Below are positions 1-35,490 of a DNA stretch of 35,490 bases, one piece after another. Position 1 is the first letter of the stretch, and each line of letters starts with the position of its first letter. This DNA comes from a virus. The notes under the pieces are model-generated. The model did not search any database. It was not told the origin of the DNA and worked only from the letters and a program-made list of their open reading frames with translations. Both the position numbers and the translations under genes were made by a program. The stretch is taken from the IMG/VR virus record IMGVR_UViG_3300021438_000046, positions 1 through 35,490 of that record; one strand, 5' to 3'.

Positions 1-137
1 TACGTGGACAGCTGTATATACTGATATGCCCTGTCGGTTGGAAATAAAATCAAAGCCAATTATATTTACACCTGCTGGAGAACGTGTAGACCCATCATCA
101 AATATACTATATATATCAAGTGAATATTCTTTACAGG
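1..137. repeat. Terminal overlap, left copy
   Basis: These 137 bases recur at 35354-35490 with one difference: T at 127 here, G at 35480 there. The head-closure gene reads through the junction in one frame. The window is therefore a circular or terminally redundant phage genome opened inside that gene. Whether the overlap is an assembly artefact of a circular molecule or a real terminal repeat cannot be decided from sequence. Confidence 0.95.
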
Positions 138-253
138 CTGAAGATCGTATCTTTATAGGTTCAGATGTATATATAGCTCAAGGGGTACAGACGGCTTTTG
201 ATCCTATAGGGAATGTACATCATTATGAAATTCAAGTACTTATTGAGCCATAA
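1..253 (+). CDS. Head closure / head-tail adaptor protein, C-terminal part
   Basis: This open frame has no start in the window. It continues from the ATG at 35235 when the ends are joined, giving a protein of about 122 aa. The size and the position between a connector protein (34269) and a gp10-like protein (255) match the head-closure proteins of siphoviruses (SPP1 gp16 or HK97 gp7 type), which seal the portal channel and dock the tail. The sequence is rich in short beta-type stretches such as ILYISSEY and IFIGSDVYIA, as expected for the small beta-barrel of this family. The internal Met at base 26 is not a credible start because the frame is open upstream. The assignment rests on size and gene order. 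Confidence 0.7.
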   Translation, partial: TWTAVYTDMPCRLEIKSKPIIFTPAGERVDPSSNILYISSEYSLQAEDRIFIGSDVYIAQGVQTAFDPIGNVHHYEIQVLIEP

Positions 254-254
254 T

Positions 255-635
255 ATGTCAGGTATTACATTAAAAATTGAAGGCGTAGATGCGTTGGTTA
301 AAAAATTTGATGGTATGCCAGAAGCATCAATAAAGAAGCTATTTACTGCTTTCAAAGTGGCATCTTTAAAAATACAGTCTGATGCACAGGCTATTGTGCC
401 AGTAGATACTGGAAGGCTTAAGTTAAGCATACAGTCACGTGTTGAACGTAAAGGAGATGCTGTAGGTGCTGAGATATGGTCTGGTGCCGAATCAGAAGAG
501 GGTAAGCCTGTAGACTATGCTGCATTTGTGGAATTTGGTACTTCTAAAATGAAAGCGCAACCCTATATGAGACCTGCCATGGATAAGAACAAAGCGCAGT
601 TAATTAAGCAACTAGAGCAAGTATTAAAGGTATAA
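255..635 (+). CDS. HK97 gp10-like head-tail joining / tail completion protein
   Basis: A protein of 126 aa. The ATG at 255 sits in a TAATATG context just behind the previous stop; the in-frame ATG at 213 would overlap the previous gene and adds no family-like sequence. The N-terminal part (GITLKIEGVDALVKKFDG), the middle VPVDTGRLKLSI and the C-terminal YAAFVEFGTSKMKAQPYMRPA are hallmarks of the HK97 gp10 family: a VDTGxLKxSI block, then a VExGTxxxxAxPFxRPA block. Such proteins sit at the head-tail interface or help finish the tail. Gene order between the closure protein and the tail terminator agrees. Confidence 0.88.
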   Translation: MSGITLKIEGVDALVKKFDGMPEASIKKLFTAFKVASLKIQSDAQAIVPVDTGRLKLSIQSRVERKGDAVGAEIWSGAESEEGKPVDYAAFVEFGTSKMKAQPYMRPAMDKNKAQLIKQLEQVLKV

Positions 636-636
636 T

Positions 637-1065
637 ATGCTGCAAATTCTCCAATATGTTATTACAACCCTTAAAAATGATGCTACTTTGCAGACATATT
701 TAGGTACCTCTCCTACTCGTGTTTTCCCACAGGGTGTTGATATTTCTCCAGAAAATCTGCCTTGTATCACAGTATTTAATGTCTCAGAAATCACTCATAC
801 TACTGAACGCAACGAACGAGATGGGACTATTCAGATTGATATTTGGGTCAATGCTGGAACAGCAACGCTAAGTCCACAGCTTTTATCAGAGACTATAGCA
901 GAGCGCGTACTAATACTATTAAACTTTGCTCAATATCAAAGTGGCTATGGCAATAGCTTATTGCGTTGGTCACGTGAGGATATGATGGTAGATCAGTTTG
1001 AGAGTGATAGACGGATTTACCATAAAGTTATAAGATGGAAGTGGTGGGCACGGCCACAATCATAA
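637..1065 (+). CDS. Probable tail terminator protein
   Basis: A protein of 142 aa starting at TAATATG one base after the previous stop. The opening (LQYVITTLKNDATLQTYLG), a central LPCITVFNVSE strand and a C-terminal region ending in YHKVIRWKWWARPQS fit the pattern of small tail-terminator proteins (gpU, HK97 gp10+1 or SPP1 gp17 type), which cap the tail tube and bind the head. It lies directly before the tail tube gene, where the terminator is normally encoded. No catalytic motif is present. The call is by size, order and general resemblance. Confidence 0.65.
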   Translation: MLQILQYVITTLKNDATLQTYLGTSPTRVFPQGVDISPENLPCITVFNVSEITHTTERNERDGTIQIDIWVNAGTATLSPQLLSETIAERVLILLNFAQYQSGYGNSLLRWSREDMMVDQFESDRRIYHKVIRWKWWARPQS

Positions 1066-1091
1066 TAAAATCAATTTAAACTATAGATATT

Positions 1092-1577
1092 ATGCCTTTA
1101 CAATCAACAGGCACACCGTTAAGTCAAAAGGTCACTTTCAATAGTGGATACGTTACTTTTGGAACAAGTCAATTAGTAAATTTGGAAAATGTTACTATTG
1201 AAACAAATTTTACTGAAAAAGAATTGCGCGTTATCAATTCGATCAAGATGGCAACGCATAAACGTTCTACTTTTAAAACTTCTTTAAAAGGAAAAGTACG
1301 TTCTATGAATAAGGAATTACTTGCTATTATTACGGGCACATCTTCTGCTGATGGTTCTGGAACTTTGTATACTGTAAAAGATGGCCAGCAAGCAACATTG
1401 AATCCTATTTTCACAACGTATATTGATGATGACACAACAACGCCTAAAGTTATTCAATTCCAATTTTCTGATGCTATTTTAACGACTCTGCCACTTTCTC
1501 AAGCGACAGAAGATTTTGGAGCATACGATTTTGAACTATCCGCAATTGATGTAAGTGTCTATACACAAAACGCGTAA
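1092..1577 (+). CDS. Major tail tube protein
   Basis: A 161-aa protein rich in beta strand, Thr and Ser (FNSGYVTFGTSQLVNLENVTI near the start, YDFELSAIDVSVYTQNA at the end). The size, the position before a chaperone pair and the tape measure, and the strand-rich character fit the tail tube subunit, which polymerises around the tape measure. The start follows ATAGATATTATG with no Shine-Dalgarno box. Many copies would be needed per virion, so strong expression is expected, but no dedicated promoter is visible in the 26-bp gap upstream. Confidence 0.75.
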   Translation: MPLQSTGTPLSQKVTFNSGYVTFGTSQLVNLENVTIETNFTEKELRVINSIKMATHKRSTFKTSLKGKVRSMNKELLAIITGTSSADGSGTLYTVKDGQQATLNPIFTTYIDDDTTTPKVIQFQFSDAILTTLPLSQATEDFGAYDFELSAIDVSVYTQNA

Positions 1578-1599
1578 TAATAAGTAAAGCCCGCATACT

Positions 1600-1923
1600 A
1601 TGAGTCAGCTGCCGTCCATTTTAAACGAGAAAATACCTTTAACTATTAAAGGCACAGAATTCCTTTTTCATAAACCAACACTAAAAGATTTTGCTGAAAT
1701 ACAAAACTTTAGAAAACAATGGTCTGATGCAAAAGAAACAGAAGAGAGTATTGAAATGAAAACCTCTTTACTTGCTGTGATGCTTTGTTTAAAACATGAG
1801 TATCCGGAAGTGACCATGGAATATGTTGACAGCTTATTTGAAATGATGGACGCGGAAGTCGTTCTAGATGTTCTCAAAAAAGTAGGTTTTATTCCTCCCC
1901 AAGCCAATCCAGTGAGCCAGTAG
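1600..1923 (+). CDS. Tail assembly chaperone (G-like)
   Basis: A 107-aa acidic alpha-helical protein between the tail tube and tape-measure genes, the standard place for the lambda gpG type chaperone that coats the tape measure during tail assembly. The N-terminal part (KIPLTIKGTEFLFHKPTLKDFAEIQNFRKQW) resembles the fold seen in other G-like proteins: two strands, then helices. A run CAAAAAAG at 1875-1882 lies near the 3' end, and the -1 frame stays open from there into the next gene, so a minor frameshifted fusion is possible. A CDS ending normally at 1923 is certain from the reading frame. Confidence 0.72.
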   Translation: MSQLPSILNEKIPLTIKGTEFLFHKPTLKDFAEIQNFRKQWSDAKETEESIEMKTSLLAVMLCLKHEYPEVTMEYVDSLFEMMDAEVVLDVLKKVGFIPPQANPVSQ

Positions 1924-1934
1924 GTGAAGAGCCA

Positions 1935-2132
1935 ATGGACTTGGGGAGTATAGTGGCAATGATTGTAACAAAAACTGGCTGGACTATAGAATATACTTTG
2001 AGCGTCACATTTGAGCAGGCACTTGTATTGATAAACTTTTGGGGCGGTAAAAAACCAGAAAAGGTAGCAAAGAAAATGAGTGACGTTGAAATGTTTATGA
2101 TGGGTATAGGGAAAGAGATTATAAAGAAATAA
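1935..2132 (+). CDS. Tail assembly chaperone, second part (T-like)
   Basis: A 65-aa frame, 11 bases after the G-like gene. Residues near the start (IVAMIVTKTGWTIEYTLSVTF) match the usual T-domain pattern in which a short helix is followed by GWTxxYxL. In many siphoviruses this domain is made only as a -1 frameshift extension of the G protein. Here the T frame is open upstream through the whole overlap back beyond the A-rich run at 1875-1882, in the correct -1 register. An independent start at ATG 1935 is also possible, so both modes remain open. Separate translation would give a product with an N-terminal MDLGS. Confidence 0.6.
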   Translation: MDLGSIVAMIVTKTGWTIEYTLSVTFEQALVLINFWGGKKPEKVAKKMSDVEMFMMGIGKEIIKK

Positions 2133-2134
2133 AT

Positions 2135-3526
2135 ATGGCAACACCAATAGGTGAGCTGGTAGTAAAAATAGGAGCCGATATTTCCGGTTTAAAGAACGGA
2201 ATGAAATCAGCCGAAGAGGCTACGTCTTCTTTGAAAACTTCTATACTAGGAACAGCCGCTGGTGTTTTTACAGGTGAGGCCGCATTCCAGGCGGTATCTA
2301 CTGCTGTTCATTTTGCAGCAGATCAAATGGGGGACTTTATTGATGAAGCACAAGGTGGAGAAGTAGCAACTACTCAAATCAATACAATTTTGGGCACAAT
2401 GAATCAGACGCTTGATGATAACGCGTCTTTCTTTGATGCAGCTGGTAAGGCAGCGGTTCAAAAAGGTTTTGATGATGAACAAGCAACGGTTTCTCTGGCA
2501 AAATTATATCAACAGACAAAAGACCAAGACAAGGCACAAGTTGCATTAACTACGGCAATGGATTTAGCCCGCTTTGCAAATATTGGTCTTGAGGATGCAC
2601 AGAAGTTAGTGCAAAAAGCGTATGAAGGAAATACAGGAGCTTTAACTAGATATGGAATTCAAATAGAAAATGGAACGCAAGATATGGACGCTCTTGCGGC
2701 TATTCATAAAGTAACTGGCGACCAAGCTGATGCCTTCTCACATACCGCTAAAGGGGCTATGGAAAGATGGGAACAATCTATCGCAAATGTTAAACAGACA
2801 ATAGGAACGGCATTTTTGCCTATGTTTACTAAAATGGTGGATACTGTAACTAATTTTGTCAGCTCTGAAGCATTAACGCATTTTTGGGAAGAGACAGTAA
2901 AGAAAGTGAAAGAAGTAATCCAAACGCTTAAAGATTTAGGTATTTTAGATTTAGTGAAACAGATGTTTGATAAGTTATGGGTAACTATATCAACAAAACT
3001 TTGGCCGTCCATTGAAAAGTTGTGGAACAGCTTACAACCATTGATGCCTACGTTTAAATTTATTGCTGAGGTTGTAGGTGGTGCATTGCTCGGTGCTTTT
3101 ATAGTAGTGGTAGATATTATCAATACTGCTATAGAGGCTATTAGCCGACTCATGGATATTATGTCAAATGCTTTAAGTGGGATAACTGGATTTGTGAATG
3201 AAGTTAAAGGAGCTGTTGGCACAGTAGGAAATTTTGTTTCCTCTGTTGGTGGTGGGGTGGCAGGGGCGTTAGGTCTTTCGGGTAGTAGACAAGTTGGAGG
3301 ACGTATTTATGAAACAGGGGTTTACATGTTACATCAGGGTGAAGAAGTAGTCAGTGCTCAAAATGTTGCTAGAGCACAAACAGGGTCTGGTGGAGGAAGC
3401 CAGAGTGTGGAAGTGAATTTTAATAATCCCACAGTCCGATCAGATCAAGATTTAAATGCTTTAAAAGATACAATCCGGCAAGTATTAAGTCGTGATATTG
3501 AATTGAATCGTTATGGAGTATACTAA
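2135..3526 (+). CDS. Tail tape measure protein
   Basis: A 463-aa protein, the longest in the tail module. The N-terminus (VVKIGADISGLKNGMKSAEEATSSL) is the typical start of tape-measure proteins. Long helical and Ala-rich segments follow, then a hydrophobic stretch near residues 312-335 (VVGGALLGAFIVVVDIIN), then a Gly-rich region and a C-terminus with GEEVVSAQNVARAQTGSGGGS. Tape-measure length sets tail length, and 463 residues at about 1.5 A each implies roughly 70 nm. The start is in an AAATATG context two bases after the chaperone stop. The last 14 bases overlap the next gene. Confidence 0.92.
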   Translation: MATPIGELVVKIGADISGLKNGMKSAEEATSSLKTSILGTAAGVFTGEAAFQAVSTAVHFAADQMGDFIDEAQGGEVATTQINTILGTMNQTLDDNASFFDAAGKAAVQKGFDDEQATVSLAKLYQQTKDQDKAQVALTTAMDLARFANIGLEDAQKLVQKAYEGNTGALTRYGIQIENGTQDMDALAAIHKVTGDQADAFSHTAKGAMERWEQSIANVKQTIGTAFLPMFTKMVDTVTNFVSSEALTHFWEETVKKVKEVIQTLKDLGILDLVKQMFDKLWVTISTKLWPSIEKLWNSLQPLMPTFKFIAEVVGGALLGAFIVVVDIINTAIEAISRLMDIMSNALSGITGFVNEVKGAVGTVGNFVSSVGGGVAGALGLSGSRQVGGRIYETGVYMLHQGEEVVSAQNVARAQTGSGGGSQSVEVNFNNPTVRSDQDLNALKDTIRQVLSRDIELNRYGVY

Positions 3527-3797
3527 TATCACATCTTTAAAGCCGTTGTCCTGTTGTGTTTGTGACACTTCTATTGTTGAATTTGATAAAATATACCATC
3601 AAGCAAAGAAGACGCCACTGTATAAGGATGTGTATATAACCTTCACTAATAGCCAAAAAATGCGCGTACAGATGTGCAAGGACTGTTTTGGCTCTATAGA
3701 CCAGGCTATGATTGATTTTGTGATGCTAAGGCATTTTAAGACGTGGGAAGAAACAGGAGAGAAATATGACCTAACTGTTGAATCATTCACTCAATAA
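3513..3797 (+). CDS. Small zinc-binding protein within the tail module
   Basis: A 94-aa protein overlapping the tape-measure stop by 14 bases. It carries two Cys pairs, CCVC near residue 15 and CKDC near residue 55, spaced for one zinc ribbon. The C-terminal third is helical and acidic. A protein of this type is not a standard part of the order tape measure, Dit, hub. It may be a minor tail component or an expression factor translated with the tail genes. No family is recognised. Coding is well supported by the tight overlap upstream and the immediate TAATATG junction downstream. Confidence 0.7.
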   Translation: MEYTNITSLKPLSCCVCDTSIVEFDKIYHQAKKTPLYKDVYITFTNSQKMRVQMCKDCFGSIDQAMIDFVMLRHFKTWEETGEKYDLTVESFTQ

Positions 3798-3798
3798 T

Positions 3799-4593
3799 AT
3801 GGTAACAGCAAATACACAAGTCATGTTCAACGGTACAGATTTATCTGATATTGCTACTTTTATTCCACGAGATACTGACCACCAGATGGCCCCTGGACGT
3901 GATATGAATATGCTTAAAACTGCCAGGAGTGATGGTTCCAAATTGATATCTTCTTGGTGGAAAGAAAAATACATTGTATTAAATGGCTATATTCAACAAG
4001 ATACACAGGCAACACTTGAAAATAAAATCGATGCTTTCAAGGCTACACTTAGCTACCCAGCCGGAACACTTTCTTATTCTTGGGATGCAAGTGGAACGCG
4101 CGAATATCAAAATGCCACTGTATCGGATTTAAAAATCATTCGAGACTCTGACCATAGAGATTGGTGCGAATTTTCTGTAACATTTTTAGTACCAAGCGGT
4201 AAAGGATTTAGCACTGTTGCAGAAAATATTTCATATCCAGGATATACCGCAGCTACAAAATCTTTCACTTGGACTATAGAGGGTAGTGCAACCGCTCATC
4301 CTATTTTTACGATACAACTTTTTACTGTTGCTAGTTTTACTAATATTGCTTTGGAGTCCACAAGTGATTTTTTCGGTGAAACTCATACCTTGAACTTCCC
4401 GGCTGCTTATAATTCAGGAGATGTACTAGTTGTTGATTTTGGAACATTTGAAGTAACGCTTAATGGAAGCCCACTTGATTACACTGGAGCGTGGCCAACA
4501 TTTGGAATTGGAGACAATGATGTTGTAATAACATTTACATCTGCATCACATACAGTAAACATTGATGCAACATACTTCCCAGAATATATATAG
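3799..4593 (+). CDS. Distal tail protein (Dit-like)
   Basis: A 264-aa protein. ATG 3799 lies in a TAATATG context after the previous stop; an in-frame ATG at 3778 would overlap the zinc protein and is less likely. The N-terminal half (VMFNGTDLSDIATFIPRD, then a segment with KTARSDGSKLISSWWKEKYIVLNGYI) looks like the ring-forming domain of Dit/phage_tail family proteins. The C-terminal half is a beta-sandwich like stretch with VTLNGSPLDYTG, recalling the galectin-like domain. Dit forms the hub ring at the tail tip and anchors receptor-binding parts. The position after the tape measure and before a hub protein agrees. Confidence 0.75.
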   Translation: MVTANTQVMFNGTDLSDIATFIPRDTDHQMAPGRDMNMLKTARSDGSKLISSWWKEKYIVLNGYIQQDTQATLENKIDAFKATLSYPAGTLSYSWDASGTREYQNATVSDLKIIRDSDHRDWCEFSVTFLVPSGKGFSTVAENISYPGYTAATKSFTWTIEGSATAHPIFTIQLFTVASFTNIALESTSDFFGETHTLNFPAAYNSGDVLVVDFGTFEVTLNGSPLDYTGAWPTFGIGDNDVVITFTSASHTVNIDATYFPEYI

Positions 4594-4595
4594 CT

Positions 4596-5831
4596 ATGTA
4601 TCTCAAGACTTTTTATTTCAAAGTATACAATGGGCCGGATGATAGTGCGGCAAATTTTCTAACTACTTGGAAAGAAGATGTCTGTACCACTCCATCGTTT
4701 AAAACCATTATCAATGGTGGAGCCGGTGAATTAAAGTTCACACTTGCTCGTAAGATTACTAACTTTGGTGAGGGTGCTGATGTGGCTTTTAACAACCGCA
4801 TAAAGCTATATATTCAAGATGTTGATGCACCAAATGGTACGCAAATATTTGATGGTTTTATCTCTTCCTATGTTTCACATTTTGATGGAGCACAGGAATA
4901 TATTGAAATAATTTGTCTTTCTTATACAGCAACGCTACCGGAAATTATTATCCGGAATGGGACAGCTTCGACTTCAGATACGTCCATTACATATTCTAGT
5001 TCTGACCCATCGACTATTTTCTCTGATTTGATTACAAAATATCAAGCACAAGGTGGCGTATTAACAGCAGGGACAATTGAAACTACAGGTCAGGTTATTA
5101 CGTATACTTTCCAAATAAATAATACACAAGAAGGCTTTGAACGATGCAGAAACTCCGCACCTGCCGGTTGGTATTGGAGAGTGAACCCTGATTCAACAAT
5201 AGATTTTAAAGCAGAAAGTGCGGATACATCGCCAGACCATACATTGTTAATTGGACAGCAAATACAATCCATGGACGCTACAAAGCGTATGGAAGATGTG
5301 AAAAATGTGATTTATTTTGTTGGTGGGGATACTGGCGGTGGTGTTTATCTCTATAAATACTATGAGAATACATCCTCTTTAGCTGTGTATGGACGTAGGG
5401 AATATCTTATGCAAGATGGACGCGTAACTGATGCACCCACAGCAGATATATTTGCAAATAGCTATCTTGATAGGTATGACAATTTTGAAGTGCGTACAAC
5501 AATTAAGGTCATGGATAATAATGGTACTGACCAAAATTTGGGGTACGACATTGAAAGTTTAAAGGTAGGGCAGACTATTCTTATCAAAAACGCAGCAGAA
5601 TACGGGTTTACTCTATGGGATTCAGCAGTGTTTGATACAGATTCATGGGATTACAACCCAGAGTATGCCTTAGCTATACCTATGCAAATTCAGACTATAC
5701 AGTATGATTATGATAGTGTGACACTAGAATTAAGTAATCGCATTCCTCAAGTATCAAGACGAATTGAGGACGTAAATAGAAACTTAATGCAAACCGTCAG
5801 CACTAACGCACCGACAAACCCAACTCCTTAA
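4596..5831 (+). CDS. Tail hub / tail-associated protein (Tal-like)
   Basis: A 411-aa protein starting two bases after the Dit stop. It opens with a strand-rich segment (YFKVYNGPDD), then contains ARKITNFGEGADVAFNNRIKLYI and IFDGFISSYVSHFDG. Such FNNRIKLYIxD and IFDGFIS elements are frequent in gp27/Tal-type baseplate hub proteins of siphoviruses. The C-terminal part has EDVNRNLMQTVSTN, likely a short helix leading to the tip. No peptidase or lysozyme motif is seen, so it seems to be the structural hub only. The gene order Dit, hub, fibre supports the call. Confidence 0.72.
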   Translation: MYLKTFYFKVYNGPDDSAANFLTTWKEDVCTTPSFKTIINGGAGELKFTLARKITNFGEGADVAFNNRIKLYIQDVDAPNGTQIFDGFISSYVSHFDGAQEYIEIICLSYTATLPEIIIRNGTASTSDTSITYSSSDPSTIFSDLITKYQAQGGVLTAGTIETTGQVITYTFQINNTQEGFERCRNSAPAGWYWRVNPDSTIDFKAESADTSPDHTLLIGQQIQSMDATKRMEDVKNVIYFVGGDTGGGVYLYKYYENTSSLAVYGRREYLMQDGRVTDAPTADIFANSYLDRYDNFEVRTTIKVMDNNGTDQNLGYDIESLKVGQTILIKNAAEYGFTLWDSAVFDTDSWDYNPEYALAIPMQIQTIQYDYDSVTLELSNRIPQVSRRIEDVNRNLMQTVSTNAPTNPTP

Positions 5832-5841
5832 TTTTACACAT

Positions 5842-7020
5842 ATGTCAGTAGTACCCTATATATATTCTCCAGGCACTATCATCTACTCAGCAGAGATGAA
5901 TACAAATCTTGTATTTTTGAATTACACGCTGATAGACAATAATAAAAAAATACAGTGGTACAACAGTAGTGCTGCGCTCTCTGCTTATATTGTCCAAGAT
6001 TCGTCGAATAATCTTACTGTTGCAAACCCGTCTGGTAATTTTGTTTTGCGATCATCTCTTCCTTTTGTATTAAACAATTCTACAAATACAGTAAGCAGTA
6101 CCCTGACAATGGGTTCAAATCTTAATTTAACTGGAGGAGCAGGCATTGGAACTTTTGATATTGATTTTTCTGCTGGTGGGAATGCAGTAAGATTTAGAAA
6201 TTCTACCGCTATATTGTTATACAACTCTGGGAACGTATCACGTACTAACATAACAATGGGTACAGATTTTGATATCACAACTCTTTCTGGTGGGATATCA
6301 CTAAACGCTAATACACACGTATACACTCTTTCTGGTAGTACAAATCCTTTTGTAATAACTGCAACAGGTAATACAGAATTGAATGTTGGAACAGGAAATT
6401 TGCATGTATATAATTCCGGTCATACAGTACATGTTCGAATTTATGCCACAACAGGTGGCGCTAACTATCACGATATTTACCACGACGGGACGAATGCACA
6501 ATGGAGCACGGGTTCCGGAGATATTTATATCACTCCAGCTGGTGGTGATGTAGTATTTCGTTCTGGCACTAATGTTAGAATTTATGATAATGCAAATACG
6601 ACATATGGCATTCTATCAATGGGTGCAAACTTTGATATTGTCTCTTCGGCTGGAAATATCACGCTATCACCATTTACTAGTGCATTGACTATCAATGCAG
6701 TCACAACGAATAATGGCTATATTTTTTCTCAGGATTTGAGACCTTTAGCAACAAATACATGGCAATTGGGTGATGTGTCAGCTTATTGGGCCGGAGCATA
6801 TGTGAATAGTATTATTTCTTCAAACGTAATGTCATTTACATCAGCTACAGCAGGTGGGGGATTTGATTTCGATGCAAATGCAAATAATTCATATATAAAA
6901 ATACCCACTATATCAGGCTCGCCTTCTTCGCCAGCAAATGGAATGATATGGTATGATACTGCTACAGGGGACTTTAAAGGGTACAAAGGTGGAGCAGTTA
7001 AGACATTTACATTAACATAA
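5842..7020 (+). CDS. Tail fibre / receptor-binding protein candidate
   Basis: A 392-aa protein, very rich in Asn, Thr, Ser and Gly, with repeated strand-type units such as LTMGSNLNLTGGAG, ITMGTDFDITTLSG and LSMGANFDIVSSAG about every 55-135 residues, as in beta-helical or triple-stranded fibres. The C-terminus (SPSSPANGMIWYDTATGDFKGY) is a common ending of phage fibres. It is the only clear fibre candidate in the tail module, downstream of the hub, and so is the likely host-recognition protein. There is no enzymatic motif and no intramolecular chaperone domain of known type. Confidence 0.75.
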   Translation: MSVVPYIYSPGTIIYSAEMNTNLVFLNYTLIDNNKKIQWYNSSAALSAYIVQDSSNNLTVANPSGNFVLRSSLPFVLNNSTNTVSSTLTMGSNLNLTGGAGIGTFDIDFSAGGNAVRFRNSTAILLYNSGNVSRTNITMGTDFDITTLSGGISLNANTHVYTLSGSTNPFVITATGNTELNVGTGNLHVYNSGHTVHVRIYATTGGANYHDIYHDGTNAQWSTGSGDIYITPAGGDVVFRSGTNVRIYDNANTTYGILSMGANFDIVSSAGNITLSPFTSALTINAVTTNNGYIFSQDLRPLATNTWQLGDVSAYWAGAYVNSIISSNVMSFTSATAGGGFDFDANANNSYIKIPTISGSPSSPANGMIWYDTATGDFKGYKGGAVKTFTLT

Positions 7021-7037
7021 TCAATAAAAATACAGCC

Positions 7038-7334
7038 ATGAAAACAGTTTCTAACCTTAACAAACAATTCATCACCATTGATGGTGCGCTAATTGATTTA
7101 ACGCCTGACCTTCCTGCAACAGTTAAAAATCTTGCTGTTAATATGTTGGCAACAGCAACAAGATTGCAAGCTATGGAAATTCCACGCGCTTGGGATTTAG
7201 CAAAAAAGTTCAAAGATGCAACTGGTGAGTCTATTGAAATTGAAGACCAGGATGCAGAGATTTTAAACAAAGCAAAGGATGAAAAGTTTTATCCCGTACA
7301 AGTTCTCATCCAATTTAACGAATCAATAAAATAA
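7038..7334 (+). CDS. Hypothetical protein after the fibre gene
   Basis: A 98-aa protein with no recognised family. The middle is helical (NLAVNMLATATRLQAMEIPRAWDLAKKF) and the remainder acidic. It lies between the fibre and two membrane proteins and is read in the same direction with gaps under 20 bases, so it belongs to the late operon. Proteins in this position are often fibre-assembly helpers or minor tail proteins, but nothing in the sequence shows this. The ATG at 7038 follows AATACAGCC and has no Shine-Dalgarno box. Confidence 0.65.
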   Translation: MKTVSNLNKQFITIDGALIDLTPDLPATVKNLAVNMLATATRLQAMEIPRAWDLAKKFKDATGESIEIEDQDAEILNKAKDEKFYPVQVLIQFNESIK

Positions 7335-7335
7335 T

Positions 7336-7515
7336 ATGGACAAACAATCACTACAAAATGGTGGATTAAACGCAGCATCAGGTATGGCATTCGCAACTGG
7401 TACTACGCTCGTATCAACACAAAAAACAGTACCTATGGTTATTGGTACAATACTTATTGTATCAGGATTTGGTTTTCAAGCATGGCGTGAATACTTAAAA
7501 TCAAAAGCAGAATAG
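7336..7515 (+). CDS. Small membrane protein, holin candidate
   Basis: A 59-aa protein with TAATATG at its start, one base after the previous stop. It has a weakly hydrophobic segment (AASGMAFATGTTLV) and a strong one (PMVIGTILIVSGFGFQAW), then a charged tail (REYLKSKAE). This is the size and layout of a class II holin with two membrane passes, or of a one-pass protein. Its place between fibre and a second membrane protein, at the end of the late module, suits lysis. The endolysin is elsewhere (19160), so the lysis genes would be split. Confidence 0.6.
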   Translation: MDKQSLQNGGLNAASGMAFATGTTLVSTQKTVPMVIGTILIVSGFGFQAWREYLKSKAE

Positions 7516-7519
7516 TTTT

Positions 7520-7876
7520 ATGTCGGAAAATCAGCCAGTACCAGTATATACAGAGGCACAAGTCAATAAAATAGAGGCTGATTCCTTTTTTAAAGGGAAA
7601 GTATTATCTAATCTTGATGATATTAAAGGCGGACAAGCAGAGTTAAAAGAAGAGTTCGCAAAACTTGCTTTAGACGTGAAAAAGTTAAACGAAAATAAAG
7701 CAGATAAGGGTGAGATTACCTCTTGGAATATTGCATTATCAGCAATTGAAAAACGTACTGATGCTTTAGAAAAGGCAAAGGCAAAACTTATAGGCGCCAT
7801 GTTTATACTTGGAATGATTTGGCCTATACTTTCCGGACTTTTACTTGACTGGGTAAAAGCTAGATTTAGTAGTTAG
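7520..7876 (+). CDS. Coiled-coil protein with C-terminal membrane anchor (XhlA-like, holin-associated)
   Basis: A 118-aa protein. Residues about 20-90 are charged and helical with heptad-like spacing (LDDIKGGQAELKEEFAKLALDVKKL, then AIEKRTDALEKAKAK, shown in part). Residues about 91-112 form one membrane span (LIGAMFILGMIWPILSGLLLDW), followed by a short basic end. A soluble coil plus C-terminal anchor is the layout of XhlA-type proteins that work with holins. With the 59-aa membrane protein just upstream it could form a lysis pair. The stop overlaps by four bases with the stop of the convergent leftward gene. Confidence 0.62.
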   Translation: MSENQPVPVYTEAQVNKIEADSFFKGKVLSNLDDIKGGQAELKEEFAKLALDVKKLNENKADKGEITSWNIALSAIEKRTDALEKAKAKLIGAMFILGMIWPILSGLLLDWVKARFSS

Positions 7877-8217
7877 TAAAACTTAGTCACAATCACACAT
7901 GCAGATGATCTATCCAGAGGGGTATGATGGTCTGTATTTTGTTTTAGGTATTGCTCTACCTTAGTATCAGTCTCATTAAATAGGAATGTATCAATCACAT
8001 CTATGGTCACTGTAGGCGCATCAAATTCATTTGAGAGCGTACTTTCTGTAATAGCTGCATAATCCCATACTCCATTGAACAAATCAGCCTCTATGATCCT
8101 AGCTTGCACCCACTGATTGATTGCATCTCGTGTGTTGTAGATAAACACGATGTCTCCAATAATTAACTTGGGTGCTAAAAACTCTGGGGTTTCGTTGTAT
8201 GTAATGTCAGATCGCAT
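7873..8217 (-). CDS. Hypothetical protein, last gene of leftward operon
   Basis: A 114-aa protein of unknown family. It is acidic and strand-rich (LIIGDIVFIYNTRDAINQWVQARIIE), with WVQARI reminiscent of small SH3-like or PAS-like barrels, but this is not a firm match. It overlaps the rusA-like gene stop by 11 bases, so translation is likely coupled. Its own stop overlaps the stop of the rightward gene at 7876, and no terminator hairpin lies between them. Confidence 0.7.
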   Translation of the reverse strand: MRSDITYNETPEFLAPKLIIGDIVFIYNTRDAINQWVQARIIEADLFNGVWDYAAITESTLSNEFDAPTVTIDVIDTFLFNETDTKVEQYLKQNTDHHTPLDRSSACVIVTKFY

Positions 8218-8566
8218 AGTCGTATATTTTGATTATTGTATAGCTAGTCGTATCGTGGTCAATTTTCATATGTACATCTATCAACTGCATATCGTCTTTA
8301 TAGACGACTCCCTGCAATGCGTCTAACAAAGCCTTGCTGTAATTTGTGCAGTCACGCCTTCTATTATCAGAAAAATAGTGGGTTACTTCTACTCGTAACT
8401 TATCTTCCCGCACTTCACCTGTGTATGTTAGCTTTGCAAATTCTGCTACATTCTTTTTATAGTCTGCCACTTCCTTTGGCATATACATGCGTTTATTAAA
8501 ACCACGTAGATAGCTGTGATTGCTACTTGGTGGTTTCCATGGAAGTTTTGCTGACCATATAATCAT
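8207..8566 (-). CDS. rusA: RusA-like Holliday junction resolvase
   Basis: A 119-aa protein, the usual RusA length. The core RRRDCTNYSKALLDALQGVV followed by YKDD corresponds to the RusA active region: D72, D82 and D91/D92 are the acidic metal ligands and K78 the conserved lysine. RusA cleaves four-way DNA junctions as a dimer, and phages use it to resolve recombination and replication intermediates before packaging. It is in one operon with a Rad52-like annealing protein (11101-11661), which forms a simple recombination pair. The ATG overlaps the upstream stop (ATGA). Confidence 0.92.
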   Translation of the reverse strand: MIIWSAKLPWKPPSSNHSYLRGFNKRMYMPKEVADYKKNVAEFAKLTYTGEVREDKLRVEVTHYFSDNRRRDCTNYSKALLDALQGVVYKDDMQLIDVHMKIDHDTTSYTIIKIYDYAI

Positions 8567-8757
8567 GTAGTTTGTAATGTCCTAAACTTAGGCCTTCTAC
8601 TGTCTTTTGTTATGTGCATTTTAGTTTTTGGAGTAATGATATTCACTAGATACTCATTCACAGTGGCAAGTGGCATATTCATCTCCTCACTTATCTGCTT
8701 GGTAGTATATTCCTGACTAAACAGTTCTTTGATTTTTATTTCTTCTTCTTGGGTCAT
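8563..8757 (-). CDS. Small helix-turn-helix protein
   Basis: A 64-aa protein. Residues about 5-38 (EIKIKELFSQEYTTKQISEEMN, in part, then MPLATVNEYL) form a helix-turn-helix of the sigma-70 region 4 or resolvase type: helix, TTKQISEEM, turn, PLATVNEYL. It is probably a DNA-binding regulator or adaptor in the leftward operon. The tail is basic (TKDSRRPKF). It starts at TAATATG and its stop overlaps the rusA start. Similar short HTH proteins occur at 8759 and 14183, so regulation may be shared between operons. Confidence 0.7.
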   Translation of the reverse strand: MTQEEEIKIKELFSQEYTTKQISEEMNMPLATVNEYLVNIITPKTKMHITKDSRRPKFRTLQTT

Positions 8758-8758
8758 A

Positions 8759-8965
8759 TTATCCTTGCATCCACTCTTTTAAAGCCCTTGCCATAATACT
8801 ATATAGTGTTGCCCTAGTACCTAGTTCTAGGTTTTCTACAATCTCCTTATCAGTCACATCATCATTAGCCCACATATGGGCAAGTCGAATCATCTCCTTT
8901 GTAATAACATGATTCTTTAACTCACGTTGCTGTTTAATCTTTTTGAATAGTTGGTTTTTTGTCAT
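8759..8965 (-). CDS. Small HTH-like protein, paralogue of the 14183 product
   Basis: A 68-aa protein. Its core ITKEMIRLAHMWANDDVTDKE, continuing IVENLEL then ARALKEWMQ, aligns with the 14183 product (ITDEFIEVAIAWAKDEVSTAQ, IGKALNL, ALLKVFKQYIQ). Shared positions are IT-E-I--A--WA-D-V----I---L-L and a C-terminal amphipathic helix. The pair looks like diverged copies of one HTH-like module in opposite operons. The start at 8965 lies in the upstream gene, a 32-base overlap. A shorter start at the internal Met cannot be excluded. Confidence 0.65.
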   Translation of the reverse strand: MTKNQLFKKIKQQRELKNHVITKEMIRLAHMWANDDVTDKEIVENLELGTRATLYSIMARALKEWMQG

Positions 8966-9149
8966 AGTATATTGTTACTTCATATTGTTGGCATATTTTG
9001 CATAGGCTTAGTTTTCTATTGCAATCAGATAATTTCTGTGTTGATTTGAATATATCGTGCCCACCTTTAAAGAAGCATATGAATCGCCTCCAATTTCCTT
9101 TTAAGGATAGGTGACGTATTGTTTCTTTGTCTTGCGTATATGCTGTCAT
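8934..9149 (-). CDS. Small Cys-containing protein
   Basis: A 71-aa basic protein. Cys residues in CNRKLSLCKIC could hold a zinc ion together with an upstream Cys/His (FICFFKGGHD). No family is recognised. The ATG at 9149 overlaps the stop of the 204-aa gene upstream, which supports the start. It overlaps the downstream gene by 32 bases, long for this operon, so one of the two starts may be further inside. It is likely an accessory early protein. Confidence 0.55.
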   Translation of the reverse strand: MTAYTQDKETIRHLSLKGNWRRFICFFKGGHDIFKSTQKLSDCNRKLSLCKICQQYEVTIYYDKKPTIQKD

Positions 9150-9760
9150 AGCTGATACATTGTTTTGTCTAGGTCTTTTCTGATTTGGTTTACTGCGTCT
9201 ATAACATCGTTCAGCTTTTCCCCTACATCAAAGCTAGTTACTTCCATGGTTGTGGCGAATCCTGTTTGTTTATATAGTTTTAATATCTCAATCTCTTTCG
9301 GCTGAGTTTTTGTTGGCGGTATCTTCTTAATCGGCTTTGGCTTTTTGCCATCTAAATGAATATGCGGCATTGAAATTCTATGATGATGCTCGTGTGTATC
9401 AAAACAATAATTTTGTGCTTCCTGTATATCTTTCGGAGTCTTCTCTCTCTCCTCCAAATGCTTCTCCAAGAACTCAATGCGCTCTTGTTCGGATAACATA
9501 GCCAGCCACGACTTATGATTTTGCAAACCAATAAAACAAGACCCTATGCTACAATATCCAATCTCTGTTGGTATAGATTTTATGAAAAACTTCTCACAAA
9601 AATCAGTGCCAAAGAGTATGTCGTTTAGGGACACAACCTGAATATCTGTATCAGATTTCATATAAACATTGAAAGCCTTTGGAGTGTGTTGAATTCCTTG
9701 CATTCTCCATCCTTCCATCCACCCTCTACTTTGTGCTTGTTTAAATACTTGTGGGTTCAT
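9146..9760 (-). CDS. Hypothetical protein
   Basis: A 204-aa protein with no recognised family. The first 60 residues contain VVSLNDILFGTDFCEKFF, followed by a region with three Cys. A His-rich patch lies in the middle (THEHHHRISMPHIHLDG), then a basic Pro/Lys linker (KKPKPIKKIPPTKTQPK) and a C-terminal helix (VGEKLNDVIDAVNQIRKDLDKT). The last helix looks like an oligomerisation or coiled-coil tail. The His cluster may bind metal. The ATG at 9760 is in a TAATATG context directly behind the 3D-domain gene. Confidence 0.7.
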   Translation of the reverse strand: MNPQVFKQAQSRGWMEGWRMQGIQHTPKAFNVYMKSDTDIQVVSLNDILFGTDFCEKFFIKSIPTEIGYCSIGSCFIGLQNHKSWLAMLSEQERIEFLEKHLEEREKTPKDIQEAQNYCFDTHEHHHRISMPHIHLDGKKPKPIKKIPPTKTQPKEIEILKLYKQTGFATTMEVTSFDVGEKLNDVIDAVNQIRKDLDKTMYQL

Positions 9761-9761
9761 A

Positions 9762-10229
9762 TTATTCCTTAATAATAACTTTCAACTGTCTCTTACCAAA
9801 CTGTATAGCTTTTTGGTAATCCTCTTGCGTATAACCCATAAATACGTCATAGCGACCATTTAGCCTCAAGGCGGTACGATCGGAGCATACAAGGTCTCCA
9901 AACCCCTCTATGGTCACTACAGTGCCAAATGGGAGCTTTCTAGGACAGGCAACTGCCCCTACATACGCCTTTTCACCGTTAGCCATGTGACACCCTGTAT
10001 TGCTGCATGATTCTATAGCAGTGTATCCAGTAACCGTAGCCATCTCACTGACTTCTTCCTTTGGTTCCTCAATAGGAGGCACAATGATAGTAGGGTTATT
10101 CATTTCATCTATAAGCTCTGGGTCTACAGCACATGATCTGCATGGTTCTTTTGTACTAGGAGCAATTAACAATGCAGCACAGAATAATAGAAATAATAGC
10201 ACTAGATATATCCTCCATGTTCTAGCCAT
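9762..10229 (-). CDS. Membrane-anchored 3D-domain (RlpA/MltA barrel) protein
   Basis: A 155-aa protein. Residues 7-23 form a signal anchor (IYLVLLFLLFCAALLIA), then come a Cys pair (CRSC) and a Pro-rich linker. Residues about 64-155 match the 3D double-psi barrel: VTGYTAIESCSN, a Gly-rich turn, LPFGTVVTIEGFG, then CSDRTALRLNGRYDVFMG and FGKRQLKV. D117 and D128 are two of the acidic residues that name the family; the expected aspartate after YTA is replaced. Such barrels cleave or bind glycan strands of peptidoglycan (MltA, YuiC, RlpA). A membrane-tethered version in the leftward operon suggests cell-wall remodelling or lysis control rather than a virion enzyme. Confidence 0.78.
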   Translation of the reverse strand: MARTWRIYLVLLFLLFCAALLIAPSTKEPCRSCAVDPELIDEMNNPTIIVPPIEEPKEEVSEMATVTGYTAIESCSNTGCHMANGEKAYVGAVACPRKLPFGTVVTIEGFGDLVCSDRTALRLNGRYDVFMGYTQEDYQKAIQFGKRQLKVIIKE

Positions 10230-10255
10230 ATTTTTGTTTTTATTTTTAGTTGATT

Positions 10256-11077
10256 CTACTTAGTAATATTCACAAATGGTGTCGTGTCCCCCATCATATA
10301 AGTTGGAAGTTGGCCATTCCATTTCTGGATTGCTTGTAATTGCACATAGGCCTCACCACCTTGTTGTTGTACTGCCTCTGCTTGAATTTTGATAGCTTCT
10401 GCCTCGCCCTTGGATTGTTCGATACGTTGCTGTGCTTCTACCTTTATACGCTCAAGATCGTTAGTCGCTTTTTCAGCATTTTGTTGAGCAATTTGTTTTG
10501 CTTCAATTGCATTTTCATAGTCAGAGGTAAATGCCTCATCTACTAAAGAATAGCTAGAGGTGTAGATAATATCTGGGACACTTGCTGTAAAAGCATCATA
10601 AATTTCTGACTGGATTTTATTTCGTTGTTGTGGGATTTCTTCGGCAGAATATTGTGCTATTACTTGTTTCACTGCTGCATCTAAGTGGGGTGTAAGAATT
10701 TTACTGAGGTCAGCATTATATTGTGTATAAAAATCACCAACACGGTCAGCTTTTACTGCCCAATTGACAGTTGATCGGATATTTACTTGCTGCAAATCTT
10801 TTGAATATGTTTCCGATTTATCAATTGCCAATGTTTGTACTTGCAAGTTAATATTTTTTACTGATTCACTAATAGGGTTTACAAAATGCACACCAGGCTC
10901 TAGCGGGGTTCCTGATACGGCGCCCCATTTTAAAACTAAACCACTATGCCCTGTCTGGATTATAGTGAAGCTAAGAAAAAATAAAATGATACCTGCTAGC
11001 AAAACTATTCCGCCAATAATTGTAAGTACGACTGATTTAACTTTTAAGTCTCCGTTTTCTGTTTCAAAGAATGACAT
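10256..11077 (-). CDS. SPFH / prohibitin family membrane protein
   Basis: A 273-aa protein. A membrane span at residues 15-36 (SVVLTIIGGIVLLAGIILFFLS) is followed by the SPFH core, beginning IIQTGHSGLVLKWGAVSGTPL then EPGVHFVNPI, and a long Glu/Gln-rich coiled coil (residues about 190-245, AKQIAQQNAEKATNDLERIK in part). This is the full prohibitin layout. Cellular prohibitins form large membrane rings and regulate FtsH-type proteases. A phage copy could protect phage proteins, alter membrane protease activity or act in exclusion; none of these is shown by the sequence. It is co-transcribed with the 3D-domain protein. Confidence 0.9.
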   Translation of the reverse strand: MSFFETENGDLKVKSVVLTIIGGIVLLAGIILFFLSFTIIQTGHSGLVLKWGAVSGTPLEPGVHFVNPISESVKNINLQVQTLAIDKSETYSKDLQQVNIRSTVNWAVKADRVGDFYTQYNADLSKILTPHLDAAVKQVIAQYSAEEIPQQRNKIQSEIYDAFTASVPDIIYTSSYSLVDEAFTSDYENAIEAKQIAQQNAEKATNDLERIKVEAQQRIEQSKGEAEAIKIQAEAVQQQGGEAYVQLQAIQKWNGQLPTYMMGDTTPFVNITK

Positions 11078-11100
11078 AGTCTTATTTTTAATATTATTTA

Positions 11101-11661
11101 TTATTCTCCTACTACTTGTTTATACTCCACAGAATTTGACCAGAACATGTGTGTTTTATCAGCACTACACTTTAATCCTTTATACGGTTTACCTGATTTA
11201 GGTGACACTCCACTCATAATACTTGCATTGTTATGGCATGTAGGGCATGTATAGAGTCTATCGCTAAATGTTGCTGTTGGTTGTTGGGTTGTATTTTTTT
11301 GTATAGCGGGTTGTATAGGACTATCAACTAATCTTTCTCCTTCTTCTAATTCTGGTGCAAATTGCGTACCGTATCCGCACATAGCAAGTGCGCGCCCAAT
11401 TGATCCCGTTTCCGCTTTCTCTACAAAATCTGCGAATCCTGTTTTATCTTCTTGCTTTGTAGCTGATGCAATTATGCGGCCTTCTTCATTTTTGATGTAT
11501 GCACGGTAACGAGCGTTTGTTTGCGTTACTTCTTCTGCGACTGTTTCTATGCCCCACGTAGGACGTTCTTCACGGAACCATACAAGTCTATGTGCAACTT
11601 GCAGATATGGTTTACCTTTTATATTTGCCAGTGGCAGTTCTGTTCCTTTTGGTGTTTCCAT
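11101..11661 (-). CDS. Rad52-like single-strand annealing protein
   Basis: A 186-aa protein. ATG 11661 sits in TAGTATG behind the stop of the small upstream gene; the TTG at 11673 would overlap that gene. The N-terminal 105 residues follow the pattern of phage Rad52-type annealing proteins: YLQVAHRLVWFREERPTW, then YRAYIKNEEGRIIASATKQ, then FVEKAETGSIGRALAMCGYG, the last being the diagnostic AETxAIGRALA block. The C-terminal part has CPTC near residue 137 and a later Cys (KCSADKTH), a small zinc ribbon. It would anneal complementary strands during phage recombination, with RusA resolving the products. Confidence 0.85.
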   Translation of the reverse strand: METPKGTELPLANIKGKPYLQVAHRLVWFREERPTWGIETVAEEVTQTNARYRAYIKNEEGRIIASATKQEDKTGFADFVEKAETGSIGRALAMCGYGTQFAPELEEGERLVDSPIQPAIQKNTTQQPTATFSDRLYTCPTCHNNASIMSGVSPKSGKPYKGLKCSADKTHMFWSNSVEYKQVVGE

Positions 11662-11662
11662 A

Positions 11663-11743
11663 CTAATTCCCAAATCCGCTAATAATTAAACAAAGGATAA
11701 ATATTCCGAAACAAATGTGGTCTGCTCGTTTAGGTTGGTACAT
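11663..11743 (-). CDS. Very small membrane protein (26 aa)
   Basis: A 26-aa frame: a basic N-terminus (MYQPKRADH), one hydrophobic segment (ICFGIFILCLIISGFG) and Asn at the end. It fills the only gap in the leftward operon exactly. Its start is TAATATG, the context used across this genome, and its stop is one base before the ATG of the annealing protein. These features make it a likely real gene despite the length. No family is recognised; it might be a membrane partner of the SPFH protein. Confidence 0.5.
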   Translation of the reverse strand: MYQPKRADHICFGIFILCLIISGFGN

Positions 11744-11747
11744 ATTA

Positions 11748-11993
11748 TTAAAAAGCTAGTTTATCACTTTTACTATCATGTAAAGATGGCCATTTATTCC
11801 AACCATCTACAAGATTATTTAGTGCTTTATTTAGGGATGCAAAACGTTCTTCTTTTGTTTCATGTTCTCCCTTTTCTCCTCCGCACACTTTGCAATACTC
11901 AACAAACATTGTGTCATCGTTTCGAGTATCAATAACCTCAACCTGTTCTGGTTGAAAGTCATGCATGTTAAATCCTAGTTTTGTTTGGTTCAT
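11748..11993 (-). CDS. Small zinc-knuckle protein, first gene of leftward operon
   Basis: An 81-aa acidic protein with YCKVCGGEKGEHET in the middle, one CxxC plus nearby His residues, and a helical C-terminal half (FASLNKALNNLVDGWNKW). It is the promoter-proximal gene of the leftward operon: the -10 box lies about 30 bases upstream of its ATG at 11993. First genes in such operons are often regulators or host-takeover proteins, but there is no recognised domain. Confidence 0.7.
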   Translation of the reverse strand: MNQTKLGFNMHDFQPEQVEVIDTRNDDTMFVEYCKVCGGEKGEHETKEERFASLNKALNNLVDGWNKWPSLHDSKSDKLAF

Positions 11994-12022
11994 AGTCGTA
12001 GATATGAATACTTAATACCTGT

Positions 12023-12051
12023 ATTATACATCTGACGTCTTTTGACGTCAA
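12023..12051 (-). promoter_or_regulatory. Sigma-70 type promoter of the leftward operon
   Basis: On the minus strand, TTGACG (12051-12046) and TATAAT (12028-12023) are separated by exactly 17 bases, one mismatch from the full sigma-70 consensus. Transcription would start near 12016 and reach the first ATG at 11993 after a leader of some 20 bases. The match is far better than any other promoter-like site in the window. The -35 box overlaps a repeated TGACGTC element. Confidence 0.85.
12033..12050. repeat. Phased TGACGTC repeat, likely operator
   Basis: TGACGTC occurs at 12033-12039 and again at 12043-12049, ten bases apart, one helical turn. The second copy extends to the perfect palindrome TGACGTCA and contains the -35 box of the leftward promoter. 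Two in-phase palindromic half-sites inside a promoter spacer are typical of a repressor or activator site. No cognate protein can be named; the small HTH proteins at 8563, 8759 and 14183 are candidates. Confidence 0.6.
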
Positions 12052-12080
12052 TAGGGGGGTGTTAATAACTTTGTGTATAA

Positions 12081-12110
12081 AACAAAAAGACCCCAATGAC
12101 ATAGGGTCTT
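12081..12110 (-). terminator. Rho-independent terminator, leftward
   Basis: AAGACCC (12087-12093) pairs with GGGTCTT (12104-12110), a 7-bp stem with a 10-base loop. On the minus strand the stem is followed by TTTTTGTTTT, so it works leftward. It lies upstream of the leftward promoter and would stop any leftward transcript from 12110-12500 before it enters the operon, keeping control with the promoter at 12023. Confidence 0.65.
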
Positions 12111-12138
12111 CTTGCCAAAAATACACATCATGCGTAGC

Positions 12139-12255
12139 ATGACCAAAAGTACAGATACTCCTACGACAGAGTATGAGTACGTGGCTAGTTTATTCTATTT
12201 TACTAGTGTAGTCAATATGCTATACTACTTCCATACTGTAGTAGAAATGCTATAG
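12139..12255 (+). CDS. Possible 38-aa membrane protein
   Basis: An open frame starting MTKSTDTPTTEYEYV and continuing with a hydrophobic, aromatic segment (ASLFYFTSVVNMLYYF) to a TAG at 12253. It would be translated from a rightward transcript ending at 12496. There is no Shine-Dalgarno box or upstream coupled gene, and the frame runs through the left arm of the large inverted repeat. The repeats may equally explain the sequence, so this is only a candidate. Confidence 0.22.
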   Translation: MTKSTDTPTTEYEYVASLFYFTSVVNMLYYFHTVVEML

Positions 12256-12280
12256 CGTACCTAATCTCATATTGACTACA
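12207..12280. repeat. Large inverted repeat with inner repeats
   Basis: TGTAGTCAATATG (12207-12219) is the exact reverse complement of 12268-12280. The 48-base interior holds a second stem (ACTAC at 12225 with GTAGT at 12238) and two direct copies of ATGCTATA (12217 and 12248). As RNA it would fold into a long hairpin with a branched loop; as DNA it could be a cruciform or protein-binding site. It does not resemble a terminator because no T-run follows. Confidence 0.6.
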
Positions 12281-12470
12281 TGAGGGAATGAACAGCGTAT
12301 ATATTCCACGACGTGAAAACAATGAGGCATAGCCTGTACTCACAGGAACACGTCTACATTCATCGAGACTCAATTGAATATCAATAATATCCAATAAATC
12401 CAATTTTTGGTTAGCAGACTGTCACAAGCATGGGATAGAACCTATGCAGGGTATATGCAAGTTCATCACT

Positions 12471-12496
12471 AAAGCACTCTTATAGGTGCTTTTTTG
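12471..12496 (+). terminator. Rho-independent terminator, rightward
   Basis: AAAGCAC (12471-12477) pairs perfectly with GTGCTTT (12486-12492) around an 8-base loop, followed by a T-run to 12495. It ends the structured region and isolates the small gene pair that follows. Confidence 0.85.
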
Positions 12497-12500
12497 TTTG

Positions 12501-12509
12501 TGCTATCAT
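12501..12509 (+). promoter_or_regulatory. Extended -10 promoter candidate
   Basis: TGCTATCAT matches the extended -10 form TGnTATAAT except for one base in the hexamer. It lies just after the terminator and 18 bases before the ATG at 12527. The identical nonamer occurs again at 13908-13916, and TGCTATATT occurs at 12867-12875, each time next to a terminator. There is no good -35 box, as is usual for extended -10 promoters. Confidence 0.4.
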
Positions 12510-12526
12510 TCTTATGCGGAGGAACC

Positions 12527-12670
12527 ATGACATTTGTTGATTGGTCTATCGTAGACTTTTACGACAACCATCCTGCAATTGGTGGAATTGCTCGACTCGC
12601 AATCATCGTTTTCAGTATCTATCTTGCTTTCAAGGTAAATGAAAATGCAGAATCCCCCAGTAAGGATTGA
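12527..12670 (+). CDS. Small membrane protein (47 aa)
   Basis: A 47-aa protein with a real Shine-Dalgarno box, GGAGG at 12518-12522, four bases before the ATG. Most genes here lack one. One membrane span is visible (IGGIARLAIIVFSIYLAF), with a short acidic N-terminus and a hydrophilic tail. It sits in a two-gene cassette bounded by terminators on both sides. Function unknown. The distinct translation signal suggests a gene acquired from another background. Confidence 0.65.
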   Translation: MTFVDWSIVDFYDNHPAIGGIARLAIIVFSIYLAFKVNENAESPSKD

Positions 12671-12833
12671 GTGCAAGTATTGCAAGGAACAGACTGGCCT
12701 GCATATCGAGCATGGCGTTATCAAGATCGGTGGTGTGTATCTCATCATCTCTTGCGAGCGTTGCTCTATGCCTATGCTACTCCAACTTGCCGATAAAGAT
12801 GGAAACCTCAAGCCGCAAGGCTTCATTCTCTGA
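12639..12833 (+). CDS. Small zinc-ribbon protein (64 aa)
   Basis: A 64-aa protein with two CxxC pairs, CKYC near residue 12 and CERC near residue 39, the spacing of a zinc ribbon. The strand-rich middle (HIEHGVIKIGGVYLIIS) fits. The start overlaps the membrane-protein gene by 32 bases; AAGG lies four bases ahead. A second in-frame ATG at 12645 is also possible. The stop is followed at once by a terminator. Probably co-translated with the 47-aa membrane protein. Confidence 0.65.
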   Translation: MKMQNPPVRIECKYCKEQTGLHIEHGVIKIGGVYLIISCERCSMPMLLQLADKDGNLKPQGFIL

Positions 12834-12865
12834 AAACCCTGCTATCTTCTGCGGGGTTCTTTTTT
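12834..12865 (+). terminator. Rho-independent terminator, rightward
   Basis: AACCCTGC (12835-12842) pairs with GCGGGGTT (12851-12858) with one G-T pair and an 8-base loop, followed by C and six T. It begins directly after the stop of the zinc-ribbon gene and closes the two-gene cassette. Confidence 0.85.
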
Positions 12866-12866
12866 G

Positions 12867-12875
12867 TGCTATATT
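12867..12875 (+). promoter_or_regulatory. Extended -10 promoter candidate
   Basis: TGCTATATT directly after the terminator T-run resembles an extended -10 box. Transcription would start near 12882, inside the palindrome at 12880-12899, so binding there could block initiation. It would drive the genes at 12913 and 13304. Confidence 0.4.
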
Positions 12876-12879
12876 AAAA

Positions 12880-12899
12880 ATAACCTGCGGCCAGGTTAT
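12880..12899. promoter_or_regulatory. Palindrome at predicted start of transcription, likely operator
   Basis: ATAACCTG (12880-12887) and CAGGTTAT (12892-12899) form an 8-bp perfect dyad around CGGC. A related dyad with the same AACC/GGTT arms sits between the two genes downstream (13272-13302). Placement over the likely transcription start suggests autoregulation; a short RNA hairpin is the alternative. Confidence 0.5.
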
Positions 12900-12912
12900 G
12901 TAATGCAATGTT

Positions 12913-13275
12913 ATGAACAAATTATCAAATCAAAAACCAATGTCAAATGAATTTTTAGCAAAAGAAGAAACCTTGGTAGAAAAACAAGAAAGCAGACAGC
13001 GTAATATGCATGAAGAGTGCAGCAATGAACTAAATGACGCAAAGGGTAAAATAATGAATGTTATTGAATCCATAGGGCTTTCTAAAAAACAAGAGGAAGC
13101 AGTCAAAAGTCTAATTAAACAAATTCTTAATTACACGTATCAAGGCATAGACATTTCAAATAGAGAATACGTAAGAACAGTTTATGAAATTTTAAGAGCA
13201 GAAGGAATTGGGGAAAAATATCTTACCAATATGTTCTCAAGCGATGAAGTTAATGAATATCCAGCATCTAAATAA
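12913..13275 (+). CDS. Hypothetical helical protein, partner of the HEXXH protein
   Basis: A 120-aa, strongly charged, mostly helical protein. Residues 15-45 are Glu/Lys rich and could form a coil. The C-terminal part (EYVRTVYEILRAEGIGEKYL) looks like a small helical bundle. No DNA-binding motif is obvious, though a regulator is plausible because its gene is flanked by two related palindromes. Together with the following metalloprotease-like gene the arrangement recalls regulator/protease pairs (such as ImmR/ImmA), but there is no sequence proof of this. A start at the second Met (PMSNEF) is possible. Confidence 0.62.
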   Translation: MNKLSNQKPMSNEFLAKEETLVEKQESRQRNMHEECSNELNDAKGKIMNVIESIGLSKKQEEAVKSLIKQILNYTYQGIDISNREYVRTVYEILRAEGIGEKYLTNMFSSDEVNEYPASK

Positions 13276-13302
13276 TTAACCACCTTGCCGCAGGTTAATT
13301 AT
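13272..13302. promoter_or_regulatory. Intergenic palindrome related to the upstream operator
   Basis: ATAATTAACC (13272-13281) pairs with GGTTAATTAT (13293-13302) around an 11-base loop. It overlaps the stop codon of the upstream gene and ends one base before the ATG at 13304. The arms share AACC/GGTTA with the dyad at 12880. In mRNA the hairpin would occupy the ribosome-entry region of the HEXXH gene, so control could be at DNA or translation level. Confidence 0.5.
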
Positions 13303-13303
13303 T

Positions 13304-13657
13304 ATGAAGAAAATTACAATTCCAGTAGGTGCTTATAAAGCAGAAGTTTATATTTGGATTTGCACACCAGAAGAAGCGACTAAAGAATATAAAAAAACAA
13401 TATTCTATAGTGCTGGCTATACATCAGAATTTCATAAAAATGGAGCAAAAACATTAAGTATTGATGGGTTTGATCCAATAATCTGGATAGATTCAAATTT
13501 AAAAGGTCACTTCAGAACTTCCGGAATGGTACATGAATTTTTTCATGTTATCATACACCTAATGGACTCAAGAAATTGTAAAATAGACGTTGATAACAAC
13601 GAACCATATGCGTATCTTATGGAATATCTAATGAAACAATATCTATTTTCAGCCTAG
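13304..13657 (+). CDS. Putative zinc metallopeptidase-like protein (HEXXH)
   Basis: A 117-aa protein with MVHEFFHVIIH: H77, E78 and H81 form the HEXXH zinc site, and E100 (DNNEPYAYLMEYL) is well placed as the third ligand, as in gluzincin-type mini-proteases. The N-terminal half is strand-rich. Short HEXXH proteins of this kind are common in phages and mobile elements; some (ImmA) cut repressors, but most are uncharacterised. Here it follows a charged helical protein and a palindromic site. A proteolytic role in switching is inference. The small size leaves little room for additional domains. Confidence 0.72.
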   Translation: MKKITIPVGAYKAEVYIWICTPEEATKEYKKTIFYSAGYTSEFHKNGAKTLSIDGFDPIIWIDSNLKGHFRTSGMVHEFFHVIIHLMDSRNCKIDVDNNEPYAYLMEYLMKQYLFSA

Positions 13658-13696
13658 GGCTACTGGGCGAGTTCAGAACCAACTTAAGTTCAACTT

Positions 13697-13740
13697 AGTT
13701 TACATCTACTCAATCAATGTAAACTATCTTGTTTGTTTCT
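13697..13740 (+). terminator. Possible terminator after the HEXXH gene
   Basis: AGTTTACAT (13697-13705) pairs perfectly with ATGTAAACT (13717-13725); the 9-bp stem has an 11-base loop. The following ATCTTGTTTGTTTCT is only moderately T-rich, so termination would be weak. A regulatory dyad is the alternative. Confidence 0.4.
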
Positions 13741-13802
13741 ATACATCTCTATTTTAGAGAGAATCCTGGTAAAATGAATATGTATAAAATTCCTATTAAA
13801 AT

Positions 13803-13825
13803 ACACATATTTATAAGATATGTGT
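13803..13825. repeat. AT-rich perfect hairpin
   Basis: ACACATAT (13803-13810) pairs with ATATGTGT (13818-13825), loop TTATAAG. It lies in the gene-free stretch 13658-14182. No T-run follows, so it is not a terminator. Binding site or RNA element. Confidence 0.45.
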
Positions 13826-13886
13826 TAGTTTATCCACATGGCATTTGCATAAAATAACAGGGTGGTTTATACTTTCTTTAATCTCT

Positions 13887-13954
13887 GTGGAAGGAGTGAA
13901 TCAATTATGCTATCATAGTTGCCAGAAGAGTCTCGCTCTGCTTTCTCCTTCCAC
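13887..13954 (+). promoter_or_regulatory. Inverted repeat overlapping a terminator loop; possible attenuator
   Basis: GTGGAAGGAG (13887-13896) is the perfect complement of CTCCTTCCAC (13945-13954). The second arm is the loop of the strong terminator at 13926-13974, so upstream RNA could pair with the terminator loop, as in an attenuator or pseudoknot. Between the arms lies TGCTATCAT (13908-13916), the same nonamer as the promoter candidate at 12501. If transcription starts there, the first arm is absent from the RNA. Confidence 0.4.
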
Positions 13955-13976
13955 GGAAAGAGCGGGGCTCTTTTGT
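13926..13976 (+). terminator. Strong rho-independent terminator
   Basis: AAGAGTCTCGCTCT (13926-13939) pairs with AGAGCGGGGCTCTT (13959-13972), a 14-bp stem with two G-T pairs, then TTTT-GTTT. The 19-base loop contains CTCCTTCCAC, which matches an upstream arm. It separates the HEXXH gene region from the accessory operon. Confidence 0.75.
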
Positions 13977-13980
13977 TTAA

Positions 13981-14170
13981 GGGCCAATCCGGCAACACCG
14001 ATCGGGGTGACCTCAGGATATTATGAGGATGAAGTACCGACCCACTACAGGCACATCTAACAGAGAGGACTAGAGTACGTTCCGTCACTCACAGATTACT
14101 AGCCTGAATCAACTGCAGAACAAGTAGCGTAAAGCTACTGCAGGAATGGCTAGTGAGGCTTGCATGAGTT
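13981..14170 (+). other. Structured leader, possible noncoding RNA or riboswitch-like element
   Basis: About 190 bases between a strong terminator and the Shine-Dalgarno box of the next gene. Stems visible by eye: CACC/GGTG (13996-14009), CCTCA/TGAGG (14011-14028), and a nested hairpin with outer ACTAGCC/GGCTAGT (14098-14104 with 14148-14154), middle CTGC/GCAG (14113 with 14140) and inner AGTAGC/GCTACT (14123-14139, loop GTAAA). It is GC-richer than its surroundings and has no convincing ORF. I recognise no known riboswitch or tRNA. Confidence 0.45.
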
Positions 14171-14182
14171 AGGAGTTAGAGT

Positions 14183-14446
14183 GTGGCTAGAGAATTAATA
14201 TATTATATAATAGGTATGAGCTTATTAGATGCTTGTAAGGAGACTAAAAGGGAAAGAGTGAATTTATTTGATATAGAAATTACAGATGAATTTATAGAAG
14301 TAGCCATTGCATGGGCTAAAGATGAGGTATCTACGGCACAAATTGGTAAGGCATTAAACCTACCAAGAACTAACTATATATTACCAGTACAACGAGCGTT
14401 GTTGAAAGTTTTTAAGCAATATATACAAACCCATGAGGCTAATTGA
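14183..14446 (+). CDS. Small HTH-like protein, first gene of accessory operon
   Basis: GTG start at 14183 with AGGAG (14171-14175) seven bases upstream; product 87 aa. An alternative start, ATG 14216, removes the hydrophobic lead MARELIYYIIG. The core (ITDEFIEVAIAWAKDEVSTAQ then IGKALNL) aligns with the 8759 product of the leftward operon, so the two are paralogues. The predicted fold is an HTH with an additional C-terminal helix. As first gene behind a structured leader it may regulate the accessory operon. The stop lies within the next gene (14-base overlap). Confidence 0.68.
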   Translation: MARELIYYIIGMSLLDACKETKRERVNLFDIEITDEFIEVAIAWAKDEVSTAQIGKALNLPRTNYILPVQRALLKVFKQYIQTHEAN

Positions 14447-15176
14447 TATTGTAAAAGCGCAACCTAAGTACGATGACTTTTATAAAGTTGTTGACAAAAG
14501 TGCTGATATTTTAGCCATGTTTAAGTCTGGCATGATGCCAATAGAAATCAGTAGAAAATTTGGTTGTTCAAGAGAAAGAATAAGACAAATCCTATTATTT
14601 AAATTCGGTGTAAAAGTTTCTGATTTTGATTTTAGAAAAAAAAGAGCAAAAATTCGGGCAGAACGGCGTTTAAAAAAGATGGACGAGAGATGTTTAAAAT
14701 TATTTGGTTGTACTTTTAATGAGCATAAAGAGCTTGTAAAACATAAAGGCAATCCAACCCGTGTATTTTCAGAATTAAAAAGAAATACTCGTTTCATGGG
14801 TGTTCCTATGAAAATGAATCTTTTTGAGTGGTGGACTTTATGGAAAGAATCAGGACACTGGGCAGAACATGGAGTACATAAAGGAGCTTATGCAATGGTA
14901 AGAATTGACAAGGATAAACCTTTTGAAAAAAATAACGTGCATATAGTTTCATTACAAGAAGTAATGAGCAAAAGAACACCAAGAAAAAAAGTTAAGTTTT
15001 GGTATATTAACAATAAACACTGGTACCGATATACAAACAAAAAAGGGATTAGAGTAGAGAGACGTATTTATAGCAAACAGCTATATGTTATGGGTAAATA
15101 TATTAAAACATTTAAAACTATAGAAGAGTGCATGGAAAAAGCAAGAGAAATACTAGGGGATAAATTTACTGAATAA
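14433..15176 (+). CDS. HTH protein with HNH-like C-terminal region
   Basis: A 247-aa basic protein. Residues about 20-60 contain an HTH (MMPIEISRKFGCSRERIRQIL), close to the sigma-70 region 4 or NUMOD type. A very basic region follows (KKRAKIRAERRLKKMDER). Residues about 135-180 have WTLWKESGHWAEHGVHKGAYA and VRIDKDKPFEKNNVHIVSLQE. The pattern R-D-x-KP-(F/Y)-x-x-x-NV is typical of phage proteins grouped with HNH or homing endonucleases. The C-terminal part resembles an AP2-like or repeat DNA-binding tail (WYINNKHWYRYTNKKGIRV). A DNA-binding nuclease is likely, but the metal site is not clear. Confidence 0.6.
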   Translation: MRLIDIVKAQPKYDDFYKVVDKSADILAMFKSGMMPIEISRKFGCSRERIRQILLFKFGVKVSDFDFRKKRAKIRAERRLKKMDERCLKLFGCTFNEHKELVKHKGNPTRVFSELKRNTRFMGVPMKMNLFEWWTLWKESGHWAEHGVHKGAYAMVRIDKDKPFEKNNVHIVSLQEVMSKRTPRKKVKFWYINNKHWYRYTNKKGIRVERRIYSKQLYVMGKYIKTFKTIEECMEKAREILGDKFTE

Positions 15177-15178
15177 TT

Positions 15179-15304
15179 ATGACAAATAAACTATACCCAC
15201 ACACAATCCTTGCTACAGATGATACCTGGGAACAATTTATAAAGAAGAAAGAAGAGTCTGGATTGACATGGAACCAATTTATACAGGAGCTATTAAACAA
15301 ATAG
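15179..15304 (+). CDS. Small ribbon-helix-helix-like protein (41 aa)
   Basis: A 41-aa protein starting at TAATTATG after the previous stop: LYPHTILATDDTWEQFIKKK, then EESGLTWNQFIQELLNK. A strand followed by two helices, with the turn ESGLTWNQF, is the layout of a ribbon-helix-helix DNA-binding protein, although short. The ending LLNK-stop followed by AGTATG is repeated at 15572-15585, where only a remnant frame remains. Likely a small regulator. Confidence 0.5.
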   Translation: MTNKLYPHTILATDDTWEQFIKKKEESGLTWNQFIQELLNK

Positions 15305-15307
15305 AGT

Positions 15308-15517
15308 ATGGAAAGATTCCACATAGGCTTAAAGTATGAGTATTGTCCGAATGGTAATTATTGGAGCGAGATCTCTGGAATGTTCGACACAAGGATTTAT
15401 CTTTATTGTGATTGTAATAAATGTGGCGAAAAGGTTTATGAATTAAAACCAATAGATGTAACTAAAAAAGTAAGTCCGGATGTTATTAAAAGCCGCAAGG
15501 AATGGTTAAAACTATAA
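15308..15517 (+). CDS. Hypothetical Cys-containing protein
   Basis: A 69-aa protein, three bases after the previous stop. It contains YCPNGNYW and CDCNKCGEKVYEL, four Cys that could form one zinc ribbon. The C-terminus is basic (KSRKEWLKL). There is no recognised family. Start context GAGTATG. Confidence 0.6.
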   Translation: MERFHIGLKYEYCPNGNYWSEISGMFDTRIYLYCDCNKCGEKVYELKPIDVTKKVSPDVIKSRKEWLKL

Positions 15518-15547
15518 GAAATAAGATTAAATATAAATACTAAAAAT

Positions 15548-15580
15548 ATGATTGAGGTAGAAAAATTATTAAATAAATAG
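15548..15580 (+). pseudogene. Remnant of a duplicated 3' end (10 codons)
   Basis: A 10-codon frame (MIEVEKLLNK) ends with the same TTAAA(C/T)AAATAGAGTATG junction that follows the ribbon-helix-helix-like gene at 15304. The rest of that gene is absent. The most likely reading is that a gene-plus-junction duplicated and one copy was lost down to its last codons. Confidence 0.35.
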
Positions 15581-15583
15581 AGT

Positions 15584-15895
15584 ATGTTCAAAAAGTTATT
15601 TGATCTGTTTAGCAAACCGGAGAATGTATATGAAAAGCCGATTGAGGCAGAGAAGCCAGTTAGACCACCTAAACCAGAAGAGAAGTACCAATCTTGGTGT
15701 GGGGAAGAGTTTGATTATAAATGGAGTTCGTTTTACGAGTTATGGCAGCCATTAGAATATTATGCACATAGTAAAAAATTACATGAAACAAAAGATGATA
15801 AAAATGGTATTTGGTATATTTGTAGTGGTAAGAAAGTAAAACATTATGAAAAAAGCCATAAGGATGACTGGAAAAAATACAAGACAATAAAATAA
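15584..15895 (+). CDS. Hypothetical protein
   Basis: A 103-aa protein. The first 45 residues are a Lys/Pro/Glu linker (EKPIEAEKPVRPPKPEEK); the remainder is rich in Trp and Tyr (YQSWCGEEFDYKWSSFYELW). No family is recognised. The stop overlaps the start of the next gene (TAATG). Confidence 0.6.
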   Translation: MFKKLFDLFSKPENVYEKPIEAEKPVRPPKPEEKYQSWCGEEFDYKWSSFYELWQPLEYYAHSKKLHETKDDKNGIWYICSGKKVKHYEKSHKDDWKKYKTIK

Positions 15896-16137
15896 TGCAA
15901 TACAGAGTATCAGCAATCAAAACACAATGGTTTACAGATGACCTAGACCATGCAAAAGAGATGGCAAGGAAAGAGGTCAATGACAATGAAGGATGGGCGA
16001 AGGTAGAAGAATATACACCCGGTCAGATGAAAAACTACCCTAGTCAACAAGTGTTTATCTGTACGTTCTATGATGGGAAGTACGATGAATCAGATAGTGT
16101 GCTAGATATTAAACAACCAAAAAGACCAAAAGTATGA
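15895..16137 (+). CDS. Hypothetical protein
   Basis: An 80-aa acidic protein. Its opening (MQYRVSAIKTQWFTDDLDHA, then KEMARKEV) with a repeated strand and a helix suggests a small alpha/beta fold. It is linked by overlapping stop-start codons on both sides, so it is certainly read in an operon. Function unknown. Confidence 0.65.
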   Translation: MQYRVSAIKTQWFTDDLDHAKEMARKEVNDNEGWAKVEEYTPGQMKNYPSQQVFICTFYDGKYDESDSVLDIKQPKRPKV

Positions 16138-16301
16138 AATGTAGGCACCAATTCTTTGAGGTACAAAAAGCTAAAAGAGATGTAGGAGATATAGAAATAT
16201 TAGGAGTAAAGCTGCAAACAGAGTACGGGGTAATGGTTGTTTGTGCTTTATGTGGGGAGAAGCGATTACTTTGGAGCGAGTCTGAATATGAAAAAGTATA
16301 G
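16134..16301 (+). CDS. Small zinc-finger-like protein (55 aa)
   Basis: A 55-aa protein beginning MKCRHQFFEVQKAK and containing VVCALCGEKRLLW. Cys3/His5 and the CxxC pair could form one zinc site. The start overlaps the previous stop (ATGA). The last 14 bases overlap the next gene. This coding frame is shorter than usual search limits but is supported by overlaps at both ends. Confidence 0.55.
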   Translation: MKCRHQFFEVQKAKRDVGDIEILGVKLQTEYGVMVVCALCGEKRLLWSESEYEKV

Positions 16302-16428
16302 ATTCTACTTTACAGTAAACGATAACCAAGAATGGTTTATTGATAGAGTAGAAACATGGGATGGTATGCAGTATATTGAGGATGAGGATATGAATATTAA
16401 GTGGAAGAATAAGAAAATAAGTTTATGA
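16288..16428 (+). CDS. Hypothetical protein (46 aa)
   Basis: A 46-aa protein, starting at ATG 16288 (MKKYRFYFTVNDNQEW). An upstream in-frame ATG at 16237 lies deep in the previous gene and is unlikely. The sequence is strand-rich and acidic (DRVETWDGMQYIEDED). It has a stop-start overlap with the next gene. Confidence 0.5.
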   Translation: MKKYRFYFTVNDNQEWFIDRVETWDGMQYIEDEDMNIKWKNKKISL

Positions 16429-16673
16429 AGTCAAAAGAATTACTACTTAGTAAGTACCTTGAAAATATGAGATTTAAATTCCCTGTTGAAGAAGCAAATT
16501 TGGAAATCTTTATTGAAACTGGGTACTTTAATGACTCGGATGGTATTTTTTATGAGGTATCTATAAAAGATACAGACGATGATATAAACGTATCCGGCGT
16601 TTTTAACAAGGATATGATAAAAGAACTAATAATATTTTTGCAGTTTGCCATAGCATTAGAAGATGCAGAGTAA
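16425..16673 (+). CDS. Hypothetical protein
   Basis: An 82-aa acidic protein (about a quarter Asp+Glu), with IFIETGYFNDSDGIFYEVSI and a C-terminal helix (KELIIFLQFAIALEDAE). It starts inside the previous stop (ATGA). Small acidic proteins in such operons are sometimes DNA mimics that block host enzymes, but nothing specific supports that here. Confidence 0.6.
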   Translation: MKSKELLLSKYLENMRFKFPVEEANLEIFIETGYFNDSDGIFYEVSIKDTDDDINVSGVFNKDMIKELIIFLQFAIALEDAE

Positions 16674-16691
16674 ACCTATACATTCCAACCC

Positions 16692-16892
16692 ATGAAACCA
16701 GCAGAAACATTATATTTTTCTAAACAAACCTATACAAAATCTATGATTAAAGGCCAATCGTCAATTGAGAATTTACAAGTACAGGAGAATGTTCGTGATG
16801 TGCTACGTGCAATTGTTACTCATTTTAAGGAAGAGGGATTTGATGAATATAAGATTGAGATGGATAATGGGACGCTAACTTTTACTAAGTAG
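16692..16892 (+). CDS. Hypothetical protein (66 aa)
   Basis: A 66-aa protein: a short basic start, then LQVQENVRDVLRAIVTHFKE and DEYKIEMDNGTLTFTK. The layout of helix then beta hairpin is compact and folded-looking. No family is recognised. The short gap (18 bp) upstream contains no clear promoter. Confidence 0.58.
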   Translation: MKPAETLYFSKQTYTKSMIKGQSSIENLQVQENVRDVLRAIVTHFKEEGFDEYKIEMDNGTLTFTK

Positions 16893-16894
16893 GT

Positions 16895-17086
16895 ATGAAA
16901 AATGGAAACTATAAAAGACTACTATGTACTGTACTAAATCATAAAGTAGGGTACAGACAATATACGATAAAAAGAACAAAGTCAGACATACTGGAGTGTT
17001 ACTGTTTACGCTGTTACTTTACATTTTTTATACACGATAAAAATTATATTACTGGGGGAATAACTATAACCCATAACAACAAATAG
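16895..17086 (+). CDS. Small Cys-rich protein (63 aa)
   Basis: A 63-aa basic protein with LCTVLNHKVGYRQYTI, then ECYCLRCYFTFFIHDK. The paired Cys and His can bind zinc. The pattern (C-x5-H ... CxxC) is like the many other small metal-binding proteins of this phage. It starts at GGTATG, two bases after the previous stop. Confidence 0.58.
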   Translation: MKNGNYKRLLCTVLNHKVGYRQYTIKRTKSDILECYCLRCYFTFFIHDKNYITGGITITHNNK

Positions 17087-17087
17087 T

Positions 17088-17306
17088 ATGAACAAGAAAC
17101 TAAACGAAGCAAAACGGAGATTATTTAAGCAGATGATTAGTGCAGATCATGTAGAGCTGAATGAGCATGTAGATGATTTTATGCGAGAGGTTGTCAGCAT
17201 ATTTATTCAAGAGTTATCAGAGAATAAGCTCAAGGATAATGAATATGCAGAGGCTATTGATGAGTATGTGCAAGATATTGCAGAAGAATTTTTAAAAAAT
17301 ATATGA
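17088..17306 (+). CDS. Hypothetical helical protein (72 aa)
   Basis: A 72-aa, highly acidic, all-helical protein (VELNEHVDDFMREVVSIFIQ, then YAEAIDEYVQDIAEEFLKN). One base after the previous stop; its stop overlaps the next start. It could be a protein-interaction or inhibitor protein; there is no match I can name. Confidence 0.58.
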   Translation: MNKKLNEAKRRLFKQMISADHVELNEHVDDFMREVVSIFIQELSENKLKDNEYAEAIDEYVQDIAEEFLKNI

Positions 17307-17629
17307 AAAGACACGATTTATTTTTATCTATAGACCAATTTGTCAATTATGTTTCAAATGAGTGTAGCGAGTTCCATGAGGATAATACTGTTTCTTTTAA
17401 AAAACAGTATATTAAAGATTATATTAACGATCTTATCATTCAGGCCCGCCAAGATAAAGCAGAAAATATATTAAAATGTATAGAGTCAAAATTGCCTGTT
17501 TCTCATGCTGAAGTTCGTGATGGGGCTTGGATGGTTGACCAAGAAGAAATAGTTAAAGAAATTCGTAAATATTATGGGGAAAAAGAAAGCGACAACAGTA
17601 AAAAGATTTCAAGTATTACAGCGGGATAA
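17303..17629 (+). CDS. Hypothetical protein
   Basis: A 108-aa protein, mostly helical: LFLSIDQFVNYVSNECSEF, then YIKDYINDLIIQARQDKAEN. The last 56 bases overlap the HNH gene in another frame. Such a long overlap is unusual here and suggests that the HNH gene was inserted or that the 3' end of this gene extended into it. Confidence 0.58.
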   Translation: MKRHDLFLSIDQFVNYVSNECSEFHEDNTVSFKKQYIKDYINDLIIQARQDKAENILKCIESKLPVSHAEVRDGAWMVDQEEIVKEIRKYYGEKESDNSKKISSITAG

Positions 17630-17822
17630 CTTTCGTTGTGTATATTGTGGAATTACTAGCAAACAAACGCATCTAACTGTAGATCATATTTTACCGCAGT
17701 CTAAGGGCGGGAAAAATACTATCGAGAATATGATTACTTCCTGTTCACAATGTAATAGGGGAAAAGGAAGTTTAGAATTAACAAATGAACAATTAAAATA
17801 TGTTCGTGAAAAGAATATATGA
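17574..17822 (+). CDS. HNH endonuclease
   Basis: An 82-aa protein with the complete HNH fold: FQVLQRDNFRCVYCG, then HLTVDHILPQSKGGKNTIEN, then SCSQCNRGKG. C22/C25 and C57/C60 hold the structural zinc, D37-H38 supply the catalytic histidine, and N48 or N52 the asparagine. HNH nucleases of this size may act in packaging when next to terminase, as restriction-like nickases, or as selfish elements. Here it lies about 2.6 kb before terminase and overlaps the previous gene by 56 bases, so a selfish or host-degrading role is equally possible. Confidence 0.88.
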   Translation: MGKKKATTVKRFQVLQRDNFRCVYCGITSKQTHLTVDHILPQSKGGKNTIENMITSCSQCNRGKGSLELTNEQLKYVREKNI

Positions 17823-18175
17823 AAAGAAACATTACACTTGAACAACTAAGCAGCCTGTCAGAGTTTGGCAGAGAAAACCTATGGCGATACTTTGAACCAA
17901 TTTTTACAAAGGAGCTAGGTGCAATGACACCAGAGGAACAAAAGAAAATGGGCAATATCATGATGGGCAAGGTTATCCCACTACTGGATATTCCAACTAT
18001 GATTGAGTATTTATCTACCAACAGCACTGTAAAAATGGAGCAATGGAATGATGAATATAAATATTGGCGTGTTGGTCTGAATTGGTTTAGCGAGGATGAT
18101 TACTGTTATGTTGTAGAAAAGAAAGAGTTGTGCGATGCATTATGGGAATTAGTGAAAGAATTACTAGAGGATTGA
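17819..18175 (+). CDS. Hypothetical protein
   Basis: A 118-aa acidic protein. It has an N-terminal helical part (LEQLSSLSEFGRENLWRYF), a Met/Lys-rich centre (EEQKKMGNIMMGKVIPLLD) and a C-terminus YCYVVEKKELCDALWELVKE. A SSLSEFGR opening with a Trp/Tyr-rich end is seen in phage proteins of unknown role. Start and stop are coupled to neighbours. Confidence 0.6.
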   Translation: MKRNITLEQLSSLSEFGRENLWRYFEPIFTKELGAMTPEEQKKMGNIMMGKVIPLLDIPTMIEYLSTNSTVKMEQWNDEYKYWRVGLNWFSEDDYCYVVEKKELCDALWELVKELLED

Positions 18176-18176
18176 T

Positions 18177-18317
18177 GTGACACTAAACCGGCCCCCAAAA
18201 GTTTTTCTTCCTCTTCTTGCTGAAATAAAACTTAAACATAAGGCAAAATATACAAAATGTGTATGTTCATTGTGTACAAAAGGAAAAAAATCGCTTTTAT
18301 ATAATAAAAAGGTATGA
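18177..18317 (+). CDS. Possible small Cys-motif protein (46 aa, GTG start)
   Basis: A frame starting with GTG one base after the previous stop and ending in an ATGA overlap with the next ATG. It encodes 46 aa with LNRPPKVFLPLLAEIKLKHK and a CVCSLC motif near residues 28-33. It fills what would otherwise be the longest gap in this operon, with coupled ends on both sides. There is no ATG, and an ATG-TGA just upstream is unusable. A real zinc-binding microprotein is likely. Confidence 0.45.
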   Translation: MTLNRPPKVFLPLLAEIKLKHKAKYTKCVCSLCTKGKKSLLYNKKV

Positions 18318-18889
18318 CAAAGGAACAACTTGACCATATCCTTCTAGCTTCGAATAGGACACTAAAGCAGATTATTGACATGTCCTATAGAGAGTTTGTG
18401 ACGTATGGTGGCGAGCTTGTTAGTAAGGGTAGGTGGTCTATGAAGGAGTTTGCAGCAGCCCAGAAGATCAAAGAAAAGTATAATCCTATCAAGTCTAAGC
18501 CGGCAGAACCACAAGTAGAGATGGTAAACGTGGCAGAAGAAGCCGCAAGAGTATTCACTAAACCGCACGTAGACGCTCAAAACTCGCTTATAGAAGGTTC
18601 TGATGGTGAAAAGGTACAAGACAGCGGTATAGATCGTGCAAGGGCATATATCGCTAAGAAGGCAGATAGTAAAGTACAGTTTGTTTTCGAGATACTATCT
18701 GATGGCAGACCACACCATAAACGTGATATATTCCAGACAATGAGAGATAAGGGATGGACAGATGAGCATGATCTTAGGAAATATGTGAGTGATATACGAG
18801 ACTACCTAGCGTTTGCAGCATCTCATTACGAGATACCAGACTGTCCGCCAGGTAAACCAGCTATTTATCAATTAAGATTAAGGAAATGA
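18314..18889 (+). CDS. Hypothetical protein with C-terminal winged-helix-like domain
   Basis: A 191-aa protein. The N-terminal 50 residues are helical (LDHILLASNRTLKQIIDMS). A linker rich in Pro/Glu/Val follows. Residues about 115-191 (VQFVFEILSDGRPHHKRDIF, then TDEHDLRKYVSDIRDYLAFA) look like a winged helix: helix, wing, PHHKRDI recognition region, helix. A DNA-binding adaptor or replication-related role is conceivable. It is the largest unknown of this operon apart from the 14433 gene. Confidence 0.62.
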   Translation: MTKEQLDHILLASNRTLKQIIDMSYREFVTYGGELVSKGRWSMKEFAAAQKIKEKYNPIKSKPAEPQVEMVNVAEEAARVFTKPHVDAQNSLIEGSDGEKVQDSGIDRARAYIAKKADSKVQFVFEILSDGRPHHKRDIFQTMRDKGWTDEHDLRKYVSDIRDYLAFAASHYEIPDCPPGKPAIYQLRLRK

Positions 18890-19056
18890 AAAAGCCAACA
18901 TTGTTACAAAGAATCCTTAGACCATTCCATTGGCAGGAGATACTACGAGTGTGCAGCTATGTCTTTATTGATGAGTTTAAAAAGCTAAATAAGGATATGA
19001 AAGCTATGGAGAAACGGATTAAAGACTTGGAAAGTCAGATTAAATTGATGCGATAA
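18886..19056 (+). CDS. Small protein with C-terminal coil (56 aa)
   Basis: A 56-aa protein. Its second half is a charged amphipathic helix with heptads (FKKLNKDMKAMEKRIKDLES). The first half contains the basic and hydrophobic segment LLQRILRPFHWQEILRVCSY, which could be a membrane-facing helix. It is coupled by ATGA to the previous gene and followed by TAATATG. It lies close to the endolysin and might be a lysis accessory (spanin-like or holin-like), unproven. Confidence 0.5.
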   Translation: MKKPTLLQRILRPFHWQEILRVCSYVFIDEFKKLNKDMKAMEKRIKDLESQIKLMR

Positions 19057-19057
19057 T

Positions 19058-19150
19058 ATGCCAGATAAACCGCCACATGATGGATGCTATTGCAGGGATT
19101 GCAAGCCATATTGGGTAAAGGTGGTTGAAAGCTGGAAGAAAAAGAAGTAA
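19058..19150 (+). CDS. Very small zinc-knuckle protein (30 aa)
   Basis: A 30-aa protein with CYCRDCKPYW, three Cys within six residues, plus a His five residues earlier (PPHDGC). This could bind one zinc as a knuckle. TAATATG start, one base behind the previous stop. Ends in KKKK. Confidence 0.42.
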   Translation: MPDKPPHDGCYCRDCKPYWVKVVESWKKKK

Positions 19151-19159
19151 ACTATTGCT

Positions 19160-19894
19160 ATGACAAATGACGAATATATCTCCGGTCTTTATAATACAAT
19201 GCAGCCACTAGCTATTTCATTCCTTGATGCAGCTAATAAAGAAGGCTTTAATCTACGTATTACCGCAGGATTTAGGACGTTTGAGGAACAAGATGCCTTA
19301 TATGCCAAAGGTCGTACAGAACCAGGACCTATTGTTACAAATGCAAAGGGTGGAGAATCGTTCCATAACTTTGGCCTAGCAATCGATGTTGTTGATACTC
19401 AAAACGGCTACCAGATTGACTGGGATAAGCTAGGGAGTATCGGAGAGTCTGTAGGACTAGAGCATGGAGACCGTGGGTATACAGATCGTCCACACTTTCA
19501 ATATCGTGGCGGGCTTACTCTCGAACAAGTGCAGGCAGGAGAAAGGCCAGGAGAATATCAGCCACAAGAACCGGGTAATAAACCAACAGAAAAACATATG
19601 TCATTGTATGATTCACAGTATTTAGTCTATGTCCCTAAGAATGCAGGTACTTCTTTTGAGTATTATGTAATTAAACGACATGGAACAGACCCACTTGAAA
19701 CAGCGCACAAGGTAGCTAAGAAGCATTACCATAGCGTTATTGCATTGTTTAAAGACCAGCCAAACGGTATTTGCTTGATGAAACGCAAGGCACAACAGGG
19801 TGTAGATCATTACCTTGAAGGGCTTACACAAGGGCCAGGGTATAGACCAAATGCTGAATTTGAAAAGCACGGAGACTTAGCAAGAATGATTTGA
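19160..19894 (+). CDS. Endolysin, peptidase M15 (VanY-type D,D- or L,D-carboxypeptidase/endopeptidase)
   Basis: A 244-aa protein. Residues about 10-120 are a peptidase M15 domain: LRITAGFRTFEEQDALYAKG, SFHNFGLAIDV (H69 and D76 bind zinc) and DRPHFQY (H112 third ligand, D109 probable catalytic acid). This is the catalytic part of lysins such as Ply500, which cut the peptide of peptidoglycan. Residues about 140-244 form a separate C-terminal domain, probably for wall binding, not recognised. A Pro/Glu linker lies between (PGEYQPQEPGNKPTEKH). No signal peptide is seen, so a holin is needed; the best candidates are far away at 7336 and 7520. Confidence 0.9.
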   Translation: MTNDEYISGLYNTMQPLAISFLDAANKEGFNLRITAGFRTFEEQDALYAKGRTEPGPIVTNAKGGESFHNFGLAIDVVDTQNGYQIDWDKLGSIGESVGLEHGDRGYTDRPHFQYRGGLTLEQVQAGERPGEYQPQEPGNKPTEKHMSLYDSQYLVYVPKNAGTSFEYYVIKRHGTDPLETAHKVAKKHYHSVIALFKDQPNGICLMKRKAQQGVDHYLEGLTQGPGYRPNAEFEKHGDLARMI

Positions 19895-19897
19895 GAT

Positions 19898-19993
19898 ATG
19901 TGTGATGTAGTAGGCACATGTGAGCGTGGTTGTGAAAATGAGGACGAACATGATGAAACAATGCAGGGAGGAATTAGTCAGAGTATACGGTAA
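19898..19993 (+). CDS. Possible tiny Cys-rich protein (31 aa)
   Basis: A 31-aa frame with MCDVVGTCERGCENEDEHDE: three Cys and an acidic stretch. It starts four bases after the endolysin stop. It overlaps the next frame from 19920 or 19950, so at most one of the two starts at 19898-19950 is strongly used. Coding is plausible because of its position but not certain. Confidence 0.3.
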   Translation: MCDVVGTCERGCENEDEHDETMQGGISQSIR

Positions 19994-20150
19994 GTATTGG
20001 GTTATCCGGAAGTGTTGTGGAGTGAAGACATTGCATAGAGTCTATTTCTGGCATATACTGTCCGCAATAAAAAAGTTGCATAAGCATAACTATCCTTTAT
20101 GGCCTATGCATACTTTGCCAGACTATAAGATAGGAAGACCATGGAAGTAA
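19920..20150 (+). CDS. Hypothetical basic protein
   Basis: The frame is open from a GTG at 19920 (76 aa). Internal ATGs at 19938 and 19950 give 70 or 66 aa, and the last is the most natural because the sequence then begins MKQCREELVRVYGKYW. The product is basic and aromatic (VYFWHILSAIKKLHKHNYPL), possibly nucleic-acid binding. It is the last gene before terminase. No family is recognised. Confidence 0.5.
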   Translation: MSVVVKMRTNMMKQCREELVRVYGKYWVIRKCCGVKTLHRVYFWHILSAIKKLHKHNYPLWPMHTLPDYKIGRPWK

Positions 20151-20168
20151 ATTGATTGTTATATTTAT

Positions 20169-20606
20169 ATGTCCGAACCTGTAGGAAGACCATCAGAAAT
20201 GACTGAAGAAAAAGTAAAGAAACTTGAAGAGGCTTTTGCTCTTGATGCAAGTGTAGGTGAAGCTTGTTTTTATGCTGATATTAGCAAAACAACATATTAT
20301 AATTGGCTAGAAAAAGCACCAGAATTAGTTAACCGATTTGAGGCTTTACGAGAAAGACCTGTTTTACTTGCAAGACAATCAGTTATTGATAGCATGAAAG
20401 AGAACCCTGATATTGCTTTAAAGTATCTTGAACGTAAGCGAAGAAAGGAATTTGCAACTCGTGTTGAGGAAGCTCTTGAAGGGGGTGTTGATATTACCAT
20501 GGGTACCTTGAAACAAGCAGCACAAGAATTGCGAGAGGAAAATAAAAAACAGCCCAATGAAACTGAACAAAGAACAAGCCAAAATAGCGATCAAGGCAAT
20601 CAATAG
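20169..20606 (+). CDS. terS: Terminase small subunit
   Basis: A 145-aa protein. The N-terminal part (GRPSEMTEEKVKKLEEAFAL, then DASVGEACFYADISKTTYYNW) is an HTH of the type found in small terminases; ADISKTTYYNWLEKAPEL is the recognition region. A helical part with RKRRKEFATRVEEALEGGVD follows and a polar tail (NETEQRTSQNSDQGNQ). Small terminases form rings that recognise the packaging start site on the genome. The gene overlaps the large subunit by 50 bases. Confidence 0.85.
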   Translation: MSEPVGRPSEMTEEKVKKLEEAFALDASVGEACFYADISKTTYYNWLEKAPELVNRFEALRERPVLLARQSVIDSMKENPDIALKYLERKRRKEFATRVEEALEGGVDITMGTLKQAAQELREENKKQPNETEQRTSQNSDQGNQ

Positions 20607-21942
20607 CTTTGAGTATTTTGTCGATAATATCTTTTCGTTAAGTTTCCCTCACTGGGTATCTGGGCAACATATCCATAATGTTTGTTTGGAATTAGAGAAT
20701 CAGAAAAAGACTGCTCGTATTTCAGCCCGAGATCATTTTAAGTCTACCAGTATGTACGCCTACCTTATGTGGCGTATTTTTAAAGGGTTTGGCGTTGATG
20801 AACAGTGGGCCTATTTCTCTTACCAGGAATCAATGGCCGGGTATCATATTTCCAAGATCAAAAGACTTATTGCAATGAATCCATTTTTTGTAGACTGTAT
20901 TGATTTGAAGCCTACAGCGGAGAGCATTATCAAGTATCAATGGAAGGGCGATAGTCATTCTTTTACTGTTGACCCACATGGTATGTTAGCCTTTAAACGT
21001 GGTTTGCACGGATATGGGGCTATTGTGGATGATCCTTTTCAAGACCCTGAGAACAAGATGTTATTGACTAAGATTAAGAAGATCAATGATATTTTCGTTA
21101 CGCAGATCATGGATATTCCAAGCGATGAGTTGCATGTAGTAGGTACAGCACAAACCAATGAAGATTTTTTCTTTAATCCTGTTGTGATGAAGCGCTTTAA
21201 GGTTTCTGTACTGCCAGCTGTGAAGGTGTTGAAGGCATCAGATGAATGGAGAGATGAGGATGTTCTGTGGCCGGAACACATGAGCGCAGAAGAGTTGAGA
21301 CACAGACGTGCAGAACGTGGTGAGAAGGTGTTTAGTCAAGAGTATCTTTGTACGCCGGTATATGCTGAAGAGAGCTTTTTCAAGCGTGACGACCTATTGC
21401 CAGTTATCAATAATGATTATTTCGGTGTAGATTATAGGCAGAAATTACAAAAGGATAATGGGACGGAGATTATAGCCGGCATGGATATTGGGAAGAAAGC
21501 ACATCCATCTCACATTGTTGTTTATGAAGTGAAGGATGGTTTCTGGAAACAGTTATGCCAGATATTCCTTGATGGCTGGGACTATACAAAACAGCTAGAA
21601 CTTGTTACTCTTCTTGTAGAAAATCTAAATATAGATGCTTTATATTTCGATGGAACACGTGGAGAGTTTGAAAGTCTTGCAGAACAAGGTGCATTACCTA
21701 GGTGTATGAAGTCTATTAACTTCACGTTAAAACAAAAGTCATCTATGGCCACGGAGTTTGAGAAGGTGGTTAAAGAAAGGAAAATACAACTATTGCCAGA
21801 TAGTAGACAGCTTGAACAAATACTGCTCGTTACAAATGATTTGGATGCGATAGAGACACCACAAGGACATGGCGATTCGTTTTGGTCTAACGCACTTTGT
21901 TTCTGCCATAATTCATTTGGGTCTTCTTTCGCTTTTGCATAA
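20557..21942 (+). CDS. terL: Terminase large subunit
   Basis: A 461-aa protein. ATPase: ARDHFKST (57-64) is a Walker A variant with K62-S63-T64; YGAIVDDPF with D158-D159 is Walker B. Nuclease (RNase H fold): D310 in AGMDIGKK, D365 in LYFDGTRG and D440 in GHGDSFWSNAL. Both activities are therefore intact. It translocates DNA into the prohead and cuts it at the end. The start lies 50 bases inside terS, and an ATP-driven packaging motor docked to the portal is implied. The class (cos, pac) cannot be set without comparison. Confidence 0.95.
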   Translation: MKLNKEQAKIAIKAINSFEYFVDNIFSLSFPHWVSGQHIHNVCLELENQKKTARISARDHFKSTSMYAYLMWRIFKGFGVDEQWAYFSYQESMAGYHISKIKRLIAMNPFFVDCIDLKPTAESIIKYQWKGDSHSFTVDPHGMLAFKRGLHGYGAIVDDPFQDPENKMLLTKIKKINDIFVTQIMDIPSDELHVVGTAQTNEDFFFNPVVMKRFKVSVLPAVKVLKASDEWRDEDVLWPEHMSAEELRHRRAERGEKVFSQEYLCTPVYAEESFFKRDDLLPVINNDYFGVDYRQKLQKDNGTEIIAGMDIGKKAHPSHIVVYEVKDGFWKQLCQIFLDGWDYTKQLELVTLLVENLNIDALYFDGTRGEFESLAEQGALPRCMKSINFTLKQKSSMATEFEKVVKERKIQLLPDSRQLEQILLVTNDLDAIETPQGHGDSFWSNALCFCHNSFGSSFAFA

Positions 21943-21962
21943 AAATAATTAAAACATATTGT

Positions 21963-22094
21963 ATGAACAACAAATCAAGTCTCCCGCCGCTAGAAACAAT
22001 CGCTTACTACATCGTGAACATATGTAGTTTTGGAACTCTTTGGATGATGAAGATAGTAATTAAAAAGGCTATATCCGAGTCGGATAAAAAATAA
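21963..22094 (+). CDS. Small membrane protein (43 aa)
   Basis: A 43-aa protein with a central hydrophobic stretch (IAYYIVNICSFGTLWMMKIVI) and a charged tail (KKAISESDKK). One membrane pass. It lies directly behind terL, is followed by TAATATG, and is in the late operon. Possible roles are a holin/antiholin or a membrane anchor; there is no family match. Confidence 0.55.
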   Translation: MNNKSSLPPLETIAYYIVNICSFGTLWMMKIVIKKAISESDKK

Positions 22095-22095
22095 T

Positions 22096-22242
22096 ATGGC
22101 ATCAATAGGAGATATTAAGGTCGAATGTGAAGAGTGTGGAGAGTTGATTAGGATTAAAGATGCAGAGTTTATAGAAAAGAAAGAAGGATCATGGACTAGA
22201 ACTGTAGAAGTTTGCTATGATTGTTTTAGAAATCATCATTAA
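22096..22242 (+). CDS. Small zinc-ribbon protein (48 aa)
   Basis: A 48-aa protein with CEECGELI at residues 11-14 and CYDC at residues 40-43: two CxxC pairs, the spacing of a zinc ribbon. The middle is acidic (KDAEFIEKKEGSW). TAATATG start. A similar cysteine arrangement is found in the next gene and in many others in this genome. Confidence 0.6.
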   Translation: MASIGDIKVECEECGELIRIKDAEFIEKKEGSWTRTVEVCYDCFRNHH

Positions 22243-22254
22243 AAGACAGCCCGT

Positions 22255-22536
22255 ATGCCTAAAGAAGATGAGCATGTAATCTGCAACTTTTGTTCTAAGC
22301 CGCACAAGAACTCAGAAGTAAAGAAGATCAAGGTCACATATATCAAGTGCAATGATTGCGAGGAAGGTGATATTGATGAATTGGAGAATATTTATCAAAC
22401 TGCTAGATTAATGAGCGGTACCGCAAATATTCCACATATTCAACAGGGAACAAACATGAATAAACAAGTTAGTAAAGTTTTGCCTCCTCCTATGGTTGCA
22501 GGAGCTATGAGACCACCTGAGGGAATGGGCTTATGA
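22255..22536 (+). CDS. Zinc-finger protein resembling the ClpX N-terminal domain
   Basis: A 93-aa protein. The first 35 residues (VICNFCSKPHKNSEVKKIKV, then KCNDC) follow the pattern of the ClpX zinc-binding domain: CxFCxKxxxxxEVKKxI ... CxxC. The rest is low-complexity with a Pro-rich end (VLPPPMVAGAMRPPEG). ClpX zinc domains bind substrates and adaptors, so this protein might mimic one to alter ClpXP, or it may be only a similar zinc finger. The start codon follows AGACAGCCCG, a 10-mer also found before the ATG at 30100. Confidence 0.55.
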   Translation: MPKEDEHVICNFCSKPHKNSEVKKIKVTYIKCNDCEEGDIDELENIYQTARLMSGTANIPHIQQGTNMNKQVSKVLPPPMVAGAMRPPEGMGL

Positions 22537-23498
22537 AAACAGCACTTGTATTAGGAGCTGGGGGATTTATCGGCAGTCATCTTGTTAAGAGGTTAAAAGA
22601 TGAAGGGTATTATGTTATTGGTGTTGATATTAAATACCCGGAGTTTCACGATACATATGCCAACATGTTTTTTATCCATGACCTCAGGAACCTAGATGGG
22701 TACAACAAATTCTTCTCCGATGGCATTGATGAAGTGTATCAATTAGCAGCTGATATGGGTGGTGCAGGATATTTATTTACTGGAGAGAACGATGCAAATA
22801 TTTTACATAACTCCGCATTGATAAATTTAAATGTCGCAGCGGCTTGTGTGACGTATAAAGTACGTAGAGTTTTCTATTCATCTTCCGCTTGTGTATATCC
22901 CTTACGTAATCAGCTAGACCCAAATAATCCAAAATGCACAGAGAATAGCGTATACCCTGCTGACCCTGAATCTGAATATGGGTGGGAGAAGTTGTTTAGC
23001 GAGCGTGTATATAAGGCCTTTGCGCGTAATTATGGCCTGCAAGTTCGTATTGCACGATTCCATAATATCTTTGGGCCATACTCTACGTATGATGGTGGAA
23101 AGGAAAAGGCACCAGCTGCTTTGTGCAGAAAGATAGCCAAAGCAAAAGACGGTGATACTATTGAAGTATGGGGAGATGGAAAACAGACAAGGTCATATCT
23201 GTATATTGATGAATGTGTCGAGGGTATTCGTAGATTGATGGAATCTGATTATGAGGAACCATTAAATATAGGTTCCGAGGAGATGATATCAGTGAATGAT
23301 TTTGTACAGATGATTGCAAGGATTGCTAACAAGAAGATTGTTATTAAAAACATACCGGGGCCTGAGGGCGTACGTGGCCGTAATTCAGACAATACGTTAA
23401 TACGTGAAAAACTAGGTTGGGCACCATCACAGGGGTTAGAAAATGGTATTGTCAAAACGTTCTATTGGATAAATAGCAAAGTAAATACACAAGTATGA
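22533..23498 (+). CDS. NAD-dependent epimerase/dehydratase, GDP-mannose 3,5-epimerase-like
   Basis: A 321-aa extended SDR. The Rossmann motif is GAGGFIG (8-14). Catalytic features are SSSACVYP (S118/S119 and C120), Y149-x3-K153 in YGWEK, and K192 in GGKEKAPAALCRK. AADMGGAGY and RFHNIFGPYSTYDGG are specific to the GDP-mannose 3',5'-epimerase group, where C and K do the acid-base steps. It would supply an unusual nucleotide sugar for the glycosyltransferases encoded nearby. The gene overlaps the genes on both sides by 4 bases. Close family relatives (UDP-sugar epimerases) cannot be excluded. Confidence 0.85.
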   Translation: MKTALVLGAGGFIGSHLVKRLKDEGYYVIGVDIKYPEFHDTYANMFFIHDLRNLDGYNKFFSDGIDEVYQLAADMGGAGYLFTGENDANILHNSALINLNVAAACVTYKVRRVFYSSSACVYPLRNQLDPNNPKCTENSVYPADPESEYGWEKLFSERVYKAFARNYGLQVRIARFHNIFGPYSTYDGGKEKAPAALCRKIAKAKDGDTIEVWGDGKQTRSYLYIDECVEGIRRLMESDYEEPLNIGSEEMISVNDFVQMIARIANKKIVIKNIPGPEGVRGRNSDNTLIREKLGWAPSQGLENGIVKTFYWINSKVNTQV

Positions 23499-24154
23499 TT
23501 GATTTTTACGTTCCTACGTTTGGGCGTGCGCATAAATTACAAGCAGTCTATGACAATATCAAGGCTAGTTTAAAAGATCGTGCTGATGAAGCATTGATTT
23601 GGTTCATAGTTGAAAAGCACGACCCTGAATCAATAACGGCCGCACTTGATGTTGCTGGTACTGTTATTATAAACAAAGGTAACCCTTGCTATGGGGACGC
23701 AATCAATACCGCATACCACATGACCAGTGCGCCATGGTTTTTTGTAGCTGCTGATGACGTTTCATTCCATTATGGATGGCTAGAAGAACTAGAAAAGGCT
23801 ATGCTCGCATATCCAGAAGCCGGAGTTCTTGGTACGAATGATTTGTTGGGGCAACGGTCAACACACTTCCTGGTAAAGCGTGAATATATCTTGAAACATT
23901 CTGGAATAATGGATAAACCAAACACAGTTTATTATCCATACTTGCACAACTTCACGGATGTTGAACTATTTAAAACGGCTGAGAAACGGGGTATGTATTA
24001 TAACTGTCGTGAGTCTGTTGTAGAGCATTTGCACCATGTAAACGGTAAGGCGCCCCACGATGCAACGTATGCAAAAGAAGAAGTGACCACAGAATTGGAC
24101 AGGCCAGTGTTTGAGGCTCGTATGAAACAATTTGATATTGACGATAGTTTATGA
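23495..24154 (+). CDS. Glycosyltransferase, GT-A fold (family 2-like)
   Basis: A 219-aa protein. It opens IDFYVPTFGRAHKLQAVYDN, a GT-A beginning. FFVAADDVSFHYGWLEEL contains the ADD(V) acidic motif that binds the nucleotide sugar metal. GVLGTNDLLGQRSTHFLVKR follows. The typical size for a single-domain transferase is reached. Coupled by ATGA to the epimerase, it likely uses the sugar that enzyme makes. The acceptor could be a phage structural protein or host surface glycan. Confidence 0.75.
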   Translation: MIDFYVPTFGRAHKLQAVYDNIKASLKDRADEALIWFIVEKHDPESITAALDVAGTVIINKGNPCYGDAINTAYHMTSAPWFFVAADDVSFHYGWLEELEKAMLAYPEAGVLGTNDLLGQRSTHFLVKREYILKHSGIMDKPNTVYYPYLHNFTDVELFKTAEKRGMYYNCRESVVEHLHHVNGKAPHDATYAKEEVTTELDRPVFEARMKQFDIDDSL

Positions 24155-24588
24155 CAGACATGCTACAACCCACTCCGCTAAAGATGAATAACGCCATGTC
24201 AGCTGTAGATATGGCATGGCAATATGTAAAAGAAGTGAGGGACAACTATATGTGCGAGAAGGAAGATAGTGATAATTTGGAGAAGTTTACTAGCTATTTA
24301 GGGGTTGTATTGATTGTAAAGACAAGAGAAGTACGGCAAGCAGATGATTATTTTATTACAGGAGTTGACGGTTCAGCTGTAAACCTTAGTAGTATTGCTG
24401 GGGCAGGTGGCACTATGATTAGTAAACAAAACAAGATTGAGGCCATGGAAGGTATAGCTCAATTCTTTTATGCTCTAGTTAAAATCTTTAAGGATGAAGC
24501 GCAGCATAAGAAAAATAGCCTCTCTCATTTTATGAAATGGGGAAGTGGATACGTGCAAAACTATCAGAAAACATTGACGAACACATAA
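24151..24588 (+). CDS. Hypothetical protein before the portal gene
   Basis: A 145-aa protein, mostly helical, with AMSAVDMAWQYVKEVRDNYM, and KTREVRQADDYFITGVDGSA at the centre. There is a coupled start (ATGA) with the glycosyltransferase. It ends 39 bases before the portal start; a promoter candidate spans its 3' end. Could be a head-assembly or sugar-related protein. No family is recognised. Confidence 0.62.
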   Translation: MTDMLQPTPLKMNNAMSAVDMAWQYVKEVRDNYMCEKEDSDNLEKFTSYLGVVLIVKTREVRQADDYFITGVDGSAVNLSSIAGAGGTMISKQNKIEAMEGIAQFFYALVKIFKDEAQHKKNSLSHFMKWGSGYVQNYQKTLTNT

Positions 24589-24603
24589 GGAACTATATAT
24601 ACT
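24574..24603 (+). promoter_or_regulatory. Promoter candidate upstream of the portal-kinase gene
   Basis: TTGACG (24574-24579) and TATACT (24598-24603) are separated by 18 bases. Transcription would start near 24610, 18 bases before the GTG start at 24628. The -35 box equals the one of the leftward promoter at 12046. The site lies at the end of the upstream gene and would supply extra mRNA for the head genes. Confidence 0.45.
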
Positions 24604-24627
24604 GTTTAATATATTAACTTGCATATT

Positions 24628-26667
24628 GTGGCAAATTTTCTCAATCGTCTTATTGACAGCCTTGGTTATGTTCAGAAGTCAGAAGACTCAAAAGGGACAG
24701 ACTCAGGGCCAGAATCTTTTGCCTTCGATCCATCTTTAACAATGTATCGTACTGCAAGTGGGGTTAGTCAGAAAGGCTTGAAAAAGCCTGGATACGTGCC
24801 ATTTGATGTGTTGCGCCGAATGTCTAAGGCTTCAGAAGTTGCACGATTATGTATTAATACTTTAAAGCACGAAATTACCCAAACGAAATGGGCGATTGTT
24901 CCTATAGACCCTAAAAATGCTATTAAAGATGATAAGCGCATAAAAGAAGTTGAACACTTTTTCAAGTTTCCAAATCAATTGGATACATGGAGAACGTTCA
25001 ATGACAAGGTTCTCGAGGATTTATTGGTGTTAGATGCTTGTGCTATTGAGTTAAACAAGAACAGAGGTGGTGGATTAAATGCAATGTACTATGTTGATGG
25101 CGCTACTATTCGTCCTTGCTTTGATGAGCATGGTGTTCTTGGTGACCCTGCTTATGTTCAGGTATTGCCAACAAGTGTAGGAGAGGATGTGAAGGCAGAG
25201 TTTGCTAGAGACGAGTTAGTTTATTTCATGCAGAACCCGCAAGCGGATGTTCGTAACTTTGGTTATGGGTTATCTCCACTAGAGGGCGTCATTCTCTCTG
25301 TTTCGAACATGATTAACGCTGCAAACTACAATGGGTTGTTTTTTCAACGTGGCACCATACCACAATTGATGATGTACTTAGGTGATGCAAACAAAGACCA
25401 AGTTGAACATTTTAAGGCATATTGGCAGTCACAGGTGGAAGGTAAACCATGGTCAACAACATTCTTTGGCGGAAAAGAAAAGCCAGATATTATCAAAATG
25501 TCTGAGAACAACCGAGATATGCAGTTTATGGAGTATCAGAATTGGTTGCTTAGACTTATTGTTGCCGCCTTTGAAATGTCACCACAGGATATTGGGTTCA
25601 CTATGGATATTAACAAAGCTGTTGGTGAAGTGCAGGCGCAACTATCTAAGTCTCAAGGTTTCCGTTCTATCTTGAACCTATTGAAAGAAATCTATAGCAT
25701 CCGAATTATCAATCAAGGGTTTGGCTATGATGATTTGATGTTCCAATACATGGATTTGGAACCTGAGAAGCCTATGGAACGTGCACAAATTGCTGATATT
25801 GAAGTAAAAACTGGTTTGCGAACACGTAATGAATATCGAAAAGAAGTAGGGCTTGATCCTTTACCAGAAGGTGATAAAGCTTTTGTTTTGACTGGAGCTG
25901 GCATTCAATACGTTGACGACCCTATGGAAATGGCCATGCAAGAGCAGCCTATAGCAGAAAAGTCTTTAAAGCATGATGTTGAGATGGTGAATAAGACCGT
26001 TACAGCTGGTGATTATCTTTGCTGGATGGATGATCGAGGTTATAGCCAACCTTTTATCTGCACAGATGAATTTATGCAGGCTGGTTATGTAATCAAACCA
26101 CCTATTGCCGTTGATATTGATGGGCCATATCGTGAGGAGCGTTTGTCTACAGAAGCACTAACATTAGGTTTGAATGTTCCTTGGGTTAAAATGACTGCAA
26201 AGAATAAGTTAGACGAATACTTTGCATCGCCTCTTGTTGCTGCTGAATTCCAGAAATATATTACACTTGCACCTGAGTATTATTCAAAGAAATGGGAAAA
26301 GAACTTCGGGAAATCTCGTGACTTTCAATTCTATTTAGTCCAGGACTACATCAATGGCGTGCCATTGTGTGATGAGACATTGTTGAGTACAATGGCACGA
26401 AATCCAGAACAATATCGTATTGCTGTGAAAGATTTGGCTAGATTGTGGCAATGGGAAAAGGATAAAATGCTAGGCGATCGCAGAGCAAACCAGTATTTGA
26501 TGACACAGGATGGACGCGCATACGGGGTAGATTATCAGTTTGAAGGTGACAAATACTTTTACGATAAAACCAAAACTGCCGTCTACGAATTGCTATATAG
26601 TACATTGCCATTGCTCGCAGAGTGGTATGTAGAAGACATTGGCAAGGGATGGGATGAAAAGCAATAG
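24628..26667 (+). CDS. Portal protein fused to a kinase-fold domain
   Basis: A 679-aa protein with GTG start 24628 (a TTG at 24619 is the only other start). Residues about 1-435 are a portal: RMSKASEVARLCINTLKHEI, then the DVRNFGYGLSPLEGVILSV block with ANYNGLFF, and FEMSPQDIGFTMDINK. The frame continues without stop into residues about 455-679, which show kinase-fold landmarks in order: K490 in YVIKPP; Glu 503/504/509 in REERLSTEALTLGLNVP; hinge FYLVQDYINGVPL; catalytic loop LGDRRANQYL with D617 and N621; metal-binding D635 in GVDYQF. The arrangement is closest to PI3/4-kinase-like, HipA-like or APH-type kinases. A portal dodecamer would place many copies at the vertex. Confidence 0.85.
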   Translation: MANFLNRLIDSLGYVQKSEDSKGTDSGPESFAFDPSLTMYRTASGVSQKGLKKPGYVPFDVLRRMSKASEVARLCINTLKHEITQTKWAIVPIDPKNAIKDDKRIKEVEHFFKFPNQLDTWRTFNDKVLEDLLVLDACAIELNKNRGGGLNAMYYVDGATIRPCFDEHGVLGDPAYVQVLPTSVGEDVKAEFARDELVYFMQNPQADVRNFGYGLSPLEGVILSVSNMINAANYNGLFFQRGTIPQLMMYLGDANKDQVEHFKAYWQSQVEGKPWSTTFFGGKEKPDIIKMSENNRDMQFMEYQNWLLRLIVAAFEMSPQDIGFTMDINKAVGEVQAQLSKSQGFRSILNLLKEIYSIRIINQGFGYDDLMFQYMDLEPEKPMERAQIADIEVKTGLRTRNEYRKEVGLDPLPEGDKAFVLTGAGIQYVDDPMEMAMQEQPIAEKSLKHDVEMVNKTVTAGDYLCWMDDRGYSQPFICTDEFMQAGYVIKPPIAVDIDGPYREERLSTEALTLGLNVPWVKMTAKNKLDEYFASPLVAAEFQKYITLAPEYYSKKWEKNFGKSRDFQFYLVQDYINGVPLCDETLLSTMARNPEQYRIAVKDLARLWQWEKDKMLGDRRANQYLMTQDGRAYGVDYQFEGDKYFYDKTKTAVYELLYSTLPLLAEWYVEDIGKGWDEKQ

Positions 26668-27439
26668 AGCATTATTCACCATTCCTCCTACTGAACATTA
26701 TCATCTTGTTCAGCATGAACTGCGCCAGGTAGAGGATAAGCTCGTACCTGTTATTCAGCGTATTTTAAAGCGCATGTATCCGGAATTGCTTGATATGATT
26801 CCAAAGGATATAGAGAAGAGCAAAAAGGATGATGACTATTACCTTTATTTTGAAGGGAAAGAAATTCCATTGCGAGAGCTGCATTCTTTATTGGGTAAGG
26901 CTGCATACAAAGGCATTCAGTTAGGTGGTAGTGAACTATGGGATAGAATCAGGTCGCAAAAGGGAACGCCTATTGATGATTTTGATAATGCTTTCAATCC
27001 AGATGAGATATGGTCAACAAACAATGACGCTTTGATAGAACATTCAAGGATGACGATACAAGAAGTTTCTGATACTCTCAAAGAAGATACTCGGCTGTAC
27101 TTGAAACGTGCTTTGGGAGAGGGGCTTACGTATAAAGACATGGCTCAAGGTTTAAAAGACTTGTTAGGTTATGATGACTCGTGGCGGGCTGTCCGAGTCG
27201 CTCGTACTGAAGCAAATTGGGCAGCAAACCAAGGAATTGCGAATGCTGCCAACTCGTTGGGAATCAATCAATATACTGTGAACCTCTCTCCGGATGCATG
27301 TGAATATTGTCAGGACGCATTTATCGGTGTAACATTAGACCAGGATGAGGTAGATAGAGAATTACCAAATCATCCAAATTGTAGATGTACCGCCGCACCA
27401 ACTATTCCAAACGATTGGAATATTGAAGATTACATGTAA
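26654..27439 (+). CDS. MuF-like head morphogenesis protein
   Basis: A 261-aa protein, starting at ATG 26654 inside the last codons of the portal (14-base overlap); a TTG at 26639 is less likely. The C-terminal half is the MuF domain: TYKDMAQGLKDLLGYDDSWR, then VRVARTEANWAANQGIANAA, then PDACEYCQDAFIGV and ELPNHPNCRCTAAP. ART-E (183-186), the C216/C219 pair and HPNCRC are hallmarks. MuF/gp7 (SPP1) proteins enter the procapsid with the portal and assist DNA ejection or head assembly. The N-terminal 140 residues are helical; there is no C-terminal toxin extension. Confidence 0.9.
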   Translation: MKSNRALFTIPPTEHYHLVQHELRQVEDKLVPVIQRILKRMYPELLDMIPKDIEKSKKDDDYYLYFEGKEIPLRELHSLLGKAAYKGIQLGGSELWDRIRSQKGTPIDDFDNAFNPDEIWSTNNDALIEHSRMTIQEVSDTLKEDTRLYLKRALGEGLTYKDMAQGLKDLLGYDDSWRAVRVARTEANWAANQGIANAANSLGINQYTVNLSPDACEYCQDAFIGVTLDQDEVDRELPNHPNCRCTAAPTIPNDWNIEDYM

Positions 27440-27445
27440 AACTTT

Positions 27446-28666
27446 ATGGATAAACAACAAAAAATAGATACACAAGATTTTAGCTTTCTTATTGAGAAGG
27501 CTGCCGCAGTAGAAGAAGGCGGTGATATGTATGTAGAAGGAATCGCTACTACCCCAAATATTGATTTGGAAAATGAGGCGATGAGCCCAGAAGCAATCGA
27601 ACAAATGATGAAGGCCATTAATGATGGTTCTATTCCTTTAGTAGATGAGCACGGCAAAGGATGGGCGGATAAACTAGGGACAATTGTTAAGGCTACACTG
27701 GATGATCGACACCAATTATATATTCGTGCAAAGCTCGACCCTATCAACCCAAAGTCAAAACAACTCTATCAATACCTCAAAAATGGGGCACAGTTAGGTT
27801 TGTCTGTTGCAGGTCGTGTAAAAAATAGTATAATGGATGTAGTCGATAGTATTGGCAAACAGGTCAAGACTTATACAGACGTAATCCTGACTGAAGTTTC
27901 CGTCACGCAACGGCCAGCTAACTTTGATACTTGGCTTGTTGCTAAAGGTGGATGGACTGGTACTATTGCCAAGTCAATTAAACAACTGAGTGATAAAACT
28001 ATGAGCGCAAAAGATATTAAGAAGTCAGAGGAAGTGCCTGTGGAAGGCAATATGGTGGCTACTGAGGAGCCAAAAGCAGAAGAAAAAGCTGCTGAGGTTG
28101 TTGAAGTAAAAGAAGAAGCCAAGCCAGAAGAGAAGAAAGAGGAAGCTGTTGCAGAAAAGAGTGTTGAAGAAACAACTGAAAAGTCCCAAGTATCAAAAGC
28201 CAAAGCTATGGCAGCTTTTAAAGAAGCTATGAAAGCTATGACTGATGCTATGAACATGATGACTGAAACAGATGAAGAATCGTCCTCAAAAGCTATGGAT
28301 GACAGTTCTACAACAACCACAACTGCAAAAGCAGAGGAAACAACCACAGAAACTGAGACTGAGAAATCTCTGAAAATCTCTGAGGCAATGATTCAAAAAG
28401 CTATTGCTAGTAACATGGAGTATTATGAAAAAAATGCTCTTAAAGTTGTTGGCGGTGTTCGTCGTGTAGAAGAAATGGTGCGTGCAAAAGCTGAAGAATA
28501 TGAGAAACGTTTCAAAGCTCTTGAATCACAACCAATGCCAAAGAAAAGTATTGCATCAGCACAGCCATTGCAGAAAAGTCTCGCAGGAGCTGAATCGGTA
28601 ACAGCAGTAGCAAAAGAAACTTCCTTGAAGGAAGACTTGCTAGCAAACCTCACAATCCAACAATAG
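27446..28666 (+). CDS. Prohead serine protease fused to scaffold
   Basis: A 406-aa protein. Residues 1-172 look like a phage prohead protease of the XkdF/S78-type: MYVEGIATTPNID, then IPLVDEHGKGWADKLGTIVKA with candidate H69, GAQLGLSVAGRV with candidate S120, and DVILTEVSVTQRPANF with candidate E150. Residues about 173-406 are low-complexity and highly charged (Glu, Lys, Ala, Thr; KEEAKPEEKKEEAVAEKSVE) with helical parts (AAFKEAMKAMTDAMNMM). This is a scaffold that is later degraded by the protease. The gene precedes the major capsid protein, as expected. Confidence 0.82.
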   Translation: MDKQQKIDTQDFSFLIEKAAAVEEGGDMYVEGIATTPNIDLENEAMSPEAIEQMMKAINDGSIPLVDEHGKGWADKLGTIVKATLDDRHQLYIRAKLDPINPKSKQLYQYLKNGAQLGLSVAGRVKNSIMDVVDSIGKQVKTYTDVILTEVSVTQRPANFDTWLVAKGGWTGTIAKSIKQLSDKTMSAKDIKKSEEVPVEGNMVATEEPKAEEKAAEVVEVKEEAKPEEKKEEAVAEKSVEETTEKSQVSKAKAMAAFKEAMKAMTDAMNMMTETDEESSSKAMDDSSTTTTTAKAEETTTETETEKSLKISEAMIQKAIASNMEYYEKNALKVVGGVRRVEEMVRAKAEEYEKRFKALESQPMPKKSIASAQPLQKSLAGAESVTAVAKETSLKEDLLANLTIQQ

Positions 28667-28710
28667 TTCGATCGTTCGTTCCTTGTAAATTCAACTTTTG
28701 CGCTATGAAC

Positions 28711-28737
28711 AGCTGCGCTCGTAAGAGATAAGCAGCT
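28711..28737 (+). other. Hairpin in the leader of the capsid gene
   Basis: AGCTGC (28711-28716) pairs with GCAGCT (28732-28737) in the 120-base gap before the capsid gene. No T-run follows. It could stabilise the capsid mRNA or mark a processing site. I see no convincing -35/-10 pair; TATATT and TATAAC near 28763-28777 are -10-like only. Confidence 0.35.
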
Positions 28738-28786
28738 AAGAGTAGATAAGCAAGAAAAGGATTATATTATTTATAACGTATTTGTT

Positions 28787-29788
28787 ATGTCCGACATTTT
28801 CAAAGCTCTCGAATCATTCGAGAAAGATGTCAACGTTGCAAACTACGCTGGTCCAATACCTTCTTCGCTCTTAGCCCGCCAAGATCTTGAAGCTGCGATT
28901 GTCAAATTGACAAATCGGGCCACACCTCTCCGTGATGTAGTGTCACGTGTTAAGGGTGATGGTCGTGCTCATTTGTGGAACCAACGTACACAACTTGACC
29001 CAAGTGCTGCAAGCTTAACCGTTAATGCATTCTATGCTGACGGCGCTCTCCCAACACAGTCTGATGGTACTTATGTACAAAAGACTGCTGCCTATAAATA
29101 CCTTGGTTATACTGGGGTAGTTACAGGGCCTATGGTTGCATCCGGCCGTAGTTTCACAGACATTTTGGCAGAAATTGCTGAAGCTCGTCTCCGTGAAGTT
29201 ATTCAGGCTGAAGAATGGGCTATGTTCCATGGCAATTCTACAACCAATGCTCTTATGTTCGACGGTCTTGATGCTCAATTGACAACAAACTTGCTTGATA
29301 AAGCAGGAGCTGCAATTGCAATCACAGATATCTGGAAGATCATCAAGAACATTCGTAACCAGGGCGGTATCTCAACTCATATCTTCTGCTCATTTGGTGT
29401 TCAAAACCAAATCAACAGTTTGCTCTTGGGTGATAGCCGTGTTGTAATTAACCAAGGAACAACTGTGACTGCTGGCGTGAATGTGAACAACATTCAAACA
29501 CCAGTTGGCGCATTGCCTTTGGTTGGCGACTTCTTCATCAATCCAGCATCCCCATATCCATACAATTCTGCTGGTACATCTTCTGGTACATCCGGAAGTT
29601 CTACCTCAAACATGTATGTATTGCAGGTTCCTGAGATCGAAATGGTTGATCTTATGCCTATTGGTCGAACTGAATTGGCGAAAATCGCTGATACTGTGCG
29701 GTTCTATATCAATGAATACACTGTTATGGCTGTCAAAGCAGAACCATGGCAGGGTGTCATTCAGAACATCTCAGACCCAACGAGTTAA
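28787..29788 (+). CDS. Major capsid protein
   Basis: A 333-aa protein directly after the protease/scaffold and followed by a hairpin. The N-terminal part (VNVANYAGPIPSSLLARQDL) and the core (AEIAEARLREVIQAEEWAMF, GGISTHIFCSFGVQNQINSL) are typical of HK97-fold capsid proteins; the C-terminus has VRFYINEYTVMAVKAEPWQG. Codon third positions are richer in C than in neighbouring genes (for example CTC, ATC, TTC), in keeping with strong expression. It would be the most abundant virion protein. The 120-bp untranslated gap upstream is the largest in the head module. Confidence 0.9.
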   Translation: MSDIFKALESFEKDVNVANYAGPIPSSLLARQDLEAAIVKLTNRATPLRDVVSRVKGDGRAHLWNQRTQLDPSAASLTVNAFYADGALPTQSDGTYVQKTAAYKYLGYTGVVTGPMVASGRSFTDILAEIAEARLREVIQAEEWAMFHGNSTTNALMFDGLDAQLTTNLLDKAGAAIAITDIWKIIKNIRNQGGISTHIFCSFGVQNQINSLLLGDSRVVINQGTTVTAGVNVNNIQTPVGALPLVGDFFINPASPYPYNSAGTSSGTSGSSTSNMYVLQVPEIEMVDLMPIGRTELAKIADTVRFYINEYTVMAVKAEPWQGVIQNISDPTS

Positions 29789-29800
29789 ACCTAACCGGTT

Positions 29801-29831
29801 CATGGTGAGGGGCTTTATAGCCCTTCCCATG
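29801..29831 (+). terminator. Long hairpin after the capsid gene
   Basis: CATGG-T-GAGGGGCT pairs with AGCCCTTC-CCATG around TTAT: thirteen pairs with a single bulge. The following AGTTGATTATTTT is only partly T-rich. It may be a partial terminator, lowering expression of downstream genes relative to capsid, or a 3'-end stabiliser of the capsid mRNA. Confidence 0.6.
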
Positions 29832-29858
29832 AGTTGATTATTTTAAACCTATATATTT

Positions 29859-30080
29859 ATGGCCTATACAAATCAAAAAGCCGTACAAGTACAAGAAATG
29901 CTTAACCAAGCAGCAAAACTTGCAGGAGCTTTAGCAGCAGGACAGAAAGCAAACAGTAACTACAACACAACTTATGATGCTGTGAACAACAATGCAGCTA
30001 TCGTTGATGCAGCAAAAGCAATCCTCGATGTTGTGCAGACAGGTGCTAACGATGTCACAAAAGTCTTCTACACAGCCTAG
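29859..30080 (+). CDS. Small Ala/Asn-rich protein after the capsid gene
   Basis: A 73-aa protein, rich in Ala, Asn, Gln and Thr (NQAAKLAGALAAGQKANSNY, AAIVDAAKAILDVVQTGAND). Short helical protein without Cys. Its place directly behind the capsid gene suggests a head accessory or decoration protein, which is an inference from position. The start context is TTTATG. Confidence 0.6.
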   Translation: MAYTNQKAVQVQEMLNQAAKLAGALAAGQKANSNYNTTYDAVNNNAAIVDAAKAILDVVQTGANDVTKVFYTA

Positions 30081-30099
30081 TAAATAAGAGACAGCCCGA

Positions 30100-30825
30100 A
30101 TGGAAACGAAACCAAAAATAAGCGTTTTAGCTATTTGCCGTGATGAGTCTGAATTCATGCGGCAATTTTTGGAATACACACATAGTTTTGCAGATGAAAT
30201 TATTCTTATTGATAGTGGTTCTACAGACGGCACTCAAGAGATAGTAAAGGAATACCAAGATAAAGATTGGCCTATTCATTTTGAATACAGAGACCTAGCA
30301 AATGATTTTGCCGCCCAACGTGCTTTTGCAAAGAGTCTTTGCAAAGGTGAATGGATTGTCATGCTCGATATTGATGAGAAATACACTAATAGTTTTGTGC
30401 GTATGCTGCCAGAATTGATGAATGGCTCTTGCATGGCTTATAGTTTTGGCACCTTACACCTGTTTAAAGATGATAGGCACTATGGGAACAACCAAGATGA
30501 TCCGCATGTTCGCATGTTTAGAAATGATCCAAATATCAGTTTTCAAAAGCCTATACATGAGGTTTTAACGTTGAATGGCAACGTCTTATCGCCACATAAA
30601 TATGATGCTAGTGCTACTGTGCGCTATTTGGACAACGTAAAACTGCTGCATTATGGGCCTTTAAAGTCACGAAAATCTTTAGAGAAAAAACAATCTATCT
30701 GGAATGAAAAAGGTTTAACCGTGCTCTCCAATTCTGTAAATTGTCCAATGACAGATGATTACTTTGTTAAGTTTGCTGATTATAAAGGGGAAGTATACCC
30801 TATACCATTCGAACAATATGATTAA
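30100..30825 (+). CDS. Glycosyltransferase family 2
   Basis: A 241-aa protein. KISVLAICRDESEFMRQFLE and EIILIDSGSTDGTQEIVKEY are the classical N-terminal motif of GT2. D90-I91-D92 in EWIVMLDIDEKYT is the DxD metal motif. FQKPIHEVLTLNG is the acceptor-side block seen in SunS/WaaE-type transferases, which glycosylate peptides or lipids. It sits in the head module, between a capsid-associated protein and a GT4. The start codon follows the AGACAGCCCG 10-mer. Confidence 0.85.
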   Translation: METKPKISVLAICRDESEFMRQFLEYTHSFADEIILIDSGSTDGTQEIVKEYQDKDWPIHFEYRDLANDFAAQRAFAKSLCKGEWIVMLDIDEKYTNSFVRMLPELMNGSCMAYSFGTLHLFKDDRHYGNNQDDPHVRMFRNDPNISFQKPIHEVLTLNGNVLSPHKYDASATVRYLDNVKLLHYGPLKSRKSLEKKQSIWNEKGLTVLSNSVNCPMTDDYFVKFADYKGEVYPIPFEQYD

Positions 30826-32020
30826 AGTCATCGACAAAACAAAGAAAAGGAAGGCATTTTGGGTGAAAGATCACTGGGTGGATTTTTTTAACGGGGAGGC
30901 TTTTGTGTCTGAAATAGATGCTTGGGAAATGAAACATAACCCTGATTTTATTGTTGATATACCACCTATTCCGTTCAATAAGAAAACATGGACGAAGAAA
31001 TACAAAAAGATTATATGGGATACTCAAAATATCCAATTGGCTAATGGCTATGGTTCTGTTTCTGAAATGGCTATAAAAACACTGGATAGATTAGGGATAG
31101 ATGTATACACCTCTGCCAAACTCGCTGACGAATCTACACAAAAAGATAGGCTTGGAGAGATAGCGAAAAAGCCAATAGTGAGCGATGCTGCAACGATTAT
31201 CTATAGTCTTCCCGACGTTTATGAACGTGTAGCATCAGAAATCAAGCTGGGATATACAATGTTTGAGAATACAAAACTACCAGAAAAATGGGTGGATCAA
31301 TGCAATGCTTGCTCTGGAATGATTGCACCATCCAAGTTCGTGAAAGATTTGTTTATTGATAATGGTGTAAAAGTGCCGATACTTACTTATTTGCATGGTG
31401 TAAACCAAGAATATTACCACTGGATGGATAGGCCAGAACGGGAGACATATACGTTTATTGATTTTGCTGCACCATTAAGCCTTCGAAAGGGGGCAGAATA
31501 CGTTTACAAGGCATTTGCCGCTGCGTTTCCCTTTGAAAAGGACGTGCGCTTAGTATTAAAAACAACAGAGCCTTTCTGGCTATGGGGAGGAATTAAAGAC
31601 CCTAGAGTCAAGCTATACCATCATTCTATGAGTATAGAAGAAATGCAAAAGCTCTTATTTAATGCAGATGCTATGGTTTTCCCTACCCATGGAGAAGGTT
31701 TTGGCCTCCCTCCACTGCAAGCGATGGCAACAGGATTGCCGACACTCGTAACTAACTGGTCTGGTTGCCAAGAATATATTGACGATAAGTATTGTCTACC
31801 TATAGATTGTGATTTGGTTGATAGCCCTCACTGGAAAACTGGTGGCAAATGGGCAGACATAAAGTTTGATGACCTAGTAGAAAAAATGCGATGGTGTTAT
31901 AATAATCGCAAGACAGCCCGATCAATCGGTCAAGCAGCCTCTGAATATGTTGCCAAGCAATGGACTTGGGAGCAAGTAACCAAAGAATTCTTGACTGAAT
32001 TAAACAATTTTTTAGCATAA
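30818..32020 (+). CDS. Glycosyltransferase family 4
   Basis: A 400-aa protein, with start ATG 30818 overlapping the GT2 stop by 8 bases. The C-terminal half has the GT4 nucleotide-binding region: NADAMVFPTHGEGFGLPPLQ, then AMATGLPTLVTNWSG. In the EX7E motif the second Glu is Gln (LQAM instead of LEAM), so activity could be changed. The N-terminal part (KAFWVKDHWVDFFNG; YGSVSEMAIKTLDRLGIDVY) is the acceptor domain. It is likely to extend a glycan started by the GT2 encoded upstream. Confidence 0.82.
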   Translation: MIKVIDKTKKRKAFWVKDHWVDFFNGEAFVSEIDAWEMKHNPDFIVDIPPIPFNKKTWTKKYKKIIWDTQNIQLANGYGSVSEMAIKTLDRLGIDVYTSAKLADESTQKDRLGEIAKKPIVSDAATIIYSLPDVYERVASEIKLGYTMFENTKLPEKWVDQCNACSGMIAPSKFVKDLFIDNGVKVPILTYLHGVNQEYYHWMDRPERETYTFIDFAAPLSLRKGAEYVYKAFAAAFPFEKDVRLVLKTTEPFWLWGGIKDPRVKLYHHSMSIEEMQKLLFNADAMVFPTHGEGFGLPPLQAMATGLPTLVTNWSGCQEYIDDKYCLPIDCDLVDSPHWKTGGKWADIKFDDLVEKMRWCYNNRKTARSIGQAASEYVAKQWTWEQVTKEFLTELNNFLA

Positions 32021-32024
32021 AAAT

Positions 32025-33215
32025 ATGGCTAATGATCGGGATTATCCAATAGCAGATATATACAACGATATTTATGATCCTACTGCACATAAAATCAATG
32101 TAGCTGCAACAATTGGGTCAGTAACAGCAAGTGATAATCTTGCACAAGTTAATGGTGCTACTGTTAATGTAGGAGTAGGCGCTTCAGGAACAGGAACACA
32201 GCGTGTGGCCGTTGCTTCAGATAGTACAATCGGTTTAGTAGCAGGTACTGCATTAGTTGGTAAAGTAGGCATTGACCAAACAACTCCAGGGACAACAAAT
32301 AAAGTAAGTATTGGGACTGATGGAACAGTTGCTATTAATGCTGCACTTCCTGCGGGTTCCAATGTAGTTGGAAAAGTTGGATTGCAGGTCGGTGGTGCTG
32401 ATGTAACTACAGCAAACCCTGTAGCAGTACAACCTCCAGCTTCCGGCGCTTTATCAGTTGACCTTGCAAAAGTTGGTGGAGTAACAACGTCAACAGGAAA
32501 TGGTGTTGCAGGCACAGGAGTTCAACGTGTGACTATTGCTTCAGACAATACGGCTTTTGGCGTAAACGCTACTCTTTCCGCAGAAACAACAAAAGTTATC
32601 GGTACTGTAAATGTAGCCGCATCACAAACAATAGCTGTAACTCAGGCAACTGGCGCAAATCTTAACGCAACTGTTGCACAAGGAACTCCTGCAAATTTGA
32701 AAATGGAGCCAACTCAGCTTACGGCTGCTAATTTGCAAGTTACTGCCAACCAATCAACCGCTGCTAACCTTAATGCAACCGTTGTACAGAATACGCCAGC
32801 AAACTTAAAAGTAGAACCAACTCAATTAACAGCGGCAAATCTACAAGTAACAGCAAATCAATCAACAGCGGCAAATTTTAATGCAACAGTTGTACAAAGT
32901 ACTCCTGCTAATTTACAAGTGCAGTCAACCATTCCTGGAACAGGGGCCGCTACTGTTAGTTCTGTTGCTGCTAGTGCAACTAGTGTTACGTTGTTATCTT
33001 CTAACGCTGCTCGTAAGCAAGCCATTGTTGTAAATGATTCTACAGTAGCAAAATGCTATTTAAAATTTGGAGCAACAGCATCTACTTCTAGTTATAGCTA
33101 TGTAATCCAACCAGGTGGTACCTGGGAGCAATCAACAAGTTCCATAATTTACACAGGAATTATTGATGCAATTTGGGATAGTGCAAGTGGGAATGCTCGA
33201 ATAACTGAAATTTAA
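32025..33215 (+). CDS. Repeat-rich structural protein, possible capsid fibre or decoration
   Basis: A 396-aa protein rich in Ala, Thr, Val, Asn. It has two copies of a TG(T/V)QRVxxASD motif (near residues 60 and 165) and a 36-residue repeat in 2.5 copies (32655-32924). The C-terminus has YVIQPGGTWEQSTSSIIYTG, common in phage surface proteins that carry a globular end. Such beta-rich repetitive proteins usually project from the virion. The location after the capsid and glycosyltransferase genes makes it a plausible glycan acceptor (many Thr/Ser/Asn), not shown by the sequence. Confidence 0.7.
   Translation: MANDRDYPIADIYNDIYDPTAHKINVAATIGSVTASDNLAQVNGATVNVGVGASGTGTQRVAVASDSTIGLVAGTALVGKVGIDQTTPGTTNKVSIGTDGTVAINAALPAGSNVVGKVGLQVGGADVTTANPVAVQPPASGALSVDLAKVGGVTTSTGNGVAGTGVQRVTIASDNTAFGVNATLSAETTKVIGTVNVAASQTIAVTQATGANLNATVAQGTPANLKMEPTQLTAANLQVTANQSTAANLNATVVQNTPANLKVEPTQLTAANLQVTANQSTAANFNATVVQSTPANLQVQSTIPGTGAATVSSVAASATSVTLLSSNAARKQAIVVNDSTVAKCYLKFGATASTSSYSYVIQPGGTWEQSTSSIIYTGIIDAIWDSASGNARITEI
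32655..32924 (+). repeat. 36-residue protein repeat, 2.5 copies with heavily recoded DNA
   Basis: Unit 1 is 32655-32762, unit 2 is 32763-32870, and a partial unit 3 follows. The first two units share 33 of 36 residues (ANLNATV-Q-TPANLK-EPTQ, then LTAANLQVTANQSTA), but their DNA differs at many third positions. For example, ACTCAGCTTACG in one is ACTCAATTAACA in the other. Confidence 0.85.
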
Positions 33216-33220
33216 ACCTT

Positions 33221-34051
33221 ATGGCTATTTATCAACCGGTGCCCTCAAATAAGCTTTATGGTAATGGCGCAGACGGAAATGTTAGCATTGGGTCTAACAC
33301 AACTCTTACATCAAACAAATTTTATAACGGTCTTACCGTACAATCCACTTTTACACTTACTACAGCCTCATTTTTAGTATGTGCAAAGACAGGTATTAAA
33401 AATTTAGGAACTATTAGTTGGTCAGGAGCAAATGGTACAGACGGCGGAAGTGGTGGAGCAGGAGCAGCAACTATCGGGACTCAATATTATCAAGGCGCAA
33501 GTGGTAACGGGGGTAATGGTGGTGTCAATGCAGTTGGGAGTAATGGTGGAGGAAGTTCAACAATAAATGCCGGAGGAGCAGGTGCAAATGGTGGACCAGG
33601 TGGAGCAAATGGTGGAGGTACAGGTGGTCTAGCAGGTATTGGTGGTGGGCAGGGTGGAATTATTTCACAATATGCAAATGATCTTATTACTGGTGTACAA
33701 GGTACTTTGAAATTGAACGGTGGAGCAGGAGGCGGTGGCGGTGGTTCAAATAACGTGCTTGCAACAGGCGGAGGCGGTGGAGCTGGTGGTGGCTATCTAA
33801 TATTAGCATCAGCAATTATTAACAATGCGTCAGGAACAATAAAAGCCAATGGTGGAAATGGTGGGAATGGTGCAGCAACTGCCGGAGCTGCTGGAGGCGG
33901 TGGCGGTGGTGGTGGTGGTGTCGTAGGAATTATTTGTGATAACTTTGTTGCTGGTACTGAACAAGCAAACGGGGGCACTGGAGGAACAAATACAGGTGGA
34001 GGTTCAGCAGCAAACGGTTCCAATGGGCAAGTTATTAAAATTATTGGATAA
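33221..34051 (+). CDS. Glycine-rich protein, adhesin-like
   Basis: A 276-aa protein with many Gly runs in residues 75-275: GGSGGAGAATIGTQYYQGAS, GGNGGVNAVGSNGGGSS and a nine-Gly run (AAGGGGGGGGGVVGIIC) near residues 225-240. Regular Gly-x-x and GG spacing is seen in the polyglycine type II helices of phage distal adhesins (such as T4-like gp38 of phage S16) and in glycine-rich fibre tips. The first 75 residues are a strand-rich domain (FTLTTASFLVCAKTGIKNLG). It is encoded among head genes, so it may be a head-fibre tip or a second receptor-binding protein. Confidence 0.72.
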   Translation: MAIYQPVPSNKLYGNGADGNVSIGSNTTLTSNKFYNGLTVQSTFTLTTASFLVCAKTGIKNLGTISWSGANGTDGGSGGAGAATIGTQYYQGASGNGGNGGVNAVGSNGGGSSTINAGGAGANGGPGGANGGGTGGLAGIGGGQGGIISQYANDLITGVQGTLKLNGGAGGGGGGSNNVLATGGGGGAGGGYLILASAIINNASGTIKANGGNGGNGAATAGAAGGGGGGGGGVVGIICDNFVAGTEQANGGTGGTNTGGGSAANGSNGQVIKIIG

Positions 34052-34053
34052 GT

Positions 34054-34257
34054 ATGGCTATCAAAACTCATACAATCAATAAAATCACAAGCCAAGTAGA
34101 GATGGTGTCAGATGGAGCAAACCAATATGACAATCCAAATTGGTACGATCTTCAGTTGGATGATGCTGTTTTTGAAGAATGGAAAAACCTCGGGCGTGCA
34201 GCACAGTTGATGTATAACGAATCCGAAGGAACGCTCTATATTAAAGAACTTGCATAG
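34054..34257 (+). CDS. Hypothetical protein (67 aa)
   Basis: A 67-aa acidic protein (INKITSQVEMVSDGANQYDN, then LQLDDAVFEEWKNLGRAAQL). Start ATG two bases after the Gly-rich gene. It could be a chaperone or small partner of that protein, similar in arrangement to fibre-chaperone pairs, but no family is recognised. Confidence 0.58.
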   Translation: MAIKTHTINKITSQVEMVSDGANQYDNPNWYDLQLDDAVFEEWKNLGRAAQLMYNESEGTLYIKELA

Positions 34258-34268
34258 TAATAATAAAT

Positions 34269-35228
34269 ATGGCAACAGAAACAAGGGGCGGGTTATGGCA
34301 AACACCTACAAACACACCTACGGGTGCGGCAATGCAGGTTTCTGTTGATAATCCATATATCACTAAGGCACAATTTGTACTCAATCCTATTGCTAAAGGG
34401 TTAGGCATCACAGCGTCCTCAAGTGAGTACACTGACGGTACACTTGATGCCATTATTCTCGAAGCATCATCAATGATTAACCGGTATTGCCGGCGTCATT
34501 TTGACCGACAGACAATTGACGAAATTTATCCAAACATAACGATCCAAGTATCGAATCCACAGCTTACAACTGTGCCGTTGGATGAAGGGCCTGTCAATCA
34601 GATCAATACAATCTATATTCAAGTGTTGCAGTGGTTTATACAATTTGCTCTAGACTACTTACAGACAATTCCAGAAGCACACTACTATCAAATAGTGCCA
34701 TTATTGTCCTCTGATGGTTCAACAGGTATTCCAATTCCATCAGTATTATTGCAGCAATCAAACCTTGGGAAGATTTGGACAAACTATGACTACGGGTATT
34801 CTCGGCCAATAGTGGCGGATACTTCTACTGCTGATGCTACAAAAACAATCTATACGTTTACTACTCCTTTATGGGTAAAAAGCTCAACGTTAGGTGTCAC
34901 GCCTGTTGTATATGTTAATGGTGTAGCGGCAAGTACTTCAGCATATAGCATCAATTATCGTGATGGCATTGTTACGTTCACGAGTGGGCAAAGCACGGCT
35001 GTAATCACAGCAACGCACTATACCTATTATCAAGCGTTGCCGCAGGAAGTTGTGCAGGCTGCAATTTTGGTTACTGGTAAGTTGTTTGCGACTCGTATGA
35101 ACCCACTAGGGCTACTTTCGTTCAAAACTATGAATACAGCATACCAATGGGGTGATTATAACCCTATTGATGACCAAGTAAGACAATTGCTTGACCATCT
35201 TTGTTTCCCAACACTTGCAATTACATAA
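34269..35228 (+). CDS. Head-tail connector (gp6-like) with an inserted beta domain
   Basis: A 319-aa protein. LDAIILEASSMINRYCRRHF, then LTTVPLDEGPVNQINTIYIQ, and the C-terminal QALPQEVVQAAILVTGKLFA are typical for gp6-like connectors (about 110-200 aa) that bind below the portal. The extra 100 residues in the middle (VPLLSSDGSTGIPIPSVLLQ, VVYVNGVAASTSAYSINYRD) look like an Ig-like or beta-sandwich insert. The gene order connector, closure, gp10-like, terminator supports this. Start AAATATG. Confidence 0.8.
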   Translation: MATETRGGLWQTPTNTPTGAAMQVSVDNPYITKAQFVLNPIAKGLGITASSSEYTDGTLDAIILEASSMINRYCRRHFDRQTIDEIYPNITIQVSNPQLTTVPLDEGPVNQINTIYIQVLQWFIQFALDYLQTIPEAHYYQIVPLLSSDGSTGIPIPSVLLQQSNLGKIWTNYDYGYSRPIVADTSTADATKTIYTFTTPLWVKSSTLGVTPVVYVNGVAASTSAYSINYRDGIVTFTSGQSTAVITATHYTYYQALPQEVVQAAILVTGKLFATRMNPLGLLSFKTMNTAYQWGDYNPIDDQVRQLLDHLCFPTLAIT

Positions 35229-35234
35229 TAAAAT

Positions 35235-35480
35235 ATGAGTAGCTTACTGCCATACACTCCAACACTAGCAACTGTGCGTCGTCGTACAGGCGGAGCCACA
35301 GGTACTGGGGCTACTCTTGATGCACTCAATGCTCAAGTATATGGCGCGCCTTCTACGTGGACAGCTGTATATACTGATATGCCCTGTCGGTTGGAAATAA
35401 AATCAAAGCCAATTATATTTACACCTGCTGGAGAACGTGTAGACCCATCATCAAATATACTATATATATCAAGTGAATAG
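35235..35480 (+). CDS. Head closure / head-tail adaptor protein, N-terminal part
   Basis: The first 81 codons of the gene that continues at bases 1-253. The N-terminus (LPYTPTLATVRRRTGGATGT) is a Pro/Arg/Gly-rich extended arm. In this copy the frame stops at TAG (35478-35480) because base 35480 is G; in the other copy (base 127) it is T, giving TAT (Tyr) and a full protein of about 122 aa. The stop is probably a sequence error at the contig end or a minor variant. Confidence 0.7.
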   Translation: MSSLLPYTPTLATVRRRTGGATGTGATLDALNAQVYGAPSTWTAVYTDMPCRLEIKSKPIIFTPAGERVDPSSNILYISSE

Positions 35481-35490
35481 TCTTTACAGG
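35354..35490. repeat. Terminal overlap, right copy
   Basis: Copy of bases 1-137, with one mismatch at 35480. It is continuous with the left copy when the contig is closed into a circle, so only one of the two should be counted. Confidence 0.95.

Follow-up and report, generated by a model that had tools for sequence, protein, structure and literature searches.

A terminator loop complementary to an upstream arm points to a possible transcription attenuator in a phage genome

An intrinsic terminator ahead of a long series of co-directional genes raises the question of how these genes are transcribed and, in the locus examined here, of whether pairing of the terminator loop with a stretch upstream could make termination conditional. 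The window analysed is the whole of the IMG/VR virus record IMGVR_UViG_3300021438_000046 (35,490 bases); a direct repeat of 126 bases near both of its ends (1-126 = 35354-35479) indicates that it is probably a complete phage genome.

Genome context

Leftward genes extend from about 12,000 down to 7,873, and rightward genes start at about 12,500 and continue through the packaging, head and tail genes. Relatives were found for the structural genes (terminase at 2 loci, 45 %; capsid at 24 loci, 51-67 % over the best segment), and the early region gave scattered single-gene matches only, comprising 11101-11673 (9 loci, function unknown in PHROGs) and other genes, e.g. those at 10256, 15308 and 17574. 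The search returned no relatives of gene 13304, the scan for tRNA and tmRNA genes found none, and a capsid alignment, aimed at the host, confirmed no relative in genome contigs. The leftward operon includes a gene for a Band_7/SPFH protein (10256-11077, - strand) and, from a reading of the ORF list, sugar epimerase- and glycosyltransferase-like genes (22533-24154 and 30100-32020) lie among the structural genes.

The terminator loop pairs with an upstream arm beyond chance

The core of the locus consists of the following features:
13884-13896, + strand: upstream arm (TCTGTGGAAGGAG) that pairs with the terminator loop
13926-13972, + strand: intrinsic-terminator hairpin with a 14-bp stem (13926-13939/13959-13972) and a 19-nt loop (13940-13958)
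13945-13957, + strand: loop segment (CTCCTTCCACGGA), complementary to 13884-13896
13970-13978, + strand: U-rich tail of the terminator (CTTTTGTTT)

The original prediction of a 14-bp terminator at 13926-13972 was correct: this is a + strand hairpin, with 12 Watson-Crick and two G.U pairs in its stem, and the stretch 13926-13978 is built as expected of an intrinsic terminator, in which a U-rich tract follows a stable hairpin that contains G+C. The 57-nt window at 13921 (-28.3 kcal/mol) has the top stability listed genome-wide (next, -28.2), and a standard terminator scan missed the hairpin because it admits only loops of 3-8 nt. The hairpin scan gave no other + strand hairpin of this class from 12858 to 29796, and the terminator thus precedes ca. 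16 kb of co-directional genes; a looser scan added three weaker + strand terminator-like sites (17617, 20591 and 29513), a yield not above that from shuffled sequences. The open frame that crosses the terminator (13845-14060) was rejected as a gene, having no family above the cut-off and a single phage match with an E value of 0.6.

The ten loop bases 13945-13954 are exactly complementary to 13887-13896, as had been claimed, and the full helix (13884-13896/13945-13957) is longer than the 10 bp first given, with 13 bp that include one U.G pair. Pairing of the loop with 13860-13925 reaches -24.2 kcal/mol in its best duplex, a value matched by none of 1065 stretches of the window and by one of 2000 shuffled loops, and no helix of 13 bp arose among 1000 dinucleotide shuffles or among 1764 natural upstream stretches. 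We also compared the locus with a control set, not dereplicated, of 208 terminator-like hairpins from 36 sequences (614,997 bases) of this phage and related records. Among the 39 that are intergenic, the match of 13 was the longest, followed by one of 11 and by 37 of at most 9; when coding regions are included, an upstream helix of at least 10 bp occurs in 17 of the 208 and one of at least 12 bp in seven, the longest (18 bp) lying inside a repeat array of contig L062. In a related phage (L027:11045-11084), the loop of a hairpin after the capsid gene matches an adjacent stretch of 11 bases; this case was not taken as the same element because it lies directly after capsid-gene matches on the opposite strand. 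The terminator and the pairing of its loop with the upstream arm are thus real and beyond chance.

A strong hairpin with a U tail, ca. 270 bases past the last gene of the upstream operon (12639-13657), also suits a plain terminator that ends this operon or a short leader RNA, any readthrough into the rightward block being due to a phage antitermination protein, as at lambda pR′-tR′, and the loop-arm match being a by-product. That no other + strand hairpin of the class occurs before 29796, and that the downstream leader is not specially folded (see below), fits this account too, but the absence of the 13-bp match from all shuffles and natural stretches argues against it, and we see it as a real possibility, if not one to lean towards.

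A second alternative is a short regulatory RNA of ca. 97 nt (about 13880-13976) that would use its C/U-rich loop (CUCCUUCCAC) to act in trans on sites rich in purines and would be locked internally by its own 5′ arm; a precedent exists in other bacteria, where C-rich loops are known to bind such sites. In the folding model the arm would indeed mask the loop; however, the complement of the decamer occurs nowhere else in the 35-kb window, and the best site among 46 chosen gene starts reaches -13.4 kcal/mol, against -22.4 kcal/mol for the arm. Such an RNA seems improbable here.

Promoter-like sites and the upstream region

The folds described below depend on where the RNA begins, and the following site would place its start near 13880:
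13844-13873, + strand: sigma-70-like promoter match (TTTGCA, 18 nt, TATACT; 9/12)

No sigma-70-like site between the terminator and the gene upstream of it matches better, but this is a weak match to the consensus, and promoter-like sites in 12500-16500 are fewer than expected (9, against a shuffle mean of 17.3). The same site scores 8/10 as a Bacteroidota-type promoter, as do two more sites in 13400-14216; a score of 8 was recorded at 265 of 70,904 positions and exceeded at 35. Perfect TTTG/TAnnTTTG sites occur at 12066 (+ strand), at 12123 (- strand) and, inside a gene, at 26165, and the control region 12000-12130 holds a near-canonical sigma-70 site (TTGACG-N17-TATAAT, 12028, - strand) that overlaps a GACGTC repeat.

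Operator-like palindromes lie upstream of the element at 13691-13731 and 13803-13825. Between the divergent operons there is a large non-coding block (12190-12500) with a long perfect inverted repeat (GTAGTCAATATG/CATATTGACTAC) and a terminator-like hairpin near 12476-12497. This block folds better than its shuffles (z -2.90, 0/100 equally good), and the lowest fold z among 1180 windows of 120 nt (-6.4) is found at 12061 on the minus strand; the block and the stretch 12060-12180 (minus strand) possibly code for a phage non-coding RNA. Trans-pairing of the leader with 12060-12510 (-33.8 and -33.2) was no better than with random blocks (mean -35.6).

Two competing predicted folds of similar energy

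Two further hairpins bear on the availability of the arm:
13864-13902, + strand: possible anti-antiterminator hairpin, predicted to hide the arm 13884-13896 in RNA that starts at or before 13864
13897-13921, + strand: small hairpin (-4.5 kcal/mol) that contains ATG-CTA-TCA-TAG (13907-13918)

When each fold was forced on RNA 13880-13978, the long helix and the terminator came out at -36.1 and -36.0 kcal/mol; given this start and a model free of pseudoknots, the alternative helix excludes the terminator at comparable energy, as in an attenuator. The long helix has a predicted probability of 0.79-0.99 once nascent RNA begun at 13880 has been extended to 13955-13970, bases under the polymerase not being allowed for, and complementing six arm bases in silico raised the predicted terminator from 0.21 to 0.98. 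With starts further upstream (13700-13864, to 13978) the terminator is favoured (0.87-0.98), its probability being 0.97 in RNA 13860-13978, 0.96 from 13700 and 0.90 from 13782. The mean probability of hairpin 13864-13902 is 0.94 in RNA 13860-13978, but 0.05 from 13700 and 0.09 from 13782, and its rarity in these longer RNAs means that it is not the whole reason why the terminator is favoured there. With RNA extended to 14260 the balance shifts, the long helix being favoured from 13860 (0.92) and the outcome divided from 13880 (0.52 versus 0.44), so the model cannot name the winning state.

A predicted effect of upstream sequence on a terminator is not confined to this locus: the predicted terminator fell to 0.5 or less with 115 of the 1764 natural upstream stretches and with 21 of the 1000 shuffled ones, and 61 of the 208 control hairpins showed the same loss within their own flanks. 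The long-helix fold also keeps a 6-bp hairpin (-5.1 kcal/mol) before the U tail. The upstream arm, moreover, has its partner in the loop rather than in either side of the stem, so both helices could coexist in part, as a pseudoknot, and termination could still follow.

The inverted repeats might instead matter as DNA, as sites bound by a repressor or a replication protein. The palindromes at 13691-13731 and 13803-13825 would belong to the same control region, and these upstream repeats do resemble operators. However, the three non-Watson-Crick G.U pairs (two in the stem and one in the long helix) are those expected of a + strand RNA rather than of symmetric DNA sites, and the minus strand of the same 120 bases folds less well (-29.5 against -40.7 kcal/mol), though it still beats its own shuffles (z -3.84). 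We regard this explanation as very unlikely.

Proposed attenuation mechanism

We tentatively propose that the rightward gene block is preceded, in this element, by a transcription attenuator, i.e. a conditional terminator, an interpretation that we lean towards without being confident of it. Both helices, their excess over chance and their near-equal folds from one assumed start come from the sequence and the folding model, as does the order of emergence, in which the arm (13884-13896) would be the first to leave the polymerase and the emerging loop segment (13945-13957) could pair with it before the 3′ side of the terminator exists. The resulting long helix would enclose the 5′ side of the terminator stem, presumably lowering termination, so that a polymerase that started near 13880, if this is indeed the start, would tend towards readthrough. 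Were the arm occupied, the 14-bp terminator would form and the transcript would end near 13976. Such occupation, which might tip the balance, could come from the transcript itself, by way of hairpin 13864-13902 when transcription begins further upstream, or from a bound protein, ribosome or antisense RNA. A more specific version seems unlikely to us, namely a near-equal switch in which the antiterminator captures the terminator loop, encloses one stem arm and gates the long rightward block, with RNA from the local promoter (ca. 13880) reading through and RNA started upstream stopping.

The downstream leader and the start of the first gene

Behind the terminator lie a leader and two genes:
13979-14215, + strand: untranslated leader that reaches from the terminator to the likely start codon, with a higher G+C content over the first 200 bases
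14051-14061, + strand: 5′ half of a predicted stem; the 3′ half (14175-14184) overlaps GTG 14183
14098-14154, + strand: nested hairpin with successive stems of 7, 5 and 5 bp (-20.8 kcal/mol)
14216-14446, + strand: first gene, likely from ATG 14216 (76 aa), similar to the protein encoded at 8759-8965 (- strand)
14433-15176, + strand: second gene (247 aa), with a weak sigma-70 region-4-like stretch (E 0.013, below the cut-off)

About 190 bases after the terminator had been described as GC-richer, and they are: 13983-14172 has 49 % G+C against 38 % for the genome, and 1.4 % of the 190-nt windows are as high. The original prediction extended RNA-based control to a nested-stem leader. The hairpin at 14098-14154 does exist, its outer 7 bp having a mean pairing probability of 0.99 within the leader, but the leader as a whole is not specially folded (13970-14185, z -1.15, 22/200 shuffles as good). 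Within its chosen limits the hairpin gave z -3.30 (1/200 shuffles as good), and the wider 14090-14165 gave z -2.30 (4/200); 46 of 23,622 overlapping 57-base windows, on the two strands, fall below -20.8 kcal/mol. The other segments, 13978-14050 (z -0.35, 71/200) and 14050-14186 (z -1.99, 9/200), and the + strand 120-nt windows from 13981, 14041 and 14101 (z +0.64, -0.78 and -0.55) fold little or no better than shuffles, and we therefore treat the folding of the leader as ordinary or undecided. RNA-based control is thus plausible at the terminator, where a competing helix exceeds chance and is balanced from one assumed start, but its extension to the leader depends on one chosen hairpin and on a gene start that is probably wrong.

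This start, GTG 14183 preceded by AGGAG, is doubtful. Motifs of the Shine-Dalgarno (SD) type precede 5 of 46 starts (11 %), chosen from the ORF list as the first possible start of each frame and so perhaps wrong in some cases, against 11.4 % at random places. Among 45 of these starts, position -1 is T in 36 and never G, and position -6 is A in 31; A-rich starts without an SD sequence have been described for Bacteroidetes (PMC6847099). ATG 14216 fits this context, and a motif shared with the 8759-8965 protein begins at residue 22 when counted from it and at residue 21 in that protein, which indicates that AGGAG and GTG 14183 probably do not mark the start, although the GTG is paired in the folding model (mean unpaired probability 0.02-0.04). 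Some related records appear poor in SD-like motifs and others do not (e.g. 0 of 16 ORFs in L045, 6 of 13 in L062). In 12510-12530, an SD-like GGAGG directly before the ATG at ca. 12527, which opens a short frame, is an exception in this genome. The ATG-CTA-TCA-TAG at 13907-13918 stands behind GGAAGGAG, and a three-codon leader ORF there is possible but unsupported; in this genome, SD-like motifs are no commoner before the chosen genes than at random.

The protein of the first gene shares 14 of 50 residues with that of 8759-8965 (E 1e-5 for a single comparison); neither of these small proteins, one in each operon direction, has a Pfam match above the cut-off. A segment of the second-gene protein is weakly similar to phrog_16521 (function unknown; E 0.00011), and its C-terminal part is reminiscent, in our estimation, of HNH homing proteins.

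Relatives and known systems

By sequence, no convincing relative of the element or of the two genes behind it was found in the collections searched. The DNA of 12500-16500 had no match in phage records, and that of 13860-14190 had only short matches (E 1-4) in four phage records and one plasmid. No convincing counterpart of the element appeared in the two terminase-relative records, nor in the 19 capsid-relative records searched out of 24, the short contigs L007, L008, L022, L024 and L026 being left out; matches of 14-28 bases in seven of the 19 (E 0.1-0.5) were treated as chance. In searches with the leader as a pseudo-protein (degenerate DNA), a pattern was matched by 61 and 47 stretches of viral contigs and by 286 of genome contigs, none of them confirmed; such searches require exact short stretches, and the records searched may be fragments. 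A single-sequence covariance model of 14050-14186, which reaches close relatives only, found itself alone in 37 sources and nothing in 14 records. The genes behind the leader had no relatives in the viral contigs or records searched (12 for the first gene and 19 for the second); in phage records, the first gene matched eight records at E 4-5 only, and the second matched two (E 0.005, 35 % coverage).

The Rfam search ruled out a known RNA family for the element, with no match at gathering score in the window and, at E ≤ 10, four hits in 13660-14460, all below gathering. One of these models, that of the PyrR-binding pyr attenuators (RF00515), shares serial hairpins ending in a terminator and matched over its full length, but at 20.3 bits (E 3.3, chance level), against a gathering score of 54, the element does not belong to that family.

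The late leader of phage lambda (pR′-tR′), which is subject to antitermination by Q, likewise has a short leader RNA and a terminator before a long rightward block; unlike lambda, no Q-like protein appeared among the phage proteins scanned, which are part of the proteome. In antisense attenuators of the pT181 type an upstream leader segment competes with the terminator, as it would here, but we found no convincing antisense promoter over the leader: with the sigma-70 consensus, the minus strand of 13880-14300 has one site at 8/12, whose -35 box matches at only 2 of 6 positions. The leader attenuator of Bacillus subtilis rplJL comprises an anti-antiterminator, an antiterminator and a terminator (PMC4538822), and three competing structures are also predicted in our element. 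The likeness is one of predicted structure; the phage element differs in that its competing arm engages the terminator at the loop instead of at a stem arm, and in that no protein ligand is known for it. A brief search of the open-licence literature found no description of the element.

Of the readings considered, a conditional terminator of an already known general kind, with an unusual loop-capturing arm and a mechanism that is here proposed, is the likeliest. If the hairpin is a plain terminator, the locus is ordinary; if the attenuator is real, a compact phage switch would head a long gene block and would act on the terminator by way of the loop instead of the arms.
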